This document shows positions 1 through 64,000 of a stretch of DNA of 64,000 nt, piece after piece. Numbering within the stretch: position 1 is the first letter of the stretch; each line of letters begins with the position of its first letter. Both the position numbers and the translations under genes were made by a program. The DNA comes from Liolophura sinensis. Its lineage: Eukaryota > Mollusca > Polyplacophora > Chitonida > Chitonidae. The notes beneath the pieces are model-generated. The model did no database searches and was not told the DNA's origin. It saw only the letters and a list, made by a program, of their open reading frames with translations. The stretch lies in contig NC_088300.1 of the NCBI RefSeq assembly GCF_032854445.1, positions 7,070,001 through 7,134,000 of the forward strand, given 5' to 3'.

Positions 1-1610
1 AAAAGTCACACACTAGAGAGACAAGTGTGAAGAATTATGGTAAGGGAAAGATCAGGCAGATAAAATGATAAAATATGTTGAGACAAGCATGAAGGACAAC
101 AGTGATTGTGAGATGGGACACCAATGAAAGATAATGGTGATGATGACAGGGGACACCAATGAAGGACAACAGTGATTGTGAGATGGGACACCAATGAAAG
201 ATAATGATGATGGTGACATGGGACACCAATGAAGAACAATAGTGACTGTGAGATGGGATACCAATGAAAGATAATGATGATGGTGACATGGGACACCAAT
301 GAAGAACAACAGTGATTGTGAGATGGGACACCAATGAAAGGTGATGGTGACATGGGACACCAATGAAGGACAACAGTGATTGTGAGATGGGACACCAATG
401 AAAGATAATGATGATTGTGACATGGGACACCAATGAAGAACAATAGTGACTGTGAGATGGGACACCAATGAAAGATAATGATGATGGTGACATGGGACAC
501 CAATGAAGGACAACAGTGATTGTGAGATTGGACACCAATGAAAGGTGATGGTGACATGGGACACCAATGAAGGACAACAGTGATTGTGAGATGGGACACC
601 AATGAAAGATAATGATGATGGTGACATGGGACACCAATGAAGGACAACAGTGATTGTGAGATGGGACACCAATGAAAGATAATGATGATGGTGACATGGG
701 ACACCAATGAAGAACAATAGTGACTGTGAGATGGGACACCAATGAAAGATAATGGTGATGGTGACATGGGACACCAATGAAGGACAACAGTGATTGTGAG
801 ATGGGACACCAATGAAGGATAATGGTGATGGCGAGATGGGACAACAATAAAAGATAATAGTGACAGTGAGACAGGCCCACGATGAAGGATAATAGTAACA
901 GTGAGGCAGGCCACCGATGAAAGATAATGGTGATGGTGAGATGGGACACCGATGAAGGATAATGGCGATGGTAAGATGGGACACCGATGAAGGATAACGG
1001 TGATGGCGAGATGGAACACCAATGAAGGATAATGGTGATGACGAGACGGGACACAAATGAAGGATAATAGTGATGGTGAGGTGGGACACTGATGAAAGAT
1101 AATGGTGATGGTGAGATGGGACACCAAGGAAGGATAATGCTGATGGTGAGATGAAACAGTGATTAAGTATAAAGGTTAGATGGGAGACTAATGAAGGATA
1201 ATAGTTGTGGTAAGATGAGACACTGACGAAGTATAATATTGTGAAAGTCATTATTTAAATTATAAAAATAACTGTGAAAGTTTTATGAGACAATGATGAT
1301 GAAGGATAACAAAAAGAAAGGAGACAATCATAACTGATAGAAGGCATGATATAATGAGATTTTGATGAAAGATTATGGGAAGAGATGAGACAATCAAGAA
1401 GGATATGGAGATGATGCGAGATGGCAATAATGAAGGATTACAGGAAAGATGAAACAACTATAAAAGATAATGGTAAAGGGGAGATCAGGCACTGATGAAA
1501 GGTGAAAACACATTTGATAGTGATGAAGTATGGTGATGAAACTGATAAGATGTGCACGAAGGAGACTAACAACACAGGAAAAAATATAAATGACAGGCAC
1601 GTACAGAACA
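1..1610. repeat. 35-bp minisatellite with 70-bp dimer structure
   Basis: From about position 84 to 1240 a 35-bp unit repeats about 33 times. Its constant part is GGGACACCAATGAA. Two unit types alternate, one continuing AGATAATGATGATGGTGAC and one GGACAACAGTGATTGTGAG, so the array has a 70-bp higher-order period. A few units are shortened to about 29 bp. Decayed units with GAAGGAT and GATGAGAC run on to about 1610. Because 35 is not a multiple of three and the unit has no stop on the minus strand, all three minus frames stay open for over 1 kb; this is a property of the repeat, not evidence for a gene. Confidence 0.92.
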
Positions 1611-2189
1611 ACTATTAACTTAAGTCAGATAACCAGACATGTGGGTGTGGGACGCATGCTGACATGACAAACATCCGGGAGTGTGGGAAACAGACTGTAC
1701 CTGATGTTCAGCCGTCTCAGCTCGACAATCAGCCAATAGCGTCCTCTCTTCTAGCTGCTGCATCTGTATACAACAGATCAAGGGACATAACCCTCAGGTT
1801 AAACAAGGTACACCTCACGTGTGAAGCACAATGAAGATTTGGAGGCATGCGTGACTCAAAAAGATTGATCTCATTTATAATTCCACACAAAGCATAGTTT
1901 AGCAGAAATTGGACAATTAAACAATTAAAGTATTTACTCATGAGAACCTGTATACTTCAGTTACTGTTACCCATTGGATAACTACACGTGCTGCATTATT
2001 TGAATCTATATTTTGCAGGTTTGAATTTCCTGACACCTGTAACAATGCAGGGCATGGTCATTCAAAATGTTCAATGATACAAAACACTGGCAGCATGAAG
2101 TTCTTTGATTCTGCTCTTTGATATGTATTGTTTATTTAATAAACTACATTCAGTCACGACTCAACTTGTACAACAGTCCTATACAGGTA
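1611..2189. other. non-coding stretch, nothing recognised
   Basis: Mixed-composition sequence between two minisatellites. I see no exon with credible splice sites and no interspersed repeat. Confidence 0.5.
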
Positions 2190-3065
2190 TCACTTACGTT
2201 ATATGAGAAAGGGCACCATGAACTTCTATATCTTTGCATACAAATATGTAATCCCAATAACTCTGGTAAATGTAACTCATGGAGAATGGTAACAAGGTGG
2301 TAATCATTATACAGTACAAGTAACATAGGTCATCAGACTGAATTAATACAGGTACACTTACCTCATGGAGAATGGTAACATATTGGTAATCAATATACTG
2401 TACAGGTAACATAGGTCATCAGACTTAACTGCTACAGGTATAAATTATACTATACAGGTAACACAGCTGATCAGACTTCATTACAACAGGTACAGGTACT
2501 TCATGGAGAATGGTAACATGTTGGTAACCATCATACTGTACAGGTAACACAGGTGATGACACATCCCTGTTACAAGTACAGGTACCTCATGGAGAATGGT
2601 AACAAGTTGGTAATCATCATACTGCACACGTAACACAGGTGGTCACACTTCACTGTTACAAGTACAGTTACCTCATGGAGAATGGTAACAAGGTAACAAG
2701 GTGATCAGACATGTACCTCATGGATAATGGTAACAAGGTAACAGGTGATCAGACATGTACCTCATGGAGAATGGTAGCATGTTGGTAATCAATATACTGT
2801 ACAGGTAACACAGGTCATCAGGCTTTATTGCTACATGAACAGGTACCTCATGAAGAATGGTAAAATGCTGGTAACCATTATACTGTACAGGTAATGCAGG
2901 TGATCACACTTCACTGCCACAGGTACATGCACTTCATGGAGAATGCTAACATGTTGGTAACCATTATACTTTTTTCCAAAAGTAACACAGGTCATACGAC
3001 TACAGTTTACATCACCAGAGGTATGTGTGCCTTTTGTATGCATTTTTACTCAGGTACTCAAGCAG
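2190..3065. repeat. 86-bp imperfect tandem repeat
   Basis: Copies of CTCATGGAGAATGGTAACA begin near 2276, 2362, 2500, 2586, 2672, 2760, 2848 and 2934, mostly 86 bp apart, each followed by GTAATCAT, ATACTGTACAGGTAACA and GGTCATCAGACTT. Copies are diverged and some are internally deleted (2690-2760). Confidence 0.85.
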
Positions 3066-4878
3066 CTCTTAGTTCCCCAAATCATTGAAATAAAGCAATA
3101 GATTAATCATTTAGTCTGACATGTGTACACTTTAATAATTTCCATTTACGTATCTAGTAGGTACATGTAAATGTTATTTTTATCAAAAAACAAACCATGA
3201 GCAAATTCCAACAGTTCATGGTAAAAATTAAACTTTCTGCAATTATAATTTACTAAATATCTAAACTACCCTGTATATAAGCAGTCCCTGAATCCATCAG
3301 TTACGAAATGACAAAATATGTCCATGTTTTACCAATTTCAATCATGCAAACAGCTATTAAGACAGACCACGAGAGCAAGTCCATCTGTCCATCTATCTAT
3401 GGATTCCTCAACCTCATGGAAATCCTGTTGTTCAGGAACAGCAGTCAGTCGCCCTCTTCTTCAAGGAACACTCAGTGGTTACATTAAAGGAAACAAACCA
3501 TTTAACTGAGAAGCCACATACTTCATTTACCCCATCAAAAGAGTCTGAGAGCCCCTGGTCTTTTCCCTTTAGCCAACTTTGCTTTTTACAGATAACTGGC
3601 GACACCATAAAATGCTATATGCCCTGCAGCTCAGCCCATTACTTGTTAAATTATACGCATCAAATATCCATGTTCTGCCCACAAACAACAAGTATTCATT
3701 AGTTACTAGAACCAGTCATGTCTCAACCAGTAAACCCATTGAAGGTACTTGTATATCTGATAGCTATCCACATGTGAACACCAACCCACCTGGCCCACCA
3801 GAGAAATACAGTAAAATGCCCCAGCCTAGTATGGGCACTGTACATGTTAAATAATGAATACATGTAACAGAAAGAAGATAAATTATTTATGGTAGAGGAA
3901 CATTTAGTATGGCTGACCTGGGGTCAACTTCTAGCTCATTCTTCACGCAACTCTGACAGGAGCAGCAATTATCATGAGGCCCTCAAAAAACACTGAAATG
4001 GAATAAAATATTGATAACCTTCCTGGAAGCAGAAAAAGTGGGCAGTGATCAGCTGAGAAGTGGAGAGGTATGTTCATTTCACGCCTGACTGAAGCTCTCC
4101 CTCGTAAACTCTCCATTTCCATGCAAAGGGAAGCCAGCCTAATGCAATCACAGTTCAACTGACTGATCCAATATTGACAGAATACAATCAACTAATTTCC
4201 AGCTGACCACAAAGGCAGAGCACATGGACAATCCCAGCAGGTCAATATCTCGTTACTTTCTGATATATCTGTCCCCGCATGTTTTTACCCAGGCACTTTA
4301 GGCCTGACACAAGCAATGGTTATCTATCACACAGTGCCTGCCTACATCTGAAAATAACATCAGATGTACTGGTGAGGTATCCATCACTGCGTGATCAACT
4401 TACAGGAAAGCAATATATCACTCATCTCCGGCACACAGCTACACCTAACAAGTCTCCACAGAGGTGGGCTAAGAGGGGAGGTCGCAGAGGTCAAGCACTG
4501 TCAAACACAGCCTCCAGAAGCACTCCTAACTTCTGCCCAAGACGGAGGGTTCTGATTTACTTCTTCAATATGGCTTCTGCTTCTACTTCTGATCTACTTC
4601 CTCAACATGGCTTACATTAAAATGGCAAAGTGGATAAAATTCAGTTTACAAATTCAGTGCTAGAGGTGAAATGTAATTGGCTAGCCTGGTTTAAGTCAGG
4701 GCTTCTCAAAAAGTAAAATGTTTTATTTGTCTAAAAACCATCAAATGTGGAGCCACAAAGAAAGCACTGCCTGCCTTAATGGCAGCCCTGTGGTATCCTC
4801 AGTATGTCAGTAAGTGTAAAATGATAAATATCACAGTTATATTTGGTATTAACACCTCTTACAATCGCCACTCTACTC
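3066..4878. other. non-coding stretch, no gene supported
   Basis: Short open frames occur on both strands, including 113 codons at 4279-4620, but none has a recognisable domain or flanking splice sites that fit it. No named interspersed repeat is visible. Confidence 0.45.
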
Positions 4879-5110
4879 TCCACCAAGTGATCCAGATCCA
4901 GATCTAGATCCACATGTGCCATGGTGCACATCGATCCAGATCCAGATCTAGATCCACATGTGCCATGGTGCACATCTATCCAGATCCAGATCTAGAACCA
5001 CATGTGCCATGGTGCACATCGATCCAGATCCAGATCTAGATCCACATGTGCCATGGTGCACATCGATCCAGATTCAGATCTAGATCCACATGTGCCACGG
5101 TGCACATCGT
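4879..5110. repeat. 44-bp tandem repeat rich in short palindromes
   Basis: About five copies of a 44-bp unit built from GATCCAGATCCAGATCTAGA then TCCACATGTGCCATGGTGCACATC. GTGCACATC recurs at 4924 and 4968 and onward at the same spacing. Each unit contains several perfect palindromes (AGATCT, CCATGG, GTGCAC, CACATGTG). Confidence 0.9.
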
Positions 5111-7410
5111 ATTGGAATACACAGCTTCCATTTCACTAAAATCTCTACGCTACATGTGCCACTATGACCACATCTGCACTGCTCTAGCAAATATATCTAA
5201 GGCACTTATTCTTGACTGCACAGAAATGAGTCAACATTCGTTTAGATATCTAAATAAACATATTTATGGCTTGGAAGAAGAAGAAGAAATTAATATGCGC
5301 TTTTTTTTACCGCCCCTTCTTGGCAAAGTCAAGCACACCAGCACTACTAGAGTGTATGATGTACAGTATGTACGCGTGAGAGAAGCAGTCAGCCTGTGCA
5401 CACAAATGTACAGGTATTACCAGCCATCACAGCCGTACCGCTACACCTTTCCTGCAACCGTGTCTGCAATCACAGCTGCAACAGGTGTTAAGCTACCTGT
5501 ATTGTAATTGACGCACTGCGTTCAGCATCCACACCTAAGTTGATATCCTCTGGTATGTACTTGTAAATGTACTGTGTGCACGCAAGTCAGTTTGAAAAGC
5601 CAGGTGTTACTCACCTTGAATTTACGAAGAAGATGAAGGACTAAGTGCAGAAATTTCTCACTTATATTTCTGAGAGAGTTTGCTCATAATTGATGAAAGT
5701 TTTTCAACAAAACTGCAAATTTTGCGCAGGAGTGCAGAAAACAGGATAAAATAAAGCATGTACAATTCAAAGCTTTAATGATGCAAAAAGCTACAGATGA
5801 CAACTCAAAACGTTATAGAAAGCATTTCACTACACATAAACTAGTACACATAAATAAGTCTGTAACTTGTAAGCCTAAAGTTTTAACAGCTGGTACGTAT
5901 CAACACATACACATAGGCAGAAAGAGATTTTGAAACAATTACATACTGGAAGTTTTAACAGGGCTCAAATTTCAACTTACGGCCTTTACAGAAACAGGGG
6001 TGGGAAAATGAGACTAATGTCCTCTGTGAGGTACATCACAGCAAGATCACCACTCTTAACATGCCTGCTGTTAGGATCAAAGGCAGGCAGGTGACATCAT
6101 GATAATAATGTCTTTACTCTGTGTGGGTAATGCTGCTCAGTCCACTCATTATTGATCTCTCTCAAGGTATGACTTCATTCACACAATTAATCGACACGCA
6201 AACATCCACTGGGCTAAATGAGAAACACCTTCAAAGATTTGTAAGATGGTTAACGGGTGACACTGTTAAGCACCCCATGTCAAAACACATCAAAGAATGC
6301 AATATTTTGTTCCCAGGGCATACAGGTAATCCACAGATTTTGAAAAAATGGCTTTGGTCTCACAATTGGAAAAATTTGAACGCAAAATCATACATTTTGG
6401 GGAAAACAGTGTACATGGTAGCTGGGATTTTCAAGTAGTGCGTACTTTACAGTTAACTGGTGCTTGAATTAACCTATGTCACTTAACATACAATGACTAA
6501 AACTTGTGAATGAAGTTTACCAAAATCAAACACACAAAACTTCACATCTGATATGATACTTTATAATCCCCCACCCTTTGAGACTTGTGGTTGCAAATTG
6601 GGAAACATCCCATGTCGGCCCCTGGAGCATACATGTAGGTACATTATGTACTCCCCTGTTATCTCTTTAATATGACACATTTGTTAAAACAATGCTGCAC
6701 TTTGTCATCAAAATTCAAAATAGTAAAAGAATGCATCTCAACTAAATGACTGCGGTCAGGTTCCTTACTGTCAACAGGAAAACAGCAGGCTCTTGAAAAA
6801 ACCTTGACACTTTAGTACGACAAACCTAACGGTGAACCCAGCAAGAGATAGAATGGAACTCATAACCTTATTTCTCAATAGCATGATAGGAAACTATGGT
6901 TGAGGAATTATGTACTACTCCTGGTGGATTTGGAAGTTCAAAGCAGACATACTTGTACATGTACATAATGTTTGGTAATTACTAAGACGTCAGAGCTGGA
7001 ATATGTGCTGATAAGCGAGTCTGAAATAATCGCTACACCGCCACTACACACTTTCTCACTTTAAAAATCAAACCATTAATACCCTACCAGTGGTGGCCAC
7101 CTAATTCAACAACTAACCTCATACTCTGCCCTGACATAGTAATACACATGCACATTCCCATAAAGTTCTTTTTTTTTGTATACTATAACAGAAGATTTTT
7201 TACATGTATCCTCCAGTCATCTCCAAACAGGACGAGCTTTCACAGCTTGTTATAATACAGCAAAAAAAAGTGTTCAAGGTTTTATGTAAACTTATATATT
7301 TATGTGTGGTGGAAATTTATTGTGTATTTTAGGCCAAAAAGTTGTGTAAACAGATAGATATGAAAATAGCATATTCTTGCCAAGGGTCCCTTATAAGACA
7401 ATAGTGTTCC
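5111..7410. other. non-coding stretch, no gene supported
   Basis: AT-rich DNA with a few short open frames (5046-5507, 6121-6438, plus strand) that show no known motif and no consistent splice context. Probably intron or flank of the minus-strand gene that starts at 15.3 kb; this is inference from position only. Confidence 0.4.
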
Positions 7411-7920
7411 AAGGAATCTAATGTACAACGTGAATAAATCGAGTAATCTAACATACAATGTGAATACATCAAGTAATCTAATGTACAATGTGAATACATC
7501 GAGTAATCTAATGTACAATGTGAATACATCGAGTAATCTAATGTACAATGTGAATACATCGAGTAATCTACTGTACAATGTGAATACATCAAGTAATCTA
7601 ATGTACAATGTGAATACATCAAGGGATCCAACATACAATGTGAATACATCAAGGAATTTGATGTACAATGTGAATACATCAAGGAATTTGATGTACAATG
7701 TGAATACATCAAGGGATCCAACATACAATGTGAATACATCAAGGAATTTGATGCGCAATGTGAATACATCAAGGGATCTAATGTACAATATGAATATATC
7801 AAGGAATTTGATGCACAATGTGAATACATCAAGGGATCCAACATACAATGTGAATACATCAAGGAATTTAATGTGCAATGTGAATACATCAAGGGATCTA
7901 ATGTACAATGTGAATACATC
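7411..7920. repeat. 30-bp minisatellite
   Basis: About 17 copies of a 30-bp unit of the type AATGTGAATACATCAAGTAA then TCTAATGTAC. Variants (AAGGAATTTG, AAGGGATCCA, GAGTAATCTA) form ordered blocks. As 30 is a multiple of three, open frames run through it on both strands as 10-residue repeats (plus-strand motif YNVNTSSNLM); I regard these as non-coding. Confidence 0.93.
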
Positions 7921-8749
7921 TATTATGACTATATGCCTTAATTATATTGCATTCTTGAATATAAGCGTCATGTTCGACATTCCTGTACCATTCGTAGTCT
8001 ATAAAGGGCGTTCCAAGTCAATAATCGCAAGATCCATTTCAAAAACAACATTTAACACTAGCTCCCAAAGACAAAGGTATGTAAGAAATTATACAAATAG
8101 GGAATAAAGCCGGTAGCATTCAAGAGAGAAGCAGTCATCAGTTTTCAATGGTGACGGGCAGACAATGGATATTCCAAGCATGAATTCCATATCAAAGTTC
8201 AAATTCTTAGTCCATGAATGAGTTCCAGGTCAAATAACAATTAAACAAGGTATCTGAGTTGCGCTTTGATTGCAACTGTTCATAATGCAGATGTAATGAG
8301 CATGGCAGCCTTTACGCCCACTAGCCCCAAGTTTAGCGGTATTAGATACAGATTGAAAATGACGAGCGTTACAGACCTTAACTGAACAGACTGTGATTCA
8401 AAAGTAACCGACGATTACGTCTTTTCCGTTAATATGTAAGAATGTCATACTACAAGAGGCGCCATCTAACAAACCAGGGTTCTGCTGGTGAAGAAACATC
8501 CCTGAGATCTGGTCCCTTTGCATTGTTTTAATGTTGTTGTATGTCAAATGGGATGACAACACAGCATGTGTTTCTAGACCAGTGACATCTAATAAATTGC
8601 AATTAACATCACTGTATGTTCTTACTTATTAAATTCTGCTTATGCCATGGTGCTAGGGGGTGTGTAATTGGCTACTATTTAAGCATTTACATTAACAGTT
8701 AGAATAAAGCCTAACTGAGGTAAATTGACAAGAGGCTGCATTTTACTGC
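7921..8749. other. non-coding stretch, nothing recognised
   Basis: Single-copy looking sequence between two minisatellites; no exon or repeat family identified. Confidence 0.4.
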
Positions 8750-9947
8750 TTACAGGTGACCACTTGCCAGATATAACACTATCGCCGTTACTCTGGTTTT
8801 ACTCTCTGTGCTGTATGTCATAGCTTACATGTGACCACTTGCCAGATATCACACTATCACCGTTGCTCTAGTTTTACTCTCTGTACTGTATGTCATTGGT
8901 TATGTGTGACCATTTGCCAGATATCACATTATCCCCATTGCTCTGGTTTTACTCTCTGTGCTGTATGTCATTGGTTATGTGTAACCATTTGCCAGATATC
9001 ACTCTATCACCGTTGCTCTGGTTTTACTCTCTGTGCTGTATGTCATTGGTTACGTGTGACCATTTGCCAGATATCACATTATCCCCGTTGCTCTGGTTTT
9101 AATCTCTGTGCTGTACATCATAGCTTATGTGTGACCATTTGCCAGATATCACTCTATCACCGTTGCTCTGGTTTTACTCTCTGTGCTGTATGTCACAGCT
9201 TACAGGTGACCATTTGCCAGATATCACATTATCCCCGTTGCTCTGGTTTTACTCTCTGTGCTGTACATCATAGCTTATGTGTGACCATTTGCCAGATATC
9301 ACTCTATCACCGTTGCTCTGGTTTTACTCTCTGTGCTGTATGTCATTGGTTACGTGTGACCATTTGCCAGATATCACACTATCACCGTTGCTCTGGTTTT
9401 ACTCTCTGTGCTGTATGTCACAGCTTACATGTGACCATTTGCCAGATATCACATTATCCCCGTTGCTCTGGTTTTACTCTCTGTGCTGTATGTCATAGCT
9501 TACATGTGACCACTTGCCAGATATCACACTATCACCGTTGCTCTGGTTTTAATCTCTGTGCTGTATGTCATAGCTTACATGTGACCATTTGCCAGATATC
9601 ACATTATCCCCGTTGCTCTGGTTTTAATCTCTGTGCTGTACATCATAGCTTACATGTGACCATTTGCCAGATATCACATTATCCCCGTTGCTCTGGTTTT
9701 AATCTCTGTGCTGTACATCATAGCTTATGTGTGACCATTTGCCAGATATCTCACTATAGCCAATGCTCTGGTTTTACTCTCTGTGCTGTATGTCATTGGT
9801 TACGTGTGACCACTAGCCAGATATCACACTATCACTGTTGCCCCGGTTTTACTCTCTGTGCTCTATGTCAATGATTACGTGTGACCACTAGCCAGATATC
9901 ACACTATCACCATTGCCCTGGTTTTACTCTCTGTGCTGTATGTCATT
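8750..9947 (+). repeat. 75-bp minisatellite with long open frame
   Basis: Sixteen copies of a 75-bp unit; GCCAGATATC recurs at 8841, 8916, 8991 and so on. The unit contains GTTGCTCTGGTTTTACTCTC and CTGTGCTGTATGTCAT. Because 75 is 25 codons and the unit lacks a stop, a 347-codon plus-strand frame (8831-9874) reads as 25-residue cysteine-rich repeats (VTICQISHY, CSGFTLCAVCH). There is no signal peptide and no flanking exon, and a second frame is also open in places, so a repeat is the safer call. Unit subtypes (CACCGTTG versus CCCCGTTG) partly alternate. Confidence 0.9.
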
Positions 9948-10380
9948 AATTACTAAAATGGAAATAATATAGTAAAATATCTCAACACAAGTAATAACTG
10001 ATCGAAAATGTTCACACTCGAAAATAATTACATTGATATAACAATCTACTTTGAAAAATATTTTTAAATCTAATGAAAATAAGAATTAAGACAGCTATGT
10101 ACATGTTTGCCTTATTTCTATTGAAGAAGATAGTTGAGCAACCCCTACAACATTTACAAGGTTACACTATCAAGGGTGCTCCAAATCTTTGCCCCAAATG
10201 GATATATATGATGAATGTGAATCTGATGTGTTTTTACATCTGTCAGCTCTAAATCATGACCAAGGCTCTGAATCCCCATGCTTGACCTTGTCAATAATCT
10301 GGGAAGATGAACGCATCATTACTGGATTCTGCAAACTGGTTAAAAAGCTTTCCCAATAGAAACAGCAGTCTGACCAGAAG

Positions 10381-10418
<38 letters not shown>

Positions 10419-11743
10419 TGAAGCTGCAATCAATAACCAGAGGTGTTACACATTAACTATGATCCAGGCTAGCAAAGATAATCCAATATAGTCTGGAATT
10501 TCCAAAACTGTGCACCATCACAAAGGAACATTATTTTTGTTTTCAAGAAAAGGTCATACATACCAGTTAAGAACAACTTAACTAATGATTGCATTCATTT
10601 ATTACAAGTAAGAGACAGAAGTACATGTACCAAGTTCAAAAACCAACAGACAGACAGAGAGGCAAACAGCAATCCAAAACCCACAAGTCTTACCGAACCA
10701 AATGATGTATCTCACAGAAACTTCCTCCACATAATGCAGTCGGCTAGAAGGACCAGATATTGAAAATTGCAAAATGTTACCATTAATATTTTTTCATATA
10801 TATTCATTACCTCCACAAAGCATAGATCAGAAGTTCCTGTGCATATTAGTTATGGATTTTTCCAAGATGGGGTAGGAGATATTTATGGCTTGAGTAATCC
10901 CAACTGAAGCATCAAGCTATTAGAATTGATTTCAATACAGCCAAAATGACTTGAGTCGCGCACATTGTTCACTACCTCCTGATAGCCTGGCCTTCAGAGT
11001 TCGACAAGCGTAAAAGCAATAAAGACCTCAGCGATGAGCTATTTTATTGCAGCAGAAATTGATTCTTGTAGACGGCAGACGTGTAAGTAGAATCTGTTCA
11101 GGCTAGAGGGGCTAGAGGGAATAGGGGGAGAGGGGCTATCATCAGCGGAGCGATCACATCAGGGTGGGGGTGAAGGAATGGACATCAGAATCCCAATCAT
11201 GGTGTACATGTACAACGGCCCAAATTTAACAGCCTAATTTGCTGGCTAAGGTATTTATCTGTGGCCAAAGGCAACTTATGTTTGAGGGGCTACAGGTCAT
11301 AAAAGCGCACAGAATGAGAACTCAGCACAGTGTGATTGCAGGCTCTGTAATCATAACAATATGTCACTGGTTTCCATTCTGACTGGGAAATAATCATCTG
11401 CCAGATGGTGCTACAGAGAAAAAAAAACTTTCAAAATGGTCTAGAGGGAAATGAGAAATTCACTTTTTTTTCATTCTCATTTATATAGAGCTATATGATA
11501 GCTGCCTGAATCCTACACGCTGTACTTTCCTACTTCCCCCTTCTTTGGGGCTTCTACCCATAACCTAGTTCCATGCTTATCCACTGTTAATATCTGGCAA
11601 ATCTTTTTTTTTGCATGGTTGTTTATTAAATTACAAGAGTACACACATACACATTACTCAAGGGTGAAAAAAATCTATTCTGCATTTATGATATATATAG
11701 CGAGCTGGTTCAGTGCTTTGATTAGAGTTGATCTACATCATTT
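9948..11743. other. non-coding stretch with a 33-bp poly(A) run
   Basis: No exon recognised. A run of 33 adenines lies at 10383-10415, followed by GCTTGAAGC. It could be a slippage tract or the tail of an old retroposed sequence; no parent is identifiable upstream. Confidence 0.5.
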
Positions 11744-12090
11744 GTTCACCTTCACTGATAATCTGTTTACCCATGAGACCAACACAAAGATCAAAACTGA
11801 GTGTTCACCTTCACTGATAATCTGTTTACCCATGAGACCAACACAAAGATCAAAACAGAGTGTTCACCTTCACTGATAATCTGTTTACCCATGAGACCAA
11901 CACAAAGATCAAAACAGAGTGTTCACCTTTACTGATAATCTGTTTACCCATGAGACCAACACAAAGATCAAAACTGAGTGTTCACCTTGAAGGATAATCT
12001 GTTTACCCATGAGACCAACACAAAGATCAAAACTGAGTGTTCACCTTCACAGATAATCTGTTTACCCATGAGGCCAACACAATTAGGCTG
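11744..12090. repeat. 59-bp tandem repeat
   Basis: About six copies of a 59-bp unit starting GTTCACCTTCACTGATAATC and continuing TGTTTACCCATGAGACCAAC; starts at 11744, 11803, 11862 and so on. Copies are over 90 percent identical, suggesting recent amplification. Confidence 0.93.
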
Positions 12091-12479
12091 AAAACAAAGT
12101 TCTCTAGACTAATGACACTTTTGATACATGTAACACTTAACTGCATAGTACTACACCCTGGTCAACACTAAAATGTCAACTGTCAGTTTGCTGACTTGTT
12201 CAGCTCATATCAACTTCTTACATAAAAGTCTACATGTACCTAAACTAATGGAAGCCATGTCTAAATTGATATTTCATCTAGATACCTTATCCTAATCATT
12301 AACACTACAGTAGGAAGTACGTTCTTATTGTGAACAAATTTCTCCTTGAAACTTTTTGAGCATGCTAACTTTAAGTATCTCTGGTTTAATTCACCTGTTT
12401 TCTGTGTACTTCATTCATCTTATCTGTACTCCATCCTTGTTATCTGTAATTCATCCTTTTTACATGGCACATAAGACAA

Positions 12480-13115
12480 ATGGGTTACACAGAAGAATGG
12501 ATTCTGCACAAGAAGGATGAGTGACATACATGTAAGGTTAATGAGTTACTAATAAGAAGTGGGTAAGACATAAAGATAGATAACACACGAAAAGGATGAA
12601 TCACACAAAAACTACATGTAACCAGGATTTGTCACACTGAATAGGCACAATTACTGATCACAAGGATGGATTACATGCATGACATACAAAGAAGAAAGTG
12701 AAAAGGATGGGCTACACAAAAGAAGGATAAATGACACGCACAGAGAATGGGCATATAAGGGTGGGTGGCGTATAATAAGGATGGATTAGACAGAAGAAGA
12801 ATGCATGACATATAAGAAGGATGGAGGATGTATAAGAAACATGGATGACATATCAGAAGGATGGATGACATATCAGAAGAATGGATGACATATCAGAAGG
12901 ATGGATGATATGTAAGAAGATTGGATGACATATAAGAAGATTGGTTGACATATAAGATGACATACAAGAGGACTGGATGACATATCAGAAGGATGGATGA
13001 CACATCAGAAGCATATCAGAAGGATGACCACATATTAATGGACACATAAGAAGGATGGATTATACAGATAACACATAAGAAGGAGGGATTACACATAAGG
13101 ATGGACACCATATAA
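12480..13115. repeat. imperfect ~21-bp purine-rich tandem repeat
   Basis: Irregular copies of AGAAGGATGGATGACATATC, best ordered at 12830-12960 and more degenerate on both sides. Confidence 0.8.
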
Positions 13116-13261
13116 GACATCTCAACCTTGTTTTGTGTATAAAGCTATCTATCTATATGACTAGCTCTAAGCTGTCCACATATTTTGGTCTATATGACCA
13201 ATGCTTCCAATTTTACACTCATTTACACTCAACGTTTAGGTATCCACAAGATAAATCCCCT

Positions 13262-13432
13262 AAGTCATCCTTAGTTTTTGTGAGTCATCCTTAATTGTTT
13301 TGTGTAAGTCATCCATGTTTTGTGTAAGTTATCCATGTTTTGTGTAAGTCATCCTTGTTTTGTGTAAGTCATCCATGTTTTGTGTAAGTCATCTTTGCTT
13401 TGTGTAAGCCATCCTTGCTTTGTGTATAAATA
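13262..13432. repeat. 21-bp tandem repeat
   Basis: Seven to eight copies of GTCATCCATGTTTTGTGTAA. The core GTCATCC is the reverse complement of the GGATGAC in the preceding array, so the two arrays face each other. Confidence 0.85.
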
Positions 13433-15060
13433 ATTTTTCCTTTCTTGGGTACTTCTTATTTACATTATGCAATTCATCATTTTTTGTGAAATTTACCTTG
13501 ATCAACCTGTAGATTGTGCAACCAACCTCAGTGCTTGACACTGAGACACTGCATGTTTATGAGTTTATCTCAGTTTTACACTGGTAACCCATTACACGTA
13601 CAACCACATCAGCTAGGCTTTAGTTATCTCACAACACTTTGTCCACTAATAACACTCACTTCAAAAAATGTTCAAACAGTATGTGCATTTTGGATTTTTT
13701 TGTGAAACAGGAATGTATATTTTAAAACAAAAAAAGTTTCCTTCTTTTTATATCTGAAAAAAGTTTTGCAATAAGACTTATATGAGCTGTTAGGTACTCC
13801 AGTGTATTTGTTCTTCACACTTCACACCTTCTTCACACTTCGCACCTTCAGTCTTTACACTCACACTTCCACTCTTCATACCTTCACACTTCACACTGGC
13901 GGCAATAACCACAAAAATTTACTACATGTTGTTCACACCGTTGGTGAAATGGACATATATTTGCTGAGGAGAAGAATAGTCCCCTTGGTGTTGTTGAGAC
14001 ATGTGGACACCAGAACAAATGTCAATAAAACTAACAGTAGAGGTTTGTGGTTTACTGCTCTCAGTGTAATCATGCCTTCACAGTGTGTGCCAGCTCATAA
14101 CAGCTAACATCATCTCCTGCTCACTTTCTCCACATTTAGTTCTGGATACTGTCTTCTGCTTTTTTTCCTTTGTTTTTTTCATAGTGGGCAGAAAGGCTGC
14201 CTAAAATATCCCCCACCCCCCTCTCCAGGCACTGGGTTTAGCTCTCCTGTTCACTCAGCATGATTATACTCCCACCACCATAACATATACAGGCAGTGAA
14301 ACTCTCATAACCCCACAACCACCTGTCCATACCATCCTAATCTTACCACACAGGTTTCAGAGATCAGTAGACTTGGCAAGAACTGTCAAGTGTCTGACAT
14401 TATTCAGCTCTCTGACTGACTGACTGGAGATATGGCTGTTATTTAAATGTAAATCTAATCCATGTACAATCATGTCTGTTAAAACTGTACATATGACAGT
14501 GTCCCCTGGGACTTCATATACAGTTGTAGCAAATCATGTTGAGTTCCATTGTTTAGAGGTTCAATACTTTTTTTCAACCGTGTTAATAGTACAATCAATG
14601 AAACTAAATTAAACCAAACAAATTATGAAAAAACACCTGTGATAAGCTTGCTCAGTTATATAGCCCACTGAAATGATACCACAAAACTCCTTTGGTTATT
14701 CCCTTCCAATATCTTTCCTAACTTAAAACCCGAACCATAAACAAAGTCTCTTCAGTAACAGATCAATTGTCAGCTTGGAGCATTGCACATACATTTAGTT
14801 ATTTATAACATTTTACAATGCCTGATTAAAAGCAGAAATAAATCCGCACATATCAGGTTAGATGGAGCCATTGTACTATAATAATTACGACAGATTACGG
14901 TAATATTTTTCTTATCATAGTATCAATTATATCAGACTGAAAGCCTGCACACCCACAAAAATTTTGTTAAGTACTGGACGCAAAATATGAGCAAATTACG
15001 TTACCCACCACAACTTGCAATAAAAGGGCAACAACAACTTGTTCTCGTTCAGTTTGAAAC
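13433..15060. other. non-coding stretch, nothing firm
   Basis: Includes a CTTCACACTTCACACC-like short repeat at 13813-13900. No exon recognised. If the gene beginning at 15279 runs leftward, this is its first coding intron. Confidence 0.4.
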
Positions 15061-15108
15061 ATTTTTGGTCTAGCCACGAAATCAAATCGATGGAGTGTGC
15101 ACACTTAC

Positions 15109-15279
15109 TTTCTGCCCAAGGGCCTGTCGTATTTTCATGGCTTGAGACTTGAATCTTTCCAAGGAGGACTCAAGCGTTTCATAGCGACTCTTCCAATCAA
15201 TGTCCGGCTCGTCAGTCTTCGCCGCAGTGGCGCCATTTTCTTTCACAACGTCGTCGTCACCAGCCGCTTCCTCAGTCAT
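15109..15279 (-). CDS. first coding exon of an unidentified coiled-coil protein (partial gene)
   Basis: A minus-strand exon of 57 codons begins with ATG at 15279 and ends in phase 0 before a strong donor (CAGAAA|GTAAGTGT). The 5' edge has a good acceptor (CTGGACCACAG) about 18 bases before the ATG, so a non-coding exon should lie upstream. The first 26 residues are acidic and disordered (MTEEAAGDDDVV). The rest, from DIDWKSRYETLESS to MKIRQALGQK, shows heptad-like spacing of hydrophobic residues typical of the start of a long coiled coil, as in golgins or tethering proteins. I could not identify the family. Later exons would be to the left; none could be recognised in 1-15 kb. CG-rich codon use sets it apart from its surroundings. 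Confidence 0.62.
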
Positions 15280-15297
15280 CCTTCTCACAAAGCCTCT
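15280..15297 (-). promoter_or_regulatory. 5' UTR segment and splice acceptor of the coiled-coil gene
   Basis: AGAGGCTTTGTGAGAAGG separates the acceptor AG from the first ATG. The same frame has GTG but no ATG here, so 15279 is the likely start. Confidence 0.5.
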
Positions 15298-15535
15298 CTG
15301 TGGTCCAGAAAAAAATACACCACGAATCAGTACATTGACAGACTGAGTGTTTGATCTTCCAAGACATCTTGGAACAATATTTTGTATGCCATGTTTATTT
15401 GTGTCTGTTTACTATTAAAACATTCATATACTTTCCGATTAATCAAAAGCAAAATAATCAACACCTTTGTCAACATTTTTTCCCTTTTAAGGCAGTAACC
15501 AAGTTTATGAGATAAGGAAGCCGGTCAGAGATCAA

Positions 15536-16336
15536 GTACATGAGTGTAGTGTTCCCGGCCTGTTATACCAAGTACATGAGTGTAGTGTTCCCGGCCTGTT
15601 ACACCAAGTACATGAGTGTAGTGTTCCCGGCCTGTTATACCAAGTGCATGAGTGTAGTGTTCCCGGCCTGTTATACCAAGTACATGAGTGCAGTGTTCCC
15701 GGCCTGTTACACCAAGTACATGAGTGTAGTGTTCCCAGCCTGTTATACCAAGTACATGAGTGTAGTGTTCCTGGTCTGGCATACCAAGTACATGCGTGCA
15801 GTGTTCCCGGCCTGTTATACCAAGTACATGAGTGTAGTGTTCCCGGCCTGTTATACCAAGTACACGAGTGTAGTGTTCCCGGCCTGTTATACCAAGTACG
15901 TGAGTGCAGTGTTCCCGGCCTGTTATACCAAGTACATGAGTGTAGTGTTCCCGGCCTGTTATACCAAGTACATGAGTGGAGTGTTCCCGGCCTGTTATAC
16001 CAAGTACATGAGTGTAGTGTTCCCGGCCTGTTATACCAATTACATGAGTGCAGTGTTCCCGGCCTAGTATACCAAGTACATGAGTGCAATGTTTCCGGCC
16101 TGTTATACCAAGTACATGAGTGGAGTGTTCCTGGTCTGGTATATCAAGTACATGAGTGTACTGTTCCTGGTCTGGTATACCAAGTACATGAGTGGAGTGT
16201 TCCTGGTCTGGCATACCAAGTACATGAGTGCAGTGTTCTGGGCCTGGTATACCAAGTACATGAGTGCAGTGTTCCCAGCCTGTTATACCAAGTACATGAG
16301 TGTAGTGTTCCCGGTCTGGTATACCAAGTACATGAC
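15536..16336. repeat. 36-bp minisatellite
   Basis: About 22 copies of a 36-bp unit (TGAGTGTAGTGTTCCCGGCC then TGTTATACCAAGTACA). The right part carries a subtype with CTGGTCTGG. With 36 = 12 codons and no stops, long frames run on both strands (plus motif MSVVFPACYTKY); none has other gene features. Confidence 0.95.
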
Positions 16337-16379
16337 CAATCTCACCCGAAATAGATGAAAGTTAAAAGAATATTTCACT

Positions 16380-16475
16380 TGTCAATGGCAGACACCATTA
16401 TGGTGGGAGAAAACTGGGCAGTGTCAGGAGGAATCTGATGACCATATGCAGGTTGCTGCCAGACCTTTCCATGAA
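16380..16475 (-). mobile_element. degenerate SINE fragment (family A)
   Basis: CACCATTATGGTGGGAGAAA, then CATATGCAGGTTGCTGCCAG, match the reverse complement of the body of the family A SINE described at 20541, with many changes. Confidence 0.55.
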
Positions 16476-16657
16476 TGACCACCAATAATTTAGTACGTAT
16501 GGACTTATTGACCATTTTGGAAAATATAAATAAATAAAACAACCAAATACAAACATAATCATGAATCCATTTAGTCTGCACAGTGGGGGTTTTGTTTCAT
16601 ACCCCAATGAACTGAAAAAAAAGTTACAGTCAATACTTTATATTTACTAATTTATGT

Positions 16658-16938
16658 GATCGGTGTTTTTACGCCATACTCAAGAATATTTCACTTATAT
16701 GACGGCGACAAGCATTATGGTGGGAGGAAACCGGGCAACGCCCGGGGGAAACCACGACCATCCGCAGGTTGCGGGAAGACTTTCCCAATCTTTTATATGA
16801 ACCTACAGCAACCCATGGATGGTCGTGGGTTTCTTTCGGGCTCTGGCTGGTTTCCTCCCATCATAATGCTGATCGCCGTCGTGTAAGTGAAATTTTCTTG
16901 CGTACGGCATAAAACACCAATCTAATAAATAAATAAAT
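16658..16938. mobile_element. two family A SINE 3' halves in inverted, head-to-head orientation
   Basis: The left half (16658-16790) reads as the minus-strand tail and body: GGTGTTTTTACGCC, CAAGAATATTTCACTTATA, GGGAGGAAACCGGGC, CATCCGCAGGTTGC. The right half (16815-16938) is the plus-strand body and tail: GGATGGTCGTGGGTTTC, CATAATGCTGATCGCCGTCG, GTAAGTGAAATTTTCTTG, AAACACCAATCTAATAAATA. They are separated by about 25 bp and could pair as a long imperfect hairpin. Neither keeps the tRNA-like head. Confidence 0.85.
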
Positions 16939-19860
16939 CTATATGAACCTAGATTGTGTTAAGCTTACAAGCAACTGATAACAAAGATTTAATAATTATG
17001 ACTTGCCGCATCTGTGATTTTGAGAAATAAGTCATGAGACACAATCAGTCAATCAGTCAACAGTGGTCTTACTGCTAATGTTTGAAAATCAACTTTAAGC
17101 TTTAACACAAGACAAAGCTTCTACAGAGTCACATGTAGATGTGTTTAATTGTGCTCCTAGATATATCAATATTAAATATAGTATAAACCCAAAATCCTCT
17201 TGCCACAGTCAATCTGCCCTTCACCAACCAGATCTTGTGTTCAAGCTCAGTCCTCACTTGATTGGCTGTAGATTTACAACAGAATGCTTCTCAGCTACAA
17301 GGCCCAAGGTATGGTTTCCCCTTAGCTACATGTACATGTAAATTCAGTTTCCTCAACCCATAAACCTCACTAGTTCATGTAAATGAACAATCCCCAGTAC
17401 TACCCATGTTAAACACAAATCAGAAGTATAAACAAACAAACAAAGCTGTATCAAACAGAAGACTCCTGTACTTACAGGTTTTTTTGTCAAAAAAAGTCAA
17501 TGCTGCATACTAATACTTTAAAAAGGCTGTGAGAATGGGGTTTGTATGCCTGGCGAATAGTGCGATGAACATTATGTTTATAGCATCTGTTCATTAAATG
17601 TAAATTGCATATACACAATACAGGTATGCGTGTAATAAACATGAATGATGTATAACAGGTCAAGAAGTGTCAGATATTTGACAGAAGCATGCAGTTCAAT
17701 GAGGTTTATACTTACATGTACATATGTACACTTACACAGATCACTGGGGCAAGTCAAATCTGGGCTGTTAGGTGTACATAACATCATCAACATCATCGAA
17801 TTTGACAAAGATTCTCTGGAATGTGGAGCATGTGTTTCCCAACATGTGATGTGACAAAGTGGTGTTCTCAACTGTCACACACCAAGCCAACTCTGGATGT
17901 GTGGGTGTGTAACACTCAGCCTAAACTGTTAGGCAAACTAAGGAGAGAGTTGGACAGGTTAGGAGCCCTGGCTGCAGAGCCCTGGCAAGGGAGATTTTAA
18001 GGGCATACACTGGCCAGTTAAGGGAGAGATGATGTTGGGGGGGAGGGAGGGGGCTGATGTGTACAGAGAGCAGCTGGCAGCTGTGCCCAGGCCCCCAAAA
18101 CTCCAGCCAGAAGGCTGCAAAGCTATCAGGAAGTGTTTTGTTTTGGTAGCAGTAGATACCTCACAGTAAACCTAGGTCAGTCTCTGACTTAGACATAACC
18201 AGCCAGAAAACTGTATCCGGATTTCCCCATGTCAGCATTCCCATTCCACCTCTCTTCTCATACACAACAGCTTAAAAGCACATAATTATATAGATATGTA
18301 CACATTTTTTCAGTCTCATTTTATTTTGAAAAGTTGGGTATAACCATACACCCAAAGATCCAATTTAATTCAATGTTCACTGCAAAACCCAGGGTTACAC
18401 TGAGTGTTAGAAAGAGATCAAATGTTTACAAGAGAGAGGCATATAAAATGAAACAGAGCAGTAAGGGTAAAGTAAGATTTATTTATTTGACTTGTGTTTT
18501 ATGGGGTAAAATATAAAGAGGAAAGGTGCGTAATGTTACATAGTGCAAAGTGATTTATTAATAATGCATGATACATATCATAAATGTTAGGATGCCTTTA
18601 AACTCTTAGTTTAAGCATGTGAATGTAAATACTATAAAATACTATGTATTTAACCAGGTCACATGCCTGTGTATACATATAATAAATGCTATGATATCAA
18701 ACAAGGCAAAAGTGTACCCGCATAATAATTACTATGGTATCTGACCAGGACACCGTAACATGTCTGTATATTCCCATATTAAATAAATGTGCAGCATATG
18801 TATTTTTTTTTCTGCAACATCTTTGCTCCCAATAATCAAACTTTGTATATACACTATCAGTTTCATAATATGTAGCACTCTAGCTGACCACTTGATCAAG
18901 GACCCTGGATGCTCTTCCAAACTGAGAATTACTAAAACTAAGTACCACAAAAACCATGGCAAGATAAATGTACAATCAATATCTCATTTCAATAAGTCTG
19001 TGATGGGAAGTAAATATGCATCTAATCTACATAAACATGAATTTATATTGGATACAGCATGCCTAAACAGGAAGGCGATGCAAACCCTTATATGGCCTTG
19101 TACATAAAAAACATCAAGTTGATAAGAAAAAATTGGTTAAGTTGAAAGCTGGCCACAAATAAAACAAAAAACAAATTAATAAAACAAAGACCCCCCCCCA
19201 ACCACCACCGCCAAAAAAACAATATAGCCGACATATTTCTTTTCAAATTTACCCCGCCCTGATGGAAATAGGTGAGGTTCCTGATCCTTAAAGGTTTCAG
19301 TTTCATTTTTTATCATAGCAACCTGAATATGGACCCAATTTAGTACCTACATGTGCATCTTTATAAGTGAATGTGTCAGGGCATTGATACAAGAAATTCC
19401 ACTACAGAACTGTTTGTTTACCAACCTAATGAAACAGGCCCCTAGAGGTAGACATTCTGGCCACAGCTTGCCATGTTTCTGGTCCAAAGAAATCCATTAG
19501 CAATGCATAAATATTTGGATTGAGAATATTTTGGAGGGCAACGACTCCATACATTGTACATGAGCATTCCCATATTCCCGTAAGGCACTATTTTCTCCCT
19601 GCTTATATTAGTGCATGCATCCTATTATTGTAAAGCTAGATTCCTATAATGGTGTTACACCCAAAGCATCAGGCTAAGGATGTACACATTATACAGAATG
19701 CATGTGACAGATCTAACATGTAGTTAGTTCTCCTCCATACTTGCCTGGAGAGGCTTAACTACATGTATACCAAACAATAAGAAGTAAGACAATTTTTGGT
19801 TACATTAACATTATATCTACATGCACATATGATCACATGATCATATAACACAATATCTAC
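16939..19860. other. non-coding stretch, nothing recognised
   Basis: AT-rich sequence with scattered ACATGTACATGT motifs and a C-run at 19190-19200. Short open frames have no recognisable content. Confidence 0.4.
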
Positions 19861-19863
19861 ATG

Positions 19864-19927
<64 letters not shown>

Positions 19928-19930
19928 CAT
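19861..19930. repeat. 70-bp perfect AT palindrome
   Basis: An (AT)n run of about 55 bp is flanked by ATGATC on the left and GATCAT on the right, so the whole 70 bp is self-complementary and could extrude as a cruciform. It is also a dinucleotide microsatellite and probably length-polymorphic. Confidence 0.95.
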
Positions 19931-20023
19931 AATGTGAAGTTATTAAGTATGCTTTCTGAGTTAATCAGAAATGATATCTGCATATGAAAATTTCTTTTCT
20001 GCTGATTTAATTCCCCCTATTTA

Positions 20024-20361
20024 GACCGGCCCGGATAGCACAGTTGGTAGAGCGTCCGCTTCAGGACCGGTAGATCCAGGATCAATCCTTGATCGAGTTA
20101 CACCTAAGACGCTTGGCGTTCAGCATGAAGGGGATAGTGCAACGACTGGTTGACCCGTATCAGTATAATGGCTTGGGCGGGCGGCTTACTTGCCTTCGGT
20201 AAGTCGTCTCAGTGAAGCAGCACTAAATGAAAGAGCGGTGGAAATCTGTCCTGCAACAAGGAGGCACATTACACGTGCATGCACCCTAAGAATTCCTTCG
20301 TCGTCATATGACTGGAAAATTGTTGAGTACGACGTTAAACCCCAAGCACTCACTCACTTAC
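20024..20361 (+). mobile_element. complete SINE, family B (tRNA-derived), with target-site duplication
   Basis: The head resembles a tRNA gene: an A-box-like TAGCACAGTTGGTAGAG at 20037 and a B-box-like GGATCAATCC at 20078. The body includes CAACGACTGGTTGACCCGTA and ends TTGTTGAGTACGACGTTAAA CCCC with a CACTCACTCACT tail. A 12-bp target duplication, TCCCCCTATTTA, flanks it (20012-20023 and 20362-20373), showing insertion by target-primed reverse transcription. It depends on a LINE for movement; no LINE is in the window. Confidence 0.93.
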
Positions 20362-20540
20362 TCCCCCTATTTATACTGGGTGTTTTTGTACAGACTAGAA
20401 TCTAGCAAATAAGCAGACTCAGAGAAATAATCTACCTTGATTCTCTAATATAAGAAATATTATTAAAAATAGTATTTCTCTAATTATACATGATTGTGGC
20501 AGAGTGTATTTCAGGAGTGTATTTAACTTGAATGCCACAG

Positions 20541-20807
20541 CGGGGCCTCCGTGGCTCAGTCGGTTAGCGCGCTAGCGCAGCGTAATGACCCAGGAGTCTC
20601 TCACCAATGCGGTCGCTGTGAGTTCAAGTCCAGTTCATGCTGGCTTCCTCTCCGGCCGTACGTGGGAAGGTCTGCCAGCAACCTGCGGATGGTTGTGGGT
20701 TTCCCCCGGGATGTGCCCGGTTTCCACCCACTATAATGCTGGCCGCCGTCGTATAAGTGAAATATTCTTGAGTACGGCGTAAAACACCAATCAAATAAAT
20801 AAATAAA
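20541..20807 (+). mobile_element. complete SINE, family A (tRNA-derived), with target-site duplication
   Basis: This is the best copy of the main SINE of the window. The head has A box TGGCTCAGTCGG (20552) and B box GAGTTCAAGTCC. The body has GGAAGGTCTGCCAGCAACC, GTGGGTTTCCCCCGGG and CATAATGCTGGCCGCCGTCG; the tail is GAAATATTCTTGAGTACGGC, AAAACACCAATCAAATAAAT and (AAAT)n. A 13-bp target duplication TTGAATGCCACAG lies at 20528-20540 and 20808-20820. An open frame of about 60 codons inside it is not a gene. Confidence 0.95.
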
Positions 20808-20820
20808 TTGAATGCCACAG

Positions 20821-22285
20821 CTGATCTTGTAGGAGCTAGTTTCATCTATAACTCTGTCACTGATTCTTGAATGACATGGCTTTTGAAAATGCACCATAGA
20901 GCAGGAAACAGTGCACACATTTCTGTCCTGTGATGGCTATACAAACACAAGAAACTAAATTCCAGCCATACATCTGATATGCCACATGACCTGTTACACA
21001 AATGTTTTGTAAACAATATTTTTTGACATATAAGAACTGATAAGAAATAATGTTTATATCCAATAAAACAAAAGGGCAATTCACTTAAAGATGGACCAGA
21101 GTCCACAAATACAAAATTATCTTTTTGCAGGATGTTGCCGATATTATGAATTTATTTTTGTTTCACTTTAGGTGCATTGGAAGCAGATTCTCAATATTAT
21201 ATTTAATACGTGGCAAATTCACCTTAGCTTAATATATGAGAGAGAGATGAGGATAGAATCGCACAACAGACTTCCAAATCTGGTGTGATACACAGACTAA
21301 TTTCACTAAATCCTTGTGCAATTACAAGTTGGCCGATTGTGCACAGTGTGTTCTTCTAGTAAGGGTTCGTTGAGGGGAGACACACATAACACATATGATT
21401 ATCAACCTTCAGGCATTTCTATCCAACAGAGAAATCCAATTATCCAGTGGCTTACCTTTATGTAATGTTGTGGCAATCTTCAATTCACATAAATATTCTG
21501 GGCTAGCTTGTGAAGGTGACCTGTTCCATACAAATAGGAGAAATAATTTGTACACTTAATGTCAACATTAGGTTGTATTTTGATCCTAAAATTGAGAGAT
21601 GTCAAAAATAAAAGAAATATGAAGGAGAATTCTCAGCATGAATGAATGATTAATGGGCTTAATGCTACATTGTGTGTTGTTTTGTTTTTTCACTTTCCTT
21701 TAGAATTTTTCACCTACACCATGGTGGCTAGCACACATGTAATATGGCTGGAGGAAACCAAAATGTCTGGAGTAAACCTCCAGCATTTCTAAATTATCTA
21801 AAGTGATAAGATATAAATACACACTGTAACTGCAAACGTTTGCACAATTCTACATGTCACACTGGTAGAAGGCAAGTGGTCTCCAGTGAGCTTCGTATAA
21901 GGTTACTAAGGAGCATCATTGGCTGCTTATTGCCACCAAGGCTCCAAGAGCAATGCAAGCTGGGAATCTTGAAAATTCCATGCCCAAGAATAGTGTTAAA
22001 CTCAAGTTTCAAGTGACTTAGTGAATGACAAGTAAGTACCTAAACTACTTGACCCCTACCTACCCCAATGTCTGTTCCAATCACAATATTTCAGCCACTG
22101 TCAGAGTGAAACTGAAACATGACTAACCCACTGATGCACTTCCCAATGAGCTACCATGGTTAACTGATGCAATGTCAACTGAATGCAGCTTTCACTGCTC
22201 TTGGCTGGGCCTTTAATCAGGAGGACAGTCAAGTACTTGGCAAAGAGAGATGGTTTAATATAGTTATTCCAATTTCCTGCATCCA
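20821..22285. other. non-coding stretch, nothing firm
   Basis: No exon recognised. The segment around 21860-21970 (CAAGTGGTCTCCAGTGAGC) resembles another at 51690-51790, so an old interspersed repeat may be present. Confidence 0.35.
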
Positions 22286-22365
22286 TATACCTGGACACTG
22301 TCATATCTAAATGAAATGTTCTTGAGTACACCATTAAATGTTAATCCAATAAATGAAATAAATAA
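22286..22365 (+). mobile_element. degenerate SINE family A tail
   Basis: ATCTAAATGAAATGTTCTTG, AGTACACCATTAAATGTTAA and CCAATAAATGAAATAAAT match the 3' end of family A with many substitutions. Confidence 0.6.
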
Positions 22366-23100
22366 GTCAATGTGTCATAATGTATACAAATATAGACTTT
22401 TCATGACCTATGCATGTTTTTACTATGTACACATGTGGACCAAGGTGTAGGTGTATGTCTTCAGGCCTCTAGTTCACATGTCAGGTTTATGAGTGGAGGA
22501 AAACCAAGTAACCAGAGGAAACCAGTAACTTTCTGTAGGTGTCTAACGACTCTCTTGGCTTAAAGCCAGAGTAAAATAGGCAAGAGATGAAATCAAGCGC
22601 ACGATCACACTGGTCAAGGGAATTATATTAGTAGTGAGTAGACACTTCATCCATCATGTTTGTTGTAAAGCAGCCATATAACTTAAGCACTGTGTCTACT
22701 GTGGTAATGACAGTAGCAAATACTGTAACTTTTACAAGTATACAACACTGCATGGCATATAACATTTCTATTATTTGACCACTAGTCAAAATAGATGCAC
22801 AATCAACAGATTGAAAGTTGAAAGGTAAAATTATACTTTAAAAATAAACAAACTATTTCGCTCTCAGCTTTGAAAGCAGAACCAAAACTTTTTCAAGAGT
22901 GACTGCCGTCCAATTCAGCGCCAGAGTTGTAGGTGACGAAATTTGGTCATCGAATGACAGTCATGTGAGAATATTTCTCAATAAACTTGTCAAATTCCAA
23001 GCTATCAAACCATGTTTACAAGACGATCATCTGCGATCAAAATAATATAGAAAGTTCCACTCCGGATAGGAATGGCACGACATACTTAGCCATACAGACA
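22366..23100. other. non-coding stretch, nothing recognised
   Basis: No exon, promoter motif or repeat family identified. Confidence 0.35.
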
Positions 23101-23382
23101 AATGAAGTGAGGTTTAAACCGTATGCTTACCTAGCGACTCCGTGACGTTTAAAAGTATGTCATATCCATGTGGACATGCGTCTTGCAAGATTCCTGAGGA
23201 TGTAGATAAAAGTGGGGCAGTAACTTTTAGTCGTAGGATTTACCTCCCTTAAATCACTTGCGAAGGGATCGTCTGTCGACGAAGGCGAGAGATCAAAGAT
23301 CACCGGGTGAAATGGAGAGATAATCCAAAGTCTTCTTCATATGGTTGAATGCTCCTGCACAAACACAGGGAAAGGATTGGAG
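23101..23382. promoter_or_regulatory. putative shared (bidirectional) promoter with two opposed first exons
   Basis: This segment has more CG dinucleotides than its surroundings. It carries a minus-strand donor (GTCGCTAG|GTAAGCATAC, exon ending at 23131) and a plus-strand donor (GGATTGGAG|GTAAGAAAAG, exon ending at 23382). The plus exon could be the non-coding first exon of the nuclear receptor, whose coding exon has an acceptor (GCTGTTACAG) at 26491. The minus exon could be the first exon of the coiled-coil gene, which has an acceptor just before its ATG at 15279. No TATA box is evident. The whole interpretation is inference from splice signals and composition. Confidence 0.4.
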
Positions 23383-26300
23383 GTAAGAAAAGGAAAGAAA
23401 AGAATGAAAATTAGTGTCATTGTTTTAGAGTTAGGTTAGAAGGGCTGTGTTGTGGTATGAACTGGGGACGAAAATTGAACCTTGGATAAACCAAGGGTCG
23501 TACCATGTTACATGACTAGCAATGACAGTGTCGTACAGAATGAGAGATGTCACTTTTCAAGTTCACCTTCCATATTCAGCCAGGTGCTAAGGATCAAGTA
23601 TCATATGTAGATGTATATGTAGATAGGAATCAGTGATGTTTGTTCATAAAATCACTGTTAAATTCTGAATTTGTAAACTTATAAAATTAGTTATATGGAA
23701 GAAACCATATCATTCAGGTAACATGCGATTTAGGCATAACCATGATTCAGAAGGGTTATTGATGACTGAAACTGTTTCAGGTGATAAACAAAAAAACCAT
23801 TAGCATTTTCCATACTAGAATTTGCCTGATATGATATAAAAGTGTTCCTTATGAGAGGTGAGTTAGGCTATTTTCCTTGAATGAAATGAAAAAGCATTCG
23901 AAGAAGGCAGTATCAATGGTGGTTTTACATCAGAAATGGTGACATCCTGAATGGGTGATGTAAGGTACCAGTAACTGACAGAAACACTGCTCAAAATTAA
24001 AAAATACATGAAATCATGTATATAACTTGTATCATGGTAAAACCTGTTGTGCTGTTAAATGTAATGAATGCATATTATCACTATTTCATTGTTATTTGAC
24101 ATCAGATCATAGCAATTATATGCGATTTTAACTGTTCAATTTTTAAGCTAATGATACAGAAATAAAATAATTTATAAAAAGAATCATAAATGGTTTCTTT
24201 CCATTTGGGAGACGATAATTACTAGACTAAAGAGCAATTCCCTCTAGCCCAAGGTAGGTAGTACTTATATATCACCCTGTAATATATCATTTTTTCTCTT
24301 GAGGATTATTCAGAAGGTAACATCAACTGGGAATGGAGGTGACTATAGTAAGCTTATATATAAATATTGTACCGCTATCATGCATGCAATCATACACTTG
24401 TTTCCTTCTCCACTCTTATCCTTCCCTAGATTCCAGCTTTCACTTTGGGGTGGGTGTGTGTCTGTGTGGGGTGGGGGTTGGGGTCAAAATGGCTTCAAAG
24501 TACAGCGCTCTCAAGGCCTCAGCAGTCATTCAAAAATCAAGTAGCTTGCAGCAGTGACGTCAATGATGATCCCTGTTTAATAAGAAGTCTGTGGAGGACA
24601 GACCAAACGGGTCTGGCCGAATGGGGGCAGAGGTGGGAACAGACCAAATTAGGGGTGGGTGTATGGGTGCGTAGGGGGCACTAAGCTGGCCCACAGAAGC
24701 CATACAGTATCTGTGTACATGTCACCTTGTCCACACTAAGGACACAGTTCACTGGGCTCAGGGCACTTTGAAGGGTGTTCACTGAGTTCCAAGCAAAATC
24801 AATGATAATTTCTGAAAAAATCTGACCATTGACAGAAAATATGCATAATATAGAGGGGTAATTAACAGGTGTAAAAATACCCCCAAAATGAATTTTCAGA
24901 TAGCCCCACTCTCACTACTTGTGTGGCCTTGATGACAATAAACAGTTGACAATGCACGTGTGGCCATGATCATCTGCATAGTCTAACGTTTGTTGAAGAC
25001 TGTTTGTCTTCCGGCAGTATAGTGTGCATATCTGTATGTCACTTGTGGGGAAAGTCTGTCAGTAAATTGCTGGTTTATTTACTGTCAGTGGTATAAATAA
25101 AAGTAGAGTCACAAACCTGTGAAGTGTTTCACTTTGGTGTATACTGTTCTATATGTAGCCCACTATATTTTTTCAACAATTATGATTTAATGCTTGGTTT
25201 TGGTGGGAGAAGGAGGGGTGATCAAGACTTTCTTGTTGTTCAACCCTCTTAATTAGGGAATTTACTGGCAACAGCTGTTAAAACGGCACATTTTTTGGCA
25301 ACAATATACCTGTAATGAATAACTGATTGTTATCGAAGTTTAGGTTTGTGGAACTCCACTACTAAGCCCATTTCTTACATGTATTAGGGATGGCTATTGT
25401 AATTATGCACTAGGAATCTCATTTGTGAAAACTTGTGGTTTAACTTGTATTGCAGAAAAAGGTTGATCTCTTTCCTGTGGGGTCTTGCACTTAGTTCCTT
25501 TGTACATGTTGGTGTAATACTTAACACATCATGATTACATGTACATGAAGTGTTCCTCTAACAGTTTTAATTAAGAAACAGTGATGTTTAATTCGACTTT
25601 AAGATTTTTAGGCGGCCAACTGCTTAAAAGGTTAAAATTTGTTAATCTTTGATTGTTTCTTATCCTGATGGTACATGAACTAATCATGGCATTGATCAAG
25701 GTCTAATCAACTCTTGGGAGAAACCATTTCATAAATTGGCCAGCAAGGTCCTTTTGATTATTTTTAAAATTAATTCTACAGTGTTCCTGACTTGTAATAA
25801 GAAGCAGTGTCATCTTAAAAAAAAGATGCGTGCTGCTGTATATAGTTGTACTGTATATGTAGGCATGCAGAACTCACCAAAGGGAAATCACTGCTGTAAT
25901 CTTAATTTTTTTGATAAAACTGTTGAAACAGAATGACAATACTGCACTGTGTGACAGTGTACTACTATCACAATGGTGCAATTCACCATAATAGCTTCCT
26001 ACCCAATTTTGTTGTTCATTTTGTGATTCTGCTAGCTTAAACATAACTTTTGTCCTCTTGTCAAGGGTGTCATATGGAGTGGTGAACAGGTGGAGACATG
26101 GAGCTGTGCTGTCCATTGATCATGTCAGCCTGAGGGCTGATCTGGCTAAGATGACCATGAGACCATCTACATCTGGTCAACTATAGTCTTGCAGAGCAAC
26201 AATCCTGAGAAATACACACCTGACGTTCTTCCTTAGCTGGAACTCTTGTCTTGAGAAGACCCACAAGTCTATGCAACCATTCAGCTGTTAGACATTTAAT

Positions 26301-26491
26301 GTGGAACTTCAGCCAGTTGCCATGGAAACATCACCATTGGACAGAATGGCCACTGTTAATTTTAGAGATCTGTATAAAGTCACATGTGAAGGTATAGCAG
26401 TGAATCTTGTGCCGATCAGCACATAATGACCATGTGAATCAACTATTTCACACAGGAACAGCATTAAACATGTCCATACTTGGCTGTTACA
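23383..26491 (+). other. probable first intron of the nuclear receptor gene
   Basis: Lies between the putative 5' exon donor and the acceptor before the start codon. It contains a G-rich tract (24447-24483) and no recognisable exon; scattered short open frames look random. Confidence 0.4.
24447..24483 (+). other. G-quadruplex-capable G-rich tract
   Basis: Five guanine runs of 3 to 5 bases (24447-24450, 24452-24454, 24468-24471, 24473-24477, 24480-24483), with one 13-base loop and otherwise 1-2 base loops. Confidence 0.6.
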
Positions 26492-26510
26492 GGCATCAAG
26501 GCCAGGTGCT

Positions 26511-27380
26511 ATGTCAAGTGTGAGAGAGCAGCAGCAGCAGCAGGAATGTGCTAAACCTCAGGTGTTAAATTGCCCAGGTGAGATGATTGTGACAGCTCAA
26601 ACAGGTGCACAGGTAGTCTATGACCAGATGAAGACAGAGGTGTGTGTGACTACCAACCTCGACATGTATGCCTCCAAAACTGTTGATTCCTGGAATTTTA
26701 CTTCAACACACCATAACAGTTACAGAGAATTTCATTTATTTGGGGAACTAATGCATACTGACAATTCCAATCTGTCTTCTTTACCCATGGTCACCATGCC
26801 ATCGACCGCCTGTACATTTGTGTCTGATTTTCCCATGACTGACAATACCTGTCTGAACCAGGATATCAGGACCGACTTGTTTACCTTTGATATACCCTCC
26901 ACCCATCAAGGTGCACAGTCATTTGCGGAGCTATCTTCTTCATGCCAAAAGTATTCAAGCAGAACTGAGAAGATAAAGCCTCCTTGTAACATGCTCGAAA
27001 AGGCTGAGGATTCGGGGACGAGTGATATATACAACAGGACTTCATCATCCACAAGTTTTACTTCAGAAATAGTGCCAGAGTCTTGCCTGCAGGAAAATCC
27101 CTTTAGCATACCAATCCAGGAAGCTGCATGTAACCTACAACCCAAAAGTTGCAGTAAACAGTGGAATTCGGATCAAAGTGCTTCTGATGCTGAAGGCACA
27201 TCAAACCTTCCTGAGTGCTTATCCGCTGAGGTCAAACGTCAGAGTAAGGAGAGTGTGGACCTTAGCTGTGTTATGGGACCATCAAAAGACAATTCTAATG
27301 CCTCAGTGATTCGCTGTCAGGTGTGCGGGGATAGTGCAGCAGGGTTTCATTGTGGGGCTTACGTTTGTGAAGCTTGCAAG
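26511..27380 (+). CDS. 2DBD-NR: 2DBD-NR coding exon 1: A/B region and first zinc finger of DBD1
   Basis: Encodes residues 1-290. The A/B region is rich in Ser, Thr, Asn and Gln, with a short poly-Gln run (QQQQQ) near residue 8, and no known domain. The last 22 residues are the first finger, [18 protein letters not shown] then EACK. The P-box is CEACK+K, not the usual CEGCKG. The exon ends in phase 0 directly after the P-box lysine (GCAAG|GTAAAT). The acceptor at 26491 shows that this is not the first exon of the transcript. Confidence 0.93.
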
Positions 27381-30300
27381 GTAAATAGAGACCTAGTACT
27401 GTAACAGATCTATGAAGTTTTGGCCACATAATGCTGTGTCTCTGTACACCCCATTATAATATCATTGAAAATGCATACTGTCATTAATTCAGAAAAAAAG
27501 AAATAGTATGATACTTATAACAAATAAGGGGCCATTGTCTTTGCATAATTTATCCTTGGGTGTACATGTTGAACCAGATGGTTTTCCATCCACTTTAACC
27601 TATCCTTAGACAGAGTAGTTTTTAGAGACAAGAATGTCAAGATGATGAAAAAAAGTTTCTCATATGAAAATATGAGCCCTACATGTTGTTTGCTTGTAGA
27701 TAGGTGTATTTCTTTCACTCATTCCTTTGGTTCCATCCATCTCTTTACAGAAATTTTTTATTCGTACAGCTAAGAAAGCTTACAAGTTAATGTGTTCAAA
27801 AAGTAAACAGTGCACGGTCACCAAGAAACTGCGGACTCTATGTCAGTATTGCCGCTACCAGAAGTGTCTTCAGCTCGGAATGTACAAACCAGGTCAGTTT
27901 TAGTTTTTAAGTATTTCTTTTTTACCCATCAAGGCCATCAATAAATGTATACTTGTTAGGTATAACCTAGCCCATTTGTAAAGTGTTCAGTAATTGGAAA
28001 AACCTTTGTTTTCTTGACAATTGAAAAGACCTACAGTATTGGCTTGGATGATAGGTTTGGAAAAAAGTGCAGCAAAGACCATTTTTGGAGTGGCCTTTCA
28101 TACCAGATCATGTAGTAAAAAGTTTTATTGCAATGCTGATTATTGCTTAGGCAAGACGCAATGGTGTTCGCAGAAAGTATGTGTAAATGCTTGACAACCA
28201 AAGCTTCCTTAATTCTGATCTGGTAACATTATTTTTTGACAGTGCAAGCCCAAGCTGATTTGTCTTGAAACGATGAATCAGCATCACAGCGTTACATATA
28301 TATGTTCTGTGACAACTTGTAGTAAAACAATGTGACACAAATATAGTGTAGCAAACACTGCAGCAAATCATTATTCAGTCTGTTTAAATCATGTCGAAAG
28401 TGTCATGTATATGCAGCAACATGTAGCTTTCCAGTCCTATTATATTCTGGAGTCTTGGTAATACTTGTCCATTTGTCTTCAAGACTGGAAGAACTTAAGA
28501 TTAATAGTCGTCTGTCTCTGCCTTCCACACATTTTGTATCTTTTGTACATAACAATCACTAACAGAGGCTTTTTTTTTTAAATAAAATTTTGCCCTTTTT
28601 AGCGTGTTGAAAGTATGTGATGTGTTTTGATGTACTGATTTCTGAATTTTGCAGGATACTGATATGTCGTGGATATCTGTATAATCTACATGTTAACCTC
28701 ACTGTTTCCATATCACTAAGTTGTGAAACTGACCTGTGTTGAAGTGGACACTTTCAACATGTGCACAGTACATGCATTTGAATTCTACCTATTTTTCATT
28801 TTGCCATATTTTTCCTAGTTTACAGATCTTATAATTGAACTTTGAACTTCTGTGTTTATGCTTGTAGGGAGGTGCATATCTATTTTACGGTGCATTTGTG
28901 TCATTGTCACCCACTTCTTCATTTATCCACTATGCTTTTACTTGACCAACCATGTTATTAAACCCCATAAATGGGGCATGCATTATTGGTGTACATCGAT
29001 ACATCTGATAAAGAATGCTAATACATAAATGGATTTCCTTTATAATATGGATTATGTATAGTCCTCAAAATAGAGAAGGCCTTAGATTCTTTTGTCCTGA
29101 CACGCCCATAGCTGGACTACACTGTATTCTGTCAATCAGGTCCGGATAAACTGATCACATGCATGCGCAGTGTATGTACAGTGATGTTATATATGGAAGC
29201 TGATCGGCCAAGGGATACATAACAGTCAGGGACTGATTTTCCTCAGCTGTTAATTAATTATTGCTATGGGCTTCTCTAAATCCTGAGGACTTATCATTAA
29301 TGAGTGCTGGACATTGCCATCTCTGCAACAAATCAAGAAGCTGTGAGGAACATTACATAATCATTGATGCACATTGTTGCCTGGAAGGCTTTGGACTGCT
29401 GGCATCAACTACTATCACAAGGTTGAATTTTTGCATCTACATGCACACGTACATGGGCATGCGTTTACTGTATTATTCTGTGTAGATTGTCTTTCCATCT
29501 GTATTCATTGTGGGTTGATATCTGTCAAGATTGTGGGCTGTTTTGGTAATAAATTGATTATTTCTAAGGCAGAATGAGAATTCTATATACAGCCTCTGAC
29601 TAAAGGATAATGTTTGATGAAACATAATATTTAGGAAAAGGAATCCAAGGTCACTGTAGCATGTTGGAATACACCTTGTAAATATGCACCCAAACAAATA
29701 CAACTGTTTGCCTCACAATGAAGTGAATAGTTTTCAGTGGTTATAAGAAAGAACAACAAATATTGTTACATACTGTATTTCACCTAACATTTACCTCTCT
29801 TCAGGAGATGCATTTTGCTTGATTCTGATCGATTCATCCACCTTATATGGCCACTCTGCCTGATGAATTACTTAACAGAAAAACTTAAGTCAGGAGAAAA
29901 TCACTGTTCGTCAGTATCAAAAGGATCATTTTTAAGACCGAACTTTAGGTGAAATACAGTAAACTTTTTAGTTATATGGAACGAGGGATCTACATCTTGA
30001 AAGCCCACGGGAATTCTCTTCTGGCGTGCTTGATAAATCAATTTTCAATCTGAACAATTCTTATAGGGCCAGATCTCTAATATGCCAAATTAGAGAACCT
30101 GGAAATACAATGTTGCATCACTTGACAGGTAACATACACTTTTAAGTCTATATGGCAAAAAGGCTTAACAGGAAGCAGTGTGTATATGTATTTGTTTTGG
30201 TGTAGTCTGTTCAAGTTTTGCTTGAAGACTTGAGCTTCAACTAATTTTTGGAACAAGCGCTCTGTTTTCACAAAACTGTATTTATCCACCTTGTAAGGCA

Positions 30301-33300
30301 GCCTTGTGCCTAGAAAACTGGAGATGGGTGGACCCACGAACCCACAACCATCTGCAGGATCTTCCCACGTACCACCAGAGAGGAAACCAGTATGAGCTTG
30401 ATTTGAACTCACAGTGACCACATTGGTGGGAGGCTCCTGGGTCATGGCGTGCTAACATACAGACTTGTACCTATATTATTTATAGTGTTCAAAAGTTTGA
30501 AAAAGTTGTAATGTAACCTGCTTTATAAATTAAAACGTATTAGTTACAAATTTTGAAAGGTTTTTTTGGAAAGATTATTTGGACTGTTCTAAAGTAATAG
30601 TCAAAGTTTGAATGGATACGCACTGATTGATTTACTAGATGCCTTTAAGAGAGTTGCTGACAGTTCTGAAATACAGTCTGATACAGCTGCTACTAATGCT
30701 ATTGCTTAAGTACGAGATTAATTGTAAGATTTCAGCTCAGATTGCAACACAAGAGTGGCATCTACCAGATGTTCACCAGCGCTTAACTGACCAATGAGGC
30801 AGCAGGTTCAATTCCATACCGGTCTGTCAGCAAAGTGCGTATGGTTGGGAGTTTTATCCCACCATATTGCTGGCTGCAGTTGTATAAGTGAAATATTCTT
30901 GAGTACGGTTAAAAACAACAATCAAATCAAATAAAAAAATCAGATCTATACTCTTCTGGTGTAATCACAGCTTTAAGTCAGGAGGTTTCATCAGGCATGT
31001 GGTGAAGGGAGGAGGGTTTTGCCAGGCATCTGGTGAAGGGAGGAGGGTTTCTGCAGGCTCAGCTTCCCCCACACAAAAACCTTCCCTGTGTGGCCATATA
31101 TGTGAAGGATTCCTGTATAAAACATGTTAAAAACAAGAATTAAATACAATAACTTTGTGAAATACAACTAATTCCAGATAATTTGTTTTTGATTAAGTGA
31201 CTGTGTTTATTATAATTGTTTAAGTTGTTCATACACTAGGTGAGGGGCCAGGCCAGGGCTCAGAGAGGAAGTCTGTCCTACCATGTCGAGTCTGCTCAGC
31301 TCCCTCATCAGGTTATCATTTCGGGGCAATTACATGTGAAGGATGTAAGGTAAATATCTACATTGAATCTTATTTCTATCTTTTTTATATCATTTGTGTG
31401 TACCATAAATGATGTTATTTTAGTCAGGTCAGACATCAGATGACATGAAAACAAAACAAAACAGAAGCTGGCGTTTGACTATATGGTACCTTAACGAATA
31501 CCTGACAGTATGAGTTGCATCTAAATGCACACTGCATCAGAGCTAGCCAGCACTGGATTTGAACTTGTGACTGTTAATTAGCCAAAGGGTCATGACCTGA
31601 AGCAGCTGTGCTTTGAACAAGTAAAGATCATTGTTTGAATAAAGTGTAATTCATTGCATGTTATCCTTTTAAGCCTGGCTTAACACTGTCAAACGCATAT
31701 CCCCCCATGCCCAGCCTGTCTTTTCCCCAGTTTTCTGACATGAAGACACCAGCCAGGGTTAGCTAGTCTAAATTTCAGTTCTATTTTCAAAGGCCTATCC
31801 AGGTTCAATCATCTAAAAGCTCACCCTCTGCTAGAAGTCAGCCTTTACTCAGTAAAGTCTGATGCTGACGAACAGTGATTTTCTCCTGACTTAGTTGAAC
31901 TTCCCATTCACCTATAAATTTACCAGCTGTGTGTAGATAAAATATTCTTGTGTAAGCCATAAAATCCCAGTAAATATATTTTTTCAGGGTTTTTTCCGAC
32001 GTATGACCAAGGAAAGGGATGTGACACGTTTTACCTGTGTGAAGGGAGGTAACTGTCCGGTGACGCAAAGCACAAGGAACATGTGTAAAGCCTGCCGTTA
32101 TCAGAAATGTTTTGGGGTGGGCATGTCTGCAGATGGTAAGTTTGCAAAGTGGTGTTAAAACACCTACATCAAAAATTGATTGTAGCGCAGTGTCTTCAGT
32201 TTTCTTGAGTATGTATTCTCAGTTTCTATTTTTTATTGTACATTATTATAAAAGGAACATTTTATTTAAATAAAATGGCCCTAGAACCTGCTGGTAAGTG
32301 TTTGGCAGGTCCCTGTTGACTTCCTCAATGAACACTTATGAAAGTTAACCATGGCGTGTTTAGTGTTAGACAGACAGGTCACACTCTGTAAGATTCATAG
32401 CGCTCCATGAAGTTCTGGAAAATGGATCTGTGTATTAAATCTGTCTGTGTCTGTCGATCCTTAGTTTTTGTAACATCTGTCCTATCAGGTTGTGTGTCAT
32501 TTATCACGTCCATGTTTCAAATAATTGTTTCCTACAGTTTTCTTGATCAGACTAAATGTTATAAGTCATCACCTGGTATTAGTTGCTGGACTGTTGCATC
32601 TTGTTAAGGCACTGTATTTCACCTAAAGTTTGAATGCAATCAGTTTGAATATAAAAATGCAATCCAGAAGCTTATAAAAATCTTAAAATGACACTTTTGA
32701 AGCTAACACTTAAATTTTTCTGATAAGAAACCAGTTAAAATTTCCAAGTGCCACTATAAAGTAAATGAATCAGTCAGAATCAAGGAAAATATGTTTCTTT
32801 CAAAATGCTTAACTTTAGGTGAAATACAGTAATTAATATATAAATAATTAAATAAATAGCTGCATGATTCATTCCCCCAACTGAGGAATGTGGAGCATTA
32901 TGTTTTGGTTTCATTCATTTGAACCTCTTTATATGAAGTAGTAGAGAGAGGGATCATCATGTTTGTTTGCCCCCTTGCAAGTATGACTGTGGCTGTGTTA
33001 AAACTCAAGCCAGCTTCAAACCAAGTCGAGGTGTCACATATCAGAGTTTTTCATTCATCATTGTTGAGAAAATAGAAGGCAATCCTGATCAAGTTTCAAT
33101 TCTTTGTCAACCTCATTGTAAAGCCCATTATGCAATCAGCTGTCCAGAGGAATGTGTTTTAATGCCAGGTACATTTATGACTGAGGAACTTCTGAAAGAG
33201 CATGCTGCGTCTGACTGCTAATGTTACACTAACCCTTGTAGGTGACCAACAGTATTGCGAGGGCTGCCACTAAGAATTATGTAGATAAGGTGTCACGGCC

Positions 33301-36300
33301 TGGTGTAACATACTGTAGAGATGAATTACATGGGGTCTTCAACCCAGTGGCCCCAATCCAGCTCTCCAAAAAAAAAAAAAATTTACTCCTTGGCCAATAA
33401 TTGTGCTACTGGTGTATTGTGGATTTGTGTTGTGTGTAGTGTTGGAACCCATCTTTTCAGCTGGTCAGTCTGTTTTCGGTGAACATCTTTTTAAAAACTC
33501 TGTGTAAATAAACACTTGTAGCCAGGTTTTATATTAAGCTTACACAGCAGGATTGTACACTTTAATAAACATCGGATAATAAACATTCCTTTTAGTTTCT
33601 GTGAAGTTAGTCAATTTTATCACAATCAGCAGTGTCATTTAAGTTACATTTTGTAACAGGCTTTCAAACACATATCTCGTGAACTTTTCAATCAATTTTT
33701 TTACCACATGTGGGCTTTTTAATAGTCATCTAGAGGAAGCCTATTGTTTTTATCTTACCTTGATATATTTCTCGAAGTTGTTGGGCCTTGTATATCCTTC
33801 CTGATTTCATGCATATTTATTTTGTTCGCTCACATGATCAGTCACTCTCAATGCTGACATTCAACTGTCCTTATGGCGAAGGGTTTTTTTTTTTGCGTGC
33901 ATTGGACAGCATGTCTTTAATAATAATTCTAATGTTTTAGAATTCATTTAATTATTTCAGGAAGCCGGATTGGCCGGCAACCAAATGCTGTGAAGCATGC
34001 CACATTGCTTGAGATCCAGAGTCGAGAGATGAAAAGCAGCAACTCTCCTGAGACTTTGCCCTTTGTTCACATCTCCAGCAACTGTGGTCCTAATCTGGAG
34101 AGTTCATTTCAACTGTGTGCAAAGTCCTGTCAAAATGAGACTGATGCCAGTCACCAGTCCAGTACACTGAACAATGTAGCAAGATCCGTGGCCAAGCATG
34201 AACACAATCAAAGAACAGAGACATATAGATGTTCACCAAACACGCATGTTGCACCTTCCCTGAACATTTCACCGAGGGACAAGGACAGTAAGATGATACG
34301 CATGGTGACCAATCAAAGTCATAAGGAAAGCATCTCTGTGACAACAAGTTTAAAGGATATAGTCGGTCAGATCATAACTGCTGGACAGGAACTTAATTTT
34401 ATGACATTGCAAGTAAGTCTTGAAGATAATGAAAATGTTTGAAATGTTTTTTTTTTTAAAATGCAATTTAAGGTGCGTCATGGCATGAAACTTTCTTCTT
34501 ACATAAATGGCTCTAAACTACAAAGGCTTAAAACTGTAAAAGCTCTTTTGGTCAGCCTGGTAATTAAGGATCCAGCATTTGTGACATCAAAGATAATAGC
34601 TGTCAAAACAACTCTGTGGGAGTTTGAATGAGGAAGGCTAAGCTGGCCTGATGCCCCCAGTATGTTCATCACTGACGTCATTTCTGACCACAAAAATTTG
34701 CTTTAAATAGAGGGGTAAATAAGTTATCTAAATTGTGCTTCAAAAAGCTGTTTTAATTTTTTTTTTTTGCCACTTCCCACGTTTCCCTTCAACCATAATT
34801 TTCGTTTTAGAGTTCCTCATGTGTTCTAAGTTTTTACATACTATCAGAATGCTCATCTTATGTTGATATCTGATGTAAGTGTTATGTGTCAACAACAAAA
34901 GGGATGTAATTCTTTCATGATGTGAATATATGCACCTGAACAGTTCATGGTTGTGAAGATGTATGTTATCCACATAACTTTGTACATGGTTGTTTCAGCC
35001 AACTGATGACGAAGAGCTTACCCATGAGGACTTCCAAGACCTGGCCACTAGATGGAAAGATATGATGGAGAGATTTACATATTTCACCCATGGAACCCTT
35101 AAGTTTGCTAAAAAAATTCCAGGTTATTAATTTATTCGTGTCTGAGTGTTGTACAGTGAGGGTGTATAGCCAAACAATCGAATGCTAGTTGAGTGGTGTA
35201 ATGTGTTGACAGCTGCATGGTCTTTGAATAGTGAGGTCATGTGTTTGAATCAAACAGCTTTGGGCAATGAGGTCATGTGTTTGAGTCAAACAGCTTTGAG
35301 TCATGAGGCCATGTGTTTGAATCAAACAGCTTTTAGCATTGAAGTCTGATGTTTGAATCAAACAGCTTGAGCCATGAGGTCATGTGTTTGATTCAAACAG
35401 CTTGAGCCATGAGGTCATGTTTTTGATTCAAACAGCTTTGAGCATTGAAGTCTGATATTTGAATCAAAAAGCTTTGGGTTGTGTGTTTGAATCCAGTGGC
35501 TCTGAGTTATGAGGTCATGTGTTTGATTCCAATAGCTTTGAGCCATGAGGACATGTGTTTGAATCAAACAGCTTTTAGTAATGAAGTCTGATGTTTGAAT
35601 CAAAAAGCTTTGGGCCATGAGGTCATGTGTTTGAATCCAATAGCTTGGAGCCATGAGGCCATGTGTTTGAATCAAACAACTTTTAACAATGAAGTCTGAT
35701 ATTTGAATCAAAAGGCTTTGGGTCATGAGGTCGAATCCAATAGCTTTGAGCCATGAGGCCATGTGTTTGAATAAAACAGGTTTTAGCAGTGAAGTCTGAT
35801 ATTTGAATCAAAAAGCTTTGGGTCATGAGGTCAAATTCAGTAGCTTTTATCCATGAGGTCATGTGTTTGAATTGAACAGCTTTGAGCCATGAGGTCATGT
35901 GTTTGAATCAAACAGCTTTTAACAATGAAGTCTGATATTTGAATCGAACAGCTTTGAGCAGTGATGTTATGTGTTTGTTTCGAACAGCTTGGAGCCATGA
36001 GGCCTTGTGTTTGAATCAAACAGCTTTTAGCAATGAAGTCTGATGTTCAAATCAAACAGCTTTGAGCCATGATTTCATGTATTTGAATTAAACATCTTTG
36101 AGCAGTGATGTCATTTGTTTGAACCAAACAACACCGACAGGCTGAGGCTCAGTCAGGCATTTGGTGAAGTGTGATGTTGTCCTCCACTTACATGTATGAT
36201 GTTGTTCTGCACAGGTAAATGTGATAACTCTGATAAATCTAAATAAATTCCAGGAAATAAGTTACATAATTCTTTCATTCTACCTATATCATTTTGCATT

Positions 36301-38032
36301 GCGTGTGAAAACATATGGGCCAAATGTGGAAAAATGTGTTGAGCACTCTGACTCCTTATAATGTACATCGCTAAACAAACGATGATTCAAATTAAATATA
36401 TCTAAAACATATTTTTCATTGGGTAAAGTTACTTTAAAGTTATCTGCTTGTAATTTGAAAAAAAGCTGAGAATTTTGTATTATGGTTGGTTTTTGCCAGG
36501 TTTCCGAAGCCTAAAGCTGGACGACCAGGCCTCTCTGTTACAAACAGCAGCCTACCCTATTGTCATCTTGTCCCTCTCCAAATGTTACAACTACACCACT
36601 AAACAGTTCAACTACTTCAACTACTCTGAGCAGGAGAGACAGATGATATTCCAGTACATCCCCGGTTTCCAGCCCCTCAAGGAACACTTCATCAGTACAG
36701 GTGACATGGTTACCATGCTCAAGCTAGACGACATAGAGCAACTTTTTCTGGCTGCCCTCATCTTATTAAGTCCAGGTAAGAGTCCAGGTAATCTCTTGCT
36801 GCCCATATAGACATATTATATAGTCTAGATAATGTCATCTTACACACATGTACATAGCTGAGGTAATGTCAGGTTTATCAAGATTTATTTGATCAATGTT
36901 TTACATCATACTATGGTGGAAGGAAACCGGGCAGACCCTGAGAAAAACACACATTTATCCGAAGGTTGATGGCAGACCTTCCCGCGTATGGCCGGACAGG
37001 AAGACAATATGAGCTCGACTTGAAGTTACATATATAGCTCATGTACCGCTTAGTTTCTGATATCTTCCACATTCAAGAAGCGAGATCCATTGAAATAAGT
37101 AAGGAGTTTTCTGAAATTTGGATCACAGTGTGTTGGAGTCCTTTCTGTATATAGGTGATACATGTTGGTGACATATATTTGTCGACACAAGTGATTCATG
37201 CCACAAAACAGCAGCCTGTAGAGTGGGTGTTTGGGTTAGCAAACCGGGTAAAGTTGTATGATGTAAAGTAAACCTTTAATAAACTTTTCCAAACCCTCAT
37301 TCAAGAACGCAGTTGACCAATCTTCAACAAGACAGTTGCAAATACAACTGTTTGACAACCCGATGTCCCACAAATATGGTTTGAGTGGTAAAACTTAGAA
37401 GATTGTCACTCTTTAACTTGACTTTGCAGATGAGGGCAATGTTATCGAGAAGAGCAAAGTCTGGGAGGTTCAGGAAAACATAGCAGCAGCACTACAAGAG
37501 TATGAAGAAAGTAAGGCTCCTTTTTATTTGGTTTATTATTTACTGTTAAGTAAAGCAATTTTATGAGTTCTCATTGTTGTTTTTCCAATGTTAATTTTAT
37601 CTCCTCTCCATCAACATATCTTAACCATGTGGATGAATTTTTTTGGCAAACTTAAGGGTTCCATGGGTGATGTATCTAAATTTCTCCATCATATCTTTCC
37701 ATCTAGACACCAGGTCTGGGAAATCCTCATGGGTAAGCTGTATCATCAGTTGGAAACAACCATGTACAAAGTTATGTGGATAACATGCATCTATACAACC
37801 GTGATCTGTTAATGTGCAGTTATTTTGTAAAGGAAAATTAAGAACATGAATGATGTTTTGTTTGGCAGAGACTTACGAAGATGGCGGTACAAGATTTGGT
37901 GTGTTAATCACTCGTCTGGCAGAGTTCCGGCTCATTAACCTTCAGCATCAGCAAGTGATCAGCACTGTCATCCGTGAGAACCCATCGTTTAAGGTCCCAC
38001 AACTCTTCTCGGAAATGTTTCTTTCCAGCTAA
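26511..38032 (+). CDS. 2DBD-NR: nuclear receptor with two DNA-binding domains (2DBD-NR), complete, nine coding exons
   Basis: Coding exons: 26511-27380, 27751-27892, 31240-31349, 31988-32135, 33961-34412, 34999-35122, 36500-36775, 37430-37510, 37869-38032. They sum to 2367 bases, 788 residues plus stop, with all phases compatible. Order: a long disordered A/B region (1-268), DBD1 (269 to about 337), a 14-residue linker, DBD2 (353 to about 423), a hinge of about 150 residues encoded by one exon, and a ligand-binding domain (about 575-788) with the family signature [20 protein letters not shown] and an AF-2 helix LFSEMFL at the extreme C-terminus. Both DBDs keep all eight zinc-binding cysteines. 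As a nuclear receptor it should act in the nucleus as a DNA-binding transcription factor; its ligand and target sites are unknown. Receptors with two tandem DBDs form a known but little-studied invertebrate group (reported in schistosomes, molluscs and Daphnia). An in-frame stop at 26424 and no earlier in-frame ATG support the start at 26511. Confidence 0.95.
27751..27892 (+). CDS. 2DBD-NR: 2DBD-NR coding exon 2: second zinc finger of DBD1
   Basis: Residues 291-337, starting [20 protein letters not shown]. The D-box loop is CSKSKQC; the finger finishes [14 protein letters not shown]. Acceptor CTCTTTACAG, donor AACCAG|GTCAGT, ending in phase 1. [10 protein letters not shown] departs from the usual GFFRR opening. 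Confidence 0.93.
29773..29959. mobile_element. MITE with TA target duplication, copy 1
   Basis: Terminal inverted repeats CTGTATTTCACCTAA and TTAGGTGAAATACAG, flanked by TA on each side (29771-29772, 29960-29961), as in Tc1/mariner-type elements. No transposase. The inner GATTCTGATCGATTCATCC is shared, inverted, with the copy at 32612. Confidence 0.88.
30300..30450 (-). mobile_element. SINE family A head fragment
   Basis: Minus-strand head and body: CACAACCATCTGCAGGATC, TTGAACTCACAGTGACCACA (B box region), GGCTCCTGGGTCATGGCG. The tail is missing. Confidence 0.75.
30770..30935 (+). mobile_element. diverged SINE family A
   Basis: CAGGTTCAATTCC (B box), TCCCACCATATTGCTGGC, GTATAAGTGAAATATTCTTG and ACAACAATCAAATCAAATAA. 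The head is degenerate. Confidence 0.78.
31240..31349 (+). CDS. 2DBD-NR: 2DBD-NR coding exon 3: linker and first zinc finger of DBD2
   Basis: Residues 339-374 after a split glycine codon: [14 protein letters not shown], then [22 protein letters not shown]. The P-box CEGCK+G is the canonical one of non-steroid receptors. It ends in phase 0 straight after the P-box lysine, exactly where exon 1 ends in DBD1. Acceptor ATACACTAG, donor GTAAG|GTAAAT. Confidence 0.93.
31988..32135 (+). CDS. 2DBD-NR: 2DBD-NR coding exon 4: second zinc finger of DBD2
   Basis: Residues 375-423: [18 protein letters not shown]-box CVKGGNC, then [17 protein letters not shown]. Acceptor TTTTTTCAG, donor CAGATG|GTAAGT, phase 1 as in exon 2. 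The intron just before it (about 31900-31975) has a decayed SINE-like stretch (AAAATATTCTTGTGTAAGCC). Confidence 0.93.
32612..32829. mobile_element. MITE, copy 2 (inverted relative to copy 1)
   Basis: Ends CTGTATTTCACCTAAAGTT and AACTTTAGGTGAAATACAG, right flank TA; the left TA has been lost. It lies in the intron after DBD2. TCAGAATCAAGG matches the inner part of copy 1 on the opposite strand. Confidence 0.87.
32967..33221 (+). other. 84-codon open frame inside an intron, status uncertain
   Basis: A plus-strand frame without an early ATG encodes a Cys-containing peptide ([13 protein letters not shown] near the start, [10 protein letters not shown] at its end). It lies between receptor exons 4 and 5. 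It does not join in phase to exon 4 and no domain is recognised. It may be chance or the remnant of an exon or element. Confidence 0.2.
33961..34412 (+). CDS. 2DBD-NR: 2DBD-NR coding exon 5: hinge
   Basis: Residues 425-574, a 150-residue Ser/Asn/His-rich hinge with no known domain. The first part, [20 protein letters not shown], is the basic C-terminal extension that often adds DNA contacts. Acceptor AATTATTTCAG; donor TTGCAA|GTAAGT, phase 0. Confidence 0.9.
34999..35122 (+). CDS. 2DBD-NR: 2DBD-NR coding exon 6: start of ligand-binding domain
   Basis: Residues 575-615 beginning [19 protein letters not shown] and ending [10 protein letters not shown] across the junction, the end of helix 3 and the start of the LBD signature. 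Acceptor TTGTTTCAG, donor TTCCAG|GTTATT, phase 1. Confidence 0.92.
35140..36130. repeat. ~36-bp tandem repeat in receptor intron
   Basis: About 26 imperfect copies of CATGAGGTCATGTGTTTGAA then TCAAACAGCTTTGAGC. The core GTTTGAATCAAAC is nearly self-complementary. It fills most of the intron between the two LBD exons. Confidence 0.9.
36500..36775 (+). CDS. 2DBD-NR: 2DBD-NR coding exon 7: LBD helices 4-8
   Basis: Residues 617-707: [19 protein letters not shown] completes the signature, followed by [20 protein letters not shown] and [19 protein letters not shown]. Acceptor TTTTTGCCAG, donor GTCCAG|GTAAGA, phase 1. A partly duplicated AGTCCAGGTAA 11 bases on could serve as an alternative donor. 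Confidence 0.93.
36875..37030 (-). mobile_element. diverged SINE family A
   Basis: Minus-strand tail and body: TTTATTTGATCAATGTTTTA, CTATGGTGGAAGGAAACCGG, GGCAGACCTTCCCGCGTATG. The head is lost. Confidence 0.75.
37430..37510 (+). CDS. 2DBD-NR: 2DBD-NR coding exon 8: LBD helix 9 region
   Basis: Residues 709-734, [26 protein letters not shown]. Acceptor ACTTTGCAG, donor GAAGAAA|GTAAGG, phase 1. Confidence 0.9.
37869..38032 (+). CDS. 2DBD-NR: 2DBD-NR coding exon 9: LBD helices 10-12, AF-2 and stop
   Basis: Residues 736-788: the helix 10/11 segment [19 protein letters not shown], typical of receptor dimer interfaces, then [12 protein letters not shown] and TAA. LFSEMFL fits the AF-2 pattern (hydrophobic pair, x, E, hydrophobic pair) that recruits coactivators. 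Confidence 0.93.
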
Positions 38033-38144
38033 AGATTAAAGTGCAGCAGTGTCTTCAGTGGTAATCACGTATATGTGCCTTTGTAGTGACTGTGTCACAT
38101 ATAGCATTGGATATATCATGTTCATGTTCTATAAAAGTAGTTTT

Positions 38145-38690
38145 AGTTGAGGTCAGATTTACTGCTCTCTGTCTGAGGGCATCTGGAGGTCAGGTTTACT
38201 GTGGTTGTTCTCTGTCTGAGGGCATTTAGAGGTCAGGTTTACTGTGGTGTTTGTCTCTGTGAGCACATTTGGAGGGTCAGGTTTACTATGGTGGTTGTCT
38301 GTCTGAGGTTGTTTGGAGGTCAGGTTTACTGTTACAGTTCTCTATGACAGTACTGTAACATTTATAGGGAACTTGGAGGTCAGGCTTAATGTCATAGTTC
38401 TCTGCCCGAGGGCATTTAGAGGTCAGGTTTACTGCCATAGTTCTCTGTCTGAGGGCATTTGGAGGTCAGTTTTACTGTCAGTTGTCTGTCTGAGGGCATT
38501 TGGAGGTCAGGTTCGCTGTCGTAGTTCTCTGTCAGGTTTACTGTCAGTTCTCTGTCTGAGTGCATTTGAGGGTCAGGTTCACTGTCGTAGTTCTATAACA
38601 TGTAGGGAATTTGGTGGTCAGGTTTACTGTCATAGTTCTCTGCTTGAGGGCATGTGGAGGTCAGATTTACTGTCATAGCTGTGTGAAAAA
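38145..38690. repeat. tandem repeat after the receptor stop codon
   Basis: About eleven irregular copies, 40-60 bp long, of CTGTCTGAGGGCATTTGGAG GTCAGGTTTACTGTCATAGTTCT. AGGTCA and the diverged variants around it (for example AGGTCAG) recur in every unit. Confidence 0.88.
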
Positions 38691-40555
38691 AAAGGTTTTA
38701 GGATGTCAGGCATTTGGAGGCCTGGTTCATTGACATAGCTGTAACATCTTAGAGTCTCACAACTTGCACATCTTTAATATCCTTTATTTACATATCAGTT
38801 GCCATTGTGTTATCATGGGGGATAATTACATTATGTATGATAGTGCACTTTTTATATTATAACACTAGAGAAATACCTGGATTCTTTCACAGGTGTAAGT
38901 GCTTTAGAACTTTGCAGTAGTTTTGGCTCTCGTACATATGCAGCAAGAAATTCATGAATGAAGATTACAACTGTAAAAAAGAAGGCTGGATCCAGTAGAA
39001 TTGTTCTTGTAATGTGTCTATTTATATTTTCAGAATTATTTACACAAAGTTTATATAAGAGTTGTATTAAGGGGAAAAAATACTGTAAAATATTATTAAC
39101 AGCCATACACTCGCCTTAAGACTTACATGGATATGTATATGGACAAATGTGACTAGATATGGAACTTTTGAGGATTTTATCAAAGAGATTTCACAATATA
39201 TTTATATCTAAAGGGTATGCTAAATGATTCAGCAATGCTGAGGAATGGTAGTTACTGCTAACGGTTGTTGTTGTGAAAGTTGAAATCACCTTATAAAAGG
39301 ATTCAACAATGCTGGTAAGGGGGAAAAAATGCAATTTAACACTTCTTAAATTAAACGCTCAGGAAATGAAACTTTAAAGAGGTTATACCAGAGATTGTTG
39401 GCAAAGAAGCGATTACTGTAAATCGGTCACATTTTTGCTATTATTTTAGAATATCCAGGTACGTGTAATTACCATTGACAAACATCAGCCTCTTCTGTGC
39501 ACATGGTTATACCATTCAGTAATGAAGTTTTTACAATTTATAAGGCAGGGTTGCACTATAACCTTTTAGAATTTTAGAATCATTTCAACACTATAAGTAT
39601 AACTACAGATATGAGTCTAATTTTCTCTAAAAGGCAGTAAATTTGACCTATTCTTGGAAAATAGGGAAAATTTGATTTAATTTATGACTATGTAGTTTTT
39701 ACCATAAAATCTGGTATAGCCTCCTTAAAGTAAATGTGTATGGATAATGTGGGTAACAGCTGTGAAAATGTGATTTGAATGAATTTATTGAAAAAGAAAC
39801 ATAAGTACAGTACTTACATGTAAACATATCCTTCAATTATATGTTGATATTTGATTGTTTGAATGATGACTATACAGACTATTTTGGTTATGTGAGAGAG
39901 GTCAGGTATGTGAGGGAGGTCAGGTATGTTTGAGGGCCTGGGGACCGCATGACACCTCACCTCTTGCCCTGGAAGCCTGTTGTTCTTGCTTAGAGTATGA
40001 AACCATTTATTTAAATTAGACTTTAAGGATAACTGGACAATTATATGCTGTTGAACTGCTTAGTTAATTGTCCTCAATTGCCAAATGACTGTTATAAACA
40101 TTATCATATCGTGAACTGCTTAGTACTGCAGCGGAAGCTGAAAACTGTTCATGCAGACTGCCTGGAAGTAACTGGGACAGTTCTAGTTGTACTTGTGATT
40201 GCGCTGTAATTATGAATGTTATCTGTGATACTTTTACAACTTTTAAAGTTCAGTGTATATTTAAAGGTTCACTTGCAGCAATGTACCTATGCTGTTCCTG
40301 TAGTAAGTCATTGTTGTGTCATATCCACCTCATAATATGGTCTATGACTGTGCAGCCGGTTGTGCACTAACAGTATCATGGACATACTGTACAAATCTCT
40401 CTTAGTAAATGTATGATAAAGTACATGTTGAACTGAATTTCTACAGGCACCATCGATTTATATATTTAACAGTTAAAGGTGTGTATTTTCCTGAAAATCC
40501 CCGAGTCAAAAATTGTGGAAAATATGAGAAATGAAGCAAACTTTATGATTCGTTA

Positions 40556-40586
40556 AATAAAGTTTATTGTAAATGATCAAAATAAA
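40556..40586 (+). terminator. candidate polyadenylation signals of 2DBD-NR
   Basis: AATAAA at 40556 and again at 40581. Confidence 0.45.
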
Positions 40587-40851
40587 ACTTTCCAGAAAGG
40601 CTGTACATGTAGGTCAGGTAGACAATGCCATTTGATTTAATATGCCTACATACTTGAAATGCTTCGCAAGTGGAGTCATAATGTCATTTGATTTAATATG
40701 CCTACATACTTAAGATGTTTCCCAAGTGGAGTCATCTTAAACAATATCTACTCGTAGATATTGTCGTATAAATCAGATTGTTATGTGTATACATACATGT
40801 GTTACCAAAAGTGGCCTTTTTACATGTACCTGTGTTAAGTGTTCTAGGTGT

Positions 40852-41337
40852 CTTAAAGGCAAAGACCACTCTAAAATGAAGTGTGTATCGGATGAAAGAC
40901 AGTTAAAAACTGTCCAGGAAAATAGTTGGATTTCTGTTATAGAATTTTTCTTACCGAGTAAAATTGTGTTAAAAGATCAGATTCTTTGGTAGTCTGTTGT
41001 GACCTAAAAGGTATCAATTACATTGTACGTCACATCTATACTTTTTGCCCGAAATAATTCATTTCAAGGTCAAATCAGCGAATACATTCATAGATCTATA
41101 TGTATATATTTTGTATGATGATCTGTTGCAGTCTTATGTAGCAGAAAACTTTTGTGATGTCACTGGTCCCATTGTGGTTGGAAAAGGCCACCATAGAATA
41201 AAATATTGAAATGCATTTTACCAAATGATTAAACAGATTGTAAAAAAAAAAAAAAAAAATCCAACTATTTTTCTGGACAGTTTTTAATGGTCTTTCGTCT
41301 GGTACATACTTCATTTAGTGTTGTCTTTGCCTTTAAG
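40852..41337. mobile_element. element or repeat pair with ~80-bp inverted arms
   Basis: Left arm 40852-40932 (CTTAAAGGCAAAGACCACTC to AATAGTTGGATTT) and right arm about 41258-41337 are reverse complements at roughly 88 percent. The inner part is unrelated and contains a run of 18 adenines at 41242-41259. No transposase is visible. Confidence 0.8.
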
Positions 41338-43289
41338 CATATTTACAGGATCCTAGTCAAGCTGATTCTAAAGTGATTAAGAATAAAAGACTATAATATC
41401 CTCCAAGTCCATCAGTGCTCATTATTAAAGCTGAAAATGTGATTCCTCATAAAATGTTGGCTTCATAATAAAATTATCAGTATATACCTTGAGCCTCTTG
41501 CTGTTTTTTTTTTTTTTTTTCATTGTACAGCGGTACATGCATTGTACTCTATTCAGAAATGCTTGTAAATCTTTCTGCTTCTGAGCTACGGTAGCTGCAG
41601 TTTTTACAGGTCCCTCGTCCTGCTTGCAAGCATACTCCTTGCAGTGCATGTGCCACTCTCCCCGCTTGTTTTACGTCACTGTCACCACTAACAAATTTTG
41701 TACACATATATTGTGCAATACCATGGTCAATGGGATTCATGCTAATGAGGCAGGAAGTGATGTCACAAAAAAAAAATGAAAATTCTCAACCTTTGTTTTT
41801 ATTAATTCTTGATAAATCTACATTCTCTCCATCTAAAGTATAGAGGACGCAGTATCAACGGACACCTAAAGTGATTTTGTGATTTTTTGTAGATTACAGG
41901 TCCGTACAAGGACATCAGTGATGAGACCGAGTCTAAACAAGCCCCACGTGTTGCTCAAGTTCTAGAGATCCAGCTTGTCTGGTGTTGGCAGTGCCGGAAA
42001 GCGAGCATTGTGTGATGCATGTGTTGTATGTTGAGTACGGTTGGCACAATCTCCATGCTCATACTCCTTGCAGCCATACGCTCGCTCCACATCAGTGTCT
42101 CCGCTAGATAACCTTGACCTTTGACACCTCTGCGATATACATAAGCATGTTTAGGCTTAACCTCACCACTGATATTCTCGTATGGAATAATTTAATCAGC
42201 ATTAATCAATAAAATTGATTCAGATGTTGCTTAGAATCATGTTGTGCATACTATAGATAAAGAGAATGCATGCCCATAAACAAAGAAACAAAGGTGAGGA
42301 AACTTAGTGTTTTGTTACATTACCTGCCTCATCACCATTACCCCACTGACCATGGCGTTCAAGATTTCTGTACAAAATTTGTCAGTCGGTGACAGTGATA
42401 TAAACTGAAGGAATACTCCTAAGGGCACAGGGCTAACTGTGTCAGAAGATGGGGTTGGATGACAAGTGTCAACTTTTGCTTAACTATCTAAACCACCTTC
42501 GTTCAAACCTCCGGCATTCAGTAGTTAAACAAGGGCCTGTGTTCAAAACCAGTTCCTGCAAGATCCACTGTGTCTGTGGACGTTTCTCTGTTACACAGTC
42601 AGATACAACCCAGCCACCCTGGATCAGAATGTTCTGTTGTCTCTGCCTCTTAAGCAGAAACTAATGGTAGTTTTGTATCAAGTGAAATACAACTGAACAC
42701 ACAATGAAATACCTTACAATAAGTTCATTTTCCTGAGCCTTCATGAACTTAACCTTGGCTCTTTAATCTACTTCGCATATGATCTGTTGATCACACTGGA
42801 GTACTTGGACCATTTGTCTAATTTAAGCCTTGTCTTTTACACTACTTCCCACCATATTTAAGATGATACCTTGCTTACATCATCCTCTGTTGATTGAATG
42901 AGCCATCACTTCACTACCGAACGTGTACTGCAACTGGATGGGAGTTATTTCTCCAATCCTTTATACTGACCCTGGTCTGTGTCTGGGTGGGGCATTATTT
43001 CACTATTGGCTCTGTACTCAAGAGTCCATAGTTGGCCTCATTAACCTTCAATGTCTTTGAAAATGAAAACAATACCCCCAGGTCCTGCAAAACCTTGAAA
43101 GATTAGCAAGGCCCTTAGGTCTTAGATTTTTATTTAGGCCTTCCATATTTTAGTTGATTATCCCCTCAAAGTTTGGGTGGGGAGAAGTGTACTGTGATTA
43201 GGTGGGGTATAATTTGGCTACTGACCCGGAGTCGTTACTAGGTGGGGCATCATTTACTGACACTTTCTCATGTCTGACTCCCAGCAGAT
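41338..43289. other. intergenic stretch, no gene supported
   Basis: Lies between the receptor 3' end and the repeats at 43.3 kb. Short open frames, including 42449-42664, show nothing recognisable. Confidence 0.4.
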
Positions 43290-43324
43290 ATGCACACCGT
43301 ATTGAATAGAATACACAACGTCGA

Positions 43325-43632
43325 CTGCATTATACTACATAAGCATGAAGTAATGTGCATTTTACTATGTATGTGCAAAGTGTCCTGCATTGTACTATGT
43401 GGGTATTTAGTGGTCTGCTTTACACTGGGTGGGTATTTAGTGGTTTGCATTATACTAAGAAGGCATAAAGTAGTGAGCATTTTACTATGTATGTGCAAAG
43501 TGTCCTGCATTGTACTATGTGGGTATTTAGTGGTCTGCACTGTATTTGGTGGGTATTTAGTGGTCTGCACTGTATTTGGTGGGTATTTAGTGGTCTGGAT
43601 TATGCTGGGTGAGTATACAGTTGTCTGCATCA
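43325..43632. repeat. 30-bp minisatellite
   Basis: About ten copies of GTGGGTATTTAGTGGTCTGC then ATTGTACTAT, exactly 30 bp apart at 43400-43600. Open frames on both strands (plus VVCTVFGGYL) come from the stop-free period. Confidence 0.92.
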
Positions 43633-43827
43633 CCTGAATTCCTCAACGTTTTCGCATATGAAAGAGCAACTTTCACTGCAATTTATGCACATCTATAATT
43701 GGTTGGATGGGCTAATTTCAGGACTTCACAAAAAGTATAATTTGTTCAGTCTACACAGAAAAATGTCTTCAGAATATGTCTGAATAAGCACCTTGAACAC
43801 ATGCTAAAAGATTGAAGAATTACAGTA
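43632..43827 (+). mobile_element. MITE, left member of an inverted pair
   Basis: Its own ends are imperfect inverted repeats (CTGAATTCCTCAA and TTGAAGAATTACAG). The interior (GAGCAACTTTCACTG, GGACTTCACAAAAAGTATAA, TCTACACAGAAAAATG) matches the reverse complement of 43901-44114 at about 75 percent. Confidence 0.82.
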
Positions 43828-43900
43828 CACTAGATGGGTATATAGTGGTGTACATTAGTCCAAGCAGGTTCCAAGTGGTCTACATTATACTAAATACATC

Positions 43901-44114
43901 TACTGTAATTCAATCTTTTCACATGTTAACAAGGTGTTTATTGAAGGTTATTCTCAAGGCATTATTCTGTGTAGAGTGACAAAATTATATTTTTTGTGAA
44001 GCCCTAAAATTGGCTAATCCAAACAATGTAGTTTTGTCTCTAAAATGTAATTATAACCATGCATGAATCACACTGAAAGTTGCTCTTCCATGTGTGAAAA
44101 ATTGAAGAATTAGG
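43901..44114 (-). mobile_element. MITE, right member of an inverted pair
   Basis: Ends CTGTAATTCAATCTTTTCAC and GTGTGAAAAATTGAAGAATT. It is opposite in orientation to 43632-43827. The 73-bp spacer holds two diverged units of the 30-bp array (GGGTATATAGTGGTGTACAT, CAAGTGGTCTACATTATACT). Confidence 0.82.
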
Positions 44115-47075
44115 GCAGGCAGAAAGTGTGTCTATCATCAAATATTTCATGCTCTTGAACATTAGTCAGAAAAAAACATATACCATCAAAAAATTTTGGC
44201 CAATAACCACTACTCAGAGTTTGTTTTAAGACATTTTAATTCACACCTTCTCATACATATGACATTGAACTCACCATGGGACAAAACTGCACAATAGCAT
44301 GCAGCAAGCCTTGTTAACATGGATCTGGTTATACACCCTCACAAAAACACAGATTCCAAGGTAACGAAAAAACTTGACAAATGATTGAAGATCATAGCTC
44401 TGAATCATTCTCAAGTCTTTTAATATAGTATACCTTGTTTTACGTAGAGTTATTCAAAATAAAAACTCCAATTTTCATGCGGATGAACCAAAACATACTT
44501 TTACAAACACCCTGCTCTGATCATTCTTTCTCATGGACTCAATGGTAAAATAATGACTGGAAATAATAAACATAGCAATGATGCAACTACCACATTAATT
44601 GTAAGGTGAATTAAATGATTGATGGATGGCACGTCACTAACCTATGCGAATACAATACAACTGATATATATATATAGATTTATATCTATCAACATTGGAA
44701 AATTTAAATGAAAAGTAAACACAATCAACTTTATTATTGCATTCTCTTGCAATGCTCTAAATTTTAACAACTGCTGAATATCAAATGAGGAAACATATTG
44801 CAAACTTCTTCAACCCCACATGTCATTCAGAGAAGATTTGTGCCATCATGTTGCCTTTTTCATAATCACAATATTTGAAGCTAACAAAAAGTTGTATACA
44901 TTCATTAACTGCAACCTGAAACTTTAAATGCTACAAAACAGAACCCAAAGAGTGGAACACAATTAAAAATACAAATTTATGATGGGAAAAAGTGCATCTT
45001 TCAGTGCTTTGCTTAGCACAGCATTGTACATCGTCATTTGAAAAGCAGACATGTTACCAAAATGCCACATGCATTAAAATTTTACAAAACAGGGAAGTGA
45101 ATGAAATGAACAACAAAGATGCCAAAAGGCTAGCTAAAAGCTTCAAGAAATGATACACAAGCTAAAAGCTAAAATTTCAGTTTTCAATATAAACAGAGAA
45201 TATGACATAAAAGAAAATTTCACAAAAACTGCATACAATAATGGTGATATTTTAACAATTTATACCACCAACAAGATTTGTTATGGCTTTAACAGGCAGG
45301 ATTTATAAATTGTCAAAAAAAGATTCTTTCAAAGTTCAGTTTGTAAGAAGAACACGTATCTTTTGCCATAGATGTAGATAAGGCCATAGACTAATGCTCC
45401 ACATCGCATTGCATGATGAAAGGCTGCACAGTTAGTTATGGGGGCAAAACACAAATAAGGTAATCTATCTGGTATAATAAACAGATCTCCCTATTGGTAA
45501 TGACATGCAAGGATACATCAGTTAAGTAAAATGGCCCTGTGCACTTGAATGCACACTGCCATAACTGCAAAATACAGCATTAACACACAAGTATGTCAGC
45601 TAATCAAATCCCTTCCTGTGGAAACCATAACATGATACATAAATAGAGGAGAATTAGCCACATTTCTAGTTCTTAAGATACTAAAAGAGTAAATATGACA
45701 ATGTAAGAAGTGCAATTTTGTAAAAGCTATGACATACTGCTAAAAGAAACATACAATGTCAAAAATTTGACCAATCAACTGACAAACAAGCAGACTGACA
45801 TACAGCAGCTTGTTGCAGCAAATCACAAAAATGCACAAGTGAAAGCTATCTTTCCAGCAGAGATCTACACTTGAACCTCAGTTATCTCCCTTTATACATG
45901 TCACATCAACAAGAATCAATATATTTCACAACACATACCATAACCTCTAGGGAAGGTTGAAACTGAAATATCAACAAGATAACATTTAAAATCAGTTGCA
46001 ATTTTCAAAGATAAGCCCTCAGTATTAAATGTGATTTTGCACCATTATCTGGTAACTACACACATTACTACATATTAAAGCATATACAACTTTTCTGTAA
46101 CTAGAAATTTCAACTGTTTCTGCGGAAGAAGGCAGCGAACAGCAGGTCCATTTGGATTGTATATCAGACATAATTCACTGAAACAAGATTTAGCACAGTG
46201 ACAACCACTCCATACAATGACAGAATCTGCATGTAAAATAGTTAATACTTTATGGTCAGTGCAATGTTTGTAATTCTGAATATAATTTTATCCCAAGAAG
46301 TCTAAGTGAGAGTGTTGTTATACATGACAAGAACAAATGGAAAGTATCAGTAAGAAATAATCTATTATCCAGCAAAATGCACTGGTCTATACCAGCTGCA
46401 AATTCTGTAAGGCCAGCTACCTGTTCCTGTATCATAAATCATGGGTAAACTATTTACCAGTAAACACTCTGGACTCTGATCCTAGACTGAACAAACCTGC
46501 TTGCTAACTCTGTTACGCTTTGTTTATGGTCATACAAAAAATGCATAAAACAGTCCACTTTAATTTTCTCATTGATTCTGTAACATGATGGCAATCAGAT
46601 CCAGACAACATTTAAGAAAAATGACACAAAAGTAGATTTACAAAGTTTGGTGATGGAGACATTGTAAGCTGACATGTTCAAGATTTACAGCCAGTCTGGA
46701 AGAGGAGAAAGTATGGTTAAATTGTTCAAAAAAAAAAACCCAAGCACTTGATCATCGATCTTCTCTGTGGTCTTTCCTGTTTGACCTTGAAGCTGTGTGA
46801 TATGTGCCTGCAGTGCCGAGGGCTAAAGATGATGAATTGTCAATGAAGCCACTGACTGACTGAGGATGAGATGATGAACTTAGAGCAGATGATGAACAAC
46901 AACTGACCAATGGAAGATGAGTCAGTGTCACATGATGACCACCAGGAGCAGGCTGATTCACAATGATGTTACAATACAGACATATGATGCTGATGTTCAG
47001 TCTTCCTGCTGGCGTGAAACATGACAGGAAAAGGGCACAAGTGGCAAGCTGCCACACCATTGTTACCTCCAATGT
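44115..47075 (-). other. possible long 3' UTR of APLF, otherwise unassigned
   Basis: About 3 kb of AT-rich, repeat-poor sequence immediately 3' of the APLF stop. A minus-strand AATAAA (plus TTTATT at 44730-44735) could end the transcript, but several other weak signals exist. No exon of another gene was recognised. Confidence 0.3.
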
Positions 47076-47308
47076 CTATTTGCTTGTCAGCGGTTTCCCC
47101 AGCTTTTTGTTTTTTAAAAAGCCCTTGGCTTCTTTCACCAGATCTCTGACATCTTCGGAGTCCTCAGACGCATCCTCATCACCAGCAACCTCCGGTGAGG
47201 ATCCCTCGCTTCCCGACGGTAATGTCTTACTGATGAAGCTGTCGTTACGGTCGTATGTGTTCAGCTCTCCGTCATCATCACTGTCCCCAACCAGAACGCT
47301 CTTCTTAT
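47076..47308 (-). CDS. APLF: APLF coding exon 12: C-terminal acidic tail and stop
   Basis: Residues 590-665. GDSDDDGELNTYDRNDSF, an acidic Ser/Glu stretch, then EDVRDLVKEAKGFLKNKK. NDSF followed by acidic residues and a final LxKEAKxFxK helix are the signature of the APLF C-terminus. Acceptor TTTTCTATGACAG; stop TAG at 47076-47078. Confidence 0.92.
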
Positions 47309-50300
47309 CTGTCATAGAAAACAGGTCACATTAGTCAGAATTTCAATTACTTTCTTTGTCATAAAATGTCATAAATTCCCCATATATATAAAGTACATTT
47401 TTAGAGGCAAATAATGGTTATAAAGTATTACTTTTGGTGCTGAGACTTACCTTTCTCAAGTAGGAAATCATCCTACCTTCCAAACAAAGCTTAAAACATC
47501 TTTCTAAGATCTATAGAACTCCCAGAATCAAGCCAAAAGAATAACTAGACACAAATAAACACAATATGTTTCCAACAATGCTGCTCAATATGTTTCAAAG
47601 GAACAGTGGAATAAAAGCGTCAAGATAGACAATGCATAAATGATGTTAGGACAAGTCATTATCAGGTGTGCATCGTGCTCTCAGGAAAGTGTACACTGAG
47701 ATAAACACTGTGCATGTAAACACAGCGGAGGTAAACACTGTGGATTTAAACACTGTGAAGATAAACACTGTGCATGTAAACCCAGTGGATGTAAACCCAG
47801 TGGATGTAAACCTAGTGGAGGTAAACCCAGTGGAGGTAAACACAGTGGATGTAAACACTGTGGATGTAAACACTGTGCATGTAAACACAGCGGAGGTAAA
47901 CCCAGTGGATGTAAACCTAGTGGAGGTAAACCCAATGGGCATAAACACAGTGGAAGTAAACCCAGTGGAGGTAAACACAGTGGATGTAAACTCAGTGGAG
48001 GTAAACACAGTGAATGTAAACCCAGTGGAGGTAAACACTGTGCATGTAAACACAGCAGAGGTAAACCCAGTGGAGGTAAACACAGTGGATGTAAACTCAG
48101 TGGAGGTAAACACAGTGAACATAAACCCAGTGGAGGTAAACCCACTGAACATAAACCTAGTCGATGTAAACACAGTGGAGGTAAACCCTGTGGAGGTAAA
48201 CCCAGTGAATGTAAACACAGTGGAGGTAAACACAGTGAATGTAAACCCAGCAATACCTTCACCTTTTTTCCCGTTATTCTTCTTGGGTCGCTTTGTGTGC
48301 TTGAACTTCTTTAAATGTTCTGGATTTTTTCTACAAAGTCAAATACATGAAGCTTAAAACAGATGGTAGAAATAAGACAATGCAGCAAGTACGTGATCTA
48401 ACTGGTCATCTGTCGAGTATATCACATAACTATAGTGTGCTACTGGAAGCAGCAATGAGCAAACAAGAATTTGCACCTTCATCACAAAACATCTACCTGG
48501 GAAGATCTGTATATGGTCATGGGTTTCCCCCAGGGCTCAGCCCGGTTTCCAGCCACCATGATACAGGATGTCATCATAAGTAAAATATTCTTCAGCAGGG
48601 CAAAAAAATACAAAACTATAAATTTTCCCTTACAACATTCAACAGAAAGAGACTTTGGGAACCTCAACATAAGCCCGTCCTGGCAGGGTAAATATCAGAC
48701 AACGCCTCCAATCTTGCATTGATCATCAAAATACACAGGACCACCCTATTTCAAACTATTAAGTGGAGCTGTTCTTCAAATAACAGCGGATAAATTTGAA
48801 GGCACTGTGATTTAACAGAGACAACCAGGCATACGAAGAACACTGGTAGCTCGCCTGATTAAGCAGTTCGTAAAACTGCATCGTGTTCAAGCGAGTGACG
48901 TCACTGAATGTTGGAACTCTTTTTACCTATGAGTAAAGGATTACTGAAATAAATCTCCCAAAAACTCCTTCCTTCTGGTGAACATCGGGAACAAAGGGTA
49001 ATGTGACGTCATTGTTACTAGGTAACCATAGCATTCAAATATTTGAATATACAAAAATCTGGAAAAAATAAATATAAGTATTTTTTTCGCATAGTTCTCA
49101 GTTGTCTATATAATTCATTTTTCTTTTACTTTAAATAGTGCTAAGATCTTGCCATTAAATCATCAAGAAAGGCCAAAATTATTACACTGTCATAAATATG
49201 ACTGTTTATCATATGTATAAAGATTGAAGAGCAGTGAATTTGTAAGTCATAGAGTGGTATGTTGGGATAAGGTAGTAAAAACCTCCTTGTCAGCAGTTCA
49301 ACAACCAACTCACTGGAGTGGTCTTTGATATGCAACTTGCTACACACCACTGGCTATCTGTGTACTATGGGTGACCACTGCTATTCGACGACTAGCAGAG
49401 CAAATGCTCAGCTGACAACAGTTACTGCCTATGTGGATGGTTTAAACATTCCGATCAAGTCTTGAAAGGTACATGCATCAGCCAGTATTTTATTTATTTA
49501 TTTATTTGATTGGTGTTTTACACCGTACTCAAGAATATTTCACTTGTACAACGGCAGCCAGCATTATGGTGGGTGGAAACCGGGCAGAGGGAAACCCTCA
49601 ACCATCTGCAGGTTGCTGGCAGACCTTCCCACGTACGGGTCGGAGAGGAAACCAGCATGAGCTGGACTTGAACTCACAGCGACCGCATTGGTGAGAGACT
49701 CCTCAGTCATTACGCTGCGCTAGCGCGCTAACCAACTGAGCCACAGAGGCCCCTGCATCAGCCAGTATCACCATGGTCATAGGCTCCCAGTATTAATATG
49801 GACATGGAAAACTTTCTACGATAATGTGTACACCACAGAAAGTCCAAAAGTGAGGTAAGTTTTGACATTCCATAAATCTGGTAAAGTTGCTACAGATACA
49901 ATAAGCATCTTCTTGTTTACATAAGAAACTGTAGCCCTACATGAAATGTTTACACGAATCTGTGTTCACACCAGTCTCAGTATGGTGAGACGCTGTTAGA
50001 AACATACAAAAAACAGGCCCTACTATCATGAATAATTCTTAATCTTAGACTGTGATGTTACATGTTCAATAGTAACACCTTTAAATTCTCCTCATCATGA
50101 TTACCATTCACTTATTTCATTTTAGAAGTAAAAACAGTTTACAGCTGTTATGAAACACTTCCATATCAATCCCACATTAGTTCGAAGACAGAGTGAAGCT
50201 ACCCTCCTCAGACCTGTAGCATCCTGTTCCGAATTCACACTCTGGTTGGGTGTCGACCTCTGACCCTGAGCCGGACTCCTCTTCCTCCTCTGAGCCTTCA

Positions 50301-53300
50301 TCATAGCTGTCGTCCCCAGGGTGAGCCACATCCTGGAAGTGAGCTGGGTTTTTTCTGCTCACAGATCACAAACATTCATAAATATGTTTATAGCGTAAAG
50401 GTCACACATACTACATGTATATATACTCGTTTCTGTATTTCACTGGTGTTCACAATTGATCTTGTCATTCTTGGTGCAATTTTACTCATGTGATATTAGA
50501 TAACTTCTGGAATTTATGATTATGGTTTTATCCCATATGGACAGTATATGACAGCCCCATATTACAGTGACGTTCATCTCACTAGGAAATTGGATAAGGC
50601 TGTAGTGTGCAAAACCACACTACTTTTCAACAATACTTTTGGTTACATGGTCTTCAACATTTCTAGCCAAATAAGCATTGCAGATGCTTTATCCTTACCT
50701 GTAACATTTGTTGCCAAACAGGCATCTTAAATGCTTTACCCTTACTTATAGTAATTCTTCTTTCAGAAGCATTTAGGAATTGGGATGGTATAGATTGACA
50801 GAGGCATTACTTATGGATAACAATTCCTGGATTTATGGACATCCTGGATGACACAATCCACAGCTTAACCGAGACAGCGGGTACCACCTACCGAGCGCCT
50901 ACAATGACCTCATCAGATTAGACAGTGACCGCCTTAAACCCTGAAGCCTTTACCCTGAAGTTACTATCTATGTTACATTGTTGCCTGCTGTTGACACCAC
51001 TCACTCTCTTACTGTATATATGTTGTCTTGTATCTCTGTATGTTCATATGGTTTGATAACGATGTAAGAACCTACATCGAAACGTCACCAACACAATAAA
51101 TCCAGGAATTGTTATCCATAAGTAACTTTAACAATTTTTTGTCAATTTATAGTAATTCTTGTCAAATGGGCATCGCAAACGTTTCACCCTCACCTGTAGC
51201 ATTTCTTGCCATATGAGCACTGCACACGCTTCTACCCATACCTGTAACATTTCTTGCCAAATGGGCATCACAGATGTTTCTATCCTTACCTGTAACATTT
51301 CTTGCCGAATGGGCATGGTTTTCTGTGCTTGGTCCTTTTGGTGGAATCCATCTTGGCGGGCTGCCTCCTCTTGCTAGGGCGGGGTGTGTACTCCTCTTCA
51401 GACTCCTCCTCCTCCTCCTCCTCAGAGTCGGACTGCTTCCGGCGTGACGTCTTCCTGGAGGTGCGGCGTGACGGCTGTGGGCGACCGCGACCACGCTTTG
51501 TCTACAAAACACACATAGGCAAGAAGCTTTTCAGTGTGTGACTAGCTCAGTGAATCATCACTGACACTGTCAGTTTTTTCCTTCTGTCCTGTTGTTATTT
51601 TGTTTGTTTGATTTTTGTGTAACGCCAAGAATCTTTTTCTTATATGAAGGGGGTCTGGTCAGTTCTATGGGTGGAGATAACTGCAGTGACCATGGTAACC
51701 AATGACCTTTGGCAAGTTATTGACGATCCTGCTCACTGGTGTAAGACAAGTGGTCTTCCATGAACTTTGAACTAATCATGCAGACATATTAGCATCCTCG
51801 AAACTTATCGTCACCAAGTCCCCACGAAAACCAAAGCAGGGAAATTTACTTTTCCTGTCCAACACAGGGTAAAAAACTTGCACCTAGTGTGTCCTGGCAC
51901 CTGAAAGTGTGCACCACTCAACCACATCACTCTTCAATTGCTTTTACTGATGTTATTATCATGTTTATCAACAATTGTAAAATGAGCCACATAAATCAGA
52001 ACATGAAATGTACCTTATTCTACATGCATCCTCAAAGAATTGAAGGCGTTTTTAACGGAGTGGTCTTTTTTTTTTCTTTTTTTTTTTGCATACATAATCT
52101 CACTATCTGTGCTTACTGCTCCAAAGCTAGGGTGTGTTTTTTTCCTTGAAATGTGTGCCATATTTGTCGTGTGTATCTCTAGTTTATACAAGGAGTATTC
52201 TAGTGTTTTAGATTTCTGCAGGAGAGTTGTCAAGCCTTGTAAAAGTACTCACAGATGCTTTCTGGGAGCCCTTCTGATCAGCAGCCCAATCACTGCCGGA
52301 GTCATCTTCCTCGGCAACAAAGTCACTATCCTCATCATCCTTCTGCTTCTGGGCTGGAGCCTCCTCACTCTCGTCACTGAACTCATCCACCACAAAGTCA
52401 TCCACTACAACACACAGTCTCTTTCATTATAAGGATGATTCTATTATTTCACCCAAGGGTATGCTTGGATAAAACTCATCAAAAACCTAAGGAAAGCAAT
52501 GCACCTTAAAAAGCACCTGCCAACCTGAACTCACTGCTGTCAATCCGAAGCCAGTCAGTGGATACTGCCTTACCAGTAGTCAAAGGCTAGTTGCCTGCTT
52601 AAAACCTGAGTAATGTATATACTTGTATATGGCAGTTCTAACATGTTACATACCTTACACTCATACATCTACATTTTCACACTAATATCCTGGTATGGAC
52701 GAAATGACAGATGAATAGCTTGGATGACAAAGAGATAGAAGAACAAAAATAGATAGAGGTAAGCTTAGACTGCCACCAAAACAAGAGCAGCTATAAGAGT
52801 TAGCCTCTTGTCTGGAGGCCATGTACCTACCATAGCTGGCTCTCTTGGTCTTGGCTAACCGTGAAGGTCTCTTGGCAGGAGTAAGATCTTCTTCCTCCGA
52901 ATCATCTTCACTCTCATACTTCTTCCTCCGTGCTGGCTGTCTCCTCTTGGGTGGAGCACGTGGCTTGGCCTTCTTCTTCGTTTTGGCCTGTGGACTGTAC
53001 TCCTCATCGGAATCATCCTCTGAGGGTGAACGATTCCTCTTGGACTGACCTCTCCGCTTCGCACGGGGTTTGAACTCCTCCTCTGAGCTCTCCTGCTCCG
53101 ATGACGGACTTCTTTGTCGGCGCGTGGGGCGACTCCGAGCTTTAGGTTTATACTCCTCCTCTGACTCTTCCTCAGATTCCTCAGATGGACTCTTGCCTCG
53201 TTTTGATTTACCCTTGCTTTTGCCGTTTTTCCTGGGCTCATCTGACTCCTCCTCTGAGGCGCTGAGAACGACCTTGGATTTGACCTTGCTCTGACCTTTC

Positions 53301-56300
53301 TGCTTGACTGGCACTTCTTCTTCGGACACTTCTTCTTCTTCAGACACTTTGGGTTTAGGTGGTGCGGCTGGTTTAGCAGCTAGTTAACAACACAAGGCAA
53401 TATCAAAACAAATACTACCTCAACATAGAAACACCCTTTAATCCTAATATACAAAGGGGGTAGATAAGAAATATATGAGATGCTTTTAGTCAATTGATTA
53501 ATTTGTTCAATTTGTTCTACAGCAAAAAGTCAAAATTACAGGACGATTTCATCTTAGGAAGCTTTGTGATCCATGGCAGAATCTCATACATTGACATACA
53601 TATGCTATCACTGTCAATCGCTTCCAATGATGGCTTGGTAAAATCAAATTTGTTACTTTGAGTTTCAACGAGATATGTAATGCCAATAAAGCACAGGTTG
53701 ACAAAAACCATCATCAATGAGGGCTAAAGCAGGGTCATTCACCTGTCTTTTTCTTTTTGGGGGTTCCTTCAACAGGGGCTGAATTTGCTGCTTCAACCAT
53801 CCAGTTGGGAAGAGTTCGCTTTTTCTCAGGGCTTGGAGTGGATCGAGCTACGTCTGGCTTGGAAGCTTCTGGTGCCTGTCAGAAAACGTATCACTGAACA
53901 ATTCCATAGAACAAATAATCAAGCCATTCAATCCAGCTCACATTGGCCATATAATGTTGGCCAAGATCAACCTGCAGCATGGCAAAACACTTACACCCAC
54001 AAATGTTATGTGTTTATAAATTCCATCTGTTTCCAGTCCCCATATCGATTTATCCTAATCAGGAATTGTATAAACCATTTCCTGGGGCTTTGCAATCACA
54101 TGAAGTGGTTCTCTTTACAAGCACATGCAAATTCAAAAGAGCTATGTTTGCGAAGACACTGTCATCCTCTTGCCCTATTCTCAAGTGAATGGTTCATATT
54201 AAAAAACAGGATGACAAGAACTGATCGACCAACAGACTAACTTATAATGCAGCTTTTCCCATGGGTTTTGCCCAGTTTCCTCCCTTCATAATGCTGGCCG
54301 CAGTTCTAGAAGTAAAATATTCTTGAGTACGGCATAATACACCAATGAAATAAATAAATAAAAGCAGCTAAATGTGACACACATCACCCAAACAATATCT
54401 ATATAAAGCCTTGAAGCCACAATACTTGAACCTGTAGGTACTTCTACCTGTGGAGACTAACCTTAGAGTTAGAGGGCTTGGATTGCTTAGGCTGTTTAGG
54501 TTGGTCCAATGTAGAGGACTTCTCCTCAGGTACTGCTACACAGAACAAAGCACAGATTATCATCACAACTAGTCAAACGAAGACTATGGTTTTATGGAAC
54601 ATGGAGAAAAATAGGCCAAAAAAGTGACAAAAAATTCCCATTTTGAGGTATATTTTATATTTCTAAATAACCCCTCTAATTATATATAATTTCCGTCAGT
54701 GGTCGAAAATATTTGGAAATGACGTCATCCATGAACATACTGGGAATACAGGACCAGGTTAGCACCCCCAATTTGGGCTCTCTCCCAACAGAGTTGTTTC
54801 AACACCTATCACCCAGGTGTAAAAATAGCAGAATATTTAATTTTTGGACTGACAGCTGGAGTCTTAAGAAAATTGTACTTCAAGAAAGCTGATCAGCATT
54901 TTTGTAGTTTTATATGTTAGGCCACTTCATACATACATACATGTATTAAGTTATGAAAACTGAACGTTTCGAGTATCCTTTAATATAGCACAAAGAGAAT
55001 TTCAGATGTAAGTGTGAGAGCATCCGCGGCCTCTGCGATTGTTGTGAGCTTACATTCAAGTCTTATGAGTACATTTTAATGATATCTATAATTTACATTT
55101 TCTTGATAATCGAGGCTTCCGTGGCTCAGTTGGTTAGCGTGCTAGCGCAGCGTAATGACCCAGGAGCCTCTCACCAATGTGGTTGCTGTGAGTTCAAGTC
55201 CAGATCATGCTGGCGTCCTCTCCCGCCGTAAGTGGGAAGGTCTGCCAGTAACCTGCGGATGGTCGTGGGTTTCCCCCGGGCTGTGCCCGGTTTCCACCCA
55301 CCATAATGCTGGCCGCCGTCGTATAAGTGAAATATTCTTGAGTACGGCGTAAAACACCAATCAAATAAATAAATAAATAAATTCTTGACATTCATAAGTT
55401 CTAACTCTAAAGATCATAAATTACTATGAAAAAAAGAGAGGTGTGATGAAAAGTACCTGCAGATTTGGCAGGTGGCTTATCCTTTTCATCGGCTTTTACA
55501 TCTTTCGTGTTTGATTCCTCCTTGGGTTTTTGTCTCCTCACTGAAGCAGCAAAGACACAGTGTAATCAAAGAAAACACACAGATATTACAGCAATATCAC
55601 ACCTGCTTACCGATACATTCAATGGCTTGTCATTCTCAAAGTTAAGAGACTTGAGTTATATCCATCATAACACAGGGTCTCTCAATGCATAACCTTCCTA
55701 TCAAGCACCAATTACTATGGATCTTTAAAGATATAAACTAACATGATGTGATCTATGTGTCTATAACATGTTGAAATGCTGCATTCACACACTGGCCCTG
55801 CCTTTTTCTCATTATAACTAATATATTACCATGACCCATAACTTATATTCTTAATTCTGTATGATTCTGTACAATGCCATAATGAAATTTCTGTGACATA
55901 AATAAAATTGCCAAAAAAATTGTTCACAAAATGATGCAACTCATTTGTTTCTCATTTTAAAGTATTTTAACACAACTCCCATATCTGTCACCAAAAGACA
56001 CAAAAATAAATATTTCAAATTTCTCTGAAGACTCATCAACCCTTGTATATTTGGTGGCACACTTTGAACTGCAAAATAATTGATAAGGGGCAAAGGCAAT
56101 TTGGTACCTCATAACATTTCCATTTGCTTGGCTGGTCCCACGATGACCACTTCAAAAGAACAAGTGAATCTGGGAGCAGCCCAAAGTGATCTCCGTTCTC
56201 CAGGCAGTGAGGCACATCTTTTTGTAATGTCACCTGATCAGAAGAACCCGAGTTGCGGAAAAAACATGGGTTTCATGTGAGTCTGAAGAAAAAAAGAAGA

Positions 56301-57283
56301 AATTAAAATGTTAACTGATTCATTTTCCAACGTCTTGACACCATAGATACGCTTTGTAGAGGCTACCCACAAGGAAACTGACAGTCAAGAATGAAAGATT
56401 GTGTGCACATATGCTTCTTCAATATACTCTAAAACAGCTGTGAAACTTCTGTCTACATCCATGGCTACACTTACTGGTGTCAAGAAAACTTTTCCATCTT
56501 TGACTTCAAGCAAGCCATGCTTTCTGGAAACTCTTTTATCAGCCACCTGTTTAACCACAAGATCACACATTTCATGTACAGTTTATTCCGCATAAAAAAC
56601 AAGTTGAAAACCTGCCTTGTTTGACACCTTGAATCAAGATTCAATACCTTTTGACAAAAGTAAGATTTCGTTTAGGGTTTCTATAAGCTCTCCTTAAAGG
56701 CCATTTTTAAATCATATTGGGATGTTTTCATGAAATGACCAAATTTTTGTTTTTGTCAATCTATTCTTTAGCTCTCAGTTGGTTTGCACACTAGCACAGA
56801 TAAATGACCCAGGAGCCTCTCACCACTCCTATCACTGTGAGTTCAAGTCCAGATCATGCTGGCTTCTTCCCCGTATGTGGGAAGGTCTGCCAGCTACCTG
56901 CAGATGGTGGTGGGTTTCCCCCGGGCTCTGCTCGGCTTCCCCCCACCATAATACTGGCCGCCATCGTATGATAGAAATATTCTTGAGTACGACGTTAAAC
57001 ACCAATCAAATAAATAAATACACAAATTCCTTAACTTTTTCAAGCATTAAATTTTATCAGGTGAAGTACATCTGTGCGTTACATTTGTAAATATATTACA
57101 GTAGCAAAAGTTGATGGCTTAGAAAATCTTGTTAGGTACATGTACATGGTTGTCCTCATTAACTCTCTGCTCTACCTGAAGGAATGGTCCTCTGCCAATG
57201 ATGGTCTCACCCCCAGGAACCACAATGTTCTTTCCGCCTGCCCCCTGGCCCACAGGCTTCAGCTCTATCCCAGAATGACTCAT
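47076..57283 (-). CDS. APLF: APLF (aprataxin and PNK-like factor), twelve coding exons, exon 3 damaged
   Basis: Coding exons in transcript order: 57176-57283, 56475-56546, 56108-56282, 55457-55540, 54462-54532, 53743-53875, 52831-53379, 52253-52404, 51290-51501, 50214-50354, 48263-48330, 47076-47308. They total 1998 bases (665 codons plus stop). APLF is a nuclear scaffold in non-homologous end joining: its FHA domain binds phosphorylated XRCC1/XRCC4, a short motif binds Ku80, two PBZ fingers bind poly(ADP-ribose), and acidic segments bind histones. All are visible: FHA halves (residues 1-118), KKRTLPNWMVEAA (Ku-binding, about 188-200), PBZ1 (C511, C517, H524, H530), PBZ2 (C558, C564, H571, H577) and a C-terminal NDSF plus DLVKEAKGFLK. 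The central Ser/Glu/Lys linker is longer than in the human protein (511 residues overall). Exon 3 does not read through (see its entry). Confidence 0.93.
47690..48252. repeat. 15-bp minisatellite filling APLF intron 11
   Basis: About 37 copies of GTAAACCCAGTGGAG and variants (GTAAACACAGTGGAT, ATAAACACTGTG). It begins only about 10 bp from the splice donor of exon 11. Every unit carries GTAAAC followed by A or C; GTAAACA is the forkhead-factor core. Long frames on both strands are a result of the 5-codon period. Confidence 0.95.
48263..48330 (-). CDS. APLF: APLF coding exon 11: second half of PBZ2
   Basis: Residues 567-588, KNPEHLKKFKHTKRPKKNNG KK. H571 and H577 complete the C-x5-C-x6-H-x5-H zinc site begun in exon 10. 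It lacks the HPGD end of PBZ1, as in the human second finger. Acceptor TTTGTAG, donor AAAAAAG|GTGAAG. Confidence 0.92.
48495..48605 (+). mobile_element. SINE family A fragment in APLF intron 10
   Basis: GTCATGGGTTTCCCCCAGGG, CGGTTTCCAGCCACCATGAT, CATAAGTAAAATATTCTTCA match the 3' half, diverged. Confidence 0.72.
49489..49753 (-). mobile_element. complete SINE family A in APLF intron 10 with target-site duplication
   Basis: Reverse-complement full-length copy from the (ATTT)n tail at the left to the tRNA-like head with GCGCTAGCGCGCTAACCAAC and CTGAGCCAC at the right. A 15-bp target duplication TGCATCAGCCAGTAT flanks it (49474-49488, 49754-49768). It lies in the same orientation as APLF. Confidence 0.95.
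50214..50354 (-). CDS. APLF: APLF coding exon 10: second half of PBZ1 and first half of PBZ2
   Basis: Residues 520-565: KNPAHFQDVAHPGDDSYDEG finishes PBZ1, an acidic spacer follows, and CEFGTGCY starts PBZ2. Both edges are phase 2 (141 bases, symmetric), so skipping it keeps the frame and fuses the two half-fingers into one. The donor GTCTGAGG is weaker than those of the other exons. Confidence 0.93.
50807..51125. mobile_element. MITE-like element with 29-bp terminal inverted repeats
   Basis: Left end TTACTTATGGATAACAATTC CTGGATTTA (50807-50835); right end 51097-51125 is its perfect reverse complement. Length 319 bp, no coding capacity. The interior near the right end has ACATCGAAACGTCACC. 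It sits in APLF intron 9, directly beside the 48-bp repeats. Confidence 0.9.
51165..51316 (-). repeat. 48-bp tandem repeat copying half a PBZ finger and its splice donor
   Basis: The end of exon 9 (GCCCATTCGGCAAGAAATGT TACAG plus GTAAGGATAGAAAC) is followed in the intron by three more diverged copies. GGGCAT-equivalent positions end at 51316, 51268, 51220 and 51173 (spacing 48, 48, 47). Copies 2 and 3 still contain a TACAG|GTATGG and TACAG|GTGAGG donor; copy 4 is decayed. Confidence 0.9.
51290..51501 (-). CDS. APLF: APLF coding exon 9: basic/acidic linker and first half of PBZ1
   Basis: Residues 449-518. It starts TKRGRGRPQPSRR, an AT-hook-like GRGRP, then a run of seven glutamates, and ends KPCPFGKKCY with the arginine codon split (phase 2). 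Acceptor TGTGTGTTTTGTAG, donor TACAG|GTAAGG. Confidence 0.92.
51600..51800. mobile_element. old, unclassified interspersed repeat
   Basis: TAACGCCAAGAATCTTTTTCTTATATG resembles a worn family A tail on the minus strand, followed by sequence similar to 21860-21970 (GTGGTCTTCCATGAACTTTG). Weak case. Confidence 0.3.
52253..52404 (-). CDS. APLF: APLF coding exon 8: acidic segment with aromatic anchors
   Basis: Residues 399-448. DDFVVDEFSDESEEA and DSDFVAEEDDSGSDWAAD: Phe and Trp set among Asp/Glu. In human APLF a comparable acidic, aromatic-anchored region that holds histones lies after the PBZ fingers; here one lies before them. Acceptor GTGTTGTAG, donor GCATCT|GTGAGT. Confidence 0.9.
52831..53379 (-). 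CDS. APLF: APLF coding exon 7: long Ser/Glu/Lys/Arg linker with internal repeats
   Basis: Residues 216-397, predicted disordered. A unit of about 25-30 residues repeats at least four times: an acidic cluster (SEEEY, SEEEF, DEEYS), then KPRA or similar, then a basic RSPS segment (RRQRSPSSE, KRNRSPSED). Many S-D/E sites suit casein kinase 2. Acceptor GTTGTTAACTAG, donor TATG|GTAGGT. Confidence 0.9.
53743..53875 (-). CDS. APLF: APLF coding exon 6: Ku-binding motif
   Basis: Residues 171-214: STPSPEKKRTLPNWMVEAAN. RTLPNWM matches the APLF-type Ku-binding motif (R-x-L-P-x-W-M), which docks on the Ku80 von Willebrand domain. A lysine run (TPKKKKT) at the exon end may be a nuclear signal. Acceptor TTTTCTGACAG, donor AGACAG|GTGAAT. 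Confidence 0.94.
54255..54365 (+). mobile_element. SINE family A 3' half in APLF intron 5
   Basis: TTTCCTCCCTTCATAATGCT, GAAGTAAAATATTCTTGAGT, ACACCAATGAAATAAATAAA. Confidence 0.82.
54462..54532 (-). CDS. APLF: APLF coding exon 5: disordered linker
   Basis: Residues 148-170, PEEKSSTLDQPKQPKQSKPS NSK. No domain. Support is from phase continuity, acceptor TGTGTAGCAG and donor TCTAAG|GTTAGT. Confidence 0.82.
55108..55382 (+). mobile_element. complete SINE family A in APLF intron 4
   Basis: Full length: A box TGGCTCAGTTGG, B box GAGTTCAAGTCC, body TGGCCGCCGTCGTATAAGTG, (AAAT)n tail. A short likely target duplication TTCTTGA flanks it. Opposite in orientation to APLF. Confidence 0.92.
55457..55540 (-). 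CDS. APLF: APLF coding exon 4: disordered linker
   Basis: Residues 120-146, RRQKPKEESNTKDVKADEKD KPPAKSA, highly charged. It begins with two bases of a split codon, so exon 3 must end with one spare base. Only this frame is open. Confidence 0.82.
55541..56107 (-). other. APLF intron 3
   Basis: Searched for a second, intact copy of the FHA exon; none seen. No repeat recognised. Confidence 0.6.
56108..56282 (-). pseudogene. APLF: APLF coding exon 3: second half of FHA domain, reading frame broken
   Basis: The FHA strands are recognisable in two frames. NPCFFRNSGSSDQVTLQ and ENGDHFGLLPDSLV (about 56272-56160) lie in a frame one base off from that entered from exon 2; the entry frame instead hits TGA at about 56238-56240. 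FEVVIVGPAKQMEM (56158-56117) returns to the entry frame but meets TGA one codon before the donor. One extra A in the AAA near 56271 and one missing T (or two extra bases) near 56158 would explain the shifts, and they cancel: 175 bases is the length the neighbouring exons require. Both sites are in homopolymers, so sequencing error is possible; the TGA needs a base change as well. Splice sites (TTTTTTTCTTCAG, GAG|GTACCA) look sound. Confidence 0.75.
56475..56546 (-). CDS. APLF: APLF coding exon 2: FHA core
   Basis: Residues 37-60, VADKRVSRKHGLLEVKDGKV FLTP. S-R-K-H is the conserved FHA phosphothreonine-binding loop. Acceptor GTTAAACAG, donor ACACCA|GTAAGT, phase 0 at both ends. Confidence 0.93.
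56768..57025 (+). mobile_element. SINE family A in APLF intron 1
   Basis: Nearly full length but with a worn head (CTCTCAGTTGGTTTGCACAC); GAGTTCAAGTCCAGATCATG, GGGTTTCCCCCGGGCTCTGC, AGTACGACGTTAAACACC, (AAAT)n. Confidence 0.88.
57176..57283 (-). CDS. APLF: APLF coding exon 1: start codon and first FHA strands
   Basis: Residues 1-36. It starts MSHSGIELKPVGQG; GGETIIGRGPFLQ at its end contains the Gly-Arg of the FHA ligand site. An acceptor (CTTCATGCATAG) lies about 30 bases upstream of the ATG, so a 5' non-coding exon is expected. Donor CTTCAG|GTAGAG, phase 0. Confidence 0.92.
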
Positions 57284-57414
57284 TGTGTCAAACCACTAAA
57301 CACAGCTATGCATGAAGACAAAAAACAACATTCATCTATGTTTTCCTTCAACTGTTACGAACATAAACCATAACAATGTATATCTTTAGGTCATTCTTTA
57401 GTGGTGACATTATC

Positions 57415-57546
57415 AGTTGCCAGGTCTGCCAGCAACCTGTGGATGGTTGTGGGTTTCCCCCGGGCCATGCCCGGTTTCCTCCCTCCATAATGCTGGCCAC
57501 CATCATATAAATGAAATATTCTTGAGTACAGCGTACAACACCAATC

Positions 57547-57572
<26 letters not shown>
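57415..57572 (+). mobile_element. SINE family A 3' half
   Basis: GTCTGCCAGCAACCTGTGG, GTTTCCCCCGGGCCATGCCC, ATGAAATATTCTTGAGTACA and an (AAAT)n tail. The head is missing. Confidence 0.85.
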
Positions 57573-57577
<5 letters not shown>

Positions 57578-58593
57578 TTGCCAATCTTTATGATAACATA
57601 TTTAAATTACACAATTTTCCATTAGGCCATATAAAGAAATTTTATGGAGTTATTAGGGGCCTGCATGCCCGAAAGTCCATGCCTGAACAACACAAAGACA
57701 TCATTGTAATTTCATCAAGGGCTGCAAACTGTCAACTTGTCAGTGTCATTTCCATATGTTCCCATTTCAGCCTGAAAATCCAGTCAAAGGATGGCTTATA
57801 TTTACTGATACACGAAGACCACTGCCATGCTTGGCCCGGATGACGTGCACCCAATTATGACATTGTATCTGTGTTCAGCTATCCCATCAGCATATGCAAT
57901 ACTTAATTTCCACATCCCCCTAATACATGGCCTATCCGCAAGATAAGACATTTATGCACCTTTTGCAACCATTGACACTCGCCATTATTCAATATTTTCT
58001 CCAAAAATCTCAGTCAAATACAAAAATAAAGTTTGTTCACTGCATGATGTTGTTTTGAAAGCTAACTGTTGAGTGAAGTAGAAGTATGAAGGGCAAGATG
58101 GTTTTAAAATGATAAGAAATTGAGCCTGTGAAAGCAAGGGTTTTTTTCCACCACCCGAACGTCAACCATATATGAGCATGCGCTGCGAGCAAAAACAATA
58201 GCTACATGTGTTTAATGAAGATTGTCTGACATTTGGGAGTAGGGCACAAAAGCAAGATATTATGAAATTACCACTAGTATAAGCCATGGAATTGGATAAA
58301 AATTTTCCAGAAGACCATGAAGCCATCTGTGAATGTAATTCACTTGACTTCCGCAGAATAAGTCGGCGGATGGCTCTGTTCCCATATACATATATACTAA
58401 GAATAGCTTCTCAACTGTGAACTAGACCTTACCTAACATTAAAAGTTCACAGCCAAGTTCTTGGCTACACCCACTTCAAATCTCATCATGCTGCAAATTA
58501 ACAGTAACTGACTAATCCAAACTCGTTTCTTCGGAATATTTTGGCTACAATTCCACACAATCACAAAAGACAGTTCGATCATGAAACACTTAC

Positions 58594-58790
58594 ACCTATG
58601 CACTGATCACTCCCACGATTTGGTAAGCCCGGGCATCCAACACAGCGTTGTTGTTGGTCCAAGCTCAACCAGCTCGTTGCAGTTTTTGATGTCTCCTCAA
58701 GACCACCAAACCGCTATCGCTGTTGAAAGATGGGTCAGATTTACACGATCCTCGGCCCGGATGTATGCACTCTCACTTTAAGCCTAGTTA
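58594..58790 (-). promoter_or_regulatory. APLF: putative APLF first non-coding exon and promoter
   Basis: A CG-richer segment with a minus-strand donor (GCATAGGT|GTAAGTGTTT) ending at 58594. It fits as the 5' exon joined to the acceptor ahead of the APLF ATG. On the other strand, CGATTTG|GTAAGCCC at 58621 is a possible opposed donor, which could serve TECPR2. Inference only. Confidence 0.35.
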
Positions 58791-60881
58791 ACAGCGCACG
58801 TTAAAGGCACCGAAAACTCGGCTATCTGGAAAATAATGAATTCTCCAAAATGCACAAATTCGTGATAAGAACAAAATAATAAACATGAACCCATGCTATG
58901 AAAGTTGTTTAGTGCTCATTATCTTTTTTTACCCTTATAGATTGGAGAAGGCGTGGAGGGGAGATAATACTTGCATAATTTCAGTGCTGAAGAGGGGCGC
59001 AGAATCGGTTAACTAATGGTTAATTCTGCTATCCTGGCTCTGGATCAGAGCCGTAAAAGAAACAAAAATTATTATGCATTTTGCCTATAAATCGATGTGT
59101 AGTTGAGTATGAATTCTCCGGACATCAGTGATAAATACCGGTATTTCAGACTCCAATCAACCACCTCCCCGTTTCCTCAATTCTCGGCCCACACTCTCCG
59201 ACTTTGTAAGCCACTTTCGGGATTTAAATGTATAGGCCTACTGATATTTCAGATGTTCACATTATATATATATTTTAACCTCCTACTATTATTTTTGTTA
59301 AAGTTTTTGGTAAAAGTAATGAAAATTACTGCTGTGCTAGTTAGTGAAGGCTAAGATACTTCAACTAGCCAGATGTCTTCTGTGTTACCAGGGACCAAGT
59401 AGATATTCCATTATGCCATACATGAATAGGAGGCCTATAAAGGCCATATATAACGGGTAAATTTACCTTAGTACTGTGACGCACAGTATTGATCTATTTG
59501 TTACTGTGATTTAACAAAATGGCTAAATTATTGGTTATCCGCCCCTTATTGTTCACATCTTCAGTACATGTAGATATCATTGTTTTCAATACCGGTACGT
59601 GCATTTAGAAGCTAAATGTTTTCGTTTTCCCAACTCATCAATTTACGTCAGCTGGCCCACATTAACAAATCATGAGTTTATAAGTTCACGGCAAATAATG
59701 ATGTTAATTTTATAAAACTCCACAGAAACAGGAGGATTGGCATGTGTGAACCTGTCAGACATGTATAATAGCCGATGCGTGTCACAATTAAAGTCTGTAA
59801 CCTATAGGCTAAACCTACTATCTGTATAAATTATATACATACTGTGTGTTATTCAGCAGACGTTTCGATGTCAACTCAAAGGAGTGGTAAAGCAACAAAT
59901 TAAATCTGACTATTTGAGGAAGAGTCTCCTCCAAAGACACCCATATATGCTGCACAAGACATCCGTCCACCAGTTTGTTCCAAAGTTATTCATTCGTTGA
60001 AAGTTATTGTAGTTATTAGAATGCCAAGTCATGCCAGTGAAGAAGTCACTGAATATCATACTTTCATTTGAAAACATTTGTGTTATGTTACAATCTGTTT
60101 GTTGTTTGTAATTGGAGAGGAAAATCTTTTTGAAGGAACCAAAGACTTTTTAACAAGTGCGAAAAAGACAATATGACTCTGTCGAAGAAATTTTGTTATT
60201 GAAAGCATACTATGGTGCTTGATGAAGGTGGAAACTCTTAAAATTAAACATTGCTGAGTTGTGTTATTTTTTAAAACTCATTTTAAGTCCCTATTCCCCT
60301 CTTCCATAGGGTCAATGGAAGTATGAACAATAAAATTACCATTGTCCCTATTCACCCCAAAATATGGGGTGGATAGGGACACACATTTTTAAAAAAAATG
60401 TATATACTTTGTTTGAATTTCTTTTTTATTTCTTCAACAATATGTTACAGGTAAACATGTTGTTTACAAAATGTGACAATCACATCCTCTCAAATGCAGA
60501 AAATAAAAGACTCACACTAAAATAATGGACGAAAGTGTCCCTATTCACCCCAGTGTACGGTACTATATATCCACTGATACATTATCTTATTCCCAAAGCG
60601 TTGTAGTGAAAGAATACCCTAGCTCCGTCCACTCCACAAATGTTATATTCAGTGGGAAAACAACAGAAAACTATTTCCAAAACTATACTTTAATTTATTA
60701 TTATTATGCTACTGTCAGATATAGATATTTTTTTGTCTGAAAATAATGAAGTTTAATATGTTTGGATTCTAAGGTGTGTTTTTTAGAGGAATTTAGATGT
60801 CATATATTATAGCGGCAGAAACTGTTGTCTTTTTATCAGGTACTACATTTCCTGATGGAATGGCTCTCTTTTTTGTATGCT
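58791..60881. other. intergenic stretch
   Basis: No exon recognised. It includes a 39-bp hairpin at 60343-60381 (TGTCCCTATTCACCCCA, loop AAATA, nearly exact complement) with a further direct copy at 60536-60552. Confidence 0.4.
60343..60381. repeat. 17-bp-stem inverted repeat
   Basis: TGTCCCTATTCACCCCA, AAATA, TGGGGTGGATAGGGACA: one G-T style mismatch in the stem. Confidence 0.85.
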
Positions 60882-61152
60882 CGGCGTTTAAAGTCGTACT
60901 TAGCAATTTTTCAGTCATATGGCAACGAGGTTTAGGCGATTATGTGTGTTTTCATGTATTGTGTCTTCTAGTGTCTTCGAGTCCATGTCGCCAAAGTACT
61001 GCCACCACTGAAGTATCATGCCGAGGGCACCAGTTAGGACGCCCCATCCAGTCACACTATACTGACACCTGGGCAACCAGTCCAGCGAGTGAGGCAAGAG
61101 CAAATACCGTTTTTGAAGTCTTTGGTATGACCCGACCAGGGATTGATCTGTT
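60882..61152 (-). mobile_element. SINE family B, diverged, minus strand
   Basis: Read on the minus strand it has GGTCATACCAAAGAC, CTGGACTGGTTGCCCAGGTG, then AATTGCTAAGTACGACTTTA AACGCCGAG, matching the body and tail of the copy at 20024. The plus-strand open frame of 156 codons here (60797-61267) is therefore SINE-derived. The right flank is a T-rich run (61151-61190). Confidence 0.75.
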
Positions 61153-61269
61153 TTTTTTTTTTTGTTTTTTTTTTGTTTTGTTTTTTTGTGCAGGAGTAGA
61201 CATTATGCTGGTAGGTCTAAACATGAACACAATTTCAACCAAAGATAAACATAAATGCACAATATAGTC

Positions 61270-62780
61270 CAAAAAACCACTAAAGAATGAATAAATAAAT
61301 AAATAGTCTATAAAAACCCACTACAGAATAAATAAGTAAATAAAATAAAGATAGAAGGATAATATAGTTTTGAGTGGTCTTTCTCATGACACTTGCCTGT
61401 AATTTGAGTATTTTTTCACTTTGCTTTTGCTTAAATTAATTAGCCTAGTTTATTTTCTTCTCTGAGCGTTCTTGTCCTAAATTTATTAGGCCCAGTTAAA
61501 CCGGAACTTAGGCCTATATCAGAATGTTGAAGTTTAATTCCAACTGAAAAATTTGATGGATTCTAATACTTGCCAAACAATTCTAAGTTTAAATTTCTTT
61601 TTACGTTCACTTCAGAAGTACTTTTACACACAGATTCTTTTTCAGGATTTGTAGTTTGAAACAGAACACGAGATTTTTATATTGAAGTCCGTTTTCAGTT
61701 CTTTTTGATGCAACCCATGATGAGAATGAAAACCTATAACTACTTCCGCCAAGTGATGATGACAGGCAAGAGCAGACAGCTTTTTCCTGGAATATTTTGT
61801 GGTATGTTTGCGCAGTTGTGTTAACAACAGTAGACCAAGCAAACTGAAGTTATGCTAGATGTGTTAACTCCATAAAGATAGCGCGACACATACATTTGCA
61901 GGACAGAAGAGTCAGTGTCATAGCTAGGTAGGCGTTACATTTTCGTTTTCCAAGTTTTATGATCTGTAGTCGGAACTTCGAGTTGGTCTCTGGCTCATTG
62001 GCTGTCAACAAGAGAACAACAGCCGTTGTTGCGGGTAGAGAATTGTTTTTCAGCCTGTAAATTTCCTAACCCCAAAAATGTGTTTCACGATGCTTTATTG
62101 ACACGTGTTGTTCTAAAACTGATTCAGAAGGTAGACAGATACCAAGATGGTCTGACTTGCTCGCATTCTCACTTTGAATGTTGAATTTAGGACAGATTAT
62201 GATTTTGGCAGCCATAAACTTAAATTGGGAGGTGTAGTTTAGGTTTCGACGTCATATCCATATACAATCTATTATTAGATGAACAAGGAAGTTCAGTGAA
62301 CCTAGCATATATGCTTAATTATCATCAACATAGTTAAAAAGAAAGTAGTGGGAAATAAATTTAGGATACAAAAGGCAGTCTTTAATGATTTGGAGGTAAG
62401 GGACGAACACTTAACATGTCATGTATTTAACCCAGTGTTAATGTGATATAAAATTATACAGGAGTATAGGTCAATCTTTTACAACTAACTGTAGCAACAA
62501 AGTCTCTGTTAATAACCTGTGGAAAAAGAGGATTCTGGAGGATGCACAGAACCATAGGAGAGGATGCTGCGTGATGCGTAGATATAATCACCTAAGGTCT
62601 TGTGGTACACTAACTCTCACCCATAGAAATGTGGTTGAGTGGGTATACATGTATGCCTACATGTAAAGTATACATTGACATGCAAGTAAAGTAATTATTT
62701 TTTCAGTGCAGACTTTGTGACTGATCCATATGTTGTTCTGTCAAACTACCAATACATTTGTAAGATTGTCAGTGAAAGGT
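61270..62780. other. intergenic stretch upstream of TECPR2
   Basis: No exon recognised. It may include TECPR2 promoter sequence, but no clear element is visible. Confidence 0.35.
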
Positions 62781-62789
62781 ATGGTCTGC

Positions 62790-62885
62790 CATGTTTATTC
62801 CTGGAATGCCCGTTTCCTCCGCCCATGAACATGACCTATGTTAAAAGTAAGTGAACAAATCTTGAGTACGGCATTTAAACATCGA
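62790..62885 (+). mobile_element. degenerate SINE family A tail
   Basis: GCCCGTTTCCTCCGCCCATG, AAATCTTGAGTACGGCATTT AAACA; lies about 120 bp before the TECPR2 start. Confidence 0.5.
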
Positions 62886-62988
62886 GGGAAAGAAAAATTT
62901 TATTATTGTACAATTTAATTTTTGTAGATGTTGGAGTAGCCTTGTTGTGAATTTGCCAGCATACTGTATTTTTTGAAATTGCTCAGAG

Positions 62989-63033
62989 ATGACATCAGCC
63001 AGCAGTGATGGCAGAAAGATTGGTGCCATCTGA
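62989..63033 (+). promoter_or_regulatory. overlapping upstream ORF of TECPR2
   Basis: ATG at 62989 opens a 14-codon frame (MTSASSDGRKIGAI) that overlaps the main start in another frame and stops at 63031-63033. If included in the mRNA it could lower initiation at 63008. Confidence 0.4.
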
Positions 63034-63247
63034 GACTACCACCCCAGCTTTGCTTCGTGAACATGCTCAACTTACCACTTTGTTGGGAAAGCTTCCGAAG
63101 AAGGCGCAGCGAGGATTGATGACCTATGTAGACATCACACTGACATGTGTGGATGCCAACAAGGCATTCATTGCTTTGGGGAGCAGTGTGGGTTTGGTGT
63201 TCCTATATAACAGGGCCAAAGAAACTGTGGACAGGCTCCGCTGTAAG
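63008..63247 (+). CDS. TECPR2: TECPR2 first coding exon (partial gene)
   Basis: Eighty codons from ATG 63008 to a donor at 63248 (CTGTAAG|GTAATT, phase 0). After a short N-terminus (MAERLVPSETTTPAL), the segment LTTLLGKLPKKAQRGLMTYV, VDANKAFIALGSSVGLVFLY, NRAKETVDRLRCK closely follows the start of the N-terminal WD40 propeller of TECPR2, including the L..LL...P.K.Q.G and D.N...IA.GSS.G...LY pattern. TECPR2 is a WD40/TECPR-repeat protein that binds ATG8-family proteins and supports ER exit sites and autophagy. The family member HPS5 has a related N-terminus but matches less well. An in-frame TGA at 62990 with no ATG between supports the start. The rest lies beyond the right end. Confidence 0.85.
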
Positions 63248-63439
63248 GTAATTTAGAGTGTCACTTGATGTAATTCAGGATATACAAGTAAACCAATGGA
63301 TGTGATGGAGAAAAAATTGTGTGTGTACCTGTAGCATTTGATTTATAATATTACCAGACTGTTGTAGTTGTCTGTTACCAGTGTATTAAAGGGAGAATGA
63401 TTAAAGTACATGTTAAGTTTTGCTATCTGTTCCTTCTCA

Positions 63440-63740
63440 TGTTGAACCGCTTCATAGGGCTAATGGTTAGAGAGTCTTCCTCAATTTGGGGGATTTGGAA
63501 TCAAACCCGAGTCAGGTCATACCAAAGACATTGAACACAGTACTTGTTGCAGCAAGGAAACATGACTGGTTGGTCCAGTGTCAGTATTATATTACTGATT
63601 GGGATATTATGTTTGGTGTCTCTAGCATGTGAAGGCAACCCTTTGGTGTATGCATAGAGTCACACCTAATGACTCCTCATCACTGTATGGCTGACAAATT
63701 GGTAAAGTATGAGGGGAAACCCTTTGTTGTGCCTGTATTG
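63440..63740 (+). mobile_element. diverged SINE family B in TECPR2 intron 1
   Basis: tRNA-like head GGCTAATGGTTAGAGAG with GGAATCAAACCC as B box, then GGTCATACCAAAGAC, CATGACTGGTTGGTCCAGTG TCAGTATTATATTACTG. These match family B body elements; the tail is worn. Confidence 0.72.
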
Positions 63741-64000
63741 CAATTGTCTTTAACTTAAATGCAGCGATTTGTTATGGTTAAATTTGTTATGCAAATGTGT
63801 GTATGTGAGTATATTCTATTAATTTACTGCATTGTCATAGCTAATCCTAGCAAAATATCTAACCGCCATCCTGGCTAGATTATAGACCAAAGTTTAGACA
63901 ATCATACGCCGACCCTGATCCACTCTGGCTTACTGCCATCCTGACGTGATGTTATACCCATGATTTGATCCTATGACCATGATGTATAGTGAACGGAACG

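Follow-up and report, generated by a model that had tools for sequence, protein, structure and literature searches.

A two-DBD nuclear receptor gene of the chiton Liolophura sinensis and its placement in the 2DBD-NRA subfamily

The gene at positions 26511-38032 (+ strand) of the window, i.e., the whole 64,000-nucleotide stretch of Liolophura sinensis DNA that was analysed, encodes a nuclear receptor with the module order A/B, DBD1, DBD2, hinge and LBD. Judged by its sequence features, its placement as the chiton 2DBD-NRA is near certain, and the best overall explanation, which we consider quite probable, is that it acts as a ligand-type transcription factor of this subfamily and domain order. 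The subfamily is already known and the chiton receptor is a new member of it, coming from a mollusc class that is missing from the 2023 mollusc table of Wu and LoVerde, which holds bivalves and gastropods only, without Polyplacophora (PMC10497141, as far as accessible).

Gene model and encoded domains

The nine exons were joined on the basis of GT-AG boundaries, phase and homology. All eight introns are GT-AG, the exons join in phase and the coding sequence of 2367 nt gives 788 residues and a stop, reproducing exactly the coordinates and length of the first-pass annotation. The features are as follows.

26511-27380, + strand: exon 1, covering the A/B region (residues 1-268) plus DBD1 finger 1 up to Lys290 (CEACK); phase 0
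27315-27380, + strand: DBD1 finger 1, residues 269-290; P-box EACKK, final K encoded in exon 2
27751-27892, + strand: exon 2, DBD1 finger 2 (KFFIR ... GMYKP, then split G), with Lys291 and Ile294; phase 1 end
27893-31239, + strand: intron 2, 3347 bp, separating DBD1 from DBD2; longest intron of the gene
31240-31349, + strand: exon 3, end of linker and DBD2 finger 1 (CEGCK); phase 1 in, phase 0 out
31988-32135, + strand: exon 4, DBD2 finger 2 (GFFRR ... GMSAD, then split G); phase 1 out
33961-34412, + strand: exon 5, C-terminal extension and hinge
33966-33983, + strand: G-box RIGRQP, residues 426-431, with His436 at +5
34999-35122, + strand: exon 6, start of LBD; Pfam LBD from residue 594 (about 35056)
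35104-35122 and 36500-36540, + strand: Ti signature of the LBD, split over exons 6 and 7
36500-36775, + strand: exon 7, LBD
37430-37510, + strand: exon 8, LBD
37635-37824, - strand: within intron 8, a decayed inverted duplicate of exon 6 and of the intron before it
37869-38032, + strand: exon 9, last part of the LBD with the stop codon
38003-38020, + strand: AF-2 core LFSEMF, in exon 9

Exon 1, with the donor GTAAAT, is covered by an ORF (26430-27401) that is open for 324 codons, longer than in all of 2000 simulations with the dinucleotide frequencies of the region (simulated maximum 199). An acceptor-like TTACAG, with its last base at 26492, precedes the ATG at 26511, and a 5' exon ahead of exon 1 is therefore likely.

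Both zinc modules are intact, with the spacing C-X2-C-X13-C-X2-C ... C-X5-C-X9-C-X2-C at residues 269-324 and 353-410, and Pfam finds two stretches of zf-C4 (whole protein E 1.6e-46) and one of Hormone_recep (E 1.1e-16). Together with the Ti signature and LFSEMF this bears out the earlier description of a complete nuclear receptor with two tandem C4-C4 DBDs, one hinge and one LBD with a standard signature and AF-2. The P-boxes are EACKK in DBD1 and EGCKG in DBD2; the G-box stands after DBD2 and DBD1 has none of its own behind it. The distance of 14 residues between the DBDs that had been given before holds if it is counted from Gly338: the linker comprises 18 residues (335-352, between Met334 and Cys353), and the zinc cysteines that close DBD1 and open DBD2 are separated by 28 residues, the values differing because the end of DBD1 is placed differently.

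The inverted exon-6 copy was considered as a functional alternative exon and rejected, as it lies on the opposite strand, lacks the acceptor AG and the donor, has a 2-nt frame break and carries 3, 5 and 4 mismatches at the three codon positions. Ten neighbouring ORFs gave only a weak HPS5-like match in Pfam.

Placement in the 2DBD-NRA subfamily

According to the accessible text of PMC10497141, 2DBD-NRs carry the zinc modules C-X2-C-X13-C-X2-C and C-X5-C-X9-C-X2-C in both DBDs and an inter-DBD linker of 17-22 residues, the counting limits of which are not spelled out. The chiton protein shows this zinc-module pattern and, with 18 residues, a linker within the range. For 2DBD-NRs the paper further lists dimer residues of class I (E50, K/R93) and independence of an RXR partner. 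For 2DBD-NRA the same source gives the P-P module EACKK-EGCKG, with EACKK as DBD1 P-box throughout the group, the G-box RXGRQ(P/S) with five pre-grip residues and a His fifth after the G-box, and an LBD with Ti signature and E, Q or R at the acidic position of AF-2. In the chiton protein EACKK-EGCKG, RIGRQP with five pre-grip residues and His436 at +5, the Ti signature and LFSEMF with Glu were found. The earlier assignment to a two-DBD group of invertebrate receptors is hence right as to membership and can be made more precise, the P-P module, the G-box and the linker pointing to 2DBD-NRA.

Molluscs are described as having a single 2DBD-NRA per species (PMC10497141, accessible text). A search of the L. 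sinensis genome with the whole protein gave 37 matches, which comprise the exons of the gene itself, the relic of exon 6 and fragments of other receptors, and among the 57 of 69 candidates scored L. sinensis fits this rule. This genome was published as that of L. japonica. The zf-C4 profile had 57 matches in it at E 0.001 and 77 at E 10 (79 candidates); at the latter threshold a bacterial genome, one among 14 controls, matched as well. All 57 and nine of the 20 weaker pieces were examined, the remaining 11 weaker ones including six repeats on C2; among these 57 + 9 pieces no 2DBD-NRB (LPCKS-EGCKK) was recognised, no second DBD pair was seen and only DBD1 has an exon 2 starting with K-F-F. A short P-box pattern matched 221 times versus 72 in the control and decides nothing.

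The 2DBD family is also reported from annelids, brachiopods, nemerteans, phoronids, rotifers, nematodes, echinoderms and amphioxus (PMC10497141, accessible text). The words 'chiton', 'Polyplacophora', 'intron' and 'exon' are absent from the main text of that paper, and of the 21 papers found by a literature search pairing '2DBD' with 'Polyplacophora', none of the 20 listed contains both words.

Intron positions and the origin of the extra DBD

In both DBDs a phase-0 intron follows immediately after the P-box Lys. Among 32 other chiton receptor genes, 13 of which were scored and the rest read from translations, this intron was seen from both sides in 10 and from the donor side only in one (L040); it is present in none of the 20 other resolved genes, of which EcR and NR5 have a phase-1 intron and 18 are uninterrupted, and one gene is unresolved. 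The 10 genes are all NR1-type, by label or by tree position. EcR and four HR96-like genes, which we count to NR1, are without the intron, and therefore it is not common to all NR1. Exons 3 and 4 form a phase 1-1 cassette, so that leaving out exons 3-4 or exons 2-3 would keep the frame and give a receptor with a single DBD. We infer that both DBDs come from NR1-type two-exon DBD cassettes and that the extra DBD entered via the phase-1 intron at the DBD end.

The DBD alignment included 28 of the 32 other chiton genes (L028, L033, L036 and L038 were excluded as incomplete or like L034, and L044-L046 were treated as fragments or noise). In the resulting tree of 35 rows and 70 columns DBD2 falls inside a 16-row NR1 branch (support 93/88, not starred, long branch) with EcR and HR96 outside of it. 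DBD1 has no firm place in the tree; the position of its intron is in line with NR1, and none of NR1 (p 0.535), NR2 (p 0.278) and RXR (p 0.136) is rejected as its origin by AU tests. DBD2 as sister of DBD1 is not rejected either (p 0.40). The two DBDs are identical at 31 of 70 positions, ranking only 22nd of 34 for DBD1 and 28th of 34 for DBD2, so that identity lends direct duplication no support. As 70 columns are too few to place the origin of DBD1 by tree, only the intron position speaks on it, and the intron-exon model offers a character for the origin of the extra DBD that is unused for the 2DBD family in the protein surveys examined.

An acquisition of DBD1 from an RXR- or NR2/NR3-like receptor, making the gene a chimera of two subfamilies, appears quite improbable. 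RXR-alpha tops the list of PDB matches of DBD1 (73.8 bits), with EsRRA and AncSR1 (71.1 bits) and NGFI-B (70.2 bits) close by, the nearest chiton DBDs by identity include NR4, ERR, RXR and NR2C, and NR2 and RXR origins survive the AU tests. However, PPAR-delta, an NR1 receptor, ties with RXR-alpha at 73.8 bits and has the highest identity to DBD1, and the post-P-box phase-0 intron of DBD1 occurs in none of the resolved chiton NR2, NR3, NR4, NR5 and NR6-like genes. We give hardly any credit to a division into two genes or mRNAs, with exons 1-2 encoding a DBD1 protein and exons 3-9 an ordinary receptor. In its favour are the length of intron 2, the longest of the gene, and the stop at 27901 that read-through of exon 2 runs into. 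Against it, the frame is kept across the junction of exons 2 and 3, no ATG precedes DBD2 in the open frame around exon 3 (31224-31412), the chiton linker length fits the range of the 2DBD family, and both DBDs lie on schistosome and Echinococcus 2DBD cDNAs.

Alongside the preferred reading of a single two-DBD receptor, the exon phases would allow the locus to act as a DBD switchboard yielding three in-frame receptors with a shared LBD, which we regard as unlikely. The predicted forms are the two-DBD protein of 788 aa; a form of 702 aa skipping exons 3-4 in frame, with DBD1 only, which would take over the G-box extension; and a form of 704 aa skipping exons 2-3 in frame, joining finger 1 of DBD1 to finger 2 of DBD2 with the P-box EACKG. 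Both single-DBD forms would stay in frame because the DBDs share a phase-0 and a phase-1 intron, exons 3-4 being the 1-1 cassette. If true, the same exon layout would explain the rise and the persistence of the double form since early bilaterians. The gene model gives definite splice junctions for these forms, 2-5 and 1-4, a handle that is unused in the 2DBD protein surveys examined.

DNA contact, biological role and comparison with known receptors

DBD1 departs from the 28 aligned chiton DBDs at Ile294 (K/R in 28/28), Lys291 (G/A/S/C in 28/28), Cys281 (Tyr in 27, Phe in one), Leu303 (Tyr in 24) and Ala288 (Gly in 23, Ala in 2). Cys281, Lys291 and Ile294 are conserved positions that we take to face the DNA. 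These deviations, the lack of a G-box behind DBD1 and a statement in the accessible part of PMC8363021 that the flatworm second DBD is more conserved suggest that DBD1 might be degenerate and read no bases, serving as protein-contact or spacing element, with the choice of DNA made by DBD2 alone. We consider this possible but doubtful. DBD1 retains all eight zinc Cys, the P-box Glu, the following Lys and Arg295, DBD2 deviates as well (Ala358, where Asp stands in 26/27, Phe365 and Phe389), and EACKK kept across 2DBD-NRA (PMC10497141, accessible text) argues for a selected role of DBD1. Moreover, in the Echinococcus granulosus model both P-box lysines contact G bases (PMC6844482, accessible part).

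For a DBD1 that does contact DNA, we propose the following mechanism, the four steps of which we hold jointly with a slight lean towards doubt. The LBD would form homodimers without RXR, by analogy to schistosome 2DBD-alpha, a homodimer without RXR (PMC1810520). DBD2 with its G-box would anchor the receptor on an extended half-site (A/T-rich 5' flank and AGGTCA) in a ROR/Rev-erb-like manner; DBD1, with EACKK and without G-box, would make a second, altered contact at a spacing bounded by the 18-residue linker; and AF-2 would recruit coactivators on a lipid-type ligand, not on an acid held by a RAR-type arginine. In EMSA, schistosome DBD1, DBD2 and both did not bind direct, everted or palindromic AGGTCA repeats with 1-6 nt spacing (data not shown in PMC1810520). 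This 2007 work does not mention a single A/T-extended site and thus leaves the anchoring by DBD2 neither shown nor excluded; the accessible E. granulosus model, in which DBD1 and not DBD2 reads the bases (PMC6844482), is the reverse of it. The question of the DNA site is thereby sharpened, as that EMSA used AGGTCA repeats whereas the DBD2 extension resembles those of readers of single A/T-extended sites.

The function of the group, earlier described as thinly characterised, is not wholly unknown. Planarian nhr-1, a 2DBD-NR, is reported to be required for reproductive development and maturation (PMC10497141, PMC12654950, accessible parts), making the mollusc counterpart of interest for a reproductive role; by this analogy, the role in the chiton probably includes reproductive maturation.

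Among solved structures, ROR and Rev-erb (NR1F, NR1D) are closest in DBD and C-terminal extension to chiton DBD2 (ROR-gamma 91.0 bits, Rev-erb-alpha 89.3, then RAR-alpha 82.3), with the G-box region included in the ROR-gamma and Rev-erb-alpha alignments, but have one DBD only. The LBD matches RAR-beta best (60 bits), and the Arg of RAR ILRI, presumably the retinoid clamp, aligns with Ser in the chiton (ILSL). All flatworm 2DBD-NRs are placed in 2DBD-NRA (PMC10497141, accessible text). Schistosoma mansoni 2DBD-gamma has the module order of the chiton receptor but 1816 residues versus 788, and Gln in place of the AF-2 Glu. E. granulosus 2DBD-alpha, a flatworm paralogue designated 2DBD-NRA2 in the 2023 scheme (PMC10497141), has ten exons, 10,868 bp and 830 residues (PMC6844482), compared to nine coding exons, 11,522 bp and 788 residues in the chiton, i.e., one intron more. 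Mollusc 2DBD-NRB (Cg2DBD-delta) likewise combines two DBDs with one LBD but has the P-boxes LPCKS-EGCKK (PMC10497141) instead of EACKK-EGCKG. The 2DBD-NRA of bivalves and gastropods, as far as described in the accessible sources, shares with the chiton receptor EACKK-EGCKG, the linker of 17-22 residues, RXGRQ(P/S) with His at +5, Ti, AF-2 and the occurrence of one gene per species.

Gene model and family placement

Joined in silico, the nine exons at 26511-38032 on the forward strand of the window are separated by eight introns, each of GT-AG type and consistent in phase, and the resulting frame comprises 788 codons with its stop at 38032. The open frame of exon 1 (324 codons) exceeds those of all 2000 simulations drawn with the dinucleotide frequencies of the region (maximum 199, mean 85). 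This frame has no ATG before the one at 26511, and an additional 5' exon upstream is likely because an acceptor-like site ends at 26492. In the protein, the canonical zinc-module spacing occurs twice, at residues 269-324 and 353-410, and Pfam assigns two stretches to zf-C4 and one to Hormone_recep; the ligand-binding domain (LBD) carries the Ti signature and an intact AF-2, LFSEMF. These data bear out the first-pass annotation, which had described nine exons joining in phase to 788 residues, two full C4-C4 zinc modules and a single LBD with standard signature and AF-2. The gene is real and, on the DNA evidence, complete.

The groups of receptors with two DNA-binding domains (2DBD-NRs) were defined by Wu & LoVerde 2023 (PMC10497141). 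The chiton protein has the P-box module EACKK-EGCKG given there for 2DBD-NRA, and a linker between the DBDs of 18 residues, within the range of 17-22 given for 2DBD-NRs (PMC10497141). Further 2DBD-NRA marks are five pre-grip residues, the G-box RIGRQP and then a histidine at the fifth place after the G-box, along with the Ti signature and AF-2 of the LBD. Judged by its sequence, the gene belongs to a known subfamily and comes from a class of molluscs that the 2023 survey does not tabulate; its mollusc table holds bivalves and gastropods only (PMC10497141). Among the literature matches listed, no paper names both 2DBD and Polyplacophora. The assembly was published as Liolophura japonica (PMC11068029), according to the text available, and the species was later corrected to L. 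sinensis (PMC12441733). The gene may well be contained already in the genome's own gene set; the added value lies in the intron evidence on the ancestry of DBD1 and in two definite, testable splice junctions.

Receptor genes of the chiton and the origin of the second DBD

The window corresponds to C6:7070001-7134000 of a genome of 609,464,459 bases in 632 contigs. A search of this genome with the whole protein recovered the exons of the gene itself, parts of other receptors and a single exon 6 relic. With the zf-C4 model, 57 pieces were obtained at E 0.001; at E 10 the number rose to 77, of which four lie within the window gene. Reading of all 57 pieces and 9 of the 20 weaker ones gave 32 other receptor genes, besides a few fragments. 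No 2DBD-NRB was recognised among these pieces, which does not imply its absence from the genome; this group is present in nearly all bivalves and gastropods of the 2023 table, as excerpted (PMC10497141). As a side observation, a ROR-like gene (G000:C2:3679183-3680229, in the genome searched) carries, after the real exon, incomplete copies of the end of its first-finger exon (YGVITCEGCK and the donor); two are readable in locus L014, the first part of the region, and six further candidates are among the weak zf-C4 matches. At G000:C4:9315212-9315283 (L030), another NR1-type gene has a broken tandem copy of a first-finger DBD exon about 100 bp after the real one. Both cases together suggest that local duplication of first-finger DBD exons takes place in this genome.

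The splice border at the P-box was scored in 13 chiton genes and the window gene. A phase-0 intron directly after the P-box lysine was seen from both sides in 10 of the 13 (TR, RAR, ROR and seven more), all counted as NR1-type by their usual label or by their place in the DBD tree. The locus L040, which looks like a pseudogene, shows this intron on the donor side only, and in EcR and NR5 the intron lies one base on, in phase 1. Eighteen further genes, including four HR96-like ones, were read, not scored, and are uninterrupted at this border; the tally covers 32 genes, with the locus L028 counted neither way. Since EcR and the HR96-like genes have no phase-0 border there, the intron marks a core of NR1 and not every receptor commonly assigned to this subfamily. 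In the window gene it is present in both DBDs. DBD1 has this NR1-type intron even though it resembles RXR, NR4 and ERR in sequence no less closely than NR1 receptors.

In the DBD tree, DBD2 falls within an NR1 branch (93/88) and DBD1 is without placement; AU tests rejected none of NR1, NR2, RXR and DBD2 as kin of DBD1. DBD1 and DBD2 are identical at 31 of 70 positions, less than either shares with most other rows (rank 22 of 34 for DBD1, 28 of 34 for DBD2), so any direct duplication must have happened long ago, in agreement with the urbilaterian age published for 2DBD-NRs (PMC10497141). From trees, Wu et al. 2007 inferred a sister relationship of both DBDs to NR1 and a gain of the extra DBD by recombination. 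The intron position independently supports the first part of this conclusion, the link to NR1.

DNA reading by the two DBDs

The best matches of DBD2 with its extension are ROR-gamma (91.0 bits) and Rev-erb-alpha (89.3), followed by RAR-alpha (82.3). ROR-gamma and Rev-erb-alpha are known to bind one half-site preceded by an A/T-rich 5' flank. DBD1 scores equally against RXR-alpha and PPAR-delta (73.8 bits), then against EsRRA and AncSR1 (about 71). In an alignment with 28 other DBDs from this chiton, DBD1 stands out by Ile294 in place of Lys (15/28) or Arg (13/28), Lys291 in place of Gly (23/28), Ala (3/28), Ser or Cys (1/28 each), and Cys281 in place of Tyr (27/28) or Phe (1/28). These three positions presumably face the DNA, as in estrogen-receptor structures. 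Leu303 and Ala288 of DBD1 are likewise unusual, and DBD2 departs at Ala358 (Asp in 26/27), Phe365 and Phe389.

DBD2 and its G-box might grip an A/T-extended AGGTCA half-site, with DBD1 making a second, altered contact. This is opposed by a model for E. granulosus, in which, in the text available, DBD1 touches bases via both P-box lysines and DBD2 merely stabilises; its authors proposed AGG(C/G)CA as the site for the EAK triad (PMC6844482). In EMSA of 2007, schistosome DBD1, DBD2 or both did not bind AGGTCA repeats spaced 1-6, reported as data not shown (PMC1810520, as excerpted).

Splicing, repeats and biological role

Exons 3-4, coding DBD2, are entered and left in phase 1. Their skipping would leave the frame intact (702 aa), placing DBD1 directly before the G-box, and skipping of exons 2-3 would give an in-frame hybrid DBD (704 aa); loss of exons 2-4, exon 3 alone or exon 4 alone is out of frame. 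As 13 of 28 contiguous internal-exon skips are in frame, in-frame skipping by itself is weak evidence. Only PMC6844482, among the literature matches listed, combines 2DBD, isoform, exon skipping and nuclear receptor; in the part available, the isoform observed arises from an alternative 5' site, and exon skipping is mentioned only in a list of splice types. Further features of the window are as follows.

Repeats and other features of the window
34925-35119: exon 6 and upstream intron; 87% alike over 195 bases to the next entry
37635-37824: inverted decayed copy of the former, in intron 8
35186-36170: minisatellite of 36-bp units, most of intron 6
29772-29960 (intron 2) and 32611-32830 (intron 4): MITE-like elements forming inverted pair I2, ends of type ACTGTATTTCACCTAA
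62993-63253: open frame weakly resembling the beginning of the HPS5 beta propeller (E 0.001, not reaching the Pfam cut-off)
9-1254, 7303-8104, 8777-9871, 15491-16361, 47649-48354: long open frames of short repeated units on one or both strands

No third place of the exon 6/intron sequence was found in the genome. In the pre-mRNA, exon 6 and its acceptor could pair with the inverted copy at a computed duplex energy of -279 kcal/mol; if exon 6 were skipped, the receptor would be 578 aa long and lack the LBD. The frame at 62993-63253 is possibly the first exon of a downstream neighbour. The five long open frames look like minisatellites rather than genes.

RAR-beta is the best match of the LBD (60 bits), closely followed by VDR and PXR (about 58). 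In RAR, the arginine of ILRI is the retinoid acid clamp; the chiton LBD has a serine at this place, which makes a retinoid-type acid clamp unlikely. The planarian 2DBD-NR nhr-1 was detected in accessory reproductive organs and is considered necessary for maturation (Tharp et al. 2014, as reported in PMC10497141). In Dugesia, the first of the candidates to increase during sexualisation was a gene annotated 2DBD gamma, and animals in which it was knocked down had no reproductive organs (PMC12654950). In a planarian atlas, 2dbd marks a neoblast class (PMC10238425). By transfer from planarians, a reproductive role of the chiton 2DBD-NR would be plausible.
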